Under the pieces are notes generated by a model. The model searched no databases. It was given only the letters and a program-made list of their open reading frames with translations, and was not told the origin of the DNA. Of a stretch of 64,000 nucleotides of DNA, positions 1-64,000 are shown piece by piece; position 1 is the stretch's first letter; the number at the start of each line of letters is the position of its first letter. The position numbers and the translations under genes were made by a program. This stretch comes from Kribbella sp. VKM Ac-2569 (GTDB lineage Bacteria > Actinomycetota > Actinomycetes > Propionibacteriales > Kribbellaceae), in assembly GCF_004216905.1 (NCBI RefSeq), contig NZ_SGXJ01000003.1, positions 248,001 to 312,000 of the forward strand, given 5' to 3'.

Positions 1-739
1 TGACGTTGCGCAGCGACGGGATCGTGATGTAGCGGGTGCGCTGCCAGAAGTTCGCACCGTCGAGCCTGGCCGACTCGAAGTAGCTCTCGGGGATGTCGAG
101 GATGCCGGCGAGCATGATCAAGGTCGAGACGCCGAAGCCGAGCCAGATCGCGGGAATCGCCACGGCCGGCAGAGCCGTCGACGCCGTGTTGAGCCACGCG
201 AGCGGGCCTTGGCCGAACAGCCCGATGAACCAGTTCGCGAAACCCTCGTCCTGGTAGATGAAGACGAAGATGATCGCCGCCACGACGCTCGAGACGACGG
301 CCGGCACGTAGACGGTCGTCTTCATGAAGGCCGCCATCCGCTTCGACAGCGTCGCAAGGAAGCTTGCGAGGAGCAGGGCGAGCACGAGGATCGTTGGCAC
401 GACCATCAGGGCGAGTTTGAGGCCGACCAGGAGCGACTCGTAGAACTCAGGGTCGGTGAGGACGTACTTGTAGAAGTCGAACCCGACGAACTCGGCGTCC
501 TTGTAGAAGCTCATCTCGAAGAAGCTGAGGTAGAACGCGTAGACGAGCGGCCAGATGACGAAGATGCCGAGCAGCACGACCATCGGCGTGATCATCAGGT
601 ACGCCGTGAGATGCGCACGCAGGTGTCGCGGTACCTGTTCGGTGAGCTTCGCGTCGCGTCGGCGCCGTCGGCGCGAGGGGCCGTTCGGGCCGGCCACCTG
701 GGTGACCGGGCCCGTCGGCTGCGTTGAGGTGTCGAGCAT
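1..739 (-). CDS. Sugar ABC transporter permease (MalF type), partial
   Basis: An inner-membrane permease of a binding-protein-dependent sugar importer. About 246 codons are visible and the frame runs off the window start. After an Arg-rich cytoplasmic N-terminus of about 45 residues come hydrophobic segments starting at AYLMITPMVVLLGIFVIWPL. Near the window edge lies the EAA-type loop (ARLDGANFWQRTRYITIPSL), which docks on the ATPase in this family. The ATG at 739 is 6 bp past the stop of the binding-protein gene, so the two form an operon with the lipoprotein first. The substrate cannot be read from the sequence. A second permease probably lies beyond the window; that is inference. Confidence 0.88.
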   Translation of the reverse strand, partial: MLDTSTQPTGPVTQVAGPNGPSRRRRRRDAKLTEQVPRHLRAHLTAYLMITPMVVLLGIFVIWPLVYAFYLSFFEMSFYKDAEFVGFDFYKYVLTDPEFYESLLVGLKLALMVVPTILVLALLLASFLATLSKRMAAFMKTTVYVPAVVSSVVAAIIFVFIYQDEGFANWFIGLFGQGPLAWLNTASTALPAVAIPAIWLGFGVSTLIMLAGILDIPESYFESARLDGANFWQRTRYITIPSLRNV

Positions 740-745
740 CGTCGG

Positions 746-2089
746 TCAGCCCTTCGGTGCCGTGCCCTTGAGGCGCTGCTGCTTGATGACGCGGTCGATC
801 GCGTCGCTCGCCTTCTGGGTCGCCGCCGGGATGTCGGACTTGCCCTTCATGACGGACTCGATCGCCGTTGCGAACGCGAGGGAGATGTCGAACGGGTACG
901 CCGGCTCGGCCTTGCCGGTCGCGACGACCTTGTCGCTGATGATCTTCATGAACGGGTCGGCCGTGGCCGCCGGGTCACTGGCGAGCGCCTGGTCGACCGA
1001 CGTACGGACGGTGTACTTCGAGAAGCCGCTCTGCCTGAAGAAGTCCGCCATGATCGCCGGGTCGCCCGCGAGCAGGTACTCGATGAACTTCGCCGCGGCT
1101 TCCTTGTGCTTCGACTTGGCGTCGACCGTGAGCGTCCAGCCGCCGAGCGTCGCCGTCGGCTTGCTCGGATCGCCGTCGACGGACGGGAACGGAGCGACCG
1201 CGGTGTTCTTGATCATCGCCGGGAAGCTCTGCTTGAGCTGTCCGACCGCCCACGAGCCGTTCGCCATCATCGCGACCTGGCCTTGGCCGTACGGCGTCGC
1301 GTCGGGGTAGCCGACCTTCGGCTGCTGCGGAATCCAGCCTTTCTGGAAGAGGGTCTGGTAAAACTCGAAGAGCTTCGTGTAGCACGGGTCCTTCGCGTTG
1401 GCGGCGGACCAGTCGTCGTTGATCGGCAGGTGGCCGCACGCGTTGTACTGCAGGCCCCAGCTCGACCAGCCGAGGTCGGGCGCGACCGAGGCGATCGTCA
1501 TGCCCTTGACCGTGCCCTTCGTCAGCTTCTCGGCCCACGTGAGCAGCTCGTCCCAGGTCTTGGGCGGCGTATTCGGGTCGAGACCAGCGGCTTTGACGAG
1601 GTCGGTGCGGTAGTAGAGGACGGTCGACGGCTCGACGAGCATCGGGTACGCGTAGTGCTTGCCGCCGACCTGGACGAACCCGCCGACGTTCGACTTGATG
1701 TCGCTCCACGCCTTGTCCGGCAGCAGCCCGTCGAGTTCGGCGAACTGGCCGTTCGCGACGCCGGCGGGAATACCGCCGTAGTTCGTCGTCGCGACATCCG
1801 GTTGCGTGCCGGCGGCCTGCGCGGCCTTGAGCTTCTGCTGCCACGTGTCACCGGGGACGACCTGGTACTTCACCTTCACGTCGGTCTGCGACGCGTTGAA
1901 CTTGTCGACGTACGTCTTGAACCACTTCTGCTGGTACGGCTCGAACTGCGACTGCCAGAAGGTGATCTCGGCTGGTCCCTCCTTACCCCCGGAGCTCCCG
2001 GGGGTACCGGAGTTCGAGCTGCAGCCCGCGAGGGCGATCAACGCGGCCACGGCTGCTGCTGCGACGATCCTGAGTCTCCGTTGACGCAT
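746..2089 (-). CDS. Extracellular sugar-binding lipoprotein of ABC transporter
   Basis: A 447-aa solute-binding protein of the family-1 (MalE/UgpB-like) class that delivers sugar to the permease encoded just downstream. The start at 2089 is chosen over an in-frame one 26 codons upstream. It has a clear AAGGGAG ribosome site and gives a proper lipoprotein signal: MRQRR, a hydrophobic core, then the lipobox LAGC. Family features follow, including EITFWQSQFEPYQQKWF near the N-terminus and a GGWTLTVDAKSKHKEAA segment typical of this fold. A LacI-type palindrome lies about 60 bp upstream. The ligand is unknown. Confidence 0.9.
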   Translation of the reverse strand: MRQRRLRIVAAAAVAALIALAGCSSNSGTPGSSGGKEGPAEITFWQSQFEPYQQKWFKTYVDKFNASQTDVKVKYQVVPGDTWQQKLKAAQAAGTQPDVATTNYGGIPAGVANGQFAELDGLLPDKAWSDIKSNVGGFVQVGGKHYAYPMLVEPSTVLYYRTDLVKAAGLDPNTPPKTWDELLTWAEKLTKGTVKGMTIASVAPDLGWSSWGLQYNACGHLPINDDWSAANAKDPCYTKLFEFYQTLFQKGWIPQQPKVGYPDATPYGQGQVAMMANGSWAVGQLKQSFPAMIKNTAVAPFPSVDGDPSKPTATLGGWTLTVDAKSKHKEAAAKFIEYLLAGDPAIMADFFRQSGFSKYTVRTSVDQALASDPAATADPFMKIISDKVVATGKAEPAYPFDISLAFATAIESVMKGKSDIPAATQKASDAIDRVIKQQRLKGTAPKG

Positions 2090-2147
2090 GTCGATGCTCC
2101 CTTGACGCCTAGGTGTTACAACGCTGCTCACGCGAGGGAGTGTCGCA

Positions 2148-2159
2148 GAAATCGATTTC
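2148..2159. promoter_or_regulatory. LacI-type operator palindrome
   Basis: GAAATCGATTTC is a perfect 12-bp palindrome, 59 bp upstream of the binding-protein start at 2089. A short A/T-flanked CG-centred palindrome is the usual operator form of LacI-family sugar regulators. No cognate regulator gene is adjacent, so it may lie outside the window. Confidence 0.55.
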
Positions 2160-2182
2160 CCAGACAATGGCCTGGAGACCGG

Positions 2183-2719
2183 TTATGAAGATGTGCGTTC
2201 GGTGATGCTGTCCTGATGCTGTTCCAGCAGGTGGAGCACGGGTACGCCGAGGTGGCGGCGGGCCTGCGCCGACCAGTCGACGTGGAGCAGTTCGGCGATC
2301 ACGTGCGGCCGGGTCAGTACGACGACCTCCTGACCGTTGACCCGCTCGATGTAATCGACCACCTCGCCGATCGGGTGTTTGCGGGTGATCAGGCCTTCTG
2401 CCTCGCGATCGAAGGAACGCAGGCGCCCGACGCTGCGGTTCAGCGCCTCAGTGGCCTGGGCGTCGACGGCACGTTGCGCCTCGTCGGCTGCCGCACGTAC
2501 TTCGTTGTCCGTGCGGACGGCGTACCGCTGGGTCGCCATACCGAACAGGTCCGACCCGGCGAGGTCTGTCAGGGACGCCTCGACCTGGGTCTTGGCGTCC
2601 TCGCACGGAATCACCACGTGGAACTTCACTCGCTGCGGGAAGTCGGCGTACAGCTGTACGATCCGTTCCGCATCGGCCACGCTCAGTTCTTCCTCGACCA
2701 GAATCATCACGTCGTACAT
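2183..2719 (-). CDS. Hypothetical protein, possibly Usp-like fold
   Basis: A 178-aa soluble protein of unknown function. The start at 2719 is set by an excellent GGAGGTGA ribosome site 7 nt upstream. The N-terminus (MYDVMILVEEELS, then a helix, then QRVKFHVVIPCED) and the C-terminus (QEVVVLTRPHVIAELLHVDW followed by a VPVLHLLEQ strand) read as alternating beta/alpha. They loosely resemble universal-stress-protein strands, but there is no clear G-2x-G-9x-G nucleotide loop. The middle is a charged helical stretch (residues 80-115). It stands alone, divergent from nothing obvious. Confidence 0.7.
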   Translation of the reverse strand: MYDVMILVEEELSVADAERIVQLYADFPQRVKFHVVIPCEDAKTQVEASLTDLAGSDLFGMATQRYAVRTDNEVRAAADEAQRAVDAQATEALNRSVGRLRSFDREAEGLITRKHPIGEVVDYIERVNGQEVVVLTRPHVIAELLHVDWSAQARRHLGVPVLHLLEQHQDSITERTSS

Positions 2720-2790
2720 GTGAGTCACCTCCAGTACTGACCCGGTACCCCATTGGCGTCCACAGGTCACGGTCGAGGCGCAGCGCTGCG

Positions 2791-2958
2791 TCAGACGGGG
2801 GCAGGTTCAGTGGGTGGCGGCGGCGGTTCGGTCGGTTCGGATGGCTCGGTCGGTTCGGGCCGCGTCGGGGTCGGCGGCACCGGCTCATGCGGATCCGGCG
2901 GATCCGACGGCGTCGGTGGCGGGGGAATGGTCTCCGGGTCGATGACCATGGCAAACAT
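2791..2958 (-). CDS. Small proline-rich protein
   Basis: A 55-aa peptide, MFAMVIDPETI followed by about 40 residues made almost wholly of Pro, Glu, Thr and Ser. A strong GGGAGGAA ribosome site precedes the ATG at 2958, which is the main reason to believe it is translated. No signal peptide or known domain is present. The proline/acidic tail would be disordered. The function is unknown. Confidence 0.5.
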   Translation of the reverse strand: MFAMVIDPETIPPPPTPSDPPDPHEPVPPTPTRPEPTEPSEPTEPPPPPTEPAPV

Positions 2959-3133
2959 CGGTTCCTCCCGTGATCGGGACCTGGTCAGGTGGTGCTGTGC
3001 GTAGTGGTCCGGTATCCGAACTGTCAGGTGCCGAAACGGCCAGGTTTTGCCCGGGAATTGCGCGGGCACCGATGGGGCCTGCACGGGGATTCAACCTGCC
3101 GGGCCTAGTACCCGCCTCTGGAAAGGGAAGACC

Positions 3134-3277
3134 ATGGAGTTCGTTCTGTGGATCATCGCCGTGATCCTCGTCGTGTCCGGGATCGTCTCGCTGTTCCGTG
3201 GCCAGATGATCTGGGGCGCCGCCCTGATCGTCCTCGGCCTCCTGGTCGGCCCCGGCGGAGTCAGCCTCTTCACCTGA
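3134..3277 (+). CDS. GPGG-motif small membrane protein
   Basis: A 47-aa protein made of two hydrophobic segments, FVLWIIAVILVVSGIVSLF and IWGAALIVLGLLV, separated by RGQM and ending in GPGGVSLFT. The C-terminal GPGG motif matches a recognised actinobacterial class of tiny membrane proteins of unknown role. The ATG at 3134 follows a purine-rich AAAGGGAAG. A longer in-frame reading from 3047 lacks a ribosome site. Confidence 0.75.
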   Translation: MEFVLWIIAVILVVSGIVSLFRGQMIWGAALIVLGLLVGPGGVSLFT

Positions 3278-3366
3278 CCCCCGACGTCGCCCCCACACCG
3301 AGCTCAGCCTTGCGTCGCCTAGGGTCCGCCGACGACGGGTCGACGGCCGAGGTGCACCGGATAGTG

Positions 3367-3807
3367 CTACGTGGTGGGGTTGTCGTCTTCCCAGGCGATT
3401 GAGCTGATGCGCCAGCCGGCCGGTGTGCGGACGAACTGGGTGGTCTTGTGACCACCGCCCTCGAATTGCTCGCCGTTCTGGATGCCTGACTTGCGGTACT
3501 CGCTGAAGCGGTGGGCGATCGAGCCGTAGATCTCGGTCTGCTCGCTGACCTCCCACTCGGCGAACTCGGTCAGCGTGCCGTCGGTGAGGATCCGGTGGCG
3601 AGGTGCGATGAAGGAGTCGAGGTCGTAGACGATCGTCTGATCCCCGGTCTGACTGATGATCGTTCCTTGGGGGATGAAGACCTCGTGGACGTGTTCCGTG
3701 TGGGGTGGTCCGTCGGTGTTGGTGAAGGCGCTGAAGAACAGGCCCATCAGTCGGTCGAGCTCGGCTTTGTCGGGATCGGGCTCGGGGCGGTTCAGGTCGG
3801 CGGACAT
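3367..3807 (-). CDS. SnoaL/NTF2-like fold protein
   Basis: A 146-aa protein resembling the SnoaL-like (NTF2) cone fold. It has an N-terminal helix with LDRLMGLFFSAFTN, then strands with HEVFIPQGTIIS, YDLDSFIAPRHRIL, AHRFSEYRKSG and a C-terminal GWRISSIAWED strand typical of the family. Members include small enzymes and ligand-binding proteins, so no reaction can be assigned. The start at 3807 has a short GGAG upstream. It lies 44 bp downstream of the DUF2200 gene on the same strand and may share its transcript. Confidence 0.75.
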   Translation of the reverse strand: MSADLNRPEPDPDKAELDRLMGLFFSAFTNTDGPPHTEHVHEVFIPQGTIISQTGDQTIVYDLDSFIAPRHRILTDGTLTEFAEWEVSEQTEIYGSIAHRFSEYRKSGIQNGEQFEGGGHKTTQFVRTPAGWRISSIAWEDDNPTT

Positions 3808-3851
3808 CGAACTCCATTCAGAACAGGTAGCGATTTCATCACTTCGGTGGA

Positions 3852-4193
3852 TCACGTGCGCAGGATCTTGTCGATTGGCTTGCCCTTGGCGAGTTCGTCG
3901 ACCAGTTTGTCGAGGTAGCGGATCTTCTGCATCAGTGGGTCGTCGATGTGTTCGACGCGCACACCGCAGACGACTCCGGTGATCGATGACGCCTGCGGAT
4001 TGAGGTGTGCCGCTGCGAAGAAGTCCTCGAAGGTCGTGCCCGCTGCCAGGTGATCCTTCAACGCTGCCGCGTCGAAACCGGTCAGCCACTCGATCACCAG
4101 ATCGAGTTCGGCCTTCGTGCGTCCCTTCTTCTCGACCTTGGTCACATACAGGGGATACACAGACGCGAAAGTGACAGTGAAGATGCGGCTCAT
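3852..4193 (-). CDS. DUF2200 family protein
   Basis: A 113-aa protein matching the compact DUF2200 family along its full length: [25 protein letters not shown] at the start, EVIEWLTGF-like (here [10 protein letters not shown]), and a conserved end with [30 protein letters not shown]. The biochemical role of the family is not established. It is 26 bp from the end of the DUF167 gene on the same strand. Confidence 0.85.
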
Positions 4194-4219
4194 CCGACAA
4201 AGGTAAGCCTCGCACCGTC

Positions 4220-4495
4220 TCAGCTGAGCAGCCTGTCGAGCCTCGACTGGATCTCGCTCTCCTCGCCCTCGACGTCGACCAGTTTGTCGCGGCTGGTTGA
4301 GCCTCGCACCAGCGTCACCGCAGAGCGTCGTACGCCGAACTCGGTGGCGACCGCCTTCAGTACAGCCTTCGTCGCCTGGCCCTCCACAGCCCGGGCTGCG
4401 ACTGCGACCACGAGGGCCGGGCCGGCCGGACCGTCGTACCGGCCGCCGACGCTGGTCCGGGAGGCACCGGGTTTGACCCGGAGCAGGATTCGCAT
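4220..4495 (-). CDS. DUF167 (YggU-like) protein
   Basis: A 91-aa protein of the DUF167/YggU family: an N-terminal strand [13 protein letters not shown], a central [17 protein letters not shown] helix, and [18 protein letters not shown]. The G-x-T-S-R-x-K motif is the family hallmark. The role is unknown. It lies 34 bp downstream of the BTAD regulator gene, so co-transcription is plausible. Confidence 0.85.
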
Positions 4496-4529
4496 GTCCG
4501 AATTCTCGCCTGCGCCGGTGTGGATCCGG

Positions 4530-7304
4530 TTACCAGCGGACGAGCTTCCATACTTCTGGTCGGGGTTCGTCGGCGGCGTCGATGTCCGTGCCGTGCGGGG
4601 CGCCTACGTCGGCGAAGATCGCGACCGCTGCTTTGAGGTGCCGCATGGACTCGTCGGGGTGGCCGAGGGCGTGGTGCAGATCGGCGAGATTGTTGTGCAA
4701 GGCGGCCTCGCGGTGGCGGTCGCCTTCCTGGGCGCACAGGGCGAGCGCGATGCCGGCCAGTTCGAGTGCGGGCTGCAGTTCTCCGCGGGCGCGATGGGCG
4801 AGGGCGAGATTGTTCAGGGCCGCGACGCGGCCGGGCAGGTCGCCGATCTGCTCGGCGAGGGTGCGGCCGGTCGTGAGATGCCGGAAGGCGTCGTCGAGGC
4901 GACCGTCGGCGGTCGCGAGCATGCCGAGCATGTTGTGTGCCTGGCCAAGGGCTCGTCGGTCGCCTGACTCGGTGGCGAACGCGAGTGCCTGGCGGGCGAG
5001 TTCCGTCGCGCCCGCCGTGTCGCCGGCGTCGTGGCGGGTGAGGCTCAGGTCGGCAGTGACGCGGGCGTGCTCGGCAGGTTGATCGGGCGGCAGGGTCTCC
5101 AAGGCGGCGCGGAAGTGTGCCTCCGCGAGTGCCCACTCACCGCGCCTGTGGCGCAAGCGCCCCAGCCGGTGCTCGATCCCCGGCAGGTCGGCGGTGGATG
5201 CGTCGGCGGCCGCCGATTCATAGCTGCGTACGGCGGCGTCGTAGTCGCCGGCGAGCATCTCCAGGTCCCCGATCGAGGCGTGCAACGTGGACGGATTGTC
5301 GTGCCCGAGTGCCAGCGCCGCGTGCAGGTGTTCGAGGGCCTCAGCGTTGGCGTAGACCTTGCCGGCTTGGTCGGCGGCGGCAACGTAGGCCTGGGCGGCC
5401 TCCTGGTCGCGGCCGGCGAGTTGGAGGTGGCGGGCAACGACTGCGGCGGGGCCGTGGACGGCGCGGGCCGCCCGGGCGTGCAGCAGTCGGCGCCGGGCGA
5501 GGCCGGTGTCGTCGGACACGAGCCGTCGCAGCTGGTCGTGGACGAAGTCGTAGTCGAGGGCACCTTCCCGGACCAGCCCGCGGCGTACGAGTTCCTCCAG
5601 CGAGGCGACGGTCTCCTCGTCAGTGCGCCCGCTGACCGCACGGACCGTGTCGACGTCGAACGATCGCCCAAGGACTGCCGCGGCGGCCAGTATTTGCCCG
5701 GCCGTGTCGCTGATCCTGTCGAGGCGCGCGCGCAGGAGATCGTTGACGCCGGTCGGCACCGGCCAGTTCTCTTCGGCACCGATGGTGAGAGCGTTCAGGT
5801 ACTCGACGACGAGCAGCGGCACGCCCTCTGTCTCGTCGTACAACCTGCGCGCCAGTTTGGGGTCCGCGGACGGCCGCGCGCTGGCGAGCAGCTCACCTAT
5901 CGCGTCCTGGTCGAGCCGACCGAGCCGGCGTACGGCGCCACCGCTTCGTGCGACCTCCGGGACGACACTGCCGATCGGATGGACGGCGGGGGTTCGCCAG
6001 GTGAGTGTGACCAGCAGCGGGCGGCCCGCGAGCCGGCGGAGGCCGTACCTGAGGAGGGCCAAGGACGCCTCGTCCAGCCAGTGTGCGTTGTCGATATGGA
6101 TCACGCCGGGGACGGGACCGGACACCGCCGCGGCGAGGGTGTCCCAGACGGCCGCCAGGAACCTGGCTTCGGCTCCCGGACCTTCGGCCTGGCGTTCGGG
6201 GCGAGCATCTGCGATCTCCGGCAACAGCCGGGACACCTCGGCGATCGTCCGGTCAGGTACGTCGTTGACCCAGCGGGCGTCGTCGCGCAGCCGGGTCCGC
6301 AACGCGTCGACCAGTGGCGCGTACGCCAACGCTGCCTCGTCCTCGTACGCCCGGCCGACCAGTACGACGGCACCGTTCTTGCGCAGGTCGACGAGCAGCT
6401 CCTCGACCAGGCGGGTCTTGCCGATGCCGACCTCGCCCTCGACGACGGCCAGCCGGCCGTCGCGATCGATTGCGTCGTACACCGCGCGAACGGCCCGTAC
6501 GTCATCGTTCCGTCCGACGAACGGTGTCTGGGTCGGCTCCGTCTCCCGCTCCGGAGCCCCGTCGGCCTCCGCGGTAGGGGGCGCGCCGGCCGCGACCAGG
6601 GTGCCTGTGTTGACGGCCTCGTAGAGCTCGGTGGTCTCGGGGAGCGGCGACACCCCCAGCTCGCGGGATAGCGTGCGGACGCACTGGCGGTACTGGAGCA
6701 GCGCCGCGGCCCTGTCGCCGGTGAGCGCATACAGCCGGATCAGCGCGCGATGCGCCGGCTCGTGCAGGGGGTCGAGCGACAACCAGCGACGTACGTGAAC
6801 AAGCGCGGCCTCCTCCGAGCCGGCCTCCTCCAGACCGGCCGCCAGCCGGGCCAGGACACTTGTCAGTTCGCGGCGTAGGGAGTCGGCCTGGTTCCGTGCC
6901 CAATCCTCGAAATCGGGAGCGTCCCGCAGACCGAAGCCTTCCAGGAAGTCGCCGCGGAACAGATCGACCGCGGTGTCCAGATCACCTTCGGCCACCAGGG
7001 CCCGGAAGCGGTCGACATCGACGGACAGGTCCTGGCTCTTGATCAGGCGTACGTGATCTCGCGTGGTCTCGAGCGACTCGGGCCCGATCGCGGCGCGCAG
7101 CGTGGACAGGGTCCGCCGTAGCGCACCGCGGGCGTGCTCGATGTCGTTGTCCGGCCACAGCAGATCGGCCAGGGCGTCCCGCGGGCGCGGCCGGTCGGCC
7201 AGGGCCAGATGGGCGAGCAGCGCCACCGCCTTGCGGGTATCGAACCCGACCAGCGTTCCCGCCCGCTCGACCCGAGGCGGACCCAACAGACTGACCTCGA
7301 TCAC
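4530..7304 (-). CDS. AfsR/SARP-type transcriptional regulator with ATPase and TPR domains
   Basis: A 924-aa multidomain regulator. Residues 1-90 form the winged-helix DNA-binding domain (IEVSLLGPPRVE...TRKAVALLAHLAL). Residues 95-240 are the bacterial transcriptional activator (BTAD) domain. An AAA/STAND-like ATPase follows, with Walker A EGEVGIGKT at 288-296 and a Walker-B-like GVIHIDNAHW. The C-terminal third is tetratricopeptide-like helical repeats. A GTG start at 7304 (or 7307) begins right before the DNA-binding domain. It is divergent from the five-sensor operon and is a candidate regulator of it; that is inference from position. The signal sensed is unknown. Confidence 0.88.
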   Translation of the reverse strand: MIEVSLLGPPRVERAGTLVGFDTRKAVALLAHLALADRPRPRDALADLLWPDNDIEHARGALRRTLSTLRAAIGPESLETTRDHVRLIKSQDLSVDVDRFRALVAEGDLDTAVDLFRGDFLEGFGLRDAPDFEDWARNQADSLRRELTSVLARLAAGLEEAGSEEAALVHVRRWLSLDPLHEPAHRALIRLYALTGDRAAALLQYRQCVRTLSRELGVSPLPETTELYEAVNTGTLVAAGAPPTAEADGAPERETEPTQTPFVGRNDDVRAVRAVYDAIDRDGRLAVVEGEVGIGKTRLVEELLVDLRKNGAVVLVGRAYEDEAALAYAPLVDALRTRLRDDARWVNDVPDRTIAEVSRLLPEIADARPERQAEGPGAEARFLAAVWDTLAAAVSGPVPGVIHIDNAHWLDEASLALLRYGLRRLAGRPLLVTLTWRTPAVHPIGSVVPEVARSGGAVRRLGRLDQDAIGELLASARPSADPKLARRLYDETEGVPLLVVEYLNALTIGAEENWPVPTGVNDLLRARLDRISDTAGQILAAAAVLGRSFDVDTVRAVSGRTDEETVASLEELVRRGLVREGALDYDFVHDQLRRLVSDDTGLARRRLLHARAARAVHGPAAVVARHLQLAGRDQEAAQAYVAAADQAGKVYANAEALEHLHAALALGHDNPSTLHASIGDLEMLAGDYDAAVRSYESAAADASTADLPGIEHRLGRLRHRRGEWALAEAHFRAALETLPPDQPAEHARVTADLSLTRHDAGDTAGATELARQALAFATESGDRRALGQAHNMLGMLATADGRLDDAFRHLTTGRTLAEQIGDLPGRVAALNNLALAHRARGELQPALELAGIALALCAQEGDRHREAALHNNLADLHHALGHPDESMRHLKAAVAIFADVGAPHGTDIDAADEPRPEVWKLVRW

Positions 7305-7345
7305 CACACCCCCACCCGGTGCGCCGGCGGCGCGGCGGACCGCGC

Positions 7346-7364
7346 ACCGAAACCGTAACGATTC
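7346..7364 (+). promoter_or_regulatory. Candidate regulatory motif upstream of the sensor operon
   Basis: ACCGAA followed by ACCGTAACGATTC. The same string, with one inserted G, recurs at 13346-13365 upstream of the SpoIIE-phosphatase gene. It lies in the 132-bp divergent region between the BTAD regulator and the first sensor gene. It could be a binding site of that regulator or a promoter element. Confidence 0.45.
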
Positions 7365-7439
7365 TTGCACGCTGGACTGCGAACGTGTCGTCCACTGGGG
7401 AATCGGGCGTTCCATGCCTGCAGGGGGAGGGAGACTTCA

Positions 7440-8651
7440 GTGGCGGTCCGAGTGGGTGCTGCCCGTCTGGCCTGGCCGGTGTGGGGACTGTGCGTCGCGC
7501 TGACCGCGGTCGCGCTCGTACTCTTCGTGATCAACGGAGATGTCCGGCCGGCCGACTCGTACGGCTCCCTGGATGCCGTGATCGACGTCGCGAGCTTGGG
7601 CTTCCCGACGGTGGGCGCGACGATCGTGGCCCGGCAACCGGACAACGCGATCGGCTGGCTGTTCCTGGCGACCGGTCTGGGGAACGCACTCTCGCAGATC
7701 TTGCTCGAGTACGGCGCCTACGCCCTACTGCGCGCGCCGGGCACAGTGCCCGGTGGAGCGTGGGCCGGCCTGGTGGCCGATGCTGTGATCTGGCCCAGCG
7801 TCGCGGCGACTTCGGTCCTGGTGTTCGCGCTCTTCCCCACCGGACACGTGCCATCGCGGAGGTGGCGGTGGCTCGTCTGGGCGGTGGCTGTCGACGTGGC
7901 GGCCTACGTCATCGGGACGTTGCTCGCGCCGGGGGAGCTGCACTACTTCCCGACGGTCTCGAATCCGTTCCCGGCACCGAGTGCAGTCATGTCGGCGGTC
8001 GGCGATGTCGCCGCACCTACCCTGGGCATCGGGCTCATCTTCGGGGTGGTGGCGCTGGCGGTCCGCTTCCGGCGATCGCGAGGGGTGGAGCGGCTGCAGA
8101 TCTCCTGGATGTTCTACCTCGCGGCTGTGCTGTTCGGGTCCATTCCGATCATGACGGCGCTGTCGTCCACCAACCTTCAAGTCGGCGACATCCCGGTGGA
8201 CGAACTGGTCTTCGCGGGTTTGCTTCTGATGATCCCATTGGCCGTCGGTGTCGCGATCCTGCGGTATCGCCTGTACGACATTGACGTCGTCATCAACCGG
8301 ACGCTGGTGTACGGCGCTCTGTCCGTGACACTGGGCGCGGCGTACGTCGGGAGCGTCTTGTTGCTGCAGTTGGTCTTGAGCCCCGTGACACAGGGATCGG
8401 GTCTCGCGGTCGCGGTGTCGACGCTCTTGGTGGCGGGGCTGTTCCGCCCGGTGCGGTCGCGGATCCAGGGCCTGGTCGACCGGCGCTTCTTCCGGCGCCG
8501 GTACGACGCGGCCCGGACGCTGGAGGCGTTCGGTACCCGGTTGCGGGACCAGCTGGATCTCGATGCCCTCGGCACCGATCTCCAGGCCGTGGTGCGCGAC
8601 ACCATGCAGCCGGCCCATGTGACACTGTGGCTGCGCAAGGCCGACCGATGA
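7440..8651 (+). CDS. Membrane sensor paralogue 1 of 5
   Basis: A 403-aa polytopic membrane protein. The GTG at 7440 follows GGGGGAGGGAG. Hydrophobic segments alternate with family landmarks: ARQPDNAIGWLF, LFPTGHVPSRRWR, RYRLYDIDVVINRTLVYGAL, RPVRSRIQGLVDRRFFRRRY, ending in DTMQPAHVTLWLRK. In actinobacteria this C-terminal stretch is typically the linker that leads into the kinase part of sensor histidine kinases. Here the protein stops there, so no kinase or GAF output is present. It is first of five tandem copies joined by ATGA overlaps, and upstream of a SpoIIE/STAS module. A role in sensing for that module is inference. Confidence 0.8.
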   Translation: MAVRVGAARLAWPVWGLCVALTAVALVLFVINGDVRPADSYGSLDAVIDVASLGFPTVGATIVARQPDNAIGWLFLATGLGNALSQILLEYGAYALLRAPGTVPGGAWAGLVADAVIWPSVAATSVLVFALFPTGHVPSRRWRWLVWAVAVDVAAYVIGTLLAPGELHYFPTVSNPFPAPSAVMSAVGDVAAPTLGIGLIFGVVALAVRFRRSRGVERLQISWMFYLAAVLFGSIPIMTALSSTNLQVGDIPVDELVFAGLLLMIPLAVGVAILRYRLYDIDVVINRTLVYGALSVTLGAAYVGSVLLLQLVLSPVTQGSGLAVAVSTLLVAGLFRPVRSRIQGLVDRRFFRRRYDAARTLEAFGTRLRDQLDLDALGTDLQAVVRDTMQPAHVTLWLRKADR

Positions 8652-9838
8652 GCGCCCGGTGGCCGGCGTGGAGCCTGTTCGGCCTCTTTGTCGCACTGGC
8701 CGTGGCAACTCCCGTCCTGGTGGCGGTTCGCGGCGGCAACGCATCCGACGCGCTGGTCGCGATCGGGATCGGTTTCGCGCTCGTCGGTGCGCTGGTCGCG
8801 TCCCGGCAGCCCGCCAACGCGGTGGGATGGCTGCTGCTCGTCGCAGCTGTTGCCCTGGGCCTCGACACCCTCACGACCGTGTACGCCGGCCGGTCGTCGT
8901 CTCCCGGCGCGGAGTGGGCGGGGTGGCTCAACAGCTGGTTGTTGTTCGTGTGGCTTTATCTCCCGGCCCTGTTCCTCGCCTTGGTCTTCCCATCCGGCCG
9001 GCTGCTGTCGCGACGGTGGCGGATCGTTGTCGGGCTCGGCATCGGTGCGGTTGCGGCCAACGTGGTCGGGGCCGCTTTCGCACCCGGCGTACTCGAGATC
9101 CCCGCGGACCGCCCGATCCAGAACCCGCTGGGCGTCGAGGGAGCCGTTGGCAGCGCGCTCTCCTGGCTGTCCGGCGTCGGTGAACTCCTTGCGGCCGGCA
9201 CTCTCGTACTCGGTGGGCTCTCCTTGGTCCTGCGACTGCGGCGATCGCGCGGTCGCGAGCGTCAGCAGGTCACGTGGTTCGCCTACGTCTGCATACTGGC
9301 GCTCGCTCCGTTCGTCGTTCTCGCGCTGGTCAGCCTGGTCGGGGGTGACGAGTTCCCGCCGTGGCTGGACGTGGTCGCGGTGGTCGCCTGGTGGTCGCTG
9401 GTCTTCCTGCTCCTCGTCGGGCTGCCGTCGGCCATCGGCATCGCCATCCTGCGTCATCAGCTGTACGGGATCGACGTCGTCATCCACCGGACCCTTGTGT
9501 ACGGCGCTCTGACGTTGACGCTGGGTACGTCGTACCTCGGGAGTGTCCTGCTCCTCCAACTTGTGCTGAACCCGTTGACGCAGGGGTCGGATCTGGCGGT
9601 GGCGATGTCCACGCTCACGGTGGCGGCGCTGTTCCGCCCGGTGCGTTCGCGGATCCAGGCGCTGGTCGACCGGCGGTTCTTCCGGCGCCGGTACGACGCG
9701 GCCCGCACCCTGGAAGCGTTCGGCTCCCGGTTGCGGGACCAACTCGATGTCGATGCGCTGGGCAACGACCTGCGCGCCGTGGTTCGCGACACCATGCAGC
9801 CGGCCCACGTGACGCTGTGGTTGCGGGGTTCACGATGA
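8648..9838 (+). CDS. Membrane sensor paralogue 2 of 5
   Basis: A 396-aa homologue of the preceding protein with the same order of segments: ASRQPANAVGWLLL, FPSGRLLSRRWR, RHQLYGIDVVIHRTLVYGAL and the basic VDRRFFRRRYDAARTLEAFG linker, ending MQPAHVTLWLRGSR. The ATG at 8648 overlaps the previous stop (ATGA), so its translation is probably coupled. It differs from its siblings by Gly for Asp and His for Asn in the LYDIDVVIN motif, perhaps showing divergence of one copy. Confidence 0.8.
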   Translation: MSARWPAWSLFGLFVALAVATPVLVAVRGGNASDALVAIGIGFALVGALVASRQPANAVGWLLLVAAVALGLDTLTTVYAGRSSSPGAEWAGWLNSWLLFVWLYLPALFLALVFPSGRLLSRRWRIVVGLGIGAVAANVVGAAFAPGVLEIPADRPIQNPLGVEGAVGSALSWLSGVGELLAAGTLVLGGLSLVLRLRRSRGRERQQVTWFAYVCILALAPFVVLALVSLVGGDEFPPWLDVVAVVAWWSLVFLLLVGLPSAIGIAILRHQLYGIDVVIHRTLVYGALTLTLGTSYLGSVLLLQLVLNPLTQGSDLAVAMSTLTVAALFRPVRSRIQALVDRRFFRRRYDAARTLEAFGSRLRDQLDVDALGNDLRAVVRDTMQPAHVTLWLRGSR

Positions 9839-11007
9839 AGCGGTGGGTGCCGATCGGTTTGCTCTGGCTGCTTGCGGTCAGCGTCCCGGTGGGTGGTGTG
9901 GTGGACGATGTCACCAGCAGCGGCGGGATTCCGTCGTCCACCAGCTGGCTGGTGTTCGTCCTGGCCTTCGTGTCGGTCGGCGCGCTGATCGTGTCGCGGC
10001 GCCCCGGCCATCCGATCGGCTGGATCCTGCTCCTGGCCGGAGTGAGTTCGGTGCTGGTCGGATCCACCGGCTACGCGGCCGACGAGTTCATCCGGCTGGG
10101 CTCGGATCAGCCGGTCCTGGTGATCGGCTGGATCTCGACCTGGGCCTGGCTACCGGTCTGGCTGGCGCCGACCTTCGGTCTGCTGCTCTTTCCGACCGGC
10201 CGATTGCCGTCCAGGCGCTGGCGTCCGGTCGTCTGGCTTGCGATCGTCGGCTTCCTGGCGCAGTTCGTCACCGCCGCGTTCGCACCGGGGCCGATGCAGG
10301 ACGTCCCGATGGACAACCCGTTCGGGGTCGACGTCGGTATCGACCTGTGGAACCCGCTGAGAGCGGTGGGAATAGCCGCTCTGCTGATCGCAGTCGCGGC
10401 CTCCATCGTGTCGCTGGTGGTCCGCTACCGCGCCGCCCACGCGGTCGAGCGCCAGCAGATCAAGTGGCTGATGTACGCCGGGATGCTCGTCGCCGGCGGC
10501 CTCTGCGCGGTGGTCGCATTGGAGACAGTGATCGGGCCGGGGACCGCTCCTTACACCGAGGCGATCGCCTCCATGGCGCTGGCCACCGTCCCGGTCGCGA
10601 CCGGGATCGCGATCCTGCGGCACCGGCTGTTCGACATCGACGTCGTCGTCAATCGGACCCTCGTCTACGGCGGTCTGACGGTCTCGTTGGGCGCGGCGTA
10701 CGTCGGCAGCGTCCTCCTGCTGCAGTTGGTGCTGAGGCCGCTGACCGAGACGTCGGGCCTGGCGGTGGCGGTGTCGACGCTCGCGGTCGCCGCGTTGTTC
10801 CGGCCGGTCCGGTCGCGAATCCAGGCCGTGGTGGACCGGAGGTTCTTCCGGCGCAAGTACGACGCGGCCCGGACGTTGGCGGCCTTCGGCGGACGGCTGC
10901 GCGACGAACTGGATGTCGAGGCTCTCGGCACCGATCTCGAAGCCGTCGTTCGCGACACCATGCAGCCGGCGCACGTGTCCCTGTGGCTTCGGAGGGCCGA
11001 GCGATGA
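9835..11007 (+). CDS. Membrane sensor paralogue 3 of 5
   Basis: A 390-aa member of the tandem family, starting in an ATGA overlap at 9835. The N-terminal half (SRRPGHPIGWILLLAG, LFPTGRLPSRRWR) and the region around VERQQIKWLMYAG are shared with its neighbours. The C-terminus carries VDRRFFRRKYDAARTLAAFG and ends MQPAHVSLWLRRAER. The extracytoplasmic loops between the conserved blocks are the least similar parts, as expected if copies differ in the signal they detect (inference). Confidence 0.8.
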   Translation: MKRWVPIGLLWLLAVSVPVGGVVDDVTSSGGIPSSTSWLVFVLAFVSVGALIVSRRPGHPIGWILLLAGVSSVLVGSTGYAADEFIRLGSDQPVLVIGWISTWAWLPVWLAPTFGLLLFPTGRLPSRRWRPVVWLAIVGFLAQFVTAAFAPGPMQDVPMDNPFGVDVGIDLWNPLRAVGIAALLIAVAASIVSLVVRYRAAHAVERQQIKWLMYAGMLVAGGLCAVVALETVIGPGTAPYTEAIASMALATVPVATGIAILRHRLFDIDVVVNRTLVYGGLTVSLGAAYVGSVLLLQLVLRPLTETSGLAVAVSTLAVAALFRPVRSRIQAVVDRRFFRRKYDAARTLAAFGGRLRDELDVEALGTDLEAVVRDTMQPAHVSLWLRRAER

Positions 11008-12182
11008 GGGCCCGGATCGCACCTGTCCTGGCCTGGACGCTCGGCGCCATGGCCGTGGCACTCACCGGGATCGCGATCGGCCTGACGGCCGCCGCCGGAA
11101 CGATCGGGCTGGGCTGGGGAGACCTGATGGTCGTGATGGTGGTGGTGTTCTGCGCCGTCGGGATCCTGATCGCGCGACGGCATCCGCGTAACCCGATCGG
11201 CTGGATCTTCTGTGCGTCCGCAGTGATCAACGGCGTCGGGTCCGTGGCCAGAGGGTACGCCGACTATCGGCAGGCCGGGGCGGGTTCGGCCGGCTCGCTC
11301 GCGGAGGCCGCGGCGGTGTACGCGACCGTGTCGTGGATTCCGGTCATCCTGGTGCCGGCGGCGTACCTGCCCTTGCTGTTCCCGGACGGCCGGCTGCTCT
11401 CGGCACGGTGGCGGCCGGTGGCGTGGTGCGGCGTACTCGGTATCGCCGGACTCTTCGTCGCCAGCGCCACGAAACCAGGTCCGCTCGAGGATTTCCCCAC
11501 CCTGACGAACCCGTACGCGGTCGACAGCGTGGTACAGACGATCGCCGAGGGGATGACCGCGCTGGCGGCACTGATCGTCCTGGTGGCCTCCCCGGTGTCG
11601 CTGATCCTGCGGTTCCGCAAAGCCGGCTACGAGCAGCGCCAGCAGATCAAGTGGCTGGTCTGGTCCGGCGCGCTGGCCGCCGCGACGATCGCGATCGGCA
11701 CGGTCGGCTACGAGCTGCTCACTCCCGCGGTGGCCAACGCCGCGATCCTGCTCAGCGTTCTCGGTCTGCCGATCGCGACCGGCATCGGAATCCTGCGGCA
11801 TCGCCTCTACGACATCGACGTGGTGATCAACCGCACGATCGTGTACGGCGCTCTGACCGTCACGCTGGCCGCCGGATATCTGGGCAGTGTCCTGCTGCTC
11901 CAGCTCCTGTTGCGTCCGGTGACGCAGGGCTCGGGACCGGCCGTCGCGGTGTCCACACTGGTGGTCGCGGCCCTGTTCCGCCCGGTCCGGTCGCGAATCC
12001 AGGCCGCGGTGGACCGACGCTTCTTCCGCCGCCGGTACGACGCAGCACGGACCCTCGAGGCGTTCGGCGTACGTCTGCGGGAGCAACTGGATCTCGATGC
12101 GCTGGGCAACGACCTGCAAGGCGTGGTGCGCGACACCATGCAGCCGACCCAGGTGACGCTGTGGCTGCGGAGCCGGCCATGA
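11004..12182 (+). CDS. Membrane sensor paralogue 4 of 5
   Basis: A 392-aa member of the tandem family, starting in an ATGA overlap at 11004. Conserved blocks are ARRHPRNPIGWIF, LFPDGRLLSARWR, QRQQIKWLVWSG, RHRLYDIDVVINRTIVYGAL and VDRRFFRRRYDAARTLEAFG, ending MQPTQVTLWLRSRP. As in the other copies, no catalytic domain follows the linker. Confidence 0.8.
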   Translation: MRARIAPVLAWTLGAMAVALTGIAIGLTAAAGTIGLGWGDLMVVMVVVFCAVGILIARRHPRNPIGWIFCASAVINGVGSVARGYADYRQAGAGSAGSLAEAAAVYATVSWIPVILVPAAYLPLLFPDGRLLSARWRPVAWCGVLGIAGLFVASATKPGPLEDFPTLTNPYAVDSVVQTIAEGMTALAALIVLVASPVSLILRFRKAGYEQRQQIKWLVWSGALAAATIAIGTVGYELLTPAVANAAILLSVLGLPIATGIGILRHRLYDIDVVINRTIVYGALTVTLAAGYLGSVLLLQLLLRPVTQGSGPAVAVSTLVVAALFRPVRSRIQAAVDRRFFRRRYDAARTLEAFGVRLREQLDLDALGNDLQGVVRDTMQPTQVTLWLRSRP

Positions 12183-13384
12183 CAGCGCGGCTGCCCTGGC
12201 TGATCTGCGCCGGTGCGAGCGTCGTCGGGATTCCCGCAGCGGTGGTGGTGACCACGGTCGGGAGGACAGGGCCGATGGAACTGCTGGGCGGCGCCGGTTT
12301 CGCGCTGGCCGGCCTCGGCGCCGCCGCCATCGGCGCGGTGGTCGCGTCCCGGCTTCCGCGGCACGCCGTGGGCTGGATCCTGCTCGCACTCGGCGTCGGG
12401 ATCGACCTGCCGTTCGCGCCGGAGGCTTACGCCGAGCTGAGCCTGGTGCCGGGTTCCGGTCCGCTACCCGGTGATGAGTGGGCAGCATGGGTCAGCAGCT
12501 GGGCCACCGTCCCGGCGTTCTTCGGTCTGACCGCCTTCCTGTTCATGCTCTTTCCGACAGGCCGGCTGCCGTCGCGACGATGGCGCTGGGCCGGTTGGTT
12601 CGTCGCTGTCAGCGTCGCGCTGGCGACGGTGGCCGTGGCACTCGCACCGGACGAGATCGATTCCGGCTTCGACAACCCGGTCGCGCCGACCGGCCGGGGA
12701 GCCGAGTTCGCCCGCTGGCTGTCGGACGCCACCGATCTGCTAGCAGCTCCGGTGCTGGTGATCGCCACGGCCGCCTTGGTCGTACGCCTGCGACGATCGG
12801 GAGGGGTCGAACGTCAACAGCTCAAATGGTTCACCTACGCCGCCGTGATGGTCGGCGCGGGGATCGGGGCCGGCAGCGCGATGCCTCCCGGGCGGGTCGC
12901 CAACGCCGCCTACATCGTCGGCCTGCTGGCTGTCGCCGGGCTGCCGGTCGCCGCCGGGCTGGCGGTCCTCCGATATCGCCTCTACGACATCGACCTGGTG
13001 ATCAACAAGACGTTGGTGTACGGCGCTCTGACCGTGACGCTTGGTACGGCGTACCTGGGAAGTGTCCTGCTGTTGCAGGTGGTATTGGGTCCGGTGACGC
13101 AGGGCTCAGGGCTGGCCGTGGCGGTGTCGACGTTGGCGGTTGCGGCCCTGTTCCGCCCGGTGCGGTCGCGGATCCAGGCCGGGGTGGATCGGCGGTTCTT
13201 CCGGCGCCGGTACGACGCGGCTCGGACGCTGGACGCGTTCGGTGCACGGCTGCGCCATGAACTCGACCTGCAGGCGCTGGCCGCCGATCTGCGCACCGTC
13301 GTACACGACACCATGCAGCCGACTCACGTGTCGCTGTGGCTGCGAACCGAAGACCGTAACGATTCCCGGACGACGTACCAGTAG
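12179..13384 (+). CDS. Membrane sensor paralogue 5 of 5
   Basis: A 401-aa last member of the tandem array, starting in an ATGA overlap at 12179. It has ASRLPRHAVGWILL, LFPTGRLPSRRWRW, VERQQLKWFTYAA, RYRLYDIDLVINKTLVYGAL and VDRRFFRRRYDAARTLDAFG, ending MQPTHVSLWLRTED plus a short tail. Its last codons contain the motif also found before the first sensor gene. The phosphatase gene starts 12 bp after its stop. Confidence 0.8.
   Translation: MTARLPWLICAGASVVGIPAAVVVTTVGRTGPMELLGGAGFALAGLGAAAIGAVVASRLPRHAVGWILLALGVGIDLPFAPEAYAELSLVPGSGPLPGDEWAAWVSSWATVPAFFGLTAFLFMLFPTGRLPSRRWRWAGWFVAVSVALATVAVALAPDEIDSGFDNPVAPTGRGAEFARWLSDATDLLAAPVLVIATAALVVRLRRSGGVERQQLKWFTYAAVMVGAGIGAGSAMPPGRVANAAYIVGLLAVAGLPVAAGLAVLRYRLYDIDLVINKTLVYGALTVTLGTAYLGSVLLLQVVLGPVTQGSGLAVAVSTLAVAALFRPVRSRIQAGVDRRFFRRRYDAARTLDAFGARLRHELDLQALAADLRTVVHDTMQPTHVSLWLRTEDRNDSRTTYQ
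13346..13365 (+). promoter_or_regulatory. Second copy of the sensor-operon motif
   Basis: ACCGAA, one G, then ACCGTAACGATTC. It matches the motif at 7346-7364 except for that inserted base. It sits inside the last codons of sensor gene 5, 31 bp before the SpoIIE-phosphatase start, where an internal promoter could lie. Confidence 0.4.
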
Positions 13385-13396
13385 AAAGGGCTTGTG

Positions 13397-15031
13397 ATGG
13401 CCGCACTGAGCAGCACCTTCCGCCGCCTCCGCAGGCGAACCGCCGCCGGGGCAGGCCTCCCGACGCCCGAGGATCGCGCGCAACCGGTCCCGGGCGACGA
13501 GGCGACGCCGGTCGACATCGCACCCAACGATCCGCTCCTGGCATACCTGCAGAGCGCGAGCGGCGCTGTGGACGTGGAGGCACTCGAGCTCGACTCGCCC
13601 GCGCTGGCAGAGCTCAAGGCCGCGGGCGTCAAGCTCGCCGTGCCGCTGGTGAGCCAGGGCGAGCTGATCGGCGTACTGAACCTCGGGCCGCGCCGGTCCG
13701 AGCAGGAGTACTCCAGCGACGACCGCAAGCTGCTCGACAACCTCGCCGCGCAGGCTGCGCCGGCGCTGCGGGTCGGTCAGCTGGTCCGCCAGCAACAGGC
13801 CGAGGCCCGCACCCGCCAGCGCTTTGAGCAGGAGCTCGAGGTCGCCCGGCTGATCCAGCAGAACTTCCTGCCCAAACAGCTCCCCGAGTTGTCCGGCTGG
13901 CAGGTCGCGGCCTGCTACCAACCGGCGCGTGAGGTGGGCGGCGACTTCTACGACGTGATCCCCTTGACCGACGGTCAGGTCGGCTTCGTCATCGGCGATG
14001 TCACCGACAAGGGCGTACCGGCGGCGCTGGTCATGGCCGCCACCCGCAGCGTGCTGCGTGCCTCCGCCCAGCGACTGATCGAACCTGGCGCGGTACTCGA
14101 GCGGGTCAACGAACACCTCTGCCCGGACATGCCCGCGAAGATGTTCGTCACCTGCCTGTACGGCGTTCTGGACCCGGACACCGGCCACTTCCGGTTCGCC
14201 AATGCCGGGCACGATCTGCCGTACGTGAAGACAGCCCTGGGCTCGGTCGAGTTGCGCGCCCGGGGGATGCCGCTGGGTCTGATGACCGGGATGAAGTACG
14301 AGGAGCGGGAGACCCTGCTCGCGCCCGGTGATTCGTTGCTGCTGCACTCCGACGGCATTGTCGAAGCACACGATCCGCAGGGCCAGATGTTCGGCTTCCC
14401 ACGCCTCAAGGAAGCGGTTGCACGGTACCCAGGGGGTGGCGAGCTGATCGACCTGGTGCTTGCGGACCTGCACGCCCATACCGGGCCCGACGCCGAGCAG
14501 GAGGACGACATCACCATGGTCGTGCTGCAACGTGAGCCGGCTCGGGGCGACAGCCCGAACGGCAAGGTCGCGGGCGAGCTGCTCATCGAGTTCGAGGTGC
14601 CGAGTGCCCAGGGCAACGAGCGGATGGCGCTCGAACGAGTCGCCGCCACAGTCGGTCCGCTCGGCCTCGAGCCCGCGCGGCTCCGTCGCCTGGAGACCGC
14701 GGTCGCCGAAGCCACGATGAACGCGATGGAACACGGCAACTCCTACCGGGCCGACCGCCCGGTCACGGTCCGGGTGTACGCCGAGACCGGCCGGATCCGC
14801 GTCGAGGTCGCCGACCTCGGTGGTGCCCGGTCGGCCCCCGATCAGGCCGAGGTACCGGACCTGGAGGCGAAGCTCGCAGGTCTCCAGCGGCCTCGGGGCT
14901 GGGGATTGTTCCTGATCAAGAACATGGTCGACGAGGCCCGCGAGACCGGCGACGGCGAACACCACACCGTCGAGCTCGTCATGCACCTCGAACCGGAGTC
15001 GACGCAAGGAGCCGACGATGACGACACGTGA
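13397..15031 (+). CDS. GAF-SpoIIE phosphatase fused to RsbW-like HATPase
   Basis: A 544-aa partner-switching protein. Residues 40-125 look like a short GAF domain and are followed by a helical linker to about 160. The PP2C/SpoIIE phosphatase spans about 165-380, with metal-binding acidic residues in GGDFYDV (D183), GDVTDKG (D201), SDGIVEA (D319) and EDDITMV (D371). The C-terminus is an anti-sigma-type GHKL ATPase, with N-box EATMNAMEHGN near 438-448 and G-box RGWGLFLIKNMVDE. Both opposing activities, dephosphorylating and phosphorylating a STAS partner, may thus be in one chain. The two STAS genes overlap or follow directly. No sigma-factor gene is nearby. Confidence 0.9.
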   Translation: MAALSSTFRRLRRRTAAGAGLPTPEDRAQPVPGDEATPVDIAPNDPLLAYLQSASGAVDVEALELDSPALAELKAAGVKLAVPLVSQGELIGVLNLGPRRSEQEYSSDDRKLLDNLAAQAAPALRVGQLVRQQQAEARTRQRFEQELEVARLIQQNFLPKQLPELSGWQVAACYQPAREVGGDFYDVIPLTDGQVGFVIGDVTDKGVPAALVMAATRSVLRASAQRLIEPGAVLERVNEHLCPDMPAKMFVTCLYGVLDPDTGHFRFANAGHDLPYVKTALGSVELRARGMPLGLMTGMKYEERETLLAPGDSLLLHSDGIVEAHDPQGQMFGFPRLKEAVARYPGGGELIDLVLADLHAHTGPDAEQEDDITMVVLQREPARGDSPNGKVAGELLIEFEVPSAQGNERMALERVAATVGPLGLEPARLRRLETAVAEATMNAMEHGNSYRADRPVTVRVYAETGRIRVEVADLGGARSAPDQAEVPDLEAKLAGLQRPRGWGLFLIKNMVDEARETGDGEHHTVELVMHLEPESTQGADDDDT

Positions 15032-15383
15032 AGCCCTCGCCCACGTACGCCGGCGGGACGGTGTAGCGGTCATCGAACTGATCGGTGATCTCAACGCCGC
15101 GGCCGAGTCCGCACTGGACGAGGCCTGGACCGCCGCGACCACCGTACGGCCCGATGCCGTGGTGCTCAGCTTCGAGAACAGCGGCTACATCAATTCGACC
15201 GGCATCGCGCTGGTGGTGGGCCTGCTCGCGAGCGCGCGGGCACACCGCATCCCGATCCGGGCGTACGGCCTCACCGACCACTACCGCGAGATCTTCGAGA
15301 TCACCCGGCTGGCCGACTTCATGGCGATCGAGAACGACGAGGACAGCGCCGTACAGGGCGTGGGAGGGGACAGAAATGGCTGA
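15018..15383 (+). CDS. STAS anti-sigma-factor antagonist 1
   Basis: A 121-aa single STAS-domain protein of the SpoIIAA/RsbV type. The phosphorylatable serine is expected in GYINSTGIALV, and the protein continues with the ARAHRIPIRAYGLTDHYREIFEITRL block seen in this family. The gene overlaps the end of the phosphatase gene by 14 nt, so translation is coupled. It is the predicted substrate of the fused phosphatase/kinase. Confidence 0.88.
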   Translation: MTTREALAHVRRRDGVAVIELIGDLNAAAESALDEAWTAATTVRPDAVVLSFENSGYINSTGIALVVGLLASARAHRIPIRAYGLTDHYREIFEITRLADFMAIENDEDSAVQGVGGDRNG

Positions 15384-15726
15384 GGCAACAGCGACATTCG
15401 ACGTACGCCGGACGGGGACGGCGGGCGTGGTCGACATCCGGGGAGACGTGACAGCGGGCTCGGAGGACGTCCTGATGAAGGCGTACGAGAGCGCCGGCGA
15501 CGTCACGGCGGTGATCCTCAACTTCACCGGACTGTCGTACATGAACAGTGGCGGCATCGGGCTGCTGGTCACCCTGCTGGTGCGGGCCCGACGGCGGTCG
15601 CAACAGCTGCTGGCCTACGGCCTGTCCGAGCACTACAGCCAGATCTTCGAGCTGACCCGCCTCGACGAGGCGATCGGCATCCACGACACCGAGCAGGATG
15701 CGCTGGCCGCGGCCGGCGCGGCATAG
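15376..15726 (+). CDS. STAS anti-sigma-factor antagonist 2
   Basis: A 116-aa second STAS protein. The predicted phosphoserine lies in SYMNSGGIGLLV, followed by LLAYGLSEHYSQIFELTRLDEAIGI. It overlaps the first STAS gene by 8 nt and has a GGGAGGGGA ribosome site. Two different antagonists next to one phosphatase suggest either two output branches or a regulatory complex; this is inference. Confidence 0.88.
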   Translation: MAEATATFDVRRTGTAGVVDIRGDVTAGSEDVLMKAYESAGDVTAVILNFTGLSYMNSGGIGLLVTLLVRARRRSQQLLAYGLSEHYSQIFELTRLDEAIGIHDTEQDALAAAGAA

Positions 15727-15739
15727 AGGGGCGCACGCC

Positions 15740-16498
15740 ATGACCAACAGCAGCAACGACAAGCCCGCCGCGGCAGGCCGCGACGAGGCCAACTGGGCGA
15801 AAATGGTTTCGCGGCTGAAGGTCTCACAGGTGCCCGAAGGCGCCATGAATCTCAACGTGGACGGCCGGCAGCTCACCAGCCCGATCCAGGGCTTCGGGAA
15901 GATGTGGCAGAAGACCTACGTGGTGCGGCTACCGTCCGAGCGCGTCGCGCCGACCGAGCTGATCGCCACCTGGCGCAAGGATTTCGGTGACTTCTGGCCG
16001 CCGGGCAATCACTTCTACGCACCGCTGACCGGCATCGAACCCGGTGAGGTCGCGCTGCTCAACATGAAGGTGCCCGGCATGAAGCTGTCGACCGGCGTCA
16101 TGGTTCTGTACGCCGACGAGGAGTCGTTCACGTTGATGACGCCGCAGGGTCACATGTTCGCCGGCTGGATCACCTTCAGCGCGGCGCAGCAGGACGACGC
16201 GACCGTCGTCCAGGCGCAGGTTCTGATGCGTGCCTCGGATCCGATCTTCGAGCTGGCCCTCGTGATGGGTGGCCATCGCCAGGAAGACCAGTTCTGGATC
16301 CAGACGCTCGGCAACGTGGCCGCGCACTTCGGACATCCGGACGCGACGGTGGACACCAAGGTCGTCTGCGTGGACAGGAAACGGCAGTGGTCGAGGTGGC
16401 GCAACGTGTGGCACTCCTCGGCGATCCGCTCCGCGATCTACATGGCCGAAGCACCCATCCGCGGCGCCAGAAGCCTCACCCACCGGACCGGCGCCTGA
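15740..16498 (+). CDS. Protein of unknown function, SRPBCC/DUF1990-like (tentative)
   Basis: A 252-aa soluble protein, last gene of the partner-switching operon, 13 bp after STAS 2. Notable features are LTSPIQGFGKMWQKTYVVRL, a WRKDFGDFWPPGNHFYAPL segment and a run of strands (VMVLYADEESFTLMTPQGHMFAGWITFSA). The strand-rich core with a late amphipathic region resembles lipid- or ligand-binding START/SRPBCC domains, but I cannot confirm the family. Its conserved position next to STAS proteins would be the best clue to its role. Confidence 0.7.
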   Translation: MTNSSNDKPAAAGRDEANWAKMVSRLKVSQVPEGAMNLNVDGRQLTSPIQGFGKMWQKTYVVRLPSERVAPTELIATWRKDFGDFWPPGNHFYAPLTGIEPGEVALLNMKVPGMKLSTGVMVLYADEESFTLMTPQGHMFAGWITFSAAQQDDATVVQAQVLMRASDPIFELALVMGGHRQEDQFWIQTLGNVAAHFGHPDATVDTKVVCVDRKRQWSRWRNVWHSSAIRSAIYMAEAPIRGARSLTHRTGA

Positions 16499-16517
16499 CG
16501 CTGTAATCCTGTCTGGT

Positions 16518-17384
16518 TCACAGCATTGCTGCTTCAGTGAGCGCGGTCAGCAGTGCTGTGATCGCCGGCGGGTCCGGCGGTTCGCCGTACGTCGCGGCGT
16601 ACACGTGCCGAAGCGAGCCGGGCAGCTCGGTGGCGATGATGCCGTCGACATGGTGGCTGCGGAGGGCGAGGCCGGGCAAGGTGGTCACCCCGAGGCCGGC
16701 CGCGACGAGTGCTTGCATCACCACCATGTCGTCGGACGTGTACCCGATTCGCGGCTCGTAGCCGGCCGCCGCGCACAGCGAGATCAGGTGCCTGCGGCAA
16801 CGATCGCAGCCGGCGATCCAGGTCGCGTCGTGGAGTCCGGCGAGGGTGGCCGGCTGGTCTTTCGACAGCAGGTACAGCGGATCGTCCAGCAAATGGTGCA
16901 GTCGAACACCGGTCGGCTCCGGCTCGGTCTCGTCGTACCGAAAGACGATCGCGACATCGATCGTGCCGGTGCGCAACAGTTCGAGCGCCTCCGGCGGATG
17001 GGTGTCGATGAGGCTGACCTCGAGACCGGGGTGTTTGCCGGCCAGCGCCGAGACGGCGCCTGGTACGAGTGATCCGATCGCGGACGAGAAGGCCGCCAGG
17101 CGGAGGCGCCCTGCGCTCAGTCCGACGTAGGCCGCGAGTTCGGCGTCGACGGCGTCGATCCGGCCGATGATCTCCGCTGCGCGGGCAGCAAGCAATCGGC
17201 CCGCTTCGGTCAGGCGGATGCCGCGGCCCGCGCGCTGCAGCAGTCGTGCGCCCGTCTCAGCCTCGAGGCGGGCGAGGTGATGAGTGACGGACGGCTGCGA
17301 GTAGTGCAGTTCGCGCGCCGCGGCGGTGACCGATCCGTGGCGCGCGACGGCGTCGATGACGCGCAGTCTCGTGACATCGAGCAT
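16518..17384 (-). CDS. LysR-family transcriptional regulator
   Basis: A 288-aa LysR-type regulator. The N-terminal helix-turn-helix (RLRVIDAVARHGSVTAAARELHYSQPSVTHHLARLE) is canonical. The effector-binding domain starts near residue 90 (GRLRLAAFSSAIGSLVPGAVSAL). It contains an unusual CDRCRRHLISLC stretch with three Cys, which might sense redox state or thiols; that is inference. It is divergent from the cysteine-dioxygenase-like gene across 74 bp, the usual layout for a LysR protein and its target. Confidence 0.9.
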   Translation of the reverse strand: MLDVTRLRVIDAVARHGSVTAAARELHYSQPSVTHHLARLEAETGARLLQRAGRGIRLTEAGRLLAARAAEIIGRIDAVDAELAAYVGLSAGRLRLAAFSSAIGSLVPGAVSALAGKHPGLEVSLIDTHPPEALELLRTGTIDVAIVFRYDETEPEPTGVRLHHLLDDPLYLLSKDQPATLAGLHDATWIAGCDRCRRHLISLCAAAGYEPRIGYTSDDMVVMQALVAAGLGVTTLPGLALRSHHVDGIIATELPGSLRHVYAATYGEPPDPPAITALLTALTEAAML

Positions 17385-17458
17385 GTATCAACCCTGTCTA
17401 TGGATGAGTACGAAACTTGGCATTAGACGTTATGGGTTGCTGGGCGCACGCTCAAGAC
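17385..17458. promoter_or_regulatory. Divergent LysR / dioxygenase promoter region
   Basis: A 74-bp region between two divergent genes that must hold both promoters and probably the LysR binding site. It includes the A/T-richer stretch TATCAACCCTGTCTATGGAT beside the LysR start. I cannot place -35 and -10 boxes with confidence. Confidence 0.4.
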
Positions 17459-17968
17459 ATGACGACGACAGCGATCTCCACTACTGACCTCACGGACCTG
17501 GTCAGCGGCGTCCGCGCCGCCATCGACCAGCACGCCGACTGGCACGGCACCGCTCAACTCGTGGCCGAGGAACTACGCCGCCACCTGCCGACTCCCGACG
17601 TACTGTCCGCTGAGCAGCGTCTCGGCTCTGAGGATAGCTACCGCAGCCACACGCTGTACGTCGAACCCGACGGATCCTTCTCGATCATCGCCCTGGTTTG
17701 GCGGCCCGGGCAGATGACCCGGATCCACGACCACGTGACCTGGTGCGTGTTCGGAGTGATCCAGGGCGTCGAACACGAGGACTTGTACGACGCCGACCTC
17801 CGGCTGATCGGCCAGAGCGACAACCAGGTCGGTGACGTGAGCGGATTCGCGCCTCCCGGCGACATCCACCGTGTCAACAACACCTCGGACCAGACGGCGA
17901 TCTCCATCCACATCTACGGCACCGACGTGACCCGCATCGGGTCGAGCGCACGCCGCTTCTACAACTGA
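17459..17968 (+). CDS. Cysteine dioxygenase-family cupin
   Basis: A 169-aa cupin of the cysteine dioxygenase type-I / 3-mercaptopropionate dioxygenase group, which oxidise a thiol to a sulfinic acid with ferrous iron. Metal ligands are visible as the two His of RIHDHVTW and the His of PPGDIHRVNN. The VFGVIQGVEHEDLY block between them is typical of the bacterial subgroup. The start at 17459 gives MTTTAIST. Whether the substrate is cysteine or a related thiol is open. The divergent LysR gene is the likely regulator. Confidence 0.85.
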   Translation: MTTTAISTTDLTDLVSGVRAAIDQHADWHGTAQLVAEELRRHLPTPDVLSAEQRLGSEDSYRSHTLYVEPDGSFSIIALVWRPGQMTRIHDHVTWCVFGVIQGVEHEDLYDADLRLIGQSDNQVGDVSGFAPPGDIHRVNNTSDQTAISIHIYGTDVTRIGSSARRFYN

Positions 17969-18328
17969 GAGTCGCGCCCGCCGGCTATGTCGTGAGCGGC
18001 ACACCACGATCACGCTCGGGCTGGTGAGTATGTTTCAGTTGTTAACGTGTCCAGGCCCTGGGTGAAGACTTTCTGCGTTCCCTTCGCGGCGGGCGCAGGG
18101 ACGAGATGCCAGGCCGGCGGGGATCACGCCGTGCGCGGAAACGCCTTTCCAGGAACGGTTTTCGGCGATGAGTCGACGAGGTCCGGTCGATTGTCGTTAC
18201 GAGACCGTGACGCGCGAATGTCTGGTTGATGTCTTGACCAACCTCCATGTGAGCGCAAACATGTGAGCGCTAACAATCGATCTGACCTGTGATGTGGGAG
18301 TGACACCTATCCCGGAGGGGAAGCGTTC
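17969..18328. other. Intergenic region with arabinose-locus control sites
   Basis: A 360-bp region with no convincing gene. The distal part holds nothing I recognise. The last 100 bp carry a TTGACC at 18234-18239, two tandem LacI-type sites at 18248-18275 and the ribosome site of the binding-protein gene (GGAGGGGAAG). Confidence 0.5.
18248..18275. promoter_or_regulatory. Tandem LacI-type operators of the arabinose transporter
   Basis: TGTGAGCGCAAACA at 18248-18261 is followed without a gap by TGTGAGCGCTAACA at 18262-18275. Both are variants of the LacI-family pattern TGTTAGCGCTAACA that occurs as a palindromic core before araB. They sit 54-81 bp before the GTG start of the binding protein, downstream of a possible -35 TTGACC. 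Confidence 0.7.
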
Positions 18329-19468
18329 GTGAAGAAGAGGTTTGTGGCCACTCTGAGTGGTGCCTTGCTGGTGCTCGGCCTGGCGGCGTGCGGCGGAGAG
18401 GGAGCGGGCGGGACCACCGACACCGCGAGTCAGCAGCCCAAGGATCTGACCATCGGGGTGTCGATGCCGACGCAGACGTCGGAGCGCTGGATCGCCGACG
18501 GCAAAGCGGTGAAGGAGAAGCTCGAGGCGAAGGGATACAAGGTCGATCTGCAGTACGCGAACGACGACATCCCGACCCAGTCGCAGCAGGTTGATCAGAT
18601 GATCACCCAGGGCGCCGACGTGCTGGTGATCGCCGCGATCGACGGCACCGCGCTCAGCAGCCAGTTGCAGGCGGCGGCCGACAAGAAGATCCCGGTGGTC
18701 GCGTACGACCGGCTGATCCGCGGCAGTCAGAACGTCGACTTCTACGTCAGCTTCGACAACTACAAGGTCGGTGTCGCTCAGGCGAAGTCACTTCTTCGAG
18801 GGCTGGGCCTGGAGAACGCGGACGGCTCGAAGGGCACCAAGACCGGGCCGCTCAACATCGAGGTCTTCGCCGGCTCATTGGACGACAACAACACGCACTT
18901 CTTCTTCCAAGGCGCCATGGACACCCTGAAGCCGTATCTGGACAACGGCTCGCTGGTCGTCAAGTCGAAGCAGACCAAGCTCGAGCAGGTCGCGATCCTG
19001 CGCTGGCAGCAGGAGGCCGCACAGAAGCGGATGGAGAACCTGCTGACGTCGAGCTACAACGACGGCGGCAAGGTGGCCGGCGTCCTCTCGCCGTACGACG
19101 GCATCTCGCGCGGCATCATCACCGCGTTGCAGAACGTCGGCTACGGCACGCCGGCCAACCCGATGCCGGCGATCACCGGTCAGGACGCGGAGATCGCGTC
19201 GGTCAAGCTCATCAACACCGGTGTCCAGAGCTCCACGATCTTCAAGGACACCCGGCTGCTGGCCGAGCAGGCCGTCAACGCGTCGGTGGCGTTCCTGGAG
19301 AAGAAGCAGCCGGAGGCCAACGACACCAAGTCGTACGACAACGGCACGAAGGTCGTCCCGGCGTACCTGCTGCCGATCCAGAGCGTCTTCAAGCAAGACA
19401 TCCAGAAGCAGCTCGTCGACTCCGGTTACTACACGGCCGCCGAGGTCGCCGCCGGTCAGGCGAAGTGA
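18329..19468 (+). CDS. chvE: ChvE-type multiple-sugar-binding protein
   Basis: A 379-aa periplasmic-binding-family lipoprotein for arabinose and related sugars. The GTG start at 18329 follows GGAGGGG. The signal is lipoprotein-type, with lipobox GLAAC near residue 21. The body matches ChvE-type proteins throughout: LTIGVSMPTQTSERWIADG, QVDQMITQGADVLVIAAIDG, VVAYDRLIRGSQNVDFYVSFDN, PAITGQDAEIASVKLI. The transporter ATPase and permease follow. Location among araBDA and LacI genes makes L-arabinose the likely substrate, though ChvE relatives accept several aldoses. Confidence 0.92.
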   Translation: MKKRFVATLSGALLVLGLAACGGEGAGGTTDTASQQPKDLTIGVSMPTQTSERWIADGKAVKEKLEAKGYKVDLQYANDDIPTQSQQVDQMITQGADVLVIAAIDGTALSSQLQAAADKKIPVVAYDRLIRGSQNVDFYVSFDNYKVGVAQAKSLLRGLGLENADGSKGTKTGPLNIEVFAGSLDDNNTHFFFQGAMDTLKPYLDNGSLVVKSKQTKLEQVAILRWQQEAAQKRMENLLTSSYNDGGKVAGVLSPYDGISRGIITALQNVGYGTPANPMPAITGQDAEIASVKLINTGVQSSTIFKDTRLLAEQAVNASVAFLEKKQPEANDTKSYDNGTKVVPAYLLPIQSVFKQDIQKQLVDSGYYTAAEVAAGQAK

Positions 19469-19472
19469 CACC

Positions 19473-19512
19473 CGGCCGGGACTCGGCGGCACCGACCGCC
19501 GAGCCCCGGCCG
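19473..19512 (+). terminator. Strong intercistronic stem-loop
   Basis: A 17-bp stem with one A-C mismatch (arms 19473-19489 and 19496-19512, loop CACCGA) begins 4 bp after the binding-protein stop. No U-tract follows. Such hairpins between binding-protein and ATPase genes usually terminate part of the transcripts or protect the upstream message, giving more binding protein than membrane complex. Confidence 0.75.
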
Positions 19513-19550
19513 CGACCTGAGGTGGACGGTGCGGCCGCGAAGGAGGCTGA

Positions 19551-21089
19551 ATGAACGACGTGCTGCTCGAGATGCGGGGCATCACCAAGCGTTTCCCCGG
19601 GGTCACGGCTCTCGAGGACGTGTCGCTCGAGGTGCGGCGTGGGGAGATCCACGCGATCTGTGGCGAGAACGGGGCCGGGAAGTCGACCCTGATGAAGGTG
19701 CTGTCCGGCGTGTACCCGACCGGCAGTTACGAGGGCGAGATCAGGTTCGACGGGAGTCCCGTCCACTTCGGCGGTATCCGTGACAGCGAATCCGTCGGGA
19801 TCGTCATCATCCATCAGGAACTGGCGCTCGTGCCCTACCTGTCGATCGCGGAGAACATCTTCCTCGGCAACGAACGCCGCGGGCGCGGCGGGCTGATCGA
19901 CTGGAACCGGGCCAACGCCGACGCCCGCGACCTGCTGGCCTCCGTCGGGCTGAACGAGAACCCGGTCTCGCCGGTGATCCAGCTCGGAGTCGGCAAGCAG
20001 CAGTTGGTCGAGATCGCCAAGGCCCTGTCGAAGGAGGTCCGGCTGCTGATCCTCGACGAGCCGACCGCCGCACTCAACGATGTGGACTCGGCCCATCTGC
20101 TCGACCTGCTCCGGCGGCTGCGGGACCGGGGGATCACCTGCATCATGATCTCCCACAAGCTCAGTGAGATCACAGCGATCGCCGACTCCACCACGGTGAT
20201 CCGGGACGGGCAGAAAGTCGAGACTCTCGACATGAGTTCCGGGGACGTCACCCAGCAGCGGATCATCCGCGGCATGGTCGGGCGCGACATCGACAGCTTC
20301 TATCCGGACCGGGTGTCCGAGCCAGGGCCGGAAGTGCTGCGGATCGAGGACTGGACGGTGTGGCATCCGGTCCAGCCGCGCCTGGTCGTCGACGGCGCGT
20401 CCCTCAACGTGCGGGCCGGCGAGGTCGTCGGCATCGCCGGACTGATGGGTGCGGGACGCACCGAACTCGCGATGAGCGTCTTCGGGCGCTCGTACGGACG
20501 CAACATCAGCGGCCGGCTGTACCTGCACGGCAAGCAGGTCCGGGCCCGAACCGTGGCCGAGGCGATCTCCAACGGCATCGCGTACGCCACCGAGGATCGC
20601 AAGCGGTACGGGCTGAACCTGATCGCCGACGTCCGTGCGAACGTCTCGGCCGCCGCGCTCGGCAAGCTGGCCCGGGCCGGCTGGATCAACGGCAACGAGG
20701 AGATCAAGGTCGCCGAGCAGGGCCGGCGGGAGATGAACATCAAGACGCGCACCGTGCTGGACACCGTCGGCACCCTGTCCGGGGGCAACCAGCAGAAGGT
20801 CGTGCTGTCCAAATGGCTCTTCACGGATCCCGACGTACTCATCCTGGACGAGCCCACCCGCGGTATCGACGTCGGAGCCAAGTTCGAGATCTACACGATC
20901 ATCAACCGGCTCGTCGCACAGGGGAAGGCGGTCATCGTCATCTCCTCCGAACTCCCTGAACTGCTGGGTATGTGCGACCGGATCTACACGTTGTCGGCCG
21001 GCCGGATCACCGGCGAGTTGCCGGTGGGAGAAGCCACTCAGGAAGACCTCATGGCGCTCATGACGAAGGAGAAGGAGCTCGCCGGATGA
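19551..21089 (+). CDS. mmsA: Multiple-monosaccharide ABC transporter ATP-binding protein
   Basis: A 512-aa protein with two fused ABC ATPase domains, typical of pentose/galactose importers. Domain 1 has Walker A GENGAGKSTLM, a degenerate signature (QLGVGKQQLVEIAKAL) and Walker B LLILDEPTAAL. Domain 2 has the altered P-loop GLMGAGRTEL usual for this class, signature LSGGNQQKVVLSKWL and VLILDEPTRGIDVG. It powers uptake of the sugar bound by the ChvE-type protein. The ATG at 19551 lies after a GAAGGAGGC site. Confidence 0.92.
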   Translation: MNDVLLEMRGITKRFPGVTALEDVSLEVRRGEIHAICGENGAGKSTLMKVLSGVYPTGSYEGEIRFDGSPVHFGGIRDSESVGIVIIHQELALVPYLSIAENIFLGNERRGRGGLIDWNRANADARDLLASVGLNENPVSPVIQLGVGKQQLVEIAKALSKEVRLLILDEPTAALNDVDSAHLLDLLRRLRDRGITCIMISHKLSEITAIADSTTVIRDGQKVETLDMSSGDVTQQRIIRGMVGRDIDSFYPDRVSEPGPEVLRIEDWTVWHPVQPRLVVDGASLNVRAGEVVGIAGLMGAGRTELAMSVFGRSYGRNISGRLYLHGKQVRARTVAEAISNGIAYATEDRKRYGLNLIADVRANVSAAALGKLARAGWINGNEEIKVAEQGRREMNIKTRTVLDTVGTLSGGNQQKVVLSKWLFTDPDVLILDEPTRGIDVGAKFEIYTIINRLVAQGKAVIVISSELPELLGMCDRIYTLSAGRITGELPVGEATQEDLMALMTKEKELAG

Positions 21090-22333
21090 CCAGCACCAAG
21101 CCTTCCGTACCAACGGAACAGGTATCAGTAGACAGCGCCGCCGCCGCATTGCACGTCGGCACCAGCGATCCGCTCACCCTGATCATGCGGAACCTGCGGC
21201 AGAGCGGCATCTACATCGCGTTCGTCGTGATCGTGGCGCTGTTCGCCTTCCTGACCGACGGTGTCCTGCTCAGCCCGGGCAACATCACCAACATCGTGCT
21301 CCAGTACTCCTACATCCTGGTGCTCGCGATCGGCATGGTGATCCTGATCATCGCCGGCCATATCGACCTGTCGGTCGGGTCGATCGTCGCGTTGACGGGC
21401 GCGGTGTCCGCCGTACTGGTCATCCAGCACGGACAGCCGTGGTGGATCGGCGTGGTGGCGGCCGTCGCGGTGGGTATCGCGGTCGGGGCCTGGCACGGCT
21501 TCTGGGTTGCGTACGTCGGCATGCCGGCGTTCATCGTGACGCTGGCCGGCATGTTGCTGTTCCGGGGCCTGACGATGCAGGTACTGGACAACGTCTCCTT
21601 GTCGCCGTTCCCGGCCGACTACCAGAAAGTGGCCAGCGGCTTCCTGAACGGCCTGATGGGCGGTCAGGGTTACGACGCGTTCACGCTGCTCATCGCCGGG
21701 TTCGCGGTAGCCGGGTATGCGGTCAGCGTGTTCCGCACCCGGTTGGCACGGATCCGCTACGAGCAGCCGGTGGAGTCGTTCCCGCTGTTCGTCACCCGTG
21801 TGCTGGCGGTCGCCGCGGTCGTCATGTACTTCGGCTGGCAGCTTGCCCACGCCCGCGGACTGCCGATCGTCCTGATCATCCTGGCCGTCCTCGTGATCGC
21901 CTACGGGTTGATGACGAAGAACACCGTCTTCGGCCGCCAGGTCTACGCGATCGGCGGCAACCTGTCGGCCGCGATGCTGTCCGGTGTGAAGGTCCGCAAG
22001 GTCAACTTCTGGATCTTCGTGAACATGGGATTCCTGGCCGGGATCGCCGGTGTCATCTACTCGTCCCGGTCCAACGGCGCCCAGCCGGCGGCCGGCAACA
22101 TGTTCGAGCTCGACGCGATTGCCGCGGCGTTCATCGGCGGCGCCGCCGTCGCGGGTGGCGTCGGCACCGTGGTCGGCGCGATGGTCGGCGGTCTGATCAT
22201 GGCGGTGATGAGCAACGGTATGCAGTTGATGGGTGTCGACCAGTCGACGCAGTCGGTCGTGAAGGGCCTGGTGCTTCTGCTGGCCGTTGCCTTCGACATC
22301 TACAACAAGCGCCGCGCCGGCGCCACCCGCTAG
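21086..22333 (+). CDS. mmsB: Multiple-monosaccharide ABC transporter permease
   Basis: A 415-aa polytopic permease of the AraH/GguB class. It overlaps the ATPase stop by ATGA. The cytoplasmic N-terminus is about 45 residues and is followed by about ten hydrophobic segments. The family block AGHIDLSVGSIVALTGAVSA and the late GRQVYAIGGNLSAAMLSGVKVRKV loop, which contacts the ATPase, are present. It forms the channel of the importer with the two upstream products. Confidence 0.92.
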   Translation: MTSTKPSVPTEQVSVDSAAAALHVGTSDPLTLIMRNLRQSGIYIAFVVIVALFAFLTDGVLLSPGNITNIVLQYSYILVLAIGMVILIIAGHIDLSVGSIVALTGAVSAVLVIQHGQPWWIGVVAAVAVGIAVGAWHGFWVAYVGMPAFIVTLAGMLLFRGLTMQVLDNVSLSPFPADYQKVASGFLNGLMGGQGYDAFTLLIAGFAVAGYAVSVFRTRLARIRYEQPVESFPLFVTRVLAVAAVVMYFGWQLAHARGLPIVLIILAVLVIAYGLMTKNTVFGRQVYAIGGNLSAAMLSGVKVRKVNFWIFVNMGFLAGIAGVIYSSRSNGAQPAAGNMFELDAIAAAFIGGAAVAGGVGTVVGAMVGGLIMAVMSNGMQLMGVDQSTQSVVKGLVLLLAVAFDIYNKRRAGATR

Positions 22334-22340
22334 GAGCACG

Positions 22341-23363
22341 GTGGATCGCTCCCTCGGTATGGCGGACGTCGCCGCACGCGCCGGGGTTTCGCACCAGACG
22401 GTGTCGAGGGTGGTCAACGCGCACCCGAACGTGGCGGCGGCGACCCGTAAGAGAGTGCTGGAGGCGATCGCCGAGCTCGGCTACCGACCCAACAGCGCAG
22501 CCCGTGCCCTGGTGACCGGGTCGTCGCGCACGATCGGCCTCGCCATCGCCAACGTGAGCCAGTACGGACCCGCACAGACCTTGCTCGGTCTGGAACATGC
22601 GGCGCGCGAGGCCGGCTACTCCCTGAACGTGTCAGTACTCGACGACGACAGCGGCGGCAACCTGATCGAGGCCGTCGAGCGGTTGGTGACGCAGTCCGTC
22701 GACGCCATCGTTGCGTTGAGCACGTATGAGGGCGCTGTTCGCGCACTACCCGTCGTGAATCCGAGAGTGCCGCTGATCACCGTCCAGGCGGAGCGTGGTG
22801 GACAGGACCTCGCGGTCTGGGTCGACCAGGAGACAGGCGCCGCACTCGCCACCAGGCACCTGCTCGAACTCGGGCACCACACTGTTCATCACGTGAGAGG
22901 GCCGGCCAACGCCCTCGAGGCGGACGCCCGGCAACGCAGCTGGCGGATCGAGCTCGAGTCGGTCGGCGCCACTGTGCCCGCTGTGCTGCACGGTGACTGG
23001 TGGCCGCCGACCGGCTACCTGGCCGGTCGCGAGCTGATCGCACGTCGTCGTGGGGGAGAGGAAGTCACAGCCGTCTTCGTAGCCAACGATCAGATGGCGC
23101 TCGGGCTGCTCAGCGCCTTCGCCGAGGGTGGGATCCGGGTACCGGAGGACATCAGCGTCGTCGGATTCGACGACGTTCCCGAGGCGCCGTACTACGCACC
23201 ACCCCTGACGACAGTTCGGCAGGACTTCGCCGAACTGGGCCGACGCGTCGTCCAAGCGGTCCTCGCGCGAATCAGCGGTACGTCGTTCCAGCCCGAGCCG
23301 GTTCAACCGCGCCTGATGGTCCGCAGTACGACCGCCCCGCCACGCCACCACAAGAAGGGGTGA
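22341..23363 (+). CDS. LacI-family regulator 1 of the arabinose locus
   Basis: A 340-aa LacI-type repressor. The GTG at 22341 follows AGGAG and sits 7 bp after the permease stop. The N-terminal DNA-binding helix-turn-helix and hinge are clear: MADVAARAGVSHQTVSRVVNAHPNVAAATRKRV...LGYRPNSAARAL. The periplasmic-binding-like effector domain follows, with VFVANDQMALGLL and SVVGFDDVPEAPYYAPPLTTVRQDF. It is in the operon of the transporter and is a candidate for the TGTKAGCGCTAACA-type sites. The inducer is probably arabinose or a downstream intermediate (inference). Confidence 0.92.
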   Translation: MDRSLGMADVAARAGVSHQTVSRVVNAHPNVAAATRKRVLEAIAELGYRPNSAARALVTGSSRTIGLAIANVSQYGPAQTLLGLEHAAREAGYSLNVSVLDDDSGGNLIEAVERLVTQSVDAIVALSTYEGAVRALPVVNPRVPLITVQAERGGQDLAVWVDQETGAALATRHLLELGHHTVHHVRGPANALEADARQRSWRIELESVGATVPAVLHGDWWPPTGYLAGRELIARRRGGEEVTAVFVANDQMALGLLSAFAEGGIRVPEDISVVGFDDVPEAPYYAPPLTTVRQDFAELGRRVVQAVLARISGTSFQPEPVQPRLMVRSTTAPPRHHKKG

Positions 23364-23399
23364 GCCCGGCCCGGCAGCGGGAATCCCTACTATTTCCCT

Positions 23400-24422
23400 A
23401 TGGCGAGAGCGAGCGAGGGGCTTGGACGAGCTCCGAGCATGACCGATGTGGCCGCCGCGGCTGGCGTCTCGCATCAGACCGTATCCCGGGTGCTGAACGG
23501 ATCGGAGCTGGTGCGGGACGGGACCCGGACGCGCGTGCTGGCGGCGATCGCTGAGCTGGGCTATCGGCGCAACAACGCGGCCCGGCTCCTCGTCACGAAC
23601 AGGTCGCACCGCATCGGGATGATCTCGGCGCATCTGGTTCTCCACGGGCCGAGCATGATCGCTGTGTCGGTTCAGGACGCCGGGCACAAGGCGGGGTACG
23701 ACGTCTCGCTCGTCGCGGTCGAGGACTTCACGGCGCAGTCGCTCAGGGAGGCCGTCGACCGCCTCCTCGACGAGGCGGTCGAGGCGATCGTCGTGGCCGT
23801 CGCCCATCGCGAGGCACTCGAGCAGGTCAGCTCCCTCGAGTTGCCCGTACCACTGGTCGTCGTCCAAGGGGTGAGCGATGGGCAGCGGATGGCGGTGGGA
23901 ATCGACCAGGAAGCGGGTGCCCGCCTGGCGGTGGAGCATTTGCTCGACCTCGGCCATCGCCATGTCGCCCATGTCACCGGGCCGCTGGAGTGGGTGGAAG
24001 CCGGCCAGCGGCGTGCGGGCTGGCAGAGCGCGCACGAGCATCGCCATGTTCTGCCGGGACCGGAGCTCGGCGGCGACTGGTCGCCGGAGAGCGGGTACGA
24101 GGCCGGTCTGCGGATCGCCGAGGACCCGGACGTGACGGCAGTCTTCGTGGCCAACGACGGGATGGCCATCGGGCTGATGTACGCCTTGCACGAGAAGGGC
24201 CGCGACGTCCCTGGTGAGATCAGTGTCGTCGGATTCGACGACGTGCCCGAGGCGCGGTACCTCTGGCCGGCTCTCACGACCATCGACCAGGAGTTCTCCC
24301 TGCTCGGCGTGCGCGCTGTCGAGCTGACCCTGCGGGCGCTCGGCGGTGAGGGCGATCCGGCGGCCGAGCTGATCCGTCCAGCGCTCGTCGTACGCGACTC
24401 CACGGGCCCACCGCGGTACTGA
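23400..24422 (+). CDS. LacI-family regulator 2 of the arabinose locus
   Basis: A 340-aa second LacI-type regulator, a paralogue of the previous gene (MTDVAAAAGVSHQTVSRVLNGSELVRDGTRTRVLAAIAELGYRRNNAARLL; VFVANDGMAIGLM; SVVGFDDVPEARYLWPALTTIDQEF). The DNA-recognition helix HQTVSRV is identical in the two, so they could bind overlapping sites or form mixed dimers. No clear ribosome site precedes the ATG at 23400. It lies just before the araB operator. Confidence 0.9.
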   Translation: MARASEGLGRAPSMTDVAAAAGVSHQTVSRVLNGSELVRDGTRTRVLAAIAELGYRRNNAARLLVTNRSHRIGMISAHLVLHGPSMIAVSVQDAGHKAGYDVSLVAVEDFTAQSLREAVDRLLDEAVEAIVVAVAHREALEQVSSLELPVPLVVVQGVSDGQRMAVGIDQEAGARLAVEHLLDLGHRHVAHVTGPLEWVEAGQRRAGWQSAHEHRHVLPGPELGGDWSPESGYEAGLRIAEDPDVTAVFVANDGMAIGLMYALHEKGRDVPGEISVVGFDDVPEARYLWPALTTIDQEFSLLGVRAVELTLRALGGEGDPAAELIRPALVVRDSTGPPRY

Positions 24423-24425
24423 CGG

Positions 24426-24437
24426 GTTAGCGCTAAC
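24426..24437. promoter_or_regulatory. LacI-type operator upstream of araB
   Basis: GTTAGCGCTAAC, a perfect 12-bp palindrome with CG at its centre, 4 bp after the stop of the second LacI gene and 105 bp before araB. It is the ideal form of the half-conserved sites at 18248-18275 and 24481-24494. Confidence 0.75.
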
Positions 24438-24466
24438 AGCCCCCGTCCAAATGGCCGTTGGCGTTC

Positions 24467-24496
24467 TTGACAAGCTAGAATGTTAGCGTTCACAAT
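24467..24496 (+). promoter_or_regulatory. Candidate araB promoter overlapped by a LacI-type site
   Basis: TTGACA at 24467-24472 and CACAAT at 24491-24496 are 18 bp apart and may be the -35 and -10 boxes. TGTTAGCGTTCACA at 24481-24494, a one-mismatch inverse of the site at 18262, covers the spacer and -10, which would block polymerase when occupied. Confidence 0.6.
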
Positions 24497-24542
24497 CTCG
24501 GAACTGATGCTGTTCCTGCACATCATCAGAGAGGATCTGTGC

Positions 24543-26207
24543 ATGAGCCCCGAAGAGCAGTACGTCGTCGGAGTCGACTTCGGTACGTTGTCCGGCCGGG
24601 CCGTTGTCGTTCGCGTGAATGACGGGGCCGAGCTCGGTACCGGCGTCCACGAGTACGCGCACGCCGTGATCGACGACCGGCTGCCGGCGACCGGTCTGCG
24701 GCTGCCGCCGGAGTGGGCCCTGCAGGTCCCCGACGACTACCGCGAGGTGCTCAGGACCGCCGTCCCCGCGGCGATCGCCGCGTCCGGGATCGACCCGGCG
24801 CGAGTGATCGGAATCGCTACCGACTTCACCGCCTGCACGATGGTTCCGTGCCTCGCCGACGGTACGCCGCTGAACGAGGCCGACGGGTTCGCGGACAGAC
24901 CGCATGCGTACGTCAAGCTGTGGAAGCACCACGCCGCACAGCCGCAGGCCGACCGCATCAACGAGCTCGCCCGCGAGCGGGGCGAGGACTGGCTCCCGCG
25001 GTACGGCGGCCTGATCTCGTCGGAGTGGGAGTTCGCCAAGGCGCTGCAGTTCTTCGAGGAGGACCGCCCGCTCTACGACCGGATGGAGCACTGGGTCGAG
25101 GCGGCCGACTGGATCGTGTGGCAGCTGTGCGGGCGCTACGTCCGCAACGCCTGCACCGCCGGCTACAAGGGCATCCTGCAGGACGGCCGGTACCCGTCGA
25201 TCGACTTCCTCGAAGGCCTCGCGCCCGGCTTCGGGACTTTCGTCGCAGACAAGCTGGAACATCCGATCGGGCAGCTCGGCTCCGCGGCCGGCCGGTTGAC
25301 TGCCGAGGCAGCTGCGTGGACCGGGCTCCCCGAAGGCATCGCGGTCGCCGTCGGGAACGTCGACGCGCACGTGACAGCGCCCGCGGCGCAGGCAGTGGAC
25401 CCGGGGCAGATGGTCGCCATCATGGGTACGTCGACGTGTCACGTCATGAGCGCGGACGCGCTGCGTGAGGTGCCCGGCATGTGCGGCGTTGTCGACGGCG
25501 GCATCATCGCGGGCCGCTGGGGCTACGAAGCCGGTCAGAGCGGCGTCGGCGACATCTTCGGCTGGTACGTCGACAACGCCGTGCCGCCGTCGTACCACGA
25601 AGCTGCTGCCGCCGCGGGGGAGTCGTTGCACGAGCACCTGACGAAGCTCGCGGCCGATCAAGCGGTGGCTGAGCACGGGCTCGTCGCGCTCGACTGGCAC
25701 AGCGGCAACCGGTCAGTGCTCGTCGACCACGAACTCTCCGGACTGGTCGTCGGCCAGACGTTGGCGACCCGCCCCGAGGACGGCTACCGCGCCCTGCTCG
25801 AGGCGACCGCGTTCGGTACCCGCGTCATCGTCGAGACGTTCGCAAACAGCGGCGTACCGGTGATGGAATTGATCATCGCCGGCGGGCTCGCGAAGAACGC
25901 CCTCCTGATGCAGATCTACGCCGACGTCACCAGGCTTCCGCTGTCGATCATCGACTCGGAACAGGGGCCGGCGCTGGGTTCGGCCATCCACGCGGCGGTC
26001 GCTGCCGGTGCCTATCCCGACGTACCGACGGCGGCCAAGAGCATGGGCAAGGTCCGGCGCGGCGTCCACCTCCCGGACGAGGAACGGGCCAAGGCCTACG
26101 ACGAGCTGTTCGAGGTGTACCTCGAGCTGCACGACTACTTCGGGCGGCATACCAAGTTGATGCGACAGTTGAAGGCGATCCGGCGCAGGGCAGTGGAGGC
26201 CAAGTGA
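24543..26207 (+). CDS. araB: Ribulokinase
   Basis: A 554-aa FGGY-family kinase that phosphorylates L-ribulose with ATP. The ATG at 24543, after AGAGAGGATC, places the nucleotide-binding GVDFGTLSGRAVVVRV at the extreme N-terminus as expected. Other family marks are GIATDFTACTMVPC, GYKGILQDG, AIMGTSTCHVM and the C-terminal GGLAKNALLMQIYADV. It begins the araB-araD-araA order, overlapping araD by GTGA. Confidence 0.94.
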   Translation: MSPEEQYVVGVDFGTLSGRAVVVRVNDGAELGTGVHEYAHAVIDDRLPATGLRLPPEWALQVPDDYREVLRTAVPAAIAASGIDPARVIGIATDFTACTMVPCLADGTPLNEADGFADRPHAYVKLWKHHAAQPQADRINELARERGEDWLPRYGGLISSEWEFAKALQFFEEDRPLYDRMEHWVEAADWIVWQLCGRYVRNACTAGYKGILQDGRYPSIDFLEGLAPGFGTFVADKLEHPIGQLGSAAGRLTAEAAAWTGLPEGIAVAVGNVDAHVTAPAAQAVDPGQMVAIMGTSTCHVMSADALREVPGMCGVVDGGIIAGRWGYEAGQSGVGDIFGWYVDNAVPPSYHEAAAAAGESLHEHLTKLAADQAVAEHGLVALDWHSGNRSVLVDHELSGLVVGQTLATRPEDGYRALLEATAFGTRVIVETFANSGVPVMELIIAGGLAKNALLMQIYADVTRLPLSIIDSEQGPALGSAIHAAVAAGAYPDVPTAAKSMGKVRRGVHLPDEERAKAYDELFEVYLELHDYFGRHTKLMRQLKAIRRRAVEAK

Positions 26208-26881
26208 GTGCGATCGCGGAAGTCGCCGACACTCTCACCCGGCTGCGGGCCGAGGTGTGTCAGCTGCATGCGCATCTGCCGGCCTACGGGCTGGTGGTGT
26301 GGACGGCGGGCAACGTCTCCGCCCGGGTTCCCGGGCACGACCTCATGGTGATCAAACCGAGCGGGGTCGCCTACGACGAACTGACCCCCGGCAACATGGT
26401 CGTCTGCGATCTCCACGGCCGGGTCGTCGACGGTGAGCACGCGCCGTCCTCGGACACCGAGGCCCAGGCCTACGTCTATCGGGAGATGCCGGACGTCGGC
26501 GGCGTGGTGCACACCCATTCGCCGTACGCCGTCGCGTGGGCCGCGCGCGGCGAAGCGATCCCGTGCGTGACGACGATGTGTGCCGACGAATTCGGCGGAC
26601 CTATTCCGGTGGGGCCGTTCGCGATCATCGGGGACGACTCGATCGGCCGCGGCATCGTCGAGACGCTCCGCGGCTCGCGCTCGCCGGCCGCGCTGATGCA
26701 GAACCACGGCGTCTTCACCATCGGGCCGACCGCCAAGGCCGCGGTCAAGGCGGCTGTCATGTGTGAGGACGTCGCCCGCTCGGTGCACCTCGCGCGGCAG
26801 CTTGGCGAACCGATCCCCATCGACCAGTCGTACGTCGACCAGCTCTTCGACCGCTACCAGAACGTCTACGGACAACGATGA
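26204..26881 (+). CDS. araD: L-ribulose-5-phosphate 4-epimerase
   Basis: A 225-aa class II aldolase-family enzyme that converts L-ribulose 5-phosphate to D-xylulose 5-phosphate, feeding the pentose phosphate pathway. It has the [19 protein letters not shown] substrate-phosphate region, the zinc ligands in [15 protein letters not shown] and the late [13 protein letters not shown] motif. The GTG start at 26204 overlaps the araB stop. Confidence 0.94.
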
Positions 26882-26918
26882 CCGCTGCTCTGTGCTGGTC
26901 AGATCCCGGAAGGACCGC

Positions 26919-28439
26919 ATGACTGTGAACACCACTGAGACCGCTCGTGAGGTCTGGTTCCTGACCGGCAGCCAAGGCCTGTACGGCCCGGACACCCTCG
27001 AGCAGGTCGCCGAACAGTCTCAGGCGGTGGCCAAGCGTCTCGCCGGCGCCGGCCTGCCCGTGGAGATCGTGTGGAAGCCGGTGCTGCTCGACGCCGGTGC
27101 GATCCGTAGGCAGATGCTCGACGCGAACAGCGCGCCGGAGTGCGTCGGCGTCATCGCGTGGATGCACACGTTCTCGCCGGCGAAGATGTGGATCGCCGGC
27201 CTCGACGCGCTCCGCAAGCCGCTGCTGCACCTGCACACGCAGGCCAATGTCGCGTTGCCCTGGTCAACGATCGACATGGACTTCATGAACCTCAACCAGG
27301 CCGCGCACGGCGATCGGGAGTTCGGCTACATCCAGTCCCGGCTGCAGGTGCCGCGCAAGACCGTGGCGGGGCATGTCGAATCCGCTTCTGTCCAGCAGCG
27401 GGTCGGGCACTGGGCCCGCGCCGCGCTCGGCGTCGCGGAACTCCGTTCGCTCAAGCTCGCGCGCTTCGGCGACAACATGCGCGACGTCGCCGTGACCGAG
27501 GGAGACAAGGTCGAGGCGCAGCTGCGGTTCGGCGTATCGGTCAACACCTACAGCGTCAACGAGCTCGTCGCAGCGGTCGACGGCGTCACAGGTGCCGAGG
27601 TGTCCGCCCTCGTGGAGGAGTACGTCGACACGTACGCCGTCGTACCCGAGCTGCTGCCCGACGGCGAGCGGCACGAGTCGCTGCGCTACGGGGCCCAGAT
27701 CGAACTGGGACTTCGGGCGTTCCTGACCGACGGTGGGTTCGGAGCGTTCACCTCCAACTTCGAGGATCTGGGCGGGCTTCGCCAACTGCCCGGTCTGGCC
27801 GTGCAGCGGCTGATGGCCGACGGCTACGGATTCGGCGGCGAGGGGGACTGGAAGACCTCTGTGCTGCTGCGTGCCAGCAAGGCGATGGCCGACGGGCTGC
27901 CGGGCGGCACCTCCTTCATGGAGGACTACACCTACCACCTGGTGCCGGGGGAGGAGAAGATCCTCGGCGCCCACATGCTCGAGGTGTGCCCGTCGCTCAC
28001 GACGGCCCGCCCGTCGCTGGAGATTCATCCGCTCGGTATCGGCGGCCGCGAGGATCCCGTCCGGCTGCGCTTCCTTGCCGATCCGGGTGACGGTGTCGTG
28101 GTGGGGATCGCCGACCTCGGCGATCGCTTCCGGCTCACGGCGAACGTCGTACACCTCGTCGAGCCGGACGAGGCGCTCCCGCGGCTGCCGGTCGCTTGTG
28201 CGGTGTGGAAGCCCGAGCCGTCCTTGTCCACCTCGGCCGAGTCGTGGCTGGTTGCCGGCGCACCGCATCACACGGTCCTGACGACGGCCCTCGACCGGGA
28301 GGTCTACGAGGACTTCGCCGACATGCTGTCCGTCGAGCTGGCCGTCATCGACGCATCGACCACCGTGCGCGAGTTCCAGCGTGAGCTCCACTGGAACGAC
28401 GTCTACCACCGCCTCACCAGGGCCGGTGCCCGCGCTTGA
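26919..28439 (+). CDS. araA: L-arabinose isomerase
   Basis: A 506-aa enzyme that isomerises L-arabinose to L-ribulose, the first catabolic step. The ATG at 26919 follows GGAAGGACC. Family features are [13 protein letters not shown] at the N-terminus, [22 protein letters not shown] (here [18 protein letters not shown]), FMEDYTYHL and [11 protein letters not shown], the last two holding metal-binding residues. Length is usual for the family. The 3' end overlaps the convergent hydrolase gene by 26 bp. Confidence 0.95.
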
Positions 28440-29223
28440 GGAACTCGATGATGGCTTGGGCTGCCGGTTCGGGTTCTTGTTCGGCCGGGTAGTGACCGGA
28501 TCGTTCCAGGACGAGGCCGGTCACGTCGGTTGAGAGCGAGCGGAGGCCCTCCGCGACCGCGGAGCCCATCGCGTATCGTCCTCCGATCGCGAGCACGGGC
28601 GTGTGGATCGGATTCTCTTGGAGTCGTTGAACGTCGGCGATGTCGTCGGCCTGGGATCGGTAGTAGCCGAGCCCGGCTGCCAGAGCGTCGCCGCTCGTGT
28701 AGGCGTCGGTATAGGAGCGGATTGTGTCCGGGTCCAGCCCGGCCGGCCCGGCGCTCTGCCGGAGGAAGGTGCCGTAGTAGGCGTCTTCGCGCCCCGGGAC
28801 GAGCTGTTCGGCGAGGCCGGGTGCGCGGTTGAACGGTCCATGCCAGGACGGATAGTGCTGAGCGCCTGGTGCGGGGATGTCGATCTCGATCCCGGGGAGG
28901 ATCTCCTCTTCGATCACGATCGCGCTCACCGCCTGGGGCATCGCAGCGGCCAGGAGAAAGGCGACCGTGCCACCCCAGTCATGGCCCACCAGCGAGAAAC
29001 GCGTGAGCCCGCGCTTGCTGAGATCCTCGCGGAGCCAGCCGGCAAGGTCGCTCTTCCTGAAACCAGATGCGCTCCCCGCCGGCGTGCCGAGCCCTGGCAG
29101 GGCGACCGGAACCGGCGCGAAACCGCTGCGACGCAGGAGTGGCAGCAGACCTTGCCAGTGCGTCTCGGTGACAGGCCACCCGTGAAGGAGCACGACAGGC
29201 CAACCGTCCGACGAAGCATTCAT
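28414..29223 (-). CDS. Alpha/beta hydrolase, epoxide-hydrolase/dehalogenase-like
   Basis: A 269-aa alpha/beta hydrolase. The oxyanion motif HGWP and the nucleophile elbow GHDWGG are present. Aspartate in the elbow is typical of epoxide hydrolases and haloalkane dehalogenases rather than esterases. The catalytic histidine is in RSGHYPAEQ. The HGWP form favours epoxide hydrolase. The start at 29223 is almost touching a GGGAGG, so the exact start is uncertain. Confidence 0.82.
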
Positions 29224-29439
29224 CCTCCCATCATCCTCACCACATCGTCGGACCTGCTGCGGGTGTCCACCCCGGAGTCTCGGATGGGTCAGGTCGGGCC
29301 TGTCCAGGTGCGCGCCGTACTGACCTGAACCGGACATCACCGCTGGAGATGCGGGTCGGCTGGCGGCGAAGGCCGGAGCGGTGCAAGGTCAAAGCTGCTG
29401 GGTCCTTCCGGTGCAATGCGTATGGGCGCACGATGAGTC

Positions 29440-30402
29440 ATGAAGACCATCGCTGCACTGCCCGACGGTTACACCGTCCGTCCGGCTGAGCCGGCTGACG
29501 CCGAGGCACTGTTCGACATGCTCGCGGCCTACAACACGGCGGTGGTCGGGTACGCCGATACCACGTTGACGGAGGTCGCCTACTGCATTGACAGGCCAGG
29601 CTTCGACCGCATGATCGACGGCTGGCTCGTGCTCGCCGCGGACGGCCTGCCGGCCGGGTATGGGACCGCGCTCGGCACAGGTGACCGTCACCTGATCGAC
29701 ATCGAAGTGGCAGCGAAGGACCCAGAGGTCGCCGCCTGGCTGGTCGATCGGACGACGCAGCGCGCCCAGGAGATGGGACGCGAGCGTGGCCATACCGAGG
29801 TCACCGTCGACGCGTTCGTGTGCCGGACCGACGAACCGCTGCGCGCGCAGCTGTCCGACCACGATTTCACCGCCGGTACGTCGTTCCACCGGATGCGGAT
29901 CGACCACACCGAACCGGCCGTCACCCCTGACTCGCCCGTCGGCGTCGTGGTCCGCCGCGGTGCCTTCGACGACGCCACCCGCTGGGCCGCACACGAGGTC
30001 CTCAACGAGTCCTTTCGCGGCCAGTTCGGCTGGGGCGAGACCCCACACGAGGCGTGGCTCGAGAGGCTCGACGACGTCCCCATCTTCGAGTGGGACCAGC
30101 TCACGCTGCTCGAGGTCGACGGCCGGGCGGTCGCGATCCGCATGTGCAACGACAAGTACGTCGAGACCGAGAACTGTGGTCACATCGGCATGCTCGGCGT
30201 GGTCGAGGAGTTCCGGGGGCGTGGTCTGGCGAAGTTCCTGCTGCACGACGCCTTCGCCCTCGACGCAGCCATCGGCCGGGCCGGCACGATCCTGCATGTC
30301 GACACGAACAACCCGACGCCTGCACTCGGCCTGTACCTGTCAGTGGGCATGAACGCCACCGTCGTCTTCGACGGCTGGCGCCGCGTCGTCCCCGTCGCCT
30401 AG
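29440..30402 (+). CDS. Tandem GNAT acetyltransferase
   Basis: A 320-aa protein with two GNAT-like halves. The N-terminal half (residues 10-150) is diverged. The C-terminal half (170-320) has the acyl-CoA loop GMLGVVEEFRGRGLAKFLLHDAF and HVDTNNPTPALGLYLSVGM. This two-domain layout resembles mycothiol-synthase-like proteins, where only the C-terminal domain is active. The substrate is unknown. Confidence 0.82.
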   Translation: MKTIAALPDGYTVRPAEPADAEALFDMLAAYNTAVVGYADTTLTEVAYCIDRPGFDRMIDGWLVLAADGLPAGYGTALGTGDRHLIDIEVAAKDPEVAAWLVDRTTQRAQEMGRERGHTEVTVDAFVCRTDEPLRAQLSDHDFTAGTSFHRMRIDHTEPAVTPDSPVGVVVRRGAFDDATRWAAHEVLNESFRGQFGWGETPHEAWLERLDDVPIFEWDQLTLLEVDGRAVAIRMCNDKYVETENCGHIGMLGVVEEFRGRGLAKFLLHDAFALDAAIGRAGTILHVDTNNPTPALGLYLSVGMNATVVFDGWRRVVPVA

Positions 30403-30426
30403 CTCTAGGTCTGAAAGGGTGGGGGC

Positions 30427-31803
30427 ATGTCCGATCGCCCCCTGCTCTGGTCAGCCGACGGTGTGCGCGGTGAGAACCTCCGAGTGTGCTACTCCGCGGC
30501 CCTGCACAATCTCCTCGACGTCAACACGATCGCAGGCACGACCGACGGTACGGCGTACCTGCGGGCCGGAGGAGGGTACTCCGAGCCGTGGACGCGGGAC
30601 GCCGCCATCAACTCGTGGCACGCAGCGAGTCTGCTGTCGCCCGAGGTCGCCAAGTACACGTTGCAGAAGGTCTGCACCGACGGCCTGATCGCTCAGGACG
30701 ATCAATGGTGGGATCAGATCATCTGGGTCATCGGTGCGCGACACCATCAGCTGGTGACCGGCGACGCGGGGTTCGCCGCCGAGGTTTTCCGGATCGGCGC
30801 GGCTTCTTTGGACATCCTCCGGCGTGATCGCTTCGACAGCCGGTCAGGCCTCTACCGCGGTCCGGCCCTCATGCAGGACGGTATCGCCGGCTACCCGGAA
30901 CCGCCGTACCAGCCGGACAATCCGTCGTCCTTCGTGCTGGACCATCCGGTCAGCCGAGACATCCGCTGCCTGTCGACGAATGCCGTGTACGTCGGAGCAC
31001 TTGGTTGCCTGGAACAACTCGCAGCCGAGGTCGGCGCGGATCCGGAACCGTATGCCGCCCAGCGGGCCGAACTCGTTGCCGCCATCAACGACCATCTCTG
31101 GTCGGACACGGCCGGCACGTACGGCTATTTCCTCGGACCCGACGGGCTCGATCTCCACCAGGAGACCGCTGGGCTCGCGCTGGTGATCGAGTTCGGCATC
31201 GCAGGGGCCGAGCGCGCGGCGGGGATCGTCGGGGCCATCCACCGCGAGCCTTTCGGCGTGGTGAACGTGTGGCCGCACTTCGCCCGTTTCGGCCCCGATC
31301 GTCCCGGCCGCCACAATGCCATCTGCTGGCCGATGGTCATGGGCCTGTGGGGGTACTCGGCGGCCGCGGCTCAGCATGCGGCCGAGTTCGGCCGCACGCT
31401 GGACGACCTCGTCACTGTCTTCCGCTCGAGTGGTGACGAGCTGTTCGAGGTCTACAACGCGGCGACAGGCGAGGTGGACGGCGGCTGGCAGGTGGGCCGT
31501 CAGTGGCAGTCACTCCCGCACCAGACCTGGTCTGCCACCGCGCTCCTCCGACTCGTCCACGAAGGCCTGTTCGGGCTCAGCTTCGGTGCCGACGGCATCA
31601 CGATCCGGCCGACCGTGCCGACGACGCACGCCGGTGAGTGGTCCCTGCAATCGCTGCGTTACCGAGCAGCGACGCTCGACGTGACGCTGCGGGGCGAAGG
31701 CACCCGCGTCCGGTCTGTTCACCTCGACGGGCATGCGATGGAAGCACCGTTTGTCCCGGCCACCCTCGCCGGCCACCATCACGTCGAGGTCGTTGTCGGC
31801 TGA
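30427..31803 (+). CDS. Six-hairpin (alpha/alpha)6 glycosidase
   Basis: A 458-aa protein resembling the (alpha/alpha)6-barrel glycosidases (glycogen-debranching/GH63/rhamnosidase-like clan). Visible marks are GGYSEPWTRDAAINSWHAASLL near 55-75, where the Asp of WTRD is a usual active-site residue, DDQWWDQIIWVIGARHH, a middle GYPEPPYQPDN and a late PHQTWSATALLRLV. A small C-terminal beta domain closes it. No signal peptide is present, so it should act in the cytoplasm, perhaps on imported oligosaccharides. The exact family is uncertain. Confidence 0.75.
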   Translation: MSDRPLLWSADGVRGENLRVCYSAALHNLLDVNTIAGTTDGTAYLRAGGGYSEPWTRDAAINSWHAASLLSPEVAKYTLQKVCTDGLIAQDDQWWDQIIWVIGARHHQLVTGDAGFAAEVFRIGAASLDILRRDRFDSRSGLYRGPALMQDGIAGYPEPPYQPDNPSSFVLDHPVSRDIRCLSTNAVYVGALGCLEQLAAEVGADPEPYAAQRAELVAAINDHLWSDTAGTYGYFLGPDGLDLHQETAGLALVIEFGIAGAERAAGIVGAIHREPFGVVNVWPHFARFGPDRPGRHNAICWPMVMGLWGYSAAAAQHAAEFGRTLDDLVTVFRSSGDELFEVYNAATGEVDGGWQVGRQWQSLPHQTWSATALLRLVHEGLFGLSFGADGITIRPTVPTTHAGEWSLQSLRYRAATLDVTLRGEGTRVRSVHLDGHAMEAPFVPATLAGHHHVEVVVG

Positions 31804-32393
31804 TCGCGACGCTGTGGCAAGAGCAGGAACCCCAGGGCGACCCCGAGGAGGCAGGGGAGGCCGTGGTTGTCGTGCAGGATCGTGTCGACTATGGCCAGCA
31901 CTGGTACGGCGAGCGCCGTGATGCGGAGCGGTACTGGCGGTATGACGCCGTACCGGCGCGGGGCCAGCAGGATCACCGTAGCCAGCCCGCCGATCAGGCC
32001 GGCGACGCACATCGAGTTGCCTGCGCCCACTGGATTGAGCCAGATGTAGCTCATCAACTGGCCGAACCATCCACAGGCGAAGTAGAGGACAAGCCACCGC
32101 CAACGGCCGAACACGCGCTCGGCGATCGTGCCGACGACCGCCAGCAAGAGCAGGTTCGAGATGAGCCCGGACGCCCAGCCGTCCTGGAAGAACATGCCTG
32201 TCAGCAGTCGATACCACTGGCCGTGGTCGATGCGAGAGGCGTCCCGTACGACATGCTCGTACAGCGGCCGGTGCACCAGTTGCGCGATCCCGCACGCCAG
32301 CGTCACCAGAAACACGGTTGCAGTCAGCAGCGGCCGGGTCGGGCCGACGGCGAGTGCCGCGAGCGGCGTACGAGGTGCGGTGCGAGTGGTCAC
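31779..32393 (-). CDS. Rhomboid-family intramembrane protease
   Basis: A 204-aa membrane protein with about six hydrophobic segments. The catalytic serine is expected in GAGNSMCVAGLIGG, a variant of the usual GxSG, and the histidine in LHDNHGLPCLLGVALG. The N-terminal YRLLTGMFFQDGW is typical of rhomboids. The 3' end overlaps the glycosidase gene. A repeated motif lies upstream at 32432-32469. Confidence 0.78.
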   Translation of the reverse strand: MTTRTAPRTPLAALAVGPTRPLLTATVFLVTLACGIAQLVHRPLYEHVVRDASRIDHGQWYRLLTGMFFQDGWASGLISNLLLLAVVGTIAERVFGRWRWLVLYFACGWFGQLMSYIWLNPVGAGNSMCVAGLIGGLATVILLAPRRYGVIPPVPLRITALAVPVLAIVDTILHDNHGLPCLLGVALGFLLLPQRRDQPTTTST

Positions 32394-32431
32394 ACCAGGA
32401 CCCTAGTGTGCCGACGCTGCCGCACCTCCGA

Positions 32432-32469
32432 CGTTTGTCACGATGAAGTCCGCCGTTTGTCATGGTGAA
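32432..32469. repeat. Direct repeat upstream of the rhomboid gene
   Basis: CGTTTGTCACGATGAA at 32432-32447 and CGTTTGTCATGGTGAA at 32454-32469, 14 of 16 identical with a 22-bp period (two helical turns). Positioned 39-76 bp upstream of the rhomboid start, it could bind a dimeric regulator. Confidence 0.5.
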
Positions 32470-32475
32470 AGGCTT

Positions 32476-32510
32476 GACCCACCACCGGTTCAGTGAGCCG
32501 GTGGTGGGTC
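32476..32510 (-). terminator. Stem-loop terminator of the secreted-protein gene
   Basis: A perfect 13-bp stem (32476-32488 with 32498-32510) and a 9-nt loop, 6 bp past the stop of the gene ending at 32517. There is no strong U-tract, which is usual for actinobacterial terminators. Confidence 0.75.
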
Positions 32511-32516
32511 GAGCGT

Positions 32517-33452
32517 CTACTCGCCCACGAGTGGGTCGTTGGTTGCGGTCGCCCAGCGGAAGTAGGCCGGGTCGTTGAACGTTCCGGGGACCTTGCCGAG
32601 GCCCTGGATGACCGTCGCGGTGCCGTTGGCGTGTCCGACGGCGTACAGATAGGCCGATTGGGTGTCCTTGTCGATCCCCAGCAGCAGGGTGCCCTGCTTG
32701 CCGCACTTCTGCGCGATCAGGAATTCGAAGCCCTGCCAGGTACGTGTGCGTACCGGTTTGACGACCGGCTTCATCGGCGACGTCGTCGGGATGTGAATCG
32801 TGTAGAGCGCGCCGCCTCGAGTATTCGCGAGGAACGTGTCGTAGGTGCGGGTCTTGCTGATCAACGTCATCGCCTTCACCGACGCGAAGCCCGGGGCCGT
32901 GCCGGTGACTTGCCAATCCCCAGGGATTGAGGTCCATCTGAGCAGCACGCCGTCGGCGCGCAAGCCGTAGGTCGCCGTTCGAGCGGACGTTCCCTCCCGA
33001 TAGCGAGACGCCTCGAACGCGACGATGTCACCGTAGTCGCTGCTGTAGACCTCGCGGACGATCGAGTTCGGGTCGAATTCACGGCCCGGGGCGAAGACGT
33101 AGCCGCTGTAGGCCATCTTCGCGCCCATGATCACATGGCCCCCGACGTAGACCCCGGCCGGATTCGGCGAGGTGAACATCGAACTGCTGAGCCGTACCGG
33201 ATCCTTGAACAGGCCGGGCGCCACCACATGGTCGTTCGTTCTCGTCGGAGGCGAGTTGGCAGTGATGCGCTGCGACCGGTGATCACCTCCGGCCGTGACC
33301 GATCCCAGATCCATCGTGCACTTACCGGCGCTTGCGTCACCGGCGGTCGTCGTGACGGCGTCCGCGGCTCCGGGAAACAAGCCTACGGCCACCAGTGCAG
33401 CCGCACTCACTACCACCGAGCTTCGACGGACAAGCCTTTGCTTACCGTGCAT
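32517..33452 (-). CDS. Secreted protein of unknown function
   Basis: A 311-aa protein with a Sec signal peptide: a basic start (MHGKQRLVRR), a hydrophobic core ending VGLFPGAADA, and a probable cleavage near residue 32. The mature part is beta-rich and repetitive in style (DYGDIVAFEASRYREG, RADGVLLRWTSIPGDWQ, LLLGIDKDTQSAYLYAVG), suggesting a propeller- or tachylectin-like fold. One Cys lies near the mature N-terminus (KCTMDL) and one in QKCGKQGT. No catalytic motif is visible. Confidence 0.75.
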   Translation of the reverse strand: MHGKQRLVRRSSVVVSAAALVAVGLFPGAADAVTTTAGDASAGKCTMDLGSVTAGGDHRSQRITANSPPTRTNDHVVAPGLFKDPVRLSSSMFTSPNPAGVYVGGHVIMGAKMAYSGYVFAPGREFDPNSIVREVYSSDYGDIVAFEASRYREGTSARTATYGLRADGVLLRWTSIPGDWQVTGTAPGFASVKAMTLISKTRTYDTFLANTRGGALYTIHIPTTSPMKPVVKPVRTRTWQGFEFLIAQKCGKQGTLLLGIDKDTQSAYLYAVGHANGTATVIQGLGKVPGTFNDPAYFRWATATNDPLVGE

Positions 33453-33747
33453 GTTGTCGCAACCTCTCGTACCTGCCCCCAGGCTGCGGGCTCGATGCCA
33501 GCAGTAGATCGTTACTCACCTTGATGCAGCCGAGCCGACGAAAGTTGCGCACACTCGTCCCCGAGCTTGAGCCACTTCAGCGGCCGCCCGAAACTCGGAA
33601 CGAAAGTTGCCGTCGGCAAGTACGACGTCTCTCGCGTCGAGTGACACGACTTACGGTGTGGACGGCCCGGGACTTTTGCTGGCGCTTCACTCTCGGCCCA
33701 TTGACGCCCATTACTCCATGGCTGAGGGTGAAGAGGGTGGGAGCGTG

Positions 33748-34050
33748 ATGGAACTCGAGGGACGGGCTCGGCGGCTGGGGTCGCCAGTGGTCACGATCGG
33801 AACGGTCGCTTTGTTGTTCGCCCTGGCCGCAAGCTGGCGGTCCTGCGCACGCGAGATCGTCGACCACGCCTACCCCCTTCCGCCCGACGGTCAGCCGACC
33901 GAGGAATGGGTGGCCAGGCGAGCTCGGCTCGAGGTTCTGTTGCACCTCGATGTATCGCTGCTACGCAACCCGCTGACGGCGCTGACCATCCTGTCTCCAC
34001 TACTCACGGGCGCGCTCGCGGCCTTCATCCCGGAGCTCGGCAAGGTCTGA
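33748..34050 (+). CDS. Small two-TM protein of unknown function
   Basis: A 100-aa protein with two hydrophobic segments (PVVTIGTVALLFALAASW and NPLTALTILSPLLTGALAAFI) separated by a charged loop. The ATG at 33748 has GGGTGGGAG just upstream; an in-frame ATG at 33718 would add ten residues. The 295 bp before it hold no gene. Two copies of ACGAAAGTTGC, at 33538 and 33600, are the only pattern seen there. Confidence 0.6.
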   Translation: MELEGRARRLGSPVVTIGTVALLFALAASWRSCAREIVDHAYPLPPDGQPTEEWVARRARLEVLLHLDVSLLRNPLTALTILSPLLTGALAAFIPELGKV

Positions 34051-34226
34051 CGTGCGAGTTGTGAGTTGGATGTTTATCGGCAGTACGACGCGGGTCAGGA
34101 TTGGGTCGTGACCGCAATCATCCACCTGGTGCACCGCCTGCCGAGTCGCGTGCAGGCGGACTGCCACGAGCGCCGCTCGTACCTGCACGAGGTTCTTGCG
34201 GACAACCTGAAGAAGAGGACACAGTG

Positions 34227-35003
34227 ATGCTCGATCCCGTCGTCGACAAAGGTCAGCTGACCGAGACCGACCGCTTCATCTTCGAGTCGTGGGGCTACTT
34301 CATGATTCCCAACGTCTTGACCAAGGACGAGGCCGCCGAGGCCTACGACGTTTCCCAGCGTCTGCACCAGAACCGCGATCGCGAGTTCGGGCAGATCGGC
34401 CGGACCTACGAGAGTGAGCCGGTTCTCGAGCGGCTCATGGATCATCCTGACGTCCTTCCGAAGGTGCAGGGTCTGCTCGGCGACCGGTTCGTGCTGCAGG
34501 CCGGCTGGAACACCATGCAGCCGGCGCACGCGGGGAACGGCCGTTGGCACCAGGACGGATCGTCCGCGTTCGACTTCAAGGACCTGGGATACCCGGTTCC
34601 TTTGCTTCAGCTCCGCGTGTCGTATCTGCTCACCGACCAGACTGTGCCCGGCATGGGCAACATGGAGCTGATTCCCGGCAGCCACCGCTCGCGGGTCGGT
34701 CTCCCTGATTCAGTCCGTGAGAGCAACGACGACATCGCGATCGGCCATGTCGTGTGCGCCGAGGCCGGGGCTGCTCTGGTGTTCCACAACGGCGTCTGGC
34801 ATCGAACCTTCCGCCACGACGGCGACCACGACCGCTACACGACGCACTACGTCTACAGCCCACCATGGGTCCGCCCGGCCGACCGCTTCACCAACGATCC
34901 CGAGTTCCTCGAGCGCACCACGCCTCTGAGGCGCGCCCTGATGGGCGAGTTCGCAAGACCAGACGCCCCCTTCGGCGCCAACTACGATCCGCTGCCGATC
35001 TGA
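34227..35003 (+). CDS. Phytanoyl-CoA dioxygenase (PhyH) family protein
   Basis: A 258-aa non-haem iron, 2-oxoglutarate-dependent oxygenase. The iron-binding HxD is in RWHQDGSSAFDF and the distal His in HNGVWHRTFRH. GNMELIPGSHRSR before it is a standard PhyH block. The family hydroxylates lipid, osmolyte (ectoine) or secondary-metabolite substrates, and context does not say which. The ATG at 34227 follows AAGAGGACA. Confidence 0.88.
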   Translation: MLDPVVDKGQLTETDRFIFESWGYFMIPNVLTKDEAAEAYDVSQRLHQNRDREFGQIGRTYESEPVLERLMDHPDVLPKVQGLLGDRFVLQAGWNTMQPAHAGNGRWHQDGSSAFDFKDLGYPVPLLQLRVSYLLTDQTVPGMGNMELIPGSHRSRVGLPDSVRESNDDIAIGHVVCAEAGAALVFHNGVWHRTFRHDGDHDRYTTHYVYSPPWVRPADRFTNDPEFLERTTPLRRALMGEFARPDAPFGANYDPLPI

Positions 35004-35052
35004 CCCACAAACCCGCTTCCCCCACGACACCGACGTGGGACAGTTGCCAACG

Positions 35053-35751
35053 ATGACAATCTTTACGTTCCACCTCGCGGAGCTCCGTCCGACGACGACG
35101 GCGGGTGCACTGTGGAAGGCGCCGACTGCGCCGTCCACGCCTGGGTTGCGGTACGCCGAGTGCCTGGCGCTGATGCGCCTCGGTGCCCCGACCGTCTCGC
35201 CGGCCCGGATGCAGTTGCGTCGGATGGCGATGTTCGCGCGGTGGGAGGACGAGACGGCGGTCAAGACCTTCCTGGCGGATGACCCCCTGGGCAGGCAGTT
35301 AGCGGCAGGCTGGCACGTGCGTATGCAGTTCCTGCGCCGCTGGTCGCGGCTTGCGGCGCTGCCCGACCTTCCGGCGAGAGCGGGCGAGTGGGACCCTGCC
35401 GAACCCGTCGTGGCGGTCACGCTGGCCCGGATGCGCCTCCTGGAGGTGCCGAGGTTCCTCAAGTGGGGCAAGCCCGTGGAACGGCTGGTTCGCGACCATC
35501 CGGGGGCCACGCTGGCGCTGGCCGCGATGCGCCCGCCCCGGACGATCTCTACGTTCTCGGTCTGGCGGTCCGTACGGGAGATGGAAGAGATGGTGCACGG
35601 CCACAGCACTGTCCCGGATCCCGACCGTCATGCCGCCGCAATGACCGAACGCCGGCGCAGGGACTTCCACCACGAGTTCGCCACCCTCCGGTTCCGGCCG
35701 CTGTCAGAGCACGGCTCGTGGCAGGGGCGAAGCGGGATCATTCCCCGGTAG
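35053..35751 (+). CDS. CrtA-like (spheroidene monooxygenase-type) protein, tentative
   Basis: A 232-aa soluble protein. The opening MTIFTFHLAELRPTTTAGALW, the central MQLRRMAMFARWEDETAVKTFLADDPLGR and the late STFSVWRSVREMEEMVHG resemble a group annotated as spheroidene-monooxygenase-like or dimeric alpha/beta-barrel proteins. The assignment is from memory of the family pattern and is weak. A GTG at 35035 is an alternative start. It follows the PhyH gene by 49 bp. Confidence 0.55.
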   Translation: MTIFTFHLAELRPTTTAGALWKAPTAPSTPGLRYAECLALMRLGAPTVSPARMQLRRMAMFARWEDETAVKTFLADDPLGRQLAAGWHVRMQFLRRWSRLAALPDLPARAGEWDPAEPVVAVTLARMRLLEVPRFLKWGKPVERLVRDHPGATLALAAMRPPRTISTFSVWRSVREMEEMVHGHSTVPDPDRHAAAMTERRRRDFHHEFATLRFRPLSEHGSWQGRSGIIPR

Positions 35752-35896
35752 GGCGCGGCTGGTCGTCGCGTACGGTCGGTTCGGTCCTACCGGTGAAATC
35801 CGGTGGTCCGGCATCGCCGGTCCCTTACGCTTGGATCGAATTGAGCGCCGCCACGACAGAGCGGCAGGCGCCTTGACGAGTGAGGGGAGCCCGGCC

Positions 35897-36007
35897 GTGC
35901 GTTACAGCACCGCTGTGAGTGTTCCCCGGTCACGGTACGACGTGATCCTGGTGTCTTCGTGTGTCAGGTGCCGGCTGCGCGGTCGGCTCCTGTCCGTGAC
36001 GAACTGA
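35897..36007 (+). CDS. Candidate leader peptide of the EF-G-like gene
   Basis: A 36-codon reading frame with a GTG start and a strong GAGGGGAG ribosome site 7-8 nt upstream. The peptide is Arg-rich (seven Arg) with two Cys (SSCVRCRLRGR). It ends 4 nt before the first of two overlapping hairpins and 129 bp before the EF-G-like start. Ribosome-protection GTPases are often controlled by such leaders. Existence is inferred only from the ribosome site and layout. Confidence 0.4.
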   Translation: MRYSTAVSVPRSRYDVILVSSCVRCRLRGRLLSVTN

Positions 36008-36011
36008 CCCA

Positions 36012-36045
36012 GCCTGTCCTGCAGGCGGCTGCATGCCGAGCCGCC
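36012..36045 (+). promoter_or_regulatory. Mutually exclusive hairpins (attenuator candidate)
   Basis: Hairpin 1 pairs GCCTG (36012-36016) with CAGGC (36022-36026). Hairpin 2 pairs GGCGGCT (36024-36030) with AGCCGCC (36039-36045). They share bases 36024-36026, so only one can form. A ribosome stalled at the end of the leader frame would cover hairpin 1 and favour hairpin 2. Confidence 0.4.
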
Positions 36046-36136
36046 GCCGGGGGTGTGGCGTATGGCCTGACCACAGGCCGCTTCGTCCGCGAATCGCGCT
36101 GTCCCGATCCGGAGCACCCGAGAGGCCATCGGCCCC

Positions 36137-38227
36137 ATGCGTACAAACCTTGACCACCTTCAACAGAACCGCCCGCTGTCCGGCCTGCGCAATGTCGGCA
36201 TTCTCGCCCATGTCGATGCCGGCGAGACCACCGTCACCGAACGGATCCTGTATCTCACCGGCACCACTCACGAGCGCGGTGAGGTCCACGACGGCACGAC
36301 CGTCACCGACTTCGACTCGCAGGAACGCGATCGCGGAATTACGATCTTCGCCGCGGCCGTCAGCTGCAACTGGGACGGACACTCGATCAACCTGATCGAC
36401 ACCCCGGGCCACGTCGACTTCTCTGACGAGGTGGAGCGCTCGCTGCGGGTGCTCGACGGTGCCGTCGCATTGTTCGACGGCGTCGCGGGAGTCGAACCGC
36501 AGAGTGAGTCGGTATGGCGCCAGGCCGACAGGCACGGGGTGGCGCGGATCGCGTTCGTCAACAAGATGGACCGCCCCGGCGCCGACCTCGACGCAGCGGT
36601 GGCCTCGATCCGCGAGCGGTTGCACGTGACCCCGCTGGTGATCCAGTTGCCGATCGGGAAGGAGGCGGGCTTCAGCGGAGTGATCGATCTGATCAGGATG
36701 CGGGCGTACGTCTGGCTCGACGGCAGCGACACCTTTGCGGAGGGCCCTGTGCCTGAAGCCCTTCTGGAACAGGCGCGGCGACGGCGTCGGCTGCTCGAGG
36801 AGACCGTTGCCGAGCTCCACCCGGTCGCGCTGGAGGAGTTCTATGCGCGGTCAACGGTCTCGGCGGAGACGCTGGCTGCCGCACTGCGGGACCTGACCCG
36901 GTCTGGTACCGGCGTGGTGGTGCTGTGCGGGTCGGCGTACCGCAACCGCGGGATCGAGCCGCTGCTGGACGCCGTCGTCGCCTATCTGCCTTCGCCACAG
37001 GAGGTGCCCGCGGTGCGCGGCATGTCGGACGGTGCCGTACAGGAGCGGGTCGCCGACCCGGCGGCGCCGTTCGCGGCGCTCGTGTTCAAGGTCAGCTCGA
37101 CCGCCACCGGGCGGCTCACGTACGTGCGGGTGTATTCGGGAACGATTCGGAAGGGAGAAACGGTGGACGCGGGCGCGGGACGCACTGAGCGGATCAGCCG
37201 GATCCTGCGGGTGCAGGCCGACCAGCACGCGGAGGTCCAGCAGGCGTTCGCCGGCGACATCGTCGCGGTCGTCGGGCCGAAGTCCGCACGAAGCGGCGCG
37301 ACCCTGTGCGCGCCGGCAGCACCGTTGGTTCTCGAACCGCCGGCCGTGGCAGACCCGGTCGTTTCCGTGGCAGTCGAGGCCCGCAGGAGCGCCGATACCG
37401 ACCGGCTCGCGTCGGCATTGACGCGGCTGGTCGATGAGGACCTCTCGCTGACGGTCCGAACCGATTCCGAGACGGGTCAGACGCTGTTGTCAGGCATGGG
37501 TGAGCTGCACCTAGAGGTCGCGGTGGAGAAGATTCGTCGTGCTCACGGGCTGGAGGTCGGGGTCGGCCGGCCGCAGGTGACCTACCGTGAGACGGTCGCG
37601 CGCGGGGTGTCCGGGCTGGTGTACCGGCACGTCAAGCAGGACGGCGGGGCCGGTCAGTTCGCCCAGATCACCCTCGACGTGGAACCGCTCGAGGCAGTTG
37701 ATGACGACAGCGCGGAGGACTTCGCGTTCCGGTCGGTCGTCGTCGGTGGACGGGTGCCGCAGGAGTTTGTCCGCGCCGTCGGAGCAGGCTGCCGGGATGC
37801 TCTGGCCCAGGGGCCCCTCGGCGGGCACCCGGTGACCGGGGTGCGTGTCACGCTGACGGATGGAGCCACCCATCCGAAGGACTCCTCGGAGATGGCGTTC
37901 CGTACGGCCGGTCGGCTGGGGCTCCGGGAAGCGCTGCGTGCCAGTGCGATGGTGCTGCTGGAACCGGTCGCCGAGGTCACGGCGACCGTGCCTGAGGATG
38001 CCGTCGGCGGCGTGCTCGGCGACCTGGCGGCACGGCGTGGCCGGATCTCGGGTTCGACCGCGCGGCCGGGCACGATGGTGATCGTCGCCACCGTCCCGCT
38101 GGCCGAGTTGTTCGGTTATGCAACGCAGTTGCGCAGCCGGACCCAGGGCCGGGGAACCTTCACCACCCGAACCACCGGCTACATCCCGGCACCAGGCACG
38201 AGGTCCGAGGAAACTCCGCCCCGGTAG
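36137..38227 (+). CDS. EF-G paralogue with altered P-loop
   Basis: A 696-aa translational GTPase of the EF-G superfamily with all five domains. G3 (DTPGHVDF), G4 (NKMD), switch I (QERDRGIT) and G5 (GSA) are intact. The P-loop reads AHVDAGETTVTE, with Glu at residue 30 where nearly all relatives have Lys (GKT). The codon is GAG, one base from AAG. Lys contacts the nucleotide phosphates, so GTP binding should be impaired unless compensated. A housekeeping EF-G must exist elsewhere. The role may be ribosome rescue or drug protection (inference). A leader-peptide candidate lies upstream. Confidence 0.88.
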   Translation: MRTNLDHLQQNRPLSGLRNVGILAHVDAGETTVTERILYLTGTTHERGEVHDGTTVTDFDSQERDRGITIFAAAVSCNWDGHSINLIDTPGHVDFSDEVERSLRVLDGAVALFDGVAGVEPQSESVWRQADRHGVARIAFVNKMDRPGADLDAAVASIRERLHVTPLVIQLPIGKEAGFSGVIDLIRMRAYVWLDGSDTFAEGPVPEALLEQARRRRRLLEETVAELHPVALEEFYARSTVSAETLAAALRDLTRSGTGVVVLCGSAYRNRGIEPLLDAVVAYLPSPQEVPAVRGMSDGAVQERVADPAAPFAALVFKVSSTATGRLTYVRVYSGTIRKGETVDAGAGRTERISRILRVQADQHAEVQQAFAGDIVAVVGPKSARSGATLCAPAAPLVLEPPAVADPVVSVAVEARRSADTDRLASALTRLVDEDLSLTVRTDSETGQTLLSGMGELHLEVAVEKIRRAHGLEVGVGRPQVTYRETVARGVSGLVYRHVKQDGGAGQFAQITLDVEPLEAVDDDSAEDFAFRSVVVGGRVPQEFVRAVGAGCRDALAQGPLGGHPVTGVRVTLTDGATHPKDSSEMAFRTAGRLGLREALRASAMVLLEPVAEVTATVPEDAVGGVLGDLAARRGRISGSTARPGTMVIVATVPLAELFGYATQLRSRTQGRGTFTTRTTGYIPAPGTRSEETPPR

Positions 38228-38339
38228 AACCAACCAGTGCTCTCAAAGGCACACTCCTCGAAAGCTGCTGCCGCAACCTGCACAGAACCTTCACGAGTCG
38301 TGGTGCCTGTGTGACCAGGTCGGCTCCTATGGTCGGAGC

Positions 38340-39038
38340 GTGGTAGTTGACGGAGTGGGCCGCCGGATTCTGGTGGTCGAGGATGAGCCGGTGATCAACC
38401 AGGCGGTGACTGACCGGCTGCGTGGGTCCGGGTACGACGTCGTGCAGGCGTGGGACGGGCCTGGAGCGGTCGAGCTGTTCGCTGCGAGCACGCCGGACCT
38501 TGTGCTGCTGGACGTGATGCTTCCTGGGTTCGACGGGCATGAGGTGTGCCGGCGGATCCAGGCTGAGCGGCCGGTCCCGGTACTGATGCTGACCGCGCGC
38601 GACGACGAGGCGGACATCCTGGTCGGGCTCGGGCTGGGGGCGGACGACTACCTCACGAAGCCGTTCCGGATGCGGGAACTGGTGGCTCGGGTGGCGGCTC
38701 TGCTGCGGCGGGTCGAGCGGGCTGCCGAGTTGGCTGCCCGGCCGGCCGCCGAGGTGGGCAACTTGCGGATCGACTCGGCCGCGCGCCGGGTCTGGGCCGC
38801 CGGGGTCGAGGTCCATCTGACGCCGACCGAGTTCGATCTGCTGCTCTGTCTGGCGGCGAAGCCGGGTGACGTCCTGACCCGGGAGAACCTGTACGCCGAA
38901 GTCTGGGGCTGGCCGGGTGCGTCCGGGACTCGCACGGTCGACAGCCACGTGAAGGCGTTGCGAGCCAAGATCGGCGCCGACCGCGTGCGAACGGTCCACG
39001 GCGTCGGCTATGCCCTCGAGCCAGGGAGTACGACGTGA
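38340..39038 (+). CDS. OmpR-family response regulator
   Basis: A 232-aa response regulator. The receiver domain (8-120) has the acidic pocket EDE, phosphoacceptor D58 in LVLLDVMLPGFDG and K107 in LTKPF. The C-terminal winged-helix DNA-binding domain (about 135-228) has TPTEFDLLLCLAAKPGDVLTRENLYAEVWGW and RTVHGVGYAL. A GTG start at 38340 follows GGTCGGAGC. The kinase gene overlaps its stop by GTGA. Confidence 0.93.
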   Translation: MVVDGVGRRILVVEDEPVINQAVTDRLRGSGYDVVQAWDGPGAVELFAASTPDLVLLDVMLPGFDGHEVCRRIQAERPVPVLMLTARDDEADILVGLGLGADDYLTKPFRMRELVARVAALLRRVERAAELAARPAAEVGNLRIDSAARRVWAAGVEVHLTPTEFDLLLCLAAKPGDVLTRENLYAEVWGWPGASGTRTVDSHVKALRAKIGADRVRTVHGVGYALEPGSTT

Positions 39039-41611
39039 GCGGCCCGCTGATGGATCAGGTCACGTCGGTCAAGGTCAAGCTCGGTCTGCTCGTAGCGATC
39101 AGTGTGACGGTGGCTTCGGTCGTCGCCGCGGTGGGTGCGGTCGGCGACGTACCTGCCTGGCTCAGCATCCCGGTCACGGTGGCCCTGGCCCTCGGCGTGA
39201 CCCAGTTGCTGGCAGTCGGCATGACATCGCCCCTCCGCGAGATGACCGCTGCAGCCCGGCAGATGGCGCGCGGCAACTACTCCGGCCGAGTCACCGCGAC
39301 CTCGAGCGACGAGGTGGGGGAGCTGGCGCGGGCCTTCAACCGGATGGCTGAGGACTTGGAGGCCGTCGACCGCCAACGCCGTGAGCTGGTCGCCAACGTG
39401 AGTCATGAGTTGCGTACGCCGCTCGCCGCCCTGTGTGCCGTACTCGAGAACCTGGTAGACGGAGTCGCCGAGTCGGACCCCGTCGCATTGCGGACAGCGC
39501 TCGACCAGGCAGAGCGGCTCTCGGCACTCGCCTCGGATCTATTGGATCTGGCCCGCGTGGACGCCGGTGCGGCTCCACTGTCGACCACACAGGTCGCGGT
39601 GACGGAGTTGCTGGAGCAGGCCGTCGCCGAGGCTCGAGTGACTGGTCGTGAGGTGCGGTACGACGTACGCGTCACGCCGCAGGACTTGAGTGTCCCGGCT
39701 GACCCAGCACGGCTGCACCAGCTGATTGCCAACCTGCTCGACAACGCGTCCAGGCACAGTCCTGCCGGTGGAGTCGTCCGAATCACCGCCGAGGCCACGG
39801 CCACCGGGTGGCGCTTGGAAGTCGCGGATGACGGGCCAGGTGTCCCTGCCGTCGACCGGGACCGAGTCTTCGAGCGGTTCGGGACGCTGACGGAGGCGGG
39901 CGGTGGCGGTGGCACAGGTCTGGGTCTCGCGATCGCCCGCTGGGTGACCGATCTCCACGGCGGCACCATCCATTTCGTCGACCCCGCGCCCGGAAGCACG
40001 GGTGCCCGCGTCCGCGTCGACCTACCGCACGAACCACGTCAACACATTCAGATCGTCAAGCACGAACAACGCCAACACACGCAGGTCATCAAGAGGGAGC
40101 CCGACATGCCTAAGCCGGTCGAGACGCCCGCACCCGCTGCAGCGCCAGTGCGAGTGCCGGAGCCAGGGATGGATACGCTGTTCGGCAGGTTCTGGCCGGA
40201 GACCGGCCTGCACGGCAACGTCCGTGCGGTCCTGTACTGCTTGGCAGTCGGCCTGCTGGCCGGCATCGTCCTGCCGTTCCGCGACCTCGGTGTCGGCACG
40301 CTCGTCGTACTGCTAGCAGCCGGGGGAGTGGTCCTCGGCTTCAGCGTCAACCGCCGGTCCCGCTTCACGCAAGCCTGCGCCGCTCTCTGCGTGCTCTTGG
40401 CCGTGACAGCTGTACTGCGGGACGCGGAATGGATCGTGGTCCTGTGCCTGCTGGCGGGCGGCGCGGTGTGCATGGCCGGACTGGTGAACGGCCGCTCTCT
40501 ACCGAGCTTCGTGCTGGCCGGCTTGGCCTGGCCGCTCGCTGGGCTCCGGGGACTGCCGTGGCTGGGTCGCTCTGCACAGGCCGTGAGAGGTCTGCGGACG
40601 AGCGCTCCGGCGTTGCGGACTGCGGTGTGGTCGCTGCTGGCGGTTCTGGTCTTCGGGCTGCTGTTCGCGTCGGCCGATGCGGTCTTCGCCGAGTGGGCGG
40701 GCGTCGTCGTACCTGATCTGAATCTCGACACGTTCGTACTGCGTGCGTTCATCACCGTGGCAGTAGGTGGCGTCGTACTGGCAGCGACGTACCTGGGGCT
40801 GAATCCGCCCAGGGTCGAGCCTGCGGGCGCTCCGGTGCGGCCGGTCGCACGCCGGTACGAGTGGCTTGTGCCGGTACTGCTTGTGGATGCGGTGTTCCTG
40901 GTCTTCCTGGCAGCGCAGGCGACTGCGAACTTCGGTGGGCACGAGTACCTGGAGCGCATCACTGGGCTGACCTACGCGGAGTACGTCCACCAGGGCTTCG
41001 GCCAGCTCACTGTGGCCACTGCGCTCACTCTGCTCGTGGTGTGGGCCGCGGCTCGGAAGGCACCGCGTGCCACGCCTGCTGACGTGGCCTGGCTGCGTGG
41101 GTCGCTCGGTCTGCTCTGCTTGCTGACCTTGGTGGTGGTCGCGTCCGCGCTCTACCGGATGCACGTCTACCAGGAGGCGTACGGCTTCACCCAGCTCCGG
41201 CTGCTCGTCGACGTGTTCGAGGGTTGGCTGGGTCTGCTCGTGATCGGTGTGATTGTGGCCGGCGTGACCATGAAGGCTGCCTGGCTGCCGCGGGCCGCGC
41301 TGCTCAGCGGCGCCAGCCTCCTCTTTGGGATCGCGGCCATCAACCCGGACGCGTGGATCGCCCAGCACAACGTGGACCGGTACGCCGCGACCGGCAAAGT
41401 CGATTGGTACTACCTACAAGGGCTCTCCGATGACGCCGTACCAGTACTCACCACTCTGCCGGACGACGTCGTCTACTGCGCACTGACCGCTCGTGAGCCC
41501 AGCAAGAACGACTGGCTCGAGTGGAACCTGGGCCGCCACCGCGCCAACCCACTCATCCGCGCCCACGCCGACGCCACTCCAGTCACCTGCAGAAGCGAGC
41601 CTGCGGGGTAA
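39035..41611 (+). CDS. Histidine kinase fused to DUF4153/DUF4173-like membrane domain
   Basis: An 858-aa protein and kinase partner of the preceding regulator. Two TM segments and a HAMP-like region come first, then the H-box VANVSHELRTPLAAL (H124), N-box LIANLLDNASRHSP and G-boxes VADDGPGVP and GTGLGLAIARWV. After about residue 335 a Gln/His/Lys-rich linker (HIQIVKHEQRQHTQ) leads to a second half with about ten TM segments, ending NVDRYAATGKVDWYYLQGLSDDAVP. That tail matches DUF4173-type membrane proteins, usually separate. The kinase and membrane parts are in one frame with no stop. Confidence 0.88.
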   Translation: MSGPLMDQVTSVKVKLGLLVAISVTVASVVAAVGAVGDVPAWLSIPVTVALALGVTQLLAVGMTSPLREMTAAARQMARGNYSGRVTATSSDEVGELARAFNRMAEDLEAVDRQRRELVANVSHELRTPLAALCAVLENLVDGVAESDPVALRTALDQAERLSALASDLLDLARVDAGAAPLSTTQVAVTELLEQAVAEARVTGREVRYDVRVTPQDLSVPADPARLHQLIANLLDNASRHSPAGGVVRITAEATATGWRLEVADDGPGVPAVDRDRVFERFGTLTEAGGGGGTGLGLAIARWVTDLHGGTIHFVDPAPGSTGARVRVDLPHEPRQHIQIVKHEQRQHTQVIKREPDMPKPVETPAPAAAPVRVPEPGMDTLFGRFWPETGLHGNVRAVLYCLAVGLLAGIVLPFRDLGVGTLVVLLAAGGVVLGFSVNRRSRFTQACAALCVLLAVTAVLRDAEWIVVLCLLAGGAVCMAGLVNGRSLPSFVLAGLAWPLAGLRGLPWLGRSAQAVRGLRTSAPALRTAVWSLLAVLVFGLLFASADAVFAEWAGVVVPDLNLDTFVLRAFITVAVGGVVLAATYLGLNPPRVEPAGAPVRPVARRYEWLVPVLLVDAVFLVFLAAQATANFGGHEYLERITGLTYAEYVHQGFGQLTVATALTLLVVWAAARKAPRATPADVAWLRGSLGLLCLLTLVVVASALYRMHVYQEAYGFTQLRLLVDVFEGWLGLLVIGVIVAGVTMKAAWLPRAALLSGASLLFGIAAINPDAWIAQHNVDRYAATGKVDWYYLQGLSDDAVPVLTTLPDDVVYCALTAREPSKNDWLEWNLGRHRANPLIRAHADATPVTCRSEPAG

Positions 41612-41642
41612 CGAGTTGGGTACGCCGATTCGGTCTGTCGTG

Positions 41643-41667
41643 CCGCCCGGACTGGTGAGCCGGGCGG
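41643..41667 (+). terminator. Stem-loop after the kinase gene
   Basis: CCGCCCGG (41643-41650) pairs with CCGGGCGG (41660-41667) across a 9-nt loop, 31 bp after the kinase stop. It is a likely terminator. The 229-bp region up to the next gene shows nothing else I can support. Confidence 0.6.
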
Positions 41668-41840
41668 TGTAGGTGCCCGCGACGGGATCGCGTGACCTCC
41701 AGCGGGTACGGCGTGAACTGGAACCCACCTCGACTACGCCGACGCCCTCGGCTTCACCGCCACCCGCGAGGGCCAGCGTTGGCGGGTTGTTTGCTGAGGG
41801 GTCACTGAGACGTTGCCGGAGTCGCGTGGGATGAGATCTC

Positions 41841-42920
41841 ATGCGACGCCTGCTGGTGCTCACCGGGCTTACGGTCATGTTGTTCCTGACCGGTGCCTCG
41901 TCTGCTTCGGCGCACGTCATCGCGTCGACCGGTTACTCGAGCGTCCACCAAGAGGGCAATCGGGTGACCTGGCTGCTCAGCCTCGAGTACGACGTACTCT
42001 CGCGCGCCGTCGCCCTGAGCGGACCAGCGACCGACGACGGGCAACGATCGCAGGCTCTGGACACCGCGAAGGACGAGATCGGCGAGTACCTGCACGACCG
42101 CGTGATCGTCTCGGTCGACGGTGCGGCGTGTGAGCCCGTGCTCGAGACGACCGCGGTCGGCGAACGCGCCACCAAGGCGTACGCCGACCTGGGCCTCATC
42201 TTCGAATGTCCCGGCTCGACCGGCGCCTTCAGGCTGAGGTACGACGTGTTCGCGACCGGCGAAGCCGTCGCCGACGACCACACCAACCTGGCCGAGTACA
42301 GCTTCGTGGACGGATCCGGCCGGACCGTGTTCGACCGGTCGCACCAGGACTTCACTGTCGGCGACAACACCTTGGCCAGTTCCAGCCTGCAGTTCGGGAA
42401 GATGGGCGTCGAGCACATCCTGCTCGGCCTCGATCATGTTCTGTTCGTGGTCGCGCTGATCCTCGGTGCTGCGAACCTGCGCAGCCTGGTGCAGGTGATT
42501 TCGATGTTCACCGTGGCGCACAGCGTCACCCTTCTTTCCACCTTGCTGGGCGGTCTGTCGGTGCCGGCGGTGATCGTCGAGCCGCTGATCGCGCTGTCGA
42601 TCGCTTTCGTCGCGGTGGAGAATCTGCTCGGCTCCACGCGCCACCGGCTCCCGGTGGTGTTCGGTTTCGGTCTTCTGCACGGCCTGGGCTTCGCTGGGTC
42701 GCTGCGGATCACCGATCAGGTCAGTCCTGAACTCCTCGCGTCCTTGCTGAGCTTCAACGTCGGCATCGAGGTCGGCCAGGCGCTCCTGCTCCTGGCCGTG
42801 TTCCCACTGGTCCTGCTGATCCGCCGGACCCGCGTCGCGGTTCCGGTAGTCCGCTCGGCGACCGGGGTCGTCGCCGTCTTCGGCCTTTACTGGTTCGTAG
42901 AAAGGTTCCTTCTCGCATGA
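41841..42920 (+). CDS. HupE/UreJ-like membrane protein
   Basis: A 359-aa protein with a signal peptide (cleavage after ASSASA), an extracytoplasmic beta-rich domain of about 150 residues, and a C-terminal membrane domain of about six segments. The membrane part has the HupE/UreJ_2 pattern: GVEHILLGLDHVLFVVALILG, FTVAHSVTLLSTLLGG, GLLHGLGFAGSL. The conserved His and Asp are thought to bind nickel or cobalt in relatives, but for this long secreted form the function is unproven. It overlaps the next gene by ATGA. Confidence 0.82.
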   Translation: MRRLLVLTGLTVMLFLTGASSASAHVIASTGYSSVHQEGNRVTWLLSLEYDVLSRAVALSGPATDDGQRSQALDTAKDEIGEYLHDRVIVSVDGAACEPVLETTAVGERATKAYADLGLIFECPGSTGAFRLRYDVFATGEAVADDHTNLAEYSFVDGSGRTVFDRSHQDFTVGDNTLASSSLQFGKMGVEHILLGLDHVLFVVALILGAANLRSLVQVISMFTVAHSVTLLSTLLGGLSVPAVIVEPLIALSIAFVAVENLLGSTRHRLPVVFGFGLLHGLGFAGSLRITDQVSPELLASLLSFNVGIEVGQALLLLAVFPLVLLIRRTRVAVPVVRSATGVVAVFGLYWFVERFLLA

Positions 42921-45900
42921 TTCGCCTGACCCGCTCGTCTCGCGATCAGACAACCAAGTGGCACAAACTCCTGTACGGCGTGACCGGCGGCCTGGCCGTG
43001 CTGGTGATCGCCGTACCGCTCACCGGCGTCGTCGCGGACGCCGTCGACGGGCCGAGCGCCACCATCACCGGCACGGTCTTCGAGGACCGGGACGGCGACA
43101 ACCGGATCGACTCCGGTGAGGCCGGCCTCGCCGGCGTCGCCGTGTCCGACGGTCAGCAGATCGTCACCACTGACGCGCAAGGCCGCTACACCTTCACCAC
43201 GGACGTCGAGCGCCGCGACGTCGATCTGGTCTTCGTCACCCAGCCGGCCGGGTACGACGTCGGTACCGATGCCAACATGACGCCCGGGTTCTTCCGCAAC
43301 CTCGGGCAGCTCGTCGACGGCGACACCAGGGAAGCCGACTTCGGCCTGCGCAAGAACAAGTTGTCGGCGAGCGGCGGGTTCACGTTCGGCAACGTCGCCG
43401 ACCCGCACGTGAACGCCCAGCTGCCGGAGCAGATCACCGAGATCAACTCGACCAAGCAGGATCTCGCCTTCATCCAGGTCAGCGGTGACCTGACGAACAA
43501 TGCGACCGACGCGGAGTTCGAGACCTACAAGCGCGGGACCGCGAACTCGAAGGTTCCCGTGTGGCCGGCCGTCGGCAACCACGAGTACTCGGCGGGTGCG
43601 ACGTACGCGATCCGGATCAACAACTACCGCAAGCACGTAGGCCCGGAGTGGTACTCGTTCGACTACAGCGACCGGCACTTCCTGGTCCTCGAGAACAACG
43701 GCGCCGCACCGTTCGCCGAGCAGCTGGAGTGGGTGAAGGCCGACCTGGCGAAGAACATGAAGCCGGGCAAGCACCTCGTCGTACTGACGCATCAGCCGAT
43801 GAACGTTCCGTTCGGTTCGCCGTCGGTGTACGACGAGTACGGCAAGGTGCTCGAGCAGTACGGCGCCGAGCTGATCCTGGTCGGCCACGAGCACTCCAAC
43901 GATGTGGAACCGAACAGCGACTTCGCCGGCACCGCGAAGCACATCCAGACGGTGTCGAGTTCGTACACGATCGACAACGCGCCGCGCGGGTTCCGGTTCG
44001 TGCACATGAACAACAAGACCTTCGACAACCCGTTCCGGATCTACGGCGCGGAGAAGGACCTGACCGTCGTCTCGCCGGCACCGGGCACCACGATCCCGCT
44101 CGACCGGTTCCCCGGCATCCAGGTGAATGCCTACGACACCACCGATCAGCCGGTTCGGGGCCGCTACAAGCTCGACAACACCGACTGGCGCCCGCTGCAG
44201 TCGACCGGCGAGTTCACCTGGTACGCCGACCTGCCGCGGGGAGTCCGTACCGGCAAGCATCGGATCGTCGTGGAAGCCGCCGACAAGAACGGCGCGATCT
44301 GGACGCGGACGTCGGACTTCACCTTCACCGGTGAGAAGGCCATCCAGCCGGTCGCCGGTGCGGACTGGTCGCAGCACCACGGCGACGCCATGCACAGTGG
44401 CGTCGCGACCGACGCGATCGCGGCGGGACAGCGCCTGGCCTGGTCGTACCGCACCAGGGGCACCTTCGTCACCGGCTCGCCGGTGATCGTCAACGGCGTC
44501 GTGTACGCCGGCACCCGCGACGAGAACGGCGATGGCAACAGCGCCGTACACGCCGTCTCGCTGGCGACCGGTAAGAAGCTGTGGAGCTACAGCGTGCCGT
44601 CATCGGTCCATGGCAGCGTCGCGGTCTCGGACGGTCTCGTCTACGTGCCGACGTTGCGCGGCTCGCTGTTCGCGGTGGACGCCAAGACCGGCCAGCTGAA
44701 GTGGCGGAACGATCCCGGGCCTGCGCCGGAAGGCAATAACCAGCGCACCTACGGCTACTACGGTGTGACTGTTGCCGATGGCAAGGTGCTGTTCCCCTAC
44801 CAGACCCGCTTCGGTGAAGCGGCCACCGGTCTGCTGCTGGCCCTGGACGCGAAGACCGGTCAGCGGGTGTGGGCGTCGCCGATGGCCGGCAACACGATGA
44901 GCGACGGTACGCCGGCGGTCGCGGACGGCCGCGTGTACGTCGGCAACCAGGACGGCAGCGTCGTGATTGCCTACGACCTGAAGACCGGCGCCAAGCTCTG
45001 GCAGGGCACCGACACGCTCGGCGGCTGGCAGGACGGCGTCCCGTCCGCTGCTGACGGCAAGGTCTACATCGGCTCGAACAACGGCATCGTCGCCCGGGAC
45101 GGTGCGACCGGTGCGGTGCTGTGGTCGTACACCAGTTCGCACCCGTCACTGGTGAGCAGCGGCGCGACCCCGTCCGCGGCGGCGATCAAGGGCAACACGG
45201 TCTACATGTCCTTCCCGAGCGGCGCGGTCACAGCGCTGAACGCGACGACGGGTGCGGTGATCTGGGACCAGCTGCTGCCGGGTTCGCAGTACCGGGGTGG
45301 CTCTTTCACCTCGCCGGCGCTGACCGGGACAACCCTGTTCGTCGGCGCCAACAGTGGCGGCTTCTACGCGCTGGACGCGTGGACCGGCCAGCCGCTGTGG
45401 TCGCAGGACATCGGTACCTGGGTGTCGGCCGGTCCGGCGGTCAGCGGCAATACCGTGGTCGCGGGTGCGTTCGATGGCAACCTGTACGCGTTCACTCCGG
45501 GTGGTTCGGTCGCCAAGCCCTGGCCGCTGGTGTCCGGCAAGGTCACCAACAAGACCACCGGCGCGGCGGTCGCGAATGGCACCGTGCTGGTCGTGCAGGA
45601 CGGTACGGCGGTCGGCCGCACGACGACCGATGCTGCCGGCAACTACCAGGTCGGGCTCTCGAAGGGTGCGGGCACCTACACCGTGCAGGTTGCCCGGCTC
45701 GGGTACGCAACCGCGTCGAAGGGGATCGCGGCCGGAGACAGTGGGACCTACCAGGCGGATCTGGAGGTGTCGCCGGTCAACGTCGACGCGAGCATCGGCA
45801 AGCGGCTGCCGAGTGGGCTGGTCGAGGGCGGCGTCGGCGACATCGTGATCGAGAACAAGCACCTGGCGATGGCGATCGCGAAGGTGTTCCAGGACTCGCA

Positions 45901-46552
45901 AATGACACCGTCCACTCCCGGCAAGGTCATCGACATGGCGATCACCGGACAGCCGGACCAGCTGGACTGGATCAACCTGCCGTACGTCAGCACCACCGAG
46001 CCGACCGGAGGCAGCGCCTGGCAACAGTTGCAGGTACGGTCGACCGACGTACGGATCGTCGAGAACACCGGCGAGAAGGCGGTCGTCCAGGCCACCGGAA
46101 CCTCGGCGGAGAACCCGAACCTCAAGGTGGTCACGACGTACACCGCGACCGCGGACGAGCAGTTCGTCACCGCGGCCACGACCTTCACCAACGCGACCGG
46201 TGCGCCGCTGACGGTGTGGGCCGGCGACGCGCTCGACCACGACGGCGCGGGCTCTCGCTCGGCTGTCTCGGGCAACGCTCCCGTCACCAGTGGCGGCCCG
46301 TTCGCCCAGACCCCGGACGCCAAACGCTGGATAGGCCAGTCCGGAACGGGCGCCGACAACCAGACCTACGGCCTCGTCTACGACACGGCGAGCGGTCCCT
46401 TCACTGGGTACTCGCAGTCGATCTGGACCATGTCGAAGTTCAAGCTCGACCTCCCGGCCGACGGCTCCCACACCATCACCCGCCGGATCGTCGCAGCCTC
46501 GAACGGCGGAGCAACCGACAAGTTCGCCGTACTGAACCCGTTCGCTTTCTGA
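42917..46552 (+). CDS. Membrane-anchored phosphoesterase with PQQ-like propeller
   Basis: A 1211-aa protein. An N-terminal anchor (20-45) is followed by an SdrD-B-like domain (48-145, TVFEDRDGDNRIDSGEAGLAGV). The calcineurin-like phosphoesterase spans 150-380, with metal motifs DPH (162-164), GD (190-191), GNHE (220-223), THQP and GHEH. A linker beta domain follows, then PQQ-type beta-propeller repeats (about 480-880, e.g. DAKTGQ, DLKTGAKLW, DAWTGQPLW), a carboxypeptidase-regulatory-like domain (about 885-955) and a C-terminal beta domain. It acts outside the membrane. The substrate is unknown. It is translationally coupled to the HupE-like gene. Confidence 0.85.
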   Translation: MIRLTRSSRDQTTKWHKLLYGVTGGLAVLVIAVPLTGVVADAVDGPSATITGTVFEDRDGDNRIDSGEAGLAGVAVSDGQQIVTTDAQGRYTFTTDVERRDVDLVFVTQPAGYDVGTDANMTPGFFRNLGQLVDGDTREADFGLRKNKLSASGGFTFGNVADPHVNAQLPEQITEINSTKQDLAFIQVSGDLTNNATDAEFETYKRGTANSKVPVWPAVGNHEYSAGATYAIRINNYRKHVGPEWYSFDYSDRHFLVLENNGAAPFAEQLEWVKADLAKNMKPGKHLVVLTHQPMNVPFGSPSVYDEYGKVLEQYGAELILVGHEHSNDVEPNSDFAGTAKHIQTVSSSYTIDNAPRGFRFVHMNNKTFDNPFRIYGAEKDLTVVSPAPGTTIPLDRFPGIQVNAYDTTDQPVRGRYKLDNTDWRPLQSTGEFTWYADLPRGVRTGKHRIVVEAADKNGAIWTRTSDFTFTGEKAIQPVAGADWSQHHGDAMHSGVATDAIAAGQRLAWSYRTRGTFVTGSPVIVNGVVYAGTRDENGDGNSAVHAVSLATGKKLWSYSVPSSVHGSVAVSDGLVYVPTLRGSLFAVDAKTGQLKWRNDPGPAPEGNNQRTYGYYGVTVADGKVLFPYQTRFGEAATGLLLALDAKTGQRVWASPMAGNTMSDGTPAVADGRVYVGNQDGSVVIAYDLKTGAKLWQGTDTLGGWQDGVPSAADGKVYIGSNNGIVARDGATGAVLWSYTSSHPSLVSSGATPSAAAIKGNTVYMSFPSGAVTALNATTGAVIWDQLLPGSQYRGGSFTSPALTGTTLFVGANSGGFYALDAWTGQPLWSQDIGTWVSAGPAVSGNTVVAGAFDGNLYAFTPGGSVAKPWPLVSGKVTNKTTGAAVANGTVLVVQDGTAVGRTTTDAAGNYQVGLSKGAGTYTVQVARLGYATASKGIAAGDSGTYQADLEVSPVNVDASIGKRLPSGLVEGGVGDIVIENKHLAMAIAKVFQDSQMTPSTPGKVIDMAITGQPDQLDWINLPYVSTTEPTGGSAWQQLQVRSTDVRIVENTGEKAVVQATGTSAENPNLKVVTTYTATADEQFVTAATTFTNATGAPLTVWAGDALDHDGAGSRSAVSGNAPVTSGGPFAQTPDAKRWIGQSGTGADNQTYGLVYDTASGPFTGYSQSIWTMSKFKLDLPADGSHTITRRIVAASNGGATDKFAVLNPFAF

Positions 46553-46564
46553 GCTGAACCCGAC

Positions 46565-46599
46565 GGCACACCCGGCGCGCACCAGCCGCCGGGTGTGCC
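46565..46599. terminator. Strong bidirectional terminator
   Basis: GGCACACCCGGCG and its exact complement CGCCGGGTGTGCC form a perfect 13-bp stem with a 9-nt loop, between the convergent phosphoesterase gene (ends 46552) and EEP gene (ends 46730). Confidence 0.88.
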
Positions 46600-46729
46600 A
46601 ACTCTTGGACGATCGCTGAGAACCGGTGGACCAAAGTGTTGGATTGAGAGCAGTCTGCTCTCGAACGGAGATCCGCCGTGAACGATGATCCGAACGACGA
46701 ACAGGCAGGATCCGCCGGCCGCGTGGAGT

Positions 46730-47848
46730 TCAGAGGTCGAGGTCGGCGTAGATGGCGGCATGGTCCGAGGCGGCGTGAACGTCGGCGGTGAGGGTTTGGT
46801 AGATGGGCCAGGGGTTCTTGGTTCTTGGGCCATGCCAGACGCCTTGCCGGAAGATCGCGCCGCCGGATGCCCGGGCGAACAGCGCGGGTGACAGGAGCAG
46901 GTAGTCGATCTTGTCCTTCTCGTTGCCGCTGCCGAAGGTGCCCTTGCGCGGCCCGAAATCGAAGGCAGGGTGGGTACTGATGTCGCGTAGATCTGTCCCG
47001 TCGATGAGTGGCTCGAGCGCGGTACTGACGGGATCGTCGTTGAAGTCGCCGAGGACCGCGATCAAGTCGTTGCCTGCGGCCCGCAGACCGTCATAGATCT
47101 CGGCGACTCGGACCGCTTGCCGGCCGCGTCGTTTTCGTCCCAACTGATCGCCCGGCGTGCTGTAGCCCTTGGACTTGAAATGGTTGACCAGCACGACCAG
47201 CGACTGGCCGCCGGGTGTCGTGAACTGGTACTCGCAACAGTCCCGGCTGAAGACAACTCCCTCGGCGTCGGTGTCGAACACATGGCTGCGGATCGCTTCC
47301 AACGGATAGTCGGCCCGGGCAAGAACGCCTACGTCGATGCCGCGATCGTCGTTGCCGTCGATCAGCATGACCTGCTCGTAAGGTTTGCCCCCGACCTTGG
47401 TCAGCAGCGCCTCGGAGAACAGCTTCAGCAGCGGACGGTTGTCGGCCTCGACCACGCCCAGCAGATCGGCGTTGACGTCGCGCATGACCATCGCCGTGTG
47501 CTGCATGGCCAGCTCGTCGACCTCCTCGGTCTTCAGTTCGATCCAGCCGATCCAGGACGCGCGACCCGTCGCGACCACTTGCACCGGACCGGACCGCGGT
47601 CGGCGCAGCAGCTGGCCACGGATCTTGCGCAACCGGACGAACTCACTGTCGTCTGACCGCTGCAGACCCAAGATCTCCAGCAGGGCCAGTATCCGAGCCT
47701 TCATGGCGTCGGTGTACACCGGCTCCTCAAGCAGCGCGTTGAGCTCTGCCTGGGCCGCCAGTACCGGCTTCCCCGCCGTCCACGATTCCTGATTGAGCAC
47801 CTTGGCACGTGCGAACAGGTTCTCGACATTGAACGATGCAATGCGCAT
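46730..47848 (-). CDS. Endonuclease/exonuclease/phosphatase family protein
   Basis: A 372-aa EEP-superfamily metal-dependent hydrolase. It starts IASFNVENLF (the Asn of the metal site), then DLLGVVEAD, VNHFKSKG, LGDFNDDPVS and the C-terminal SDHAAIYADL. The start at 47848 has GAGGGGG upstream. No signal peptide is visible. The fold covers nucleases and phosphodiesterases, and the substrate is unknown. An additional helix region (about 50-110) is not common in the core fold. Confidence 0.85.
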   Translation of the reverse strand: MRIASFNVENLFARAKVLNQESWTAGKPVLAAQAELNALLEEPVYTDAMKARILALLEILGLQRSDDSEFVRLRKIRGQLLRRPRSGPVQVVATGRASWIGWIELKTEEVDELAMQHTAMVMRDVNADLLGVVEADNRPLLKLFSEALLTKVGGKPYEQVMLIDGNDDRGIDVGVLARADYPLEAIRSHVFDTDAEGVVFSRDCCEYQFTTPGGQSLVVLVNHFKSKGYSTPGDQLGRKRRGRQAVRVAEIYDGLRAAGNDLIAVLGDFNDDPVSTALEPLIDGTDLRDISTHPAFDFGPRKGTFGSGNEKDKIDYLLLSPALFARASGGAIFRQGVWHGPRTKNPWPIYQTLTADVHAASDHAAIYADLDL

Positions 47849-48750
47849 GACACATCCCCCTCGACCTCGCCGCGACTTGGCGGATCGACCGTCCCCTACG
47901 CCAGTCGACCTCACGCACCATCGAACGCGGCAGAACACCTGTCATGCTTACGCACTCAACGCCACGTATCAACAGCTCGTCACACAGCGATGCTGACTCG
48001 CAAACAGAGGGAGTGAGGCTCCCCAGCTGTGATCGCTCCGGCCCAGGCGAGGAGAACAGGGGCTTCGCGCCGGACCCAACCCCGGGCGCCAGGACGAGAC
48101 CCGGCTTTCGAGCTTGGCTGCACTCGGCCTGGCCGTGTGCTGCCCGGCGCGAAGCGTTCTGTACTGCGGTCGTTCTACCGACTCGCAGACAGTTGGTGGA
48201 TCAGCCGTCGCCCGTGGTGGCGCGGCGGCGTCCTGCTCGGGACCCCGACGTACCGCGATGCGATGCCCGCGTCGTCTGGTCGTCGGTGACCGCTGTCTCA
48301 GGCGGGTCGGGAACTATGCGAGCCGGATGGACCGGACCCCCGCCCAGGCGACGGAACTTCCACTAGCGCTCGTCGTAGTCGTAATAGGTGTCTACCCCGC
48401 CGACAGACATAACCGACCTCCCACCCGTAGGTGCTCAATTGAGCACCAGTTGCATTGGGGTTCCCAACGGTCGCAGTCCTCAAACCTCTCGCGCGTGCGG
48501 TCACGCGCCGATTCTCCTGTCGAGCAGCAGCTTCTTGAAGTCCGTGGGTTTGGGCTGCGGGTACCGATCGACTGAGTTCGAATGTGGTACGGCAGTGTGC
48601 CATTTCGGTAAGTCCTTGTTGCGAGGCAGAAATGCTGCGCCCGCCGGCCCGAGCAGGCCGCCCCCTACAGCTTTGTTGCCGTCGTCGTCGTACGGCGGAT
48701 GAGGCGCGGCGCCTCGTGACGACAGTAATGCTCCTGAAAGGAGTCGTCAC
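47849..48750. other. Gap of about 0.9 kb without a convincing gene
   Basis: Several short frames exist on both strands here, but none has a ribosome site together with recognisable protein character. The only distinct structure is the 18-bp palindrome at 48430-48447. The last bases carry a CTCC/GGAG mini-hairpin that could partly mask the ribosome site of the gene at 48751. Confidence 0.5.
48430..48447. promoter_or_regulatory. 18-bp perfect palindrome
   Basis: GGTGCTCAATTGAGCACC is self-complementary over its full 18 bp. It lies in the gene-free gap, 303 bp upstream of the next gene. A TetR-, MarR- or GntR-type dimer could bind it. Target and regulator are unknown. Confidence 0.55.
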
Positions 48751-49344
48751 ATGTCGCCAACGACAGATCATCGGATGAACGCAGAGAGCCCGCCGGCGGC
48801 AGGTGTGGCCGACACCGCCCGGGACCGGGCCGGGCAGCTGAAGGAGACGTCGGCCGACACTGCTCGCGAGGTCGCGGGTACGGCCAAGGAGAAGGTGTCG
48901 GACGTGACGTCGGACGTCCGTGCGGAGACCCGGCGGCTGGCGAGCCAGACGCGACAGGAACTTACCGGGCAAGCGCGTCAGCAGAAAGACCGTGCCGCCA
49001 CCGGCCTTCGTTCGGTGAGCGACGAACTGCGCGGTATGGCCGAGCACGGCCAGTCGGGCCTGGGTGCCCAACTCGCACGGCAGGGCGCCGACTTCACCGA
49101 TCAAGCCGCGGATTTCCTGCAGCAGCACGAACCCGCCGACCTGCTGGACGAGGTTCGCTCGTATGCGCGGCGCAGGCCCGGCACATTCCTGCTGGTCGCC
49201 GCGGCGGCCGGCGTCGTCGCCGGACGCCTGACCCGAGCCCTGGCCTCGGGCGGTCCTGACGAGCCGAACAACACAGTGATGCCGGTCAACTCAGTGACGC
49301 CGATGAGTACGCCGGTCACGCCGCGGCCAGGACCGGAGCAGTGA
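48751..49344 (+). CDS. LEA/ElaB-like membrane-associated stress protein
   Basis: A 197-aa protein. Residues 20-130 are a long amphipathic, alanine- and charge-rich helix (RDRAGQLKETSADTAREVAGTAKEKVSDVTSDV) like late-embryogenesis-abundant and ElaB/YqjD proteins. A single hydrophobic segment follows (TFLLVAAAAGVVAGRLTRAL), with a Pro/Thr-rich tail. A strong GAAAGGAG site precedes the ATG at 48751. First gene of a four-gene run. Confidence 0.72.
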   Translation: MSPTTDHRMNAESPPAAGVADTARDRAGQLKETSADTAREVAGTAKEKVSDVTSDVRAETRRLASQTRQELTGQARQQKDRAATGLRSVSDELRGMAEHGQSGLGAQLARQGADFTDQAADFLQQHEPADLLDEVRSYARRRPGTFLLVAAAAGVVAGRLTRALASGGPDEPNNTVMPVNSVTPMSTPVTPRPGPEQ

Positions 49345-49345
49345 G

Positions 49346-49771
49346 ATGACTGTCGACGGATCGCCACCCGGCAGCAGTCCGCAACGGATGTCGATGGACG
49401 AGTCGGTCGGCGAGCTGGTTTCCCAGCTGACCACCGACCTGGGTCAGCTGACGCGCCAGGAACTCGCGCTGGCGAAGGCTGAACTGCAGGCGGAGGCGAA
49501 GAAGGCAGGCAAGGGCGCGGGCATGCTGGGCGGCGCGGCCATCGCCGGCTGGATGGTCGCCCTCTTCGGTTCGCTCACGGTGATGTGGGCTCTGGACAAG
49601 GCAATGGATCTCATCTGGGCAGCGCTCATCGTCGCGGCCGTCTGGGCGGTCGTTGCCGCCGTACTGGCGGTGGTGGGACGCAAGGAGCTCCAAGAGGTGC
49701 ACCCGAAACCCGACCAGACGGTCGAATCACTCAAGGAGGACGCGAAATGGCTGAAGACCCGGAAGAGCTGA
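49346..49771 (+). CDS. Phage-holin-like DUF1469 membrane protein
   Basis: A 141-aa protein with the actinobacterial holin_3_6/DUF1469 pattern: SVGELVSQLTTDLGQLTRQELALAKAELQAEAKKAGKGAGMLGG, then two TM segments. It starts 1 bp after the preceding stop. Despite the name, such proteins are usually envelope-stress partners and there is no phage context here. Confidence 0.82.
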   Translation: MTVDGSPPGSSPQRMSMDESVGELVSQLTTDLGQLTRQELALAKAELQAEAKKAGKGAGMLGGAAIAGWMVALFGSLTVMWALDKAMDLIWAALIVAAVWAVVAAVLAVVGRKELQEVHPKPDQTVESLKEDAKWLKTRKS

Positions 49772-50370
49772 AGCGGGAGATCGAGCAAACCCGGCGCAGC
49801 GTAGGTCGCGACGTTGATGCCCTGACGGAGAAGGTCAGCCCCAGCCGCGTCGTCGGCCGGCGCCTCGACCGGGCTCGTGGTGGGGCCCGTCGGCTGAAGG
49901 ATCACGTGATGGGTTCGGCGGGGTCGGTGAGCGAGACCGCCGGTTCGGCGATGTCGACCGTGCAGGACGCAGGCAGCAAGATCGGTGAGGCGGTGGATTC
50001 GGCACCAGACATGGCGCGGGCGCGAACTCGCGGTACGCCGCTGGCCGCCGGACTGATCGCCTTCACGGCCGGGTGGGTCGTCGCCGCGGCGCTGCCTGCG
50101 TCGACGCGGGAGCGCGAGCTGGCCCAAGACACCAAGGACAAAGCGATGGAGGCCGCCGGTCCGGTGAAGGAGCAGGCCGCACAGATGGCGCAAGAGGTGA
50201 AGGACAACCTCCAGGAGCCTGCGCAACAGGCTGTGCAGAACGTCAAACAGTCAGCGTCAGAGGCAGCCACCGATGTGGCGGACGAGGGCCGTTCCGCCGC
50301 TCGACACGTCGCGGACGATGCCAAGGACTCGGCCGACAACGGCCGGCAGGCGGGTTTCTCGAGCTCATGA
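49747..50370 (+). CDS. DUF3618 protein
   Basis: A 207-aa protein with the DUF3618 N-terminus EELKREIEQTRRSVGRDVDALTEKVSPSRV, a hydrophobic segment (TPLAAGLIAFTAGWVVAAAL) and a long charged helical tail ending near AADVAD-like repeats. It overlaps the previous gene by 25 nt. The role is unknown. The companion genes suggest membrane maintenance. Confidence 0.82.
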   Translation: MAEDPEELKREIEQTRRSVGRDVDALTEKVSPSRVVGRRLDRARGGARRLKDHVMGSAGSVSETAGSAMSTVQDAGSKIGEAVDSAPDMARARTRGTPLAAGLIAFTAGWVVAAALPASTRERELAQDTKDKAMEAAGPVKEQAAQMAQEVKDNLQEPAQQAVQNVKQSASEAATDVADEGRSAARHVADDAKDSADNGRQAGFSSS

Positions 50371-51317
50371 CCGACGAACGACGACCGGCCGTTCCGGGTG
50401 TGGATGCCGAGAAGCCGACGCAGATCCCGGCGACCGGCTGGTGGCAGGTGATCCGGCGGGCCTGGGCCGAGGCCAAGGCCGACCAGGTTCCGCTGCTTGC
50501 GGCCGGCGTCGCGTTCTTCGGCTTCCTGTCACTGTTCCCGGCCGTCGTCGCCGGTGTGCTGGCCTATGGGCTGGTTGCGGATCCCGCGCAGATCCGCAAC
50601 CAGGTCGAGGATCTGACGGCCGCCATGCCGGCGTCAGGGCGCGAGCTGCTGCTCCAGCAGCTCGACGCTCTGACCTCGGCGCCGCGGCAAGGATTGGGTA
50701 TCGGCGTCGCGATCGCCGTGATCGCCGCCCTGTGGAGCGCGTCGGGCGGCATGGGACATCTGCTGACCGCGGTCGATCTCGCGTACGACGAGGAGGAGAC
50801 GCGCGGGTTCGTCCGCCGCAAGCTCCTGGCGCTGGGCATGACGCTGGGCGCGATCGTCTTCGTCCTGCTCGCGATCGCGCTGTTCGCGGCGGGCGCGGCG
50901 ATCGGGACCGGTGTCGCGACACCGGTCCGGATCCTGCTCGAAGTGGCGCGGCTGGTGCTCGCCGTCGTACTGATCTCGGTGGCGCTTGCTGTGACCTATC
51001 GGCTGGGGCCGGATCGCGACGCGCCACGCATCCGGTGGGTGTCGATCGGCGCCGCCGTCGCGACCATCATCTGGCTGATCGCGTCGATCGGATTCTCGGT
51101 CTATGTCGAGACGTTCGGCAACTACGCCAAGACCTACGGCAGCCTGGCCGCGGCCGTGGTCCTGATGCTGTGGCTTTGGCTGACCGCGTACGCCGTACTG
51201 CTCGGGGCCGAGATCAACGCGGAAGCCGAGCAGCAGACCGCGCGCGACACCACCACCGGCGAGCCGCGCCCCCTCGGCCGGCGAAACGCCGTCAAGGCGG
51301 ACTCCATCCCGAAGTAG
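50367..51317 (+). CDS. YihY/BrkB-family membrane protein
   Basis: A 316-aa polytopic protein. Family marks are ADQVPLLAAGVAFFGFLSLFPAVVAG at the first TM, LWSASGGMGHLLTAVDLAYDEEETRGFVRRKL in the middle and YGSLAAAVVLMLWLWLTAYAVLLGAEINAE near the end. Formerly mis-called ribonuclease BN. It starts in an ATGA overlap with the DUF3618 gene, completing the operon. Confidence 0.9.
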   Translation: MTDERRPAVPGVDAEKPTQIPATGWWQVIRRAWAEAKADQVPLLAAGVAFFGFLSLFPAVVAGVLAYGLVADPAQIRNQVEDLTAAMPASGRELLLQQLDALTSAPRQGLGIGVAIAVIAALWSASGGMGHLLTAVDLAYDEEETRGFVRRKLLALGMTLGAIVFVLLAIALFAAGAAIGTGVATPVRILLEVARLVLAVVLISVALAVTYRLGPDRDAPRIRWVSIGAAVATIIWLIASIGFSVYVETFGNYAKTYGSLAAAVVLMLWLWLTAYAVLLGAEINAEAEQQTARDTTTGEPRPLGRRNAVKADSIPK

Positions 51318-51363
51318 CTGTGATTTCGGCGTGCGGAGGCGACGGATTCGGGTACCGGGAGTC

Positions 51364-52035
51364 GTGAACGACGACAGGCTCTTGGCCATGGCGCAGCGTC
51401 TGATGACGACGCTGACTCCGGGCGACCTCGACCACACGCTCAGTCGCATCACGGCGGCGGCGGTCGAGGCGCTGCCGGAGACCGATTACGCGAGTATCAC
51501 GATCCTGCACGCCGACGGCCGGTTGGAGACGGTCGCGCCGACGAACGACGTGTTGTGGGGCGTCGATGCGGCGCAGTACGAGCTGCGCGAAGGCCCGTGC
51601 TACGAAGCGGCCGCGGATGAGGTGCACGTCGCGTCGCCCGATCTTGCCCGGGACGAACGCTTTCCGCGGTACGCCGTGAGCGCGGTGGCCGCCGGTCTCC
51701 GCGCGCAGGCCGGGATCCGGCTCTTCGACGCTCCCAAGTCCCGAGGGGCTCTCAACCTGTACTCCGAGAACGTCGGTGCCTTCAGCGATCTGGGTGCGCT
51801 CGGCGAACTGTTCCGGCACCAGGCCGCGATGGCGATCGACTACGCCCGCGAGATCCAGAATCTGCGCGAAGCGGTCCGGACCCGCACCATGATCGGTACG
51901 GCGGTCGGCATCGTGATGGAGCGCTACCACCTGACCGACGACCGCGCTTTCGCCTTCCTCACCCGCCTGTCCCAGGACGGCAACATCAAACTCCGAGAGA
52001 TCGCCCGCCGCCTGATCGCCGCCACCCACGGATGA
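51364..52035 (+). CDS. GAF-ANTAR RNA-binding regulator
   Basis: A 223-aa protein with an N-terminal GAF domain (about 15-155) and a C-terminal ANTAR domain (IGTAVGIVMERYHLTDDRAFAFLTRLSQDGNIKLREIARRLI). ANTAR domains bind paired hairpins in nascent RNA and prevent termination, here probably in response to a GAF ligand. A GTG at 51364 is used; a longer GTG start at 51331 is possible. Confidence 0.88.
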   Translation: MNDDRLLAMAQRLMTTLTPGDLDHTLSRITAAAVEALPETDYASITILHADGRLETVAPTNDVLWGVDAAQYELREGPCYEAAADEVHVASPDLARDERFPRYAVSAVAAGLRAQAGIRLFDAPKSRGALNLYSENVGAFSDLGALGELFRHQAAMAIDYAREIQNLREAVRTRTMIGTAVGIVMERYHLTDDRAFAFLTRLSQDGNIKLREIARRLIAATHG

Positions 52036-52115
52036 TTCGCACCGTCCTCACCGAGCGCCGCCCACGCTGCAGAGGACGCTTCACGCTGAGGTGGTTCGTT
52101 GGCGAGAATGCCGGA

Positions 52116-53522
52116 ATGGATCTCCATCTGCACCTGGGCGAGGAGGGCGGGCTGGTCGAGCAGATCTACGCACAGCTGTACGAGCGAATCAGCACCGACG
52201 CCTTGCCCGCAGGAACGGTGCTGCCGTCCTCTCGTGACCTCGCCGCCCGGTTGTCGGTGTCGCGGGCGACGGTGGTCGCGGCGTATGAGCGGCTCGCCGC
52301 GCACGGGCTCATCCGCTCGCGCGCCGGAATCGGAACGATCGTCACCGACCGGCGCAGCCACGCTACGGCAGCGCTGGCCGCGTCCCCGCTCCGGCCGCGG
52401 CCGATCTGGGCCGCCGAGCAGCTCGCAGTTCCGGATCTCGCCGGACCGGAACCCGAATTCGACTTCGCGCCCGGCATCCCCGGGCGCACCCAGTTCCCGT
52501 TCGCACGGTGGAGAGCGCTGCTCAACGATCAACTGCGCCTGCGTACCGAGGTCAACTACGCCGACCCGGCGGGCTCGGCCCGGCTGCGTGACGTGCTCGC
52601 GCGGCATCTCGTGGTGAGTCGCGGTGTCCGGATCGCGCCTGAGCAGCTCGTGATTACGAGTGGTGCGCAGCAGGCGTTCGACATCGCCGCGCGCGTTCTG
52701 CTCGAACCGGGCGACACGGTGGCAGTCGAGGATCCCGGTTACCTGCCGGCCTACCGAGGATTCCTCGCGCACGGAGCCCGCGTCGTCGGGGTGCCCGTCG
52801 ACAATGAGGGTCTGGTTGTCGACCAACTCCCGGCTGAGGCACGGATGGTCTACGTGACGCCGTCGCACCAGTTTCCGCTCGGCATGCCGATGTCCGAGTC
52901 GCGCCGTACCGCGCTACTCGCGTGGGCTGCCCGGCACGACGCGGCGATCGTCGAGGACGACTACGACTCGGAGTTTCGCTTCACCGGACGTCCGCTCACA
53001 CCGCTGCAGGCGACCGACAGTGAGGGCCGCGTCCTGTACGTCGGGTCGTTCTCCAAGACGCTGCTGCCGGCTTTGCGGGTCGGGTTTCTCGGCGTTCCGG
53101 CGACGTTGGGTGAAGCCGCGCGCCGCGCGAAGCTCGTCGCCGACTACGGCACCGCCGGCCACCTGCAGGCCGCGCTCGCAGCCTTCATCGAGGAGGGCGG
53201 CCTGGCTCGCCACATCCGGCGGATGCGGCGGGCGTACGAGCGTCGGCATCACTTGCTGATCGGCACGCTGCGCGAGCACTTCGCCGGCATTCTCGAGCCG
53301 ATCGAGTCCATCGGCGGGACGCATATGGCCGCGCTGCTCACGCCCGGACAACCGGATGACACGATCCTCGCCGCGCGCGCTCTCGCGGCGGGCGTGAGCG
53401 TTGGCACGATCTCGCGCTGGGGGATCGACCGCTCCGGCCCGAACGGCTTCGTCTTCGGGTACGGCGCCATCGCGTCCGACCGGATCCCGGACGGACTCGC
53501 CGCGCTGCGCCGCGTTATCTGA
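52116..53522 (+). CDS. MocR-family PLP-dependent regulator
   Basis: A 468-aa GntR/MocR chimera. The N-terminal winged helix (LVEQIYAQLYERISTDALPAGTVLPSSRDLAARLSVSRATVVAAYERL) is followed by an aminotransferase-type domain (about 130-465) with IVEDDYDSEFRF and the PLP lysine in YVGSFSKTLLPALRVGFLG. It is PdxR-like. Its usual target would be vitamin B6 or amino-acid genes, but none is next door. Confidence 0.9.
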   Translation: MDLHLHLGEEGGLVEQIYAQLYERISTDALPAGTVLPSSRDLAARLSVSRATVVAAYERLAAHGLIRSRAGIGTIVTDRRSHATAALAASPLRPRPIWAAEQLAVPDLAGPEPEFDFAPGIPGRTQFPFARWRALLNDQLRLRTEVNYADPAGSARLRDVLARHLVVSRGVRIAPEQLVITSGAQQAFDIAARVLLEPGDTVAVEDPGYLPAYRGFLAHGARVVGVPVDNEGLVVDQLPAEARMVYVTPSHQFPLGMPMSESRRTALLAWAARHDAAIVEDDYDSEFRFTGRPLTPLQATDSEGRVLYVGSFSKTLLPALRVGFLGVPATLGEAARRAKLVADYGTAGHLQAALAAFIEEGGLARHIRRMRRAYERRHHLLIGTLREHFAGILEPIESIGGTHMAALLTPGQPDDTILAARALAAGVSVGTISRWGIDRSGPNGFVFGYGAIASDRIPDGLAALRRVI

Positions 53523-53618
53523 TCGAGACCGGACTGGCGCAGAACACCTCGAATCGGCCGTGCCACCGGCTCGGCGCCGTTCCTAAGCTGCCGCGGACAC
53601 CCATCAACAGGAGGTCCG

Positions 53619-54113
53619 ATGAGATCCCTGCGCATCGCCGCGTTCGCGATCGCCGCTGCCTGTGCCGTCGTCAGCACGTCCCTGGCCAACGCGTCGCCCC
53701 GCTGCCAGCAGATCGACGCGACGATCTACGACAAGGTCGTCACGGAGGGCTGCCCGCCCCCGGCCCAGGCCTGCGTCATCGGCACCGTCCGCGGCAAACA
53801 CGGCTTCGACGCGAACACCGTGTTCGTGCTCGGCTCCCGTGCCGATCCGCCGTCGACATCACCCGGCTATCGCGCAGTCAGCGGCACGATCACGTACACC
53901 TTCAAGGACGGGGCGACGCTCACGGCCCTCGAGACCAGCATCGGCAACATCGACACCACCACCGGCCTCGGCCACGCCGGCGGCACCCAGGAGTTCACCG
54001 GCGGCACCGGCCGTTACGAAGGCGCAACCGGCTTCACCTACCTCAACCAACACTTCGAGACCGACCACTTCGTCACCCGAATCCAAGGCGAAGCCTGCCG
54101 CGCAAAGAGCTGA
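53619..54113 (+). CDS. Secreted allene-oxide-cyclase-barrel-like protein
   Basis: A 164-aa protein with a Sec signal peptide (cleavage after ANA) and a short beta-barrel domain with the GTITYTFKDGATLTALETSI and GGTQEFTGGTGRYEGATGFTYL pattern seen in AOC-barrel/dirigent-like proteins. Four Cys (PRCQQ, EGCPPP, QACVIG, EACRAK) may form two disulfides outside the cell. An AGGAGG site precedes the ATG at 53619. Confidence 0.75.
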   Translation: MRSLRIAAFAIAAACAVVSTSLANASPRCQQIDATIYDKVVTEGCPPPAQACVIGTVRGKHGFDANTVFVLGSRADPPSTSPGYRAVSGTITYTFKDGATLTALETSIGNIDTTTGLGHAGGTQEFTGGTGRYEGATGFTYLNQHFETDHFVTRIQGEACRAKS

Positions 54114-54188
54114 CCGATGGCAGTCGACGGGGCCTGGCTGGTGCTGCAGGAAGGCGAGCTGCTCGCTGACTCAGAAACGGAGAAATCT

Positions 54189-55217
54189 ATGCCGCAGACG
54201 CAACTTGACCCCTCGCACGTAATGCAGGTGGGTATGGGGTTCTGGCCGTCGAAGACGCTCCTCTCGGCGGTTGAGCTCGAACTCTTCACAGAGCTCAGCG
54301 ACGACGCGATGACCGCCGAGGCGATCCGCGACGCGCTTGGACTTCATTCGCGCGGGATTCACGACTTCCTCGACGCGCTCGTCGCGCTCGGGTTCCTCGA
54401 ACGCGACGCGGAAGGAAGCGAAGGCCGCTACTCCAACACCGCGGAGACCGCGGCCTTCCTCGACAAACGAAGCCCCACGTACATGGGCGGCATCCTTGAG
54501 ATGTCAAATGCACGGCTCTACGGCTTTTGGGGCGACCTGACGGAGGCGCTCAAGACGGGCAAGCCGCAGAACGAGGTGAAGCACACTGGCAAGCCGATGT
54601 TCGAGGAGCTCTACAGCGACGAGGCGCGACTCGAGCAGTTCATGGACGGGATGACGGGCATCTCGCTCGGCAACTTCCACGCGCTCGCCGAGACGTTCGA
54701 CTTTTCACGCTATGAGACCGTCTGCGACGTAGGCGGCGCAACCGGGCAGCTGTGCGCCGTGCTCGCCGGCCACCACCCACACCTGCGCTTGACATCTTTC
54801 GACCTTCCGGTCGTAGCGCCGATCGCCGAGCGGTCGGTCGCTGCAGCCGGCCTGGACGACCGCATCAGCGTCGCCTCCGGCGACTTCTTTGCCGACCCGC
54901 TGCCGAAGGCGGATGTCATCACGATGGGCATGATCCTCCACGACTGGAACCTCGAGCGGAAACTGCACCTGATCCGGGCGGCCTATGAGGCGCTCCCCGA
55001 CGGCGGCGCCTACATAGTCATCGAGAACCTGATCGATGACGCCCGGCGCGAGAACGCATTCGGACTGATGATGTCGCTCAACATGCTGATCGAGTTCGGT
55101 GATGCGTTCGACTTCACGTGCGCCGATTTCGCCGGGTGGTGCCGCGAGGCAGGTTTCCGCGACGTCGAGGTTCTGCCCCTCGCCGGTCCCGCGAGCGCAG
55201 CGGTCGCCTACAAGTAG
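54189..55217 (+). CDS. SAM-dependent O-methyltransferase with dimerization domain
   Basis: A 342-aa acetylserotonin-type O-methyltransferase. An N-terminal winged-helix dimerization domain (FWPSKTLLSAVELELFTEL, then LDALVALGFLERD) precedes the catalytic domain with motif I CDVGGATGQLCAVLAG, acidic FDLP, and MILHDWNLERKLHLI with the usual catalytic-region His. The ATG at 54189 follows ACGGAGAAA. Codons favour GCG/ACG/TCG more than neighbours, a weak hint of a different history. The substrate is unknown. Confidence 0.88.
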   Translation: MPQTQLDPSHVMQVGMGFWPSKTLLSAVELELFTELSDDAMTAEAIRDALGLHSRGIHDFLDALVALGFLERDAEGSEGRYSNTAETAAFLDKRSPTYMGGILEMSNARLYGFWGDLTEALKTGKPQNEVKHTGKPMFEELYSDEARLEQFMDGMTGISLGNFHALAETFDFSRYETVCDVGGATGQLCAVLAGHHPHLRLTSFDLPVVAPIAERSVAAAGLDDRISVASGDFFADPLPKADVITMGMILHDWNLERKLHLIRAAYEALPDGGAYIVIENLIDDARRENAFGLMMSLNMLIEFGDAFDFTCADFAGWCREAGFRDVEVLPLAGPASAAVAYK

Positions 55218-55301
55218 TGCAGTCGGCTACTCAGCGCTGGAGAGGCGGCCGTTCAGCAGGAACACTTACCCATGACGACTCGGCGAGCGATAGGAGCTTT
55301 C

Positions 55302-56903
55302 GTGGCACAGTTCGACTACGTCATCGTCGGCGCGGGCTCGGCAGGATGTGTCCTTGCCAACCGCCTTTCCGCAGACCCTGGTACCAGCGTGCTGTTGGTC
55401 GAGGCTGGTGACCAAGACACCAGCCCGCTCATTGCGATGCCCAGGGGATTCGGGCAGTTGCTGGGTGACCCGAACAGCGCGTGGCACTTCCCGACCCGTC
55501 CGTTCGGACCGACACAGCAGGTCGAGCACTGGGTGCGGGGCAAGACGCTCGGCGGGTCCAGCGCGGTCAACGGCATGATCTACAACCGCGGTCAGCGCCC
55601 GGACTGGGACGAGATCGAGCTCCTCGGCAACCCGGGCTGGGGTTGGGACTCCATGCTCCCGGTCTTCAAGACCATTGAGGACAACCCGCTCGGGGCTTCC
55701 GACGTACGCGGCGAGGGCGGCCCGCTGCGGGTCTCGACTGTCGGCGGCGACGACCCACTCCTCGAAGACGTCATCGCCGCCGGTACCGAGCTCGGCTGGC
55801 GGCGGACGCACGATCTCAACGAAGCCGATGGGGAGCGGATCGGCTACGCGACGGCGACGATTCGCGACGGCGTGCGGGTGACCGCGGCGGGCGCGTTCCT
55901 CCATCCGGTCCTGGACCGTCCCAACCTGACTGTGCTGGTGCAGCTGATCGTCGACCAGGTGGTGATCCAGGGCGGCCGGGCAGTCGGTGTGCGCGGGCGG
56001 CAGAACGGGCAGGCCGTCGAGGCAGTCGCCAATCGTGAGGTCATTCTCGCCGCCGGCGCCCTTGCCACGCCCAAGATCCTGCAGCTCTCCGGCCTCGGGC
56101 CCGCTGACAAGCTGCGGTCCGCCGGCGTCCAGATCGTCGTGGACAGTCCGAATGTCGGTGGCCGGATGCGCGAGCACCGTGTGTTCGTGCTGCAGTTCCG
56201 GCTCGCGGAAGAGCTCGGCTACAACAGGTTCCTCAGCACCCCGGAAGGCCAAGCGGAGGCGATGGAGCGGTACCAGACGAGCCGGACCGGAGTGATGGCG
56301 GCGCCGTCGTTCGACATCGCCGGGTTCTTCAAGAGCCGGCCGGAGCTCGACCGGCCCGACGCCCAGTTCCAGATCGCGCCGTTCTCGATGCTGCCGCTCG
56401 AACCTGGCCAGCCTCTGCAGATTGAGCACGAGCCCGGGATGATGTGCATCGGCTACATGCTGCGCCCGGACAGCGAGGGCCACGTCCACATCACCTCGGC
56501 GGATCCCGACGCACCGCTGGACATCGACGCCAACTACCTCGCCACGGAGCATGACCGTGCGGCGTCGGTGCACGTGTTCCGCGGCCTGCGTCGCCTGTTC
56601 GCCACCGGGCCGCTCGCGAAGCGGGTCGAGCATGAGACCGTTCCCGGGCCGGACGTGCAGAGCGACCAGCAGATCGTCGACGCCGGGCTGGTCGCGGGCA
56701 CCCCGGGCTACCACGCGGTCAGGACCTGCGCGATGGGGCCGAACGACGACGACGTGGTCGACACGCGGCTGCGGGTTCGCGGCGTGACGAACCTGCGTGT
56801 CGTGGACGCCTCCGTGCTGCCGATCATGGTGTCCGGCAACCTCGGTGGACCGGTCTCGGCGCTGGCGTGGCGGGCGGCCGATTTCATCCTCGAGGACGCC
56901 TGA
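55302..56903 (+). CDS. GMC-family FAD oxidoreductase (choline-dehydrogenase-like)
   Basis: A 533-aa flavoenzyme. The FAD-binding VIVGAGSAGCVLANRLS is at the N-terminus, GMC signature 1 in GGSSAVNGMIYNRGQ and the active-site region PGYHAVRTCAMGP near the end. A GTG at 55302 with AGGAG upstream is the best start. Members oxidise alcohols. It follows the O-methyltransferase by 84 bp and may act in the same pathway (inference). Confidence 0.9.
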   Translation: MAQFDYVIVGAGSAGCVLANRLSADPGTSVLLVEAGDQDTSPLIAMPRGFGQLLGDPNSAWHFPTRPFGPTQQVEHWVRGKTLGGSSAVNGMIYNRGQRPDWDEIELLGNPGWGWDSMLPVFKTIEDNPLGASDVRGEGGPLRVSTVGGDDPLLEDVIAAGTELGWRRTHDLNEADGERIGYATATIRDGVRVTAAGAFLHPVLDRPNLTVLVQLIVDQVVIQGGRAVGVRGRQNGQAVEAVANREVILAAGALATPKILQLSGLGPADKLRSAGVQIVVDSPNVGGRMREHRVFVLQFRLAEELGYNRFLSTPEGQAEAMERYQTSRTGVMAAPSFDIAGFFKSRPELDRPDAQFQIAPFSMLPLEPGQPLQIEHEPGMMCIGYMLRPDSEGHVHITSADPDAPLDIDANYLATEHDRAASVHVFRGLRRLFATGPLAKRVEHETVPGPDVQSDQQIVDAGLVAGTPGYHAVRTCAMGPNDDDVVDTRLRVRGVTNLRVVDASVLPIMVSGNLGGPVSALAWRAADFILEDA

Positions 56904-56915
56904 TACGCCGTTCGG

Positions 56916-57566
56916 CTACGTGAGGCTGTTGCTGATGAAGGTCAGGGTGAGGGACTCGATCCGGCGGAGCTCGGCGTCCGGGGCGTCGCGGAGCGGGCCT
57001 TGGCCGGTGAGTTCGGCGGTCCCGTGGACGATGGACCAGATGGGGTACTCGATGCCGTCACGTCGTTGTGGATCGAGGACGCCGGCTTCCACGAGTTCGT
57101 CCAGCGCGGTGCGCAGGAGTCCCAACGGGGTACTGCGGTTCGATGCGCCGTCGCGGTCTGCGTACGAGTGCTGCCGCGGCACCGCGAAAGCGGTGGCGAA
57201 CAGGCCGGGTTCCTTCCGAGCGAATTTCAGGTAGGCGGACCCGATCGCTCCCAGCCGGCGTCGCGCCGCGTCCGGATTGCCGCGTTTGCCGCGGATCCGG
57301 GTGAGGTCCGCTGTCATCCGGTCGGCCAGTTCGTTCATCGCGGCGGTGCAGACCTCGGCGAGTAGCTGGTCGCGGTCGGCGAAGTGCCGGTAGGCGGCGT
57401 TGGGTACGACGCCGACGATCCGGGTGGCTTCGCGAAGCACCACCGCTTCGGGCCCACCGCTGCGCGCCAGTTCGACTCCGGCCGCGATCAGGCCGGCGCG
57501 CACGTCGCCGCGCGGTCGTCGTCGCGATCGTGGTGCCTGGTCCGGTGCCGCTTCGCCCTTGTCCAC
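56916..57566 (-). CDS. TetR-family repressor (WHG-type)
   Basis: A 216-aa TetR regulator. HTH region: AGVELARSGGPEAVVLREATRIVGVVPNAAYRHFADRDQLLAEV. The C-terminal domain has KFARKEPGLFATAFAV, as in the WHG/TetR_C_33 group. It is divergent from the alpha/beta hydrolase gene and two near-identical operators lie between. Convergent with the GMC gene, 12 bp apart. Confidence 0.9.
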   Translation of the reverse strand: MDKGEAAPDQAPRSRRRPRGDVRAGLIAAGVELARSGGPEAVVLREATRIVGVVPNAAYRHFADRDQLLAEVCTAAMNELADRMTADLTRIRGKRGNPDAARRRLGAIGSAYLKFARKEPGLFATAFAVPRQHSYADRDGASNRSTPLGLLRTALDELVEAGVLDPQRRDGIEYPIWSIVHGTAELTGQGPLRDAPDAELRRIESLTLTFISNSLT

Positions 57567-57580
57567 CAGGCCACGATAAC

Positions 57581-57632
57581 AATGTGGACGCTGTCCACTA
57601 AGTCGAGGTAATGTGGACGGTGTCCACTAAGT
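57581..57632. promoter_or_regulatory. Duplicated TetR operators
   Basis: Two 23-bp units at 57581-57603 and 57610-57632 differ at one base. Each holds an inverted repeat, GTGGAC-3-GTCCAC (57584-57598 and 57613-57627), with centres 29 bp apart. They fill the divergent region between the TetR gene and the hydrolase gene. Confidence 0.8.
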
Positions 57633-57650
57633 GTGAAGAGAGGGCCTCTG

Positions 57651-58466
57651 ATGGAGGAGAAGTTCACAGCGGGAACGCGCCGCGACTGGGTGACGGCCGA
57701 TGCCTGGTTCGTGGGTGGCCGGCGAGTGCGGTACGACCCGAAGACCGCACGAGTTGTTCCCGACGGCGAGGCCGCCGCGGGATCCGGCGTACTGAAGGTG
57801 TTCGAGCGGACGACGGCCGGCCCCGGGGGAGATGCTGTGTGGCTGACCCTGCTGCCTGGGTTCCCGGACGGTTCCTACGGATGGGCGCAGGTCGATCGCC
57901 TACTCCCCGCGGGCCTCGGGCCGCGGCTGTATGTCGAGCCCGTCGGGCAGGGGGACTCGGACAAACCCAAGCGTTACCGGCATTCCACCTACGGACGGGC
58001 GGATCTCGTCGAAGCGTTGTGGCGGCACCATGGCGTGCGCCGTACGGTCGTGGTCACCTTCGACTACGGTTCGCTGGCGCTGCTGGAGCTCCTTCGCCGC
58101 CGGCTGGAATCCGATCGGACCGCGCCGGCGATCGCGGCGGTCTTGATGGTGAACGGCGGCTTGTTCGCCGATGCGCATACGCACCCGTGGCAGGGGACGC
58201 CGATGCTCAGGTCTCCGCTCGGCGCGGCGATCGCACGAGAACTGAAGGGTGAGGTGCCGTTGTACGTCGGTGGTAGCGACGAGGACCCGTACGAGCATCG
58301 CCAGGTCACGCTGGCCCGCGAACGTGTGCCCGATGCGCAGATCATCACGTTCCCGGGCGGGCATCTGACCACCAGCGAGCACCCGGACCTGCTGGCCGGT
58401 GCTGTCACCGAGATCGCCTCCCGCCACGGCGTCGAGAATCGATCGATGTCCGAGGAGAAGGTATGA
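57651..58466 (+). CDS. Alpha/beta hydrolase-like protein
   Basis: A 271-aa alpha/beta hydrolase. The oxyanion region is LLPGFPDGSYGW and the elbow is TFDYGS, with Asp as nucleophile, as in dehalogenases/epoxide hydrolases. The catalytic His is probably in PGGHLTTSEHP. GQGDSDKPKRYRHSTYGRADLVEAL matches the dehalogenase-type cap boundary. The start is at 57651 after GAGAGGG; an alternative GTG is at 57633. TetR operators overlap its promoter. Confidence 0.8.
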   Translation: MEEKFTAGTRRDWVTADAWFVGGRRVRYDPKTARVVPDGEAAAGSGVLKVFERTTAGPGGDAVWLTLLPGFPDGSYGWAQVDRLLPAGLGPRLYVEPVGQGDSDKPKRYRHSTYGRADLVEALWRHHGVRRTVVVTFDYGSLALLELLRRRLESDRTAPAIAAVLMVNGGLFADAHTHPWQGTPMLRSPLGAAIARELKGEVPLYVGGSDEDPYEHRQVTLARERVPDAQIITFPGGHLTTSEHPDLLAGAVTEIASRHGVENRSMSEEKV

Positions 58467-59272
58467 GCGACGCCGCGCTTTCCTCCCAATACGTGACCGG
58501 GACGTCCCGGGCCGACATCGAGCGGGCCTTGATTGCCGCGGGCAAAGATGTGCACGCGCTTCAGGTCGCCGACCTCGCGATGCTGGAGGATTACCACACC
58601 GGCGGCCGGATAGCGACGGTGCAGCTCGCCGATCTGGTCGACATCACGCCCGCGAGCTCAGTGCTGGATGCCGGTACGGGCATCGGAGGAACGGCACGTT
58701 ATCTCGCAGACCAGTTCGGGTGCGCCGTGGCGGCTGTCGACCTCTCCGACGAGTACTGCGAGACCGCTCGCTGGCTCAATCGCCTGGTGGGCCTCGACGA
58801 TCGGATCACGGTGACGCAGGGAGACGTGACCGCGCTGCCTTTCGACGACGCGTCGTTCGACGTCGTGTTCAGCCAGCATGTCCAGATGAACGTCGCAGGC
58901 AAGGACGAGCTCTACCAGGAGGCAAGGCGTGTCCTGAAGATCGACGGTCGCCTCGCGCTGTGGGATATCACCGCCGGCAACGGACGCGAACTCGACTACC
59001 CACTACCGTGGGCCGACCTACCCGACCACACTCATCTCAGCACGCCGGCAGCCCTGCGTGCCGGCATCGAGGCAGCCGGATTCACCATCGGCCACTGGAC
59101 GGATCCGACCGAGGAGGTTGCGACGATGATGCGAGCGATTCAAGCACTGCCGCCCAGTCCGCTCGGTCTCCACGCGTTCGTCCCTGACTTCCAGAAGCGC
59201 CTGCAGAACCTCACTGCGGCCTTGTCCGACGGCCGCCTCCAAGCCATCCGAGCGATAGCGCAGACGCGCTAG
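58463..59272 (+). CDS. Class I SAM-dependent methyltransferase
   Basis: A 269-aa methyltransferase. Motif I is VLDAGTGIGGTARYLA, followed by acidic AVDLSDEYC, GDVTALPFDDASFDVVFSQHVQMNV and ARRVLKIDGRLALWDI. It resembles sarcosine/dimethylglycine- and ubiquinone-type enzymes. It starts in an ATGA overlap with the hydrolase gene, so the two are coupled and controlled by the same TetR operators. Confidence 0.9.
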   Translation: MSDAALSSQYVTGTSRADIERALIAAGKDVHALQVADLAMLEDYHTGGRIATVQLADLVDITPASSVLDAGTGIGGTARYLADQFGCAVAAVDLSDEYCETARWLNRLVGLDDRITVTQGDVTALPFDDASFDVVFSQHVQMNVAGKDELYQEARRVLKIDGRLALWDITAGNGRELDYPLPWADLPDHTHLSTPAALRAGIEAAGFTIGHWTDPTEEVATMMRAIQALPPSPLGLHAFVPDFQKRLQNLTAALSDGRLQAIRAIAQTR

Positions 59273-59301
59273 ACGTCCTGTAAGCCCGCCGCCGGCGTCA
59301 T

Positions 59302-59844
59302 CTACCTAGGGGGCTGTGGACGGAGCCCGTCGAGGATGAGGGCGAGCATGCGTGGAGCCCGGTCTACGGGGCTGGAAGCGGCGCGCCAGAGTGCGCCGGT
59401 GAGTTGGAGGAAGTCGCCGGGGTCGGCGTCAGCCCGGATGCTGCCGTCCTTCTTGCCCGCGTCGAAGAGTTCGGTAATTGCGGCGACGACCGGCCCGTAG
59501 GTCTGCTCGGTGATCGCCTGGTGCGCTGTGGGGCTGAGCGCATCGCCCAGGCCGTGCTTTCTGCGCATTGCCTCGACCAGGCCGGTTGTCCAGTGCCGGA
59601 GCGCTTCGAGTGGCGGCATCTCGGCCAGCAGAACCGGCACGGTCGCGATGATCCGCTCGACCTCGTCCTGGTACACGGCGAGAACCAGCGTCTCCCTCGT
59701 GGGGAAGTTGCGGTAGAGCGTGCCCGCGCCGACGCCGGCGCGCTGGGCGATCTGGTTCATCGAGGTCGCGCCGTCCTCGGTGAAGGCCTCGCGGGCGACC
59801 GCGAGGATGCGGACCCGGTTCTCGCGGGCGTCTGAACGAACCAT
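59302..59844 (-). CDS. TetR-family repressor
   Basis: A 180-aa TetR regulator with HTH AREAFTEDGATSMNQIAQRAGVGAGTLYRNFPTRETLVLAV and a C-terminal domain of the SACE_7040/TetR_C type. It is divergent from the aldo/keto reductase with paired operators between, so it is probably the repressor of that gene and of itself. Confidence 0.9.
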   Translation of the reverse strand: MVRSDARENRVRILAVAREAFTEDGATSMNQIAQRAGVGAGTLYRNFPTRETLVLAVYQDEVERIIATVPVLLAEMPPLEALRHWTTGLVEAMRRKHGLGDALSPTAHQAITEQTYGPVVAAITELFDAGKKDGSIRADADPGDFLQLTGALWRAASSPVDRAPRMLALILDGLRPQPPR

Positions 59845-59862
59845 GAAAGCCCCATCTTGCTA

Positions 59863-59904
59863 AGTGGAGAGCTCTCCACTAAAGTATCCGGAGAACTCTC
59901 CACA
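59863..59904. promoter_or_regulatory. Paired TetR operators
   Basis: AGTGGAGAGCTCTCCACT (59863-59880) is a perfect 18-bp palindrome. A diverged copy at 59887-59904 keeps GGAGA-CTCTCCAC, 13 of 18 bases, 24 bp further on. They lie between the TetR and aldo/keto reductase starts. Confidence 0.82.
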
Positions 59905-59921
59905 TAGCTTAGAGGAGCATC

Positions 59922-60971
59922 ATGCGGTACATCAAGCTCGGCACGACCGGCCTGGACGTGTCACCGATCGCGATCGGCGCGATGACCTATGGCGAGCCCG
60001 ACCGCGGCCATCCGGTGTGGTCGAAGGGCGAAGACGAGGCGCGACCGCTGATCCAGCACGCGCTGGAGGCGGGAATCAACTTCTTCGACACGGCGAACAT
60101 GTATTCCAACGGGTCCAGCGAAGAGATCCTCGGCCGCGCGCTCAAGGACTTCGCCGACCGGGACGACGTCGTGGTCGCGACCAAGCTCCGGCACCCGATG
60201 CGTACCGGCCCCAATGGCCGCGGCCTGTCGCGGAAGGCGATCATGGCCGAGGTCGAGCATTCCCTGCGCCGCCTCGGGACCGACTACCTCGATCTGTACC
60301 AGATTCACCGCAACGACCACTCGACTCCGTGGGAGGAGACTCTCGAGGCGCTCAGCGACCTCGTGAAGTCCGGCAAGGTGCGGTACCTAGGTGCGTCGTC
60401 GATGCACGCCTGGGAGCTCGCGAAGGCCCTGCATCTGCAGAAGCAGAACGGTTGGGCGCGGTTCGTGTCGATGCAGGATCACTACAACCTGCTCGCTCGG
60501 GAGGAGGAGCGGGAGATGATCCCGCTGTGCCTGGACGAGGGCGTCGGCACGATCATCTGGTCACCGCTGGCCCGCGGGCGCCTCGCCCGCGGCTGGGACG
60601 AGGCCAGGTCGACCGCGCGCTCCGAGACCGACGGCGCCTACGCGGACCTGCTGTATTCGCCGGAGCAGGAGGCGTCCAACCGCGCGATCATCGAGGCAGT
60701 CGGACAGGTCGCGCAACGCCACGGCGTCAGCCGTGCCCAGATCGCACTCGCCTGGCTACGTCGTCAGCCGGTCGTAACCGCACCACTGGTCGGCGCCGGT
60801 TCGATCCAGCAGATCGACGAGGCTGTGGCATCGCTGGACGTCGAGCTCAGCGACGACGACGTACTCGCATTGGAAGCTCCGTACACGCCGCGGCACGACT
60901 GGCAGGGCATCTCCGACGAGGCCGAAATGGAAGCCATCCGCCGTCGAGTCCCAGGTATGGCGCTGTCGTGA
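59922..60971 (+). CDS. Aldo/keto reductase
   Basis: A 349-aa NADPH-dependent reductase, (beta/alpha)8 barrel. Catalytic tetrad: Asp and Tyr in FFDTANMYSNG, Lys in VVATKLRHP and His in YQIHRNDH. YLGASSMHAWELAKAL and the C-terminal coenzyme-binding PLVGAGSIQQIDEAV are typical of AKR family 11-like proteins. AGAGGAG precedes the ATG at 59922. Probably TetR-repressed and induced by a toxic carbonyl or drug (inference). Confidence 0.9.
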   Translation: MRYIKLGTTGLDVSPIAIGAMTYGEPDRGHPVWSKGEDEARPLIQHALEAGINFFDTANMYSNGSSEEILGRALKDFADRDDVVVATKLRHPMRTGPNGRGLSRKAIMAEVEHSLRRLGTDYLDLYQIHRNDHSTPWEETLEALSDLVKSGKVRYLGASSMHAWELAKALHLQKQNGWARFVSMQDHYNLLAREEEREMIPLCLDEGVGTIIWSPLARGRLARGWDEARSTARSETDGAYADLLYSPEQEASNRAIIEAVGQVAQRHGVSRAQIALAWLRRQPVVTAPLVGAGSIQQIDEAVASLDVELSDDDVLALEAPYTPRHDWQGISDEAEMEAIRRRVPGMALS

Positions 60972-61121
60972 GCTGGATGTAAGGACGGGCGCTCGGCCTT
61001 GGTCGGCCGGGCACCCAGCACGGTGTGGATGCCGGCGCCGGAGGCGAAGAGCGTGACGAAGCCCCCACTGGATGCGCGCCGGATGATTGCCGAAGGTATC
61101 TGGGTGGCGGAGGTGGTCATG

Positions 61122-61904
61122 TCAGCCGCCGATTGCGGCGGCGGGGATGATCGCGACGGGGCAGTCGGCGTGGTGGAGGACGGTTTGGCTGACGGAGCCG
61201 ATGAGCATGCCGGCGAAGCCCCCGCGGCCGCGGGCGCCGAGGATAATCAGGTCGGCGTCCGATGAGAGGCGCAGGATGTGCTCGGCGGGGTGGCCGGTGA
61301 TCTGGATGAGTTCGGCGTCGTGGCCGTCGCGTTTGTGGACGGCCTCGCGGAGTTGGTCTTCGGTGATCCGGTGCAGCTCGGTCCCGGTGGGCTGGGCGGC
61401 GACGACGCGTACGGCGAGGTTGTGGCGGCGGGCGTAGTCGATTCCGTAGTCGAGGGCTGTGTCGCCGGCGGGTGATCCGTCGTACCCGATGACGACGCGG
61501 GTTCCGTCGGGTTCGGCGAGGTCCGGGCGTACGACGACCACCGGGCAGCGGGCGTTCGCTGCGAGGTCGAGGCCGGTCGCACCGACGAGTGCGCCGGCCA
61601 TGACGCCGAGTCCGCGGCTGCCGATCACCACGACCTCCGCGTCACTGGATGCCTTCACAAGAACCGTTGATGGCGTGCCCTTGTCGATGCGGGTGTCGAT
61701 CTCGATGCCCGGGGCCAGCCCGCGGGCAAGTCTGACCGCGCGATAGACGACTTCGCCGGCGCTGGACGCGGCCTCATGTGCGGCGACGGCGTGCAGCATG
61801 CGGAGGTTGCAGCGCAACGACGCCGCTTCCGCGGCCGCCCACTTGATGGCGATGTCGGCGGCTGGTGATCCGTCGATGCCTACGACCACAGGCTTGTGCC
61901 TCAT
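61122..61904 (-). CDS. Tandem universal stress protein
   Basis: A 260-aa protein with two Usp domains. Each has the ATP-binding loop: GSRGLGVMAGALVGATG in the first and GARGRGGFAGMLIGSVSQ in the second. Domain starts are PVVVGIDGSPAADIAIKWA and RVVIGYDGSPAGDTALDYG. AGGAGGCGGC before the ATG at 61904 is strong. It is divergent from the truncated DUF779 gene. Many such proteins respond to hypoxia under DosR control. Confidence 0.9.
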   Translation of the reverse strand: MRHKPVVVGIDGSPAADIAIKWAAAEAASLRCNLRMLHAVAAHEAASSAGEVVYRAVRLARGLAPGIEIDTRIDKGTPSTVLVKASSDAEVVVIGSRGLGVMAGALVGATGLDLAANARCPVVVVRPDLAEPDGTRVVIGYDGSPAGDTALDYGIDYARRHNLAVRVVAAQPTGTELHRITEDQLREAVHKRDGHDAELIQITGHPAEHILRLSSDADLIILGARGRGGFAGMLIGSVSQTVLHHADCPVAIIPAAAIGG

Positions 61905-61982
61905 GCCGCCTCCTGAGCTCGTCTCGTTCAGCATCGCTCGTTCGGGTGGCGCGCGCACCGGCCGATCGGTCCTCAGGCAGTG

Positions 61983-61997
61983 AGGTCTTTCGGCCCT
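61983..61997. promoter_or_regulatory. DosR/DevR-like box
   Basis: AGGTCTTTCGGCCCT resembles the actinobacterial DosR pattern GGGACTTTCGGCCCT (13 of 15). It lies 79 bp upstream of the Usp start and 65 bp before the DUF779 start, between two genes of the kind found in dormancy regulons. Assignment by eye only. Confidence 0.4.
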
Positions 61998-62061
61998 ATG
62001 GGTGTCGGCCGGACCGGCGTTGGCTCGAACGGAATGGCCCGTCGAGCTGAAGGAGGACCCG

Positions 62062-62265
62062 ATGCCAAGCATCCGGATCACGGCCGCCGCGGTTGCTCGC
62101 GAGGCGATCCGTCATCTGAGCGACAGCCGCGGCGCGCCGGTGATGTTCGTCCAGTCCGGCGGTTGTCGCGCCGGCAGTACGCCGATGTGCTACCCGGGGA
62201 ACGAGTTCCTGGTAGTGGTCGAATCGACTACGCCGAACACGTCGAGGGGAGAGGTTGGCGCGTAG
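62062..62265 (+). pseudogene. Truncated DUF779 gene
   Basis: A 67-codon frame with a strong AAGGAGGACCC site. It starts like DUF779 proteins (RITAAAVAREAIRHLSDSRGAPVMFVQSGGCRAGSTPMCYPGNEF), keeping the GGC and MCYPGNEF motifs. After FLVVVE the sequence no longer fits the family, which usually runs about 115-120 residues. The stop falls inside the 3' end of convergent nadB. A deletion joining DUF779 to the nadB tail would explain it. Whether the short peptide is made or active is unknown. Confidence 0.6.
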
Positions 62266-63742
62266 TCGGGCGGCCTTCTTGGTCGAGGCGTACGACTGTG
62301 TGCTTGTCCCATCGTTCGTCGGCGTGCGGATGGTCGGAACGCCAGTGGCAGCCGCGGCTGTCTTGTCGTGCGGTCGCCGCGACGACGACAGCCCGCGCCA
62401 CCGTCGCGAGCGGTCCGGTGCCCATGGTGTCGAGCTCGTCCGCGGCGGCGTTCAGACCGGCGCCGTCGCGACGGATGCCGGCGTACCTGCTGAGGATCGT
62501 GCGAATCCGCTCCGGTTCACGATCATCGCCGAGCGTGAGCTCACGGGCGCGGCCGAGGTCCTTCGCGGGGAGGTCGAGGGTCAGGGCCGTTGCGACGCGT
62601 CGCCCGAAGACGAGTCCTTCCAGCAGGCTGTTCGAGGCGAGCCGGTTGGCCCCGTGTACCCCGGTCGCGGCGACCTCGCCGACTGCGTACAGGCCGGGTA
62701 CGTCGGTTGCGCCGTTCCGATCGGTTCGAACGCCGCCGCACAGGAAGTGTTCGGCCGGCGCGACCGGGATCTGCTCGGACAACAGGTCGACGCCGATGCG
62801 TGCGCACGAGGCCAGTACGGTCGGGAACCGCTTCCGGAGTACGTCCGGCGCGACATCTGTCGCATCCAGCCAGACATGGTCTGATCCGTCGCGGCGCATC
62901 GTCGCCTCGATCGCCCGAGCGACGACGTCTCGGGGCGCCAGGTCGGCTCGCGGATGCCGTCCGGCCATGATCCGACGGCCGCGGACGTCGCGCAGTACGG
63001 CGCCTTCACCTCGGACTGCCTCGGTGACCAGGGGCAACTGACCGGTGGTCTCACCGGTGTGGAGCGCGGTCGGGTGGAACTGGACGAACTCCATGTCCAC
63101 CAGCGACGCGCCGGCTCGCAGCGCCAAGGCGATCCCGTCACCGCGCACCGTCGCGGGATTGGTGCTGGCCAGGTACGCGTTGCCGATACCGCCGGTGGCC
63201 AGTACGACGGCGCGCGCCTCGATCTGCCTGAGTTCGGTGCCCGTCTCGGCGAGCACCCCGACCACGCTTCCGGACTCCGACTGAAGCAGACCGACGGTAC
63301 GCCCGGTCACCGTCTGAACGCTGCTTCGCTGCAGGGCGCTCAGGAGTGCGCGATGAACCTCAGCACCGGTGGCGTCACCGCCTGCGTGCACGATCCGGGG
63401 ACGACTGTGGCCGCCTTCCAGCGTCCTCGACAGCGAGCCGGCACCGTCACGGTCGAAGCGCGCCCCGTGAGCGATGAGTTCGGCAAGCCGCTGCGGTCCC
63501 TCCTCGACCAGCGCACGGACATTCCGGGGATCGCAGAATCCCGCGCCCGCGACCTCGGTGTCGTGCCGGTGGTCGAGCGGATCGTCCTCGCCGTACGCGG
63601 CCGAGATGCCACCCTGCGCCCAGGGCGTGCTGCCGTCGCCGGCACTGAGCAGGATCACCTGACGGGTCGCCGCGAGACCGAGTGCGGTTGACACGCCCGC
63701 CACGCCGGAGCCGATGACAACGACATCGGCCACGCGCGTCAT
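62228..63742 (-). CDS. nadB: L-aspartate oxidase
   Basis: A 504-aa FAD enzyme that oxidises L-aspartate to iminoaspartate, the first step of de novo NAD synthesis. It has the FAD-binding VVVIGSGVAGVSTALGLA, the substrate region AQGGISAAYGEDDP, HGANRLASNSLLEGLVFG and the C-terminal RQDSRGCHWRSDHP. The ATG at 63742 overlaps the nadA stop (ATGA). Both ends are intact. Confidence 0.95.
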   Translation of the reverse strand: MTRVADVVVIGSGVAGVSTALGLAATRQVILLSAGDGSTPWAQGGISAAYGEDDPLDHRHDTEVAGAGFCDPRNVRALVEEGPQRLAELIAHGARFDRDGAGSLSRTLEGGHSRPRIVHAGGDATGAEVHRALLSALQRSSVQTVTGRTVGLLQSESGSVVGVLAETGTELRQIEARAVVLATGGIGNAYLASTNPATVRGDGIALALRAGASLVDMEFVQFHPTALHTGETTGQLPLVTEAVRGEGAVLRDVRGRRIMAGRHPRADLAPRDVVARAIEATMRRDGSDHVWLDATDVAPDVLRKRFPTVLASCARIGVDLLSEQIPVAPAEHFLCGGVRTDRNGATDVPGLYAVGEVAATGVHGANRLASNSLLEGLVFGRRVATALTLDLPAKDLGRARELTLGDDREPERIRTILSRYAGIRRDGAGLNAAADELDTMGTGPLATVARAVVVAATARQDSRGCHWRSDHPHADERWDKHTVVRLDQEGRPTTRQPLPSTCSA

Positions 63743-64000
63743 CGAGCCCCCGCAGGCTTGCCGATGGCAACCATCCGCTCGACCGAACGCCGTGCCCGCT
63801 CGACGACCTCAGGCGGTAGCTGGATCTCGTCGCGTCCCTCCCGCAGGCACCGCACCAGCAGCTCCGGGGTGATCATCTTCATGAAGCGGCACGAGGCCTT
63901 CGGGTTCACCGGCAGGAACGTCGTGTGATGGTTGACCTTGCGAAGCTGATGGAGCATGCCGATCTCCGTCGCGACCAGAGCCGTCTTCGCCGTCAGGCCG
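63739..64000 (-). CDS. nadA: Quinolinate synthase, C-terminal part
   Basis: The last 86 codons of nadA, which condenses iminoaspartate with dihydroxyacetone phosphate. ALVATEIGMLHQLRKVN and the cluster-ligand Cys in KASCRFMKMITPELL are diagnostic. The rest lies beyond the window end. Order nadA-nadB is typical of actinobacterial NAD operons. Confidence 0.93.
   Translation of the reverse strand, partial: GLTAKTALVATEIGMLHQLRKVNHHTTFLPVNPKASCRFMKMITPELLVRCLREGRDEIQLPPEVVERARRSVERMVAIGKPAGAR

Follow-up and report, generated by a model that had tools for sequence, protein, structure and literature searches.

Stressosome RsbR paralogues represent several sensors with one conserved output domain that act on one downstream phosphatase, and these proteins are soluble and bear STAS domains. 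In plants, the PYR/PYL receptors are helix-grip hormone receptors acting on PP2C phosphatases. To our knowledge, little work is available on the signalling of soil actinobacteria and Chloroflexota, in which the module described here occurs. RsbU is described as having a sensor domain linked to its phosphatase by a helix, with RsbT acting on RsbU by ordering this linker, while M. tuberculosis Rv1364c-type proteins are presented as uniting a phosphatase and an anti-sigma kinase domain with a PAS sensor and a STAS domain in the same protein (PMC12143880).

Gene content of the locus

In this study, a locus of Kribbella sp. VKM Ac-2569 (contig NZ_SGXJ01000003.1) was analysed, and all positions are relative to the window, i.e. 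the whole stretch of 64,000 nt that was examined. Five forward-strand genes encode detached multi-TM sensors, named S1 (7440..8651, 403 aa, GTG start), S2 (8648..9838, 396 aa), S3 (9835..11007, 390 aa), S4 (11004..12182, 392 aa, with evidence from the own-genome search) and S5 (12179..13384, 401 aa). The gene coordinates confirmed the proposal of the initial annotation that five membrane proteins of 390-403 aa are joined by four ATGA overlaps (starts at 8648, 9835, 11004 and 12179), as well as the gene order given there for the downstream region, namely a SpoIIE/RsbW-type fusion, two STAS genes and one further gene. These correspond to the phosphatase-kinase fusion P (13397..15031, 544 aa), which begins 12 nt downstream of the TAG stop of S5, to the antagonists STAS1 (15018..15383, NSTG serine) and STAS2 (15376..15726, NSGG serine), both matching PF01740, and to protein U (15740..16498, 252 aa), all on the forward strand. 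Divergently from S1, a BTAD-AAA_16-TPR regulator (P0010) is encoded on the reverse strand (4530..7415), with Pfam matches to BTAD (1.5e-20), AAA_16 (5.2e-20) and TPR_12 (2.7e-17); its true start probably lies near 7307, where its relatives begin to align. A scan of the locus identified no sigma-70-like promoter and terminators at chance level only, and no sigma factor or other output partner was recognised when the open reading frames listed around 4357-21149 were read through.

P carries a SpoIIE/PP2C-type phosphatase domain (13970..14533; PF07228, 2.5e-52) and an RsbW/SpoIIAB-like HATPase domain (14624..14977; PF13581, HATPase_c_2, 2.1e-18), the NCBIfam RsbW/SpoIIAB equivalogs matching it below their cut-off only. 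Among its relatives in 80 loci, catalytic motifs of the GGDFYD type were detected in 69, of the GDVTDKG type in all 80, of the SDGxxE type in 64 and of the DDIT type in 70, while kinase motifs of the N-box and G2 types were present in 74 and 76, respectively; these counts derive from simple patterns, and some of the 80 contigs are cut. The serine of STAS1 is conserved in 77/77 aligned relatives and that of STAS2 in 73/73. Three components of a partner-switching system are recognisable by sequence (a SpoIIE/PP2C phosphatase, an RsbW-like kinase domain and STAS antagonists with a conserved serine), and P is predicted to be the phosphatase and the kinase of the STAS proteins. The initial annotation had described P as a GAF-SpoIIE-RsbW-like fusion: the latter two domains were borne out, while of the GAF domain only the C-terminal part was identified (residues about 42-128; 13520..13780; Pfam and model), and a long helix extends from it in the direction of the phosphatase. 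A full-length GAF domain was not found in P alone, the three matching Pfam GAF models being covered over positions 51-127, 78-133 and 88-135 of about 130, and the first part of the domain was absent from all four P proteins that were run through Pfam. The N-terminus of P is short and basic (net charge of at least 3 in 50 of 74 proteins), and this segment is perhaps amphipathic.

The gene described as unknown in the initial annotation encodes, according to its model (pLDDT 94), a helix-grip (SRPBCC-type) fold over residues about 52-201, and the protein may be DUF1990-like. Among the 50 fold matches listed, helix-grip structures matched with Z 11.0-12.3, rmsd 2.5-3.6 and 127-145 aligned residues, and these include PYL structures, with KanY, Bet v 1 and TcmN scoring alike, so that the match is generic. 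U itself (P0009) displayed no Pfam match to PF09348 (DUF1990), and its profile retrieved merely weak cold-shock and ribosomal matches among PDB sequences, while DUF1990 was matched in 40 of the 70 proteins scanned (E up to 0.1, best 3.9e-8). A relative of U is present in 66 of the 72 loci having enough downstream sequence, and one of the BTAD regulator in 22 of the 34 loci with full flanks, making the latter a frequent neighbour of the cluster. Both are considered as output candidates solely because they are conserved neighbours.

Sensor tails and the partial GAF domain of P

A simple Kyte-Doolittle scan identified 10 hydrophobic segments in S1 and about 10 in each sensor. Across S1-S5 the amino acid identity averages 33% for the N-terminal membrane part, rising to 78% for the final membrane part and 81% for the tail. 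As claimed in the initial annotation, the sensors end at a linker with the motif WLR, S5 possessing 12 additional residues beyond it. This end point is constant, as 171 of 175 complete tails, from loci of several phyla, terminate no more than 40 residues past the WLR motif (median 7). The tryptophan of this motif is invariant in 34 sensors and nearly invariant in 51 tails, as would be expected if the WLR strand is used.

For the five sensors of the window, Pfam and NCBIfam searches returned no family for P0001, P0003, P0004 and P0005 and only unrelated sub-threshold matches for P0002, and among 34 sensors from many loci they produced single-member matches only, the most sensible being HisKA_7TM (2e-4) and 7TMR-DISM (1.9e-3). 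In Pfam, S1-S5 lack the HisKA and HATPase domains of a sensor histidine kinase, and also lack a match to the STAS domain of a stressosome RsbR protein. That related proteins run on into a histidine kinase proved correct for the three own-genome paralogues that were looked at (L089, L090 and L092, by reading the proteins; L089 and L092 also by Pfam); in these HisKA_3-type paralogues a GAF domain was matched only weakly, in L092 alone (0.0011).

The sensor linker resembles the opening section of a GAF domain whose remainder sits in P. In S1 this tail (residues 344-399; 8469..8636, forward strand) comprises a signalling helix and the putative first part of the domain, as judged by alignment and a linker model, with the fold modelled on the S5 tail. 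Natural fusions, Pfam, a PDB profile match and modelling agree with the tail corresponding to the first helices and the first strand of the domain. In two loci sensor and phosphatase are naturally fused in a single frame (L080, 979 aa; L082, 1050 aa), and the Pfam GAF match spans the join at positions 2-130 of 133 (7.8e-6 and 7e-5, respectively). When S5 and P were read through as one chain, PF01590 was matched over 1-133 of 133 with 35.6 bits, as compared to 78-133 and 31.6 bits for P alone. A profile of tail plus P head matched GAF proteins in the PDB; nine of the 29 matches start in the tail part, including the top two (3eea, 7.4e-6; 4mcw, 2e-5), and the remaining 20 are confined to the P part. 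An AlphaFold model of the joined S5 tail and P stretch (pLDDT 84, pTM 0.73) was obtained on an artificial chain in which the TAG stop is read as Q, so that the halves are tethered together. Its fold neighbours are GAF-containing structures, with Z 10.9-12.5 among the 50 matches listed and ranges across both halves, for example 3o5y (Z 11.3, rmsd 3.3, 127 aligned residues, chain length 142); for models with long helices, such as this one, the tool cautions that a Z below about 13 may reflect only a shared arrangement. The fold-match lists represent the best 1000 Foldseek chains, and absence from them carries no meaning. Taken together, a GAF domain was matched by the joined tail and P head over the whole domain and in fold, on this artificial chain.

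A search with the tails alone and a distance comparison lent this reading no support. The tail is mostly helical in the joined model, the tail-only profile retrieved no GAF protein from the PDB but just weak coiled-coil matches, and phmmer of the S5-P join reached GAF through the P half only (E 0.12). In a comparison of locus-to-locus distances (45 loci, 861 pairs; near-duplicates L010-L013, L016, L046 and L058 dropped if present, and only loci with P, U and a tail all available included), tail distances tracked the GAF part of P no more closely than other parts: the partial rank correlation was 0.17 for the GAF part, a value equalled or exceeded in 11 of 300 shuffles of the labels, and 0.31 for the phosphatase domain.

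Among 124 tails, 61 have their nearest counterpart within their own locus, against 15 of 124 membrane parts. In the window, the tails of S1 and S2 are 0.92 alike, and 0.83 and 0.86 alike to their closest orthologues, respectively. Gene conversion of tails was considered and is suggestive at most, as paralogous tails diverge at third codon positions (0.57-0.70 identical); slow tail evolution after local duplication could also cause this clustering.

Distribution of tails and phosphatase

The suggestion of the initial annotation to look in other genomes for such arrays beside SpoIIE-HATPase fusions was followed, and P was found to recur in the 80 loci retained, from Actinomycetota, Chloroflexota and some other MAGs, mostly beside the same neighbours, so that the cluster is not a local oddity. 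Around the genus, P is present in 8 of 117 genomes, the own genome included, and a sensor match better than 1e-60 was obtained in the same 8/8 genomes with P versus 0/109 without it. In the phylum sample, the tail was detected in 26/26 genomes with P versus 12/270 without P (Fisher 1.9e-28, kinship ignored). Furthermore, in 25 of these 26 P-bearing genomes more matches were obtained for the tail than for the phosphatase (both counts being lower bounds), and single genomes hold up to at least 19 tail matches alongside one or two phosphatases. Nine P loci lack a tail nearby; for four of these (L047, L068, L069 and L072) the genome was searched, and detached tails were found elsewhere in all four. 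The earlier view of many inputs feeding one phosphatase/kinase is therefore well supported by comparison, through both the co-occurrence and the excess of tails. The possibility, raised at the same time, that relatives carry the sensors unlinked to SpoIIE/STAS genes did not materialise, although six genomes (G133, G279, G294, G351, G363 and G394) hold strong tails without a cluster-type P, their best P match being 2.4e-39. One of the six is rated 100% complete, while in G351 and G394 a lone tail lies in a frame of just 149 and 175 aa, respectively; these frames are perhaps fragments. Additionally, in one locus (L067) a sensor frame continues into a nucleoside hydrolase.

A proposed model of shared sensing and its comparison with known systems

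We consider it moderately probable that the cluster represents a partner-switching module in which a set of interchangeable membrane inputs acts in trans on a single phosphatase-kinase, the contact being a GAF domain shared between them. In such a module, the sensor tails would dock on the partial GAF domain of P at the membrane and thereby complete or stabilise it. A signal from the membrane part would travel down the helix and alter the P dimer, in a manner that may be akin to the action of RsbT on the RsbU linker, and the altered dimer would shift the balance between dephosphorylation and phosphorylation of the STAS proteins. Different sensors could use the same P, since their tails are nearly alike while their membrane parts differ.

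Other explanations were weighed against this model. The sensors and P may share a pathway without the tail completing the GAF domain; the tails would then self-dimerise, or have the P helix or the STAS proteins as binding partners, and their GAF-likeness would be a relic of fused ancestors. Such an arrangement would agree with the largely helical tail, with the failure to recognise GAF in the tail alone and with a distance test in which the GAF part of P was not singled out, yet it is judged unlikely, as the tails share one end point, the WLR tryptophan is retained and each Pfam-tested P protein lacks the first GAF part. It is still less probable that the detached sensors are general plug-in receptors for which P is one of several partners, other GAF or kinase proteins serving where P is absent. 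The six genomes with tails alone and the sensor frame that reads on into a nucleoside hydrolase would be accounted for in this way, but P-less relatives of the genus carry no strong sensor match, every P-bearing genome of the phylum sample carries tails, and two of the six tail-only cases may be fragments.

The own-genome relatives of the membrane part that were looked at are histidine kinases, which would fit an array arisen by local duplication from degenerate N-termini of such kinases and devoid of shared function. This explanation was rejected as highly improbable on the basis of the constant tail end point in loci of several phyla and of the co-occurrence of tails with P; the best-matching membrane parts are, moreover, 0.70-0.91 identical between Kribbella loci. 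Equally remote is read-through of the TAG codon, by which part of S5 and P would be made as one protein with S5 as the main sensor. Indeed, 5/5 Kribbella loci tested, like the window, place S5 and P in one frame with an identical TAG and a gap of 12 nt, and the frame of P is open back to the S5 stop; however, AAAGG precedes the ATG of P, and among 30 loci beyond this genus in which at most 300 nt separate the last sensor from P, the two share a frame in 10, as expected by chance, leaving read-through with no support there.

The "linker" as a GAF-like first part, the helix-grip fold of U and the BTAD regulator as a frequent neighbour are new relative to the initial annotation. A broader proposal is advanced tentatively, falling a little short of what we would call probable: Actinomycetota and Chloroflexota (and, from single MAGs, perhaps other phyla) may keep fleets of interchangeable membrane receptors, each ending in a first GAF part that becomes functional only in trans on one shared P, with U perhaps acting on the PP2C-fold P as PYL does in plants. 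If a shared GAF domain is indeed completed in trans by the tails, many receptors that can be freely gained or lost could drive a single phosphatase-kinase, providing a simple route to broader sensing without copying the output. This would constitute a clear instance in which a sensing domain is divided between receptor and effector, with a defined and testable interface. The broader proposal, if true, would represent a receptor-coupling principle of its own, the logic of which is comparable to many chemoreceptors acting on one kinase. No description of this layout was found in the open-licence literature searched, as judged by the titles and abstract openings of the matches listed, subscription papers and preprints lying outside this scope.

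Among known systems, the PYR/PYL-PP2C pair resembles the cluster in that a helix-grip protein is encoded beside a PP2C-fold phosphatase and PYL is among the fold matches of U, but this match is generic and the likeness is one of fold. The HisKA_3-type membrane histidine kinases of the own genome have a similar membrane part, whereas their kinase continues in the same protein. Stressosome RsbR proteins likewise consist of several paralogous sensors with a conserved output part directed at one phosphatase, while the Kribbella sensors are membrane-bound and without a STAS match. Rv1364c-type proteins similarly join their phosphatase to an anti-sigma kinase domain, but with PAS and STAS within the same protein, and detached receptors are not mentioned in their description (PMC12143880). 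The Rsb-type systems (RsbU/RsbP-RsbW-RsbV and SpoIIE-SpoIIAB-SpoIIAA) also comprise a PP2C-type phosphatase, a GHKL kinase and a STAS protein with a conserved serine, and in RsbU, as in P, a helix connects the sensing part with the phosphatase (PMC12143880). In contrast to these, no sigma factor gene was noticed beside the Kribbella cluster, which combines phosphatase and kinase in one protein, possesses two STAS proteins and has as its input a set of membrane proteins that appear to carry part of a GAF domain.

Organisation and conservation of the sensor-phosphatase cluster

The genes of five membrane sensors (S1-S5, 7440-13384, + strand) are linked by four ATGA overlaps and are separated by a 12 nt gap from that of the phosphatase-kinase fusion P (13397-15031, +), which is followed by STAS1 (15018-15383, +), STAS2 (15376-15726, +) and a further gene, U (15740-16498, +). 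The initial annotation had described this same succession, and all of its gene sizes match. Domain searches identified features of both a SpoIIE-type phosphatase and an RsbW-type kinase domain within the single protein P, as claimed, while of the GAF domain also ascribed to it only the later part was recovered. The cluster core is a partner-switching module. A simple scan assigned 10 or 11 hydrophobic segments to each sensor, and upon alignment S1-S5 display a mean identity of 33% in the N-terminal membrane part compared to 81% in the tail (i.e. the C-terminal stretch ending just after the WLR motif). The host genome is 8.4 Mb in size, and the closest named organisms in searches with P are Kribbella species.

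Scanning of genome contigs with P yielded 109 relatives, the best 80 of which were retained. According to their labels, these best 80 represent Kribbella and other Nocardioidaceae, Thermoleophilia, Rubrobacteraceae, Acidimicrobiia and many Chloroflexota (including Ktedonobacter), together with one cyanobacterial MAG and three MAGs labelled Proteobacteria or Deltaproteobacteria. Tails were counted in the 67 loci whose sequence extends 2 kb or more upstream of P, leaving out 13 shorter ones: at least one tail outside P was present in 56, a sensor-P fusion in two, and no tail in the examined stretch of nine. Genome-wide searches for four of these nine (L047, L068, L069 and L072) located detached tails elsewhere in all four genomes; counting these, tails were found in 10/10 genomes picked for such searches. 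Tandem tails beside the phosphatase fusion, for which a search of other genomes had been advised, do occur, with at least two tails upstream of P on the same strand in 41/67 loci. Where at least 4 kb was available downstream from the P start (72 loci), two or more STAS genes were present in 67 and U in 66. P, two STAS genes and U are also kept in L036, whose sensors are encoded on the opposite strand, in L029, where they follow the cluster, and in L068, where they lie at another chromosomal site. In four Rubrobacteraceae loci (L084, L085, L087 and L088) the phosphatase and RsbW-like parts occupy separate frames; the fusion may thus not be universal, MAG frameshifts being another possible cause.

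In 117 genomes in and around Kribbella (own genome included), P was detected in eight (E up to 1e-40), and the identical eight carry sensor matches with E below 1e-60. In four others the only matches, at 1e-50 to 1e-46 and in frames of 666-717 aa, end before the tail end. Across a phylum sample of 296 genomes, own included (P at E up to 1e-100, tail at E up to 1e-10), the tail was present in all 26 genomes with P, as opposed to 12 of the 270 without (Fisher 1.9e-28, kinship ignored). Six of these 12 display weak matches only (2e-17 or worse), while the remaining six (G363, G133, G279, G294, G351 and G394) carry strong tails and no cluster-type P (best P match 2.4e-39). The proposed link of the sensors to SpoIIE/STAS genes in relatives is borne out in the P-bearing genomes of this sample, although these six depart from it, with other partners, fragments or gaps as possible explanations. 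Tail matches reach at least 19 (G322), 17 (G342), 16 (G129) and 14 (G144) per genome, with up to 19 candidates scored in each, and some of them may be fragments; P matches number at least one in 23 and at least two in three of the 26 P-bearing genomes, four candidates being scored in each.

A GAF domain putatively divided between sensor tail and P

P alone, lacking the initial helices and strand of the domain, matches three Pfam GAF models only from positions 51, 78 and 88 of about 130, and in three other P proteins the PF01590 match starts at 70 (L032), 50 (L044) and 80 (L063). Judged by sequence, the tail has the right parts to supply the missing pieces. When S5 and P were read as a single chain, PF01590 was covered from 1 to 133 (35.6 bits versus 31.6 for P alone), and in the natural fusions L080 and L082, where sensor, GAF, phosphatase and kinase share one frame, the GAF model was covered from 2 to 130. 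A profile of the tail plus the GAF-bearing head of P yielded 29 PDB matches with E of 1 or less, nine of which start within the tail part, including the top two (3eea, 7.4e-6; 4mcw, 2e-5), and 20 of which are confined to the P part. The AlphaFold model of the tail and P stretches, artificially joined in one chain, reaches pLDDT 84 on average, its two halves being connected by a loose linker. Among the matches listed, its fold neighbours are GAF-containing structures (Z 10.9-12.5, where values under 13 need caution given the long helices) with aligned ranges spanning both halves. Besides the artificial joining and the caution on Z, two results count against a divided domain: no GAF was recognised with the tail alone, and a single-sequence search of the S5-P join found it only weakly and via the P portion.

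The sensors had been said to end at the WLR linker, and 171/175 tails indeed stop within 40 residues of it; the four exceptions are the fusions L080 and L082, a histidine kinase in L063, and L067. The L067 frame (2-3535, +) runs past WLR into an inosine-uridine nucleoside hydrolase domain, representing either a real fusion or an artefact of stop-to-stop reading.

Among 124 tails from loci with two or more sensors (the window being the sole Kribbella locus used), the best-matching tail lies within the same locus in 61 cases, compared to only 15 for the best-matching membrane part. Between Kribbella loci (three to five tails each, five loci), membrane parts have clear counterparts, which are 0.70-0.91 identical, whereas identity within a locus does not exceed 0.37. 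This pattern is compatible with a shared interface that each genome maintains, but slow tail evolution after local duplication could produce a similar picture; in a distance comparison, tails tracked the GAF part of P no more than the phosphatase domain.

STAS proteins, U and the neighbouring regulator

A conserved serine is present in all aligned relatives of STAS1 (77/77) and STAS2 (73/73). The model of U (pLDDT 94) predicts a helix-grip fold across residues 52-201, with fold matches to KanY (Z 12.3), PYL2 (11.7) and Bet v 1 (11.2) at rmsd 2.9-3.4 over 138-142 aligned residues; DUF1990 matches were obtained for 40 of the 70 scanned. Two U-type genes stand close together in 11 of the 72 loci with enough downstream sequence (L026, L029, L030, L043, L065, L067, L074, L084, L085, L087 and L088).

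Divergent from S1 lies P0010 (4530-7415, -), a regulator with BTAD, AAA_16 and TPR domains according to the domain search. Relatives above 60 bits were found in 22/34 loci with full flanks (five of them Kribbella), most scoring several hundred bits or higher, while the next-best match within the host genome reaches 99 bits. Such relatives lie close to the same cluster in several phyla, although the host genome yielded no close paralog. In L036, L040 and L044 the P0010 relative directly precedes P, with the sensors beyond. By neighbourhood only, the regulator and U are candidates for output partners.

Proposed mechanism and comparison with known systems

A signal in the sensor membrane part would pass through a helix to a joint GAF built by tail and P, a change in which would alter the helical linker of P and, in turn, the phosphatase dimer. 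In RsbU, according to PMC12143880, RsbT binding brings order to the linker and causes the phosphatase domains to dimerise, a scheme also proposed there for other sensor domains, GAF included. P is perhaps membrane-held via a basic N-terminus, whose net charge is 3 or more in 50/74 relatives (starts picked by a simple ribosome-site score), and its two activities would switch the STAS proteins.

The partner-switching core is the known part of the system. For the input side, in which many detached membrane receptors would share a split GAF with one phosphatase-kinase, no description was found in the open-access literature searched (titles and abstract starts); a trans-completed GAF, if proven, would constitute a new coupling principle.
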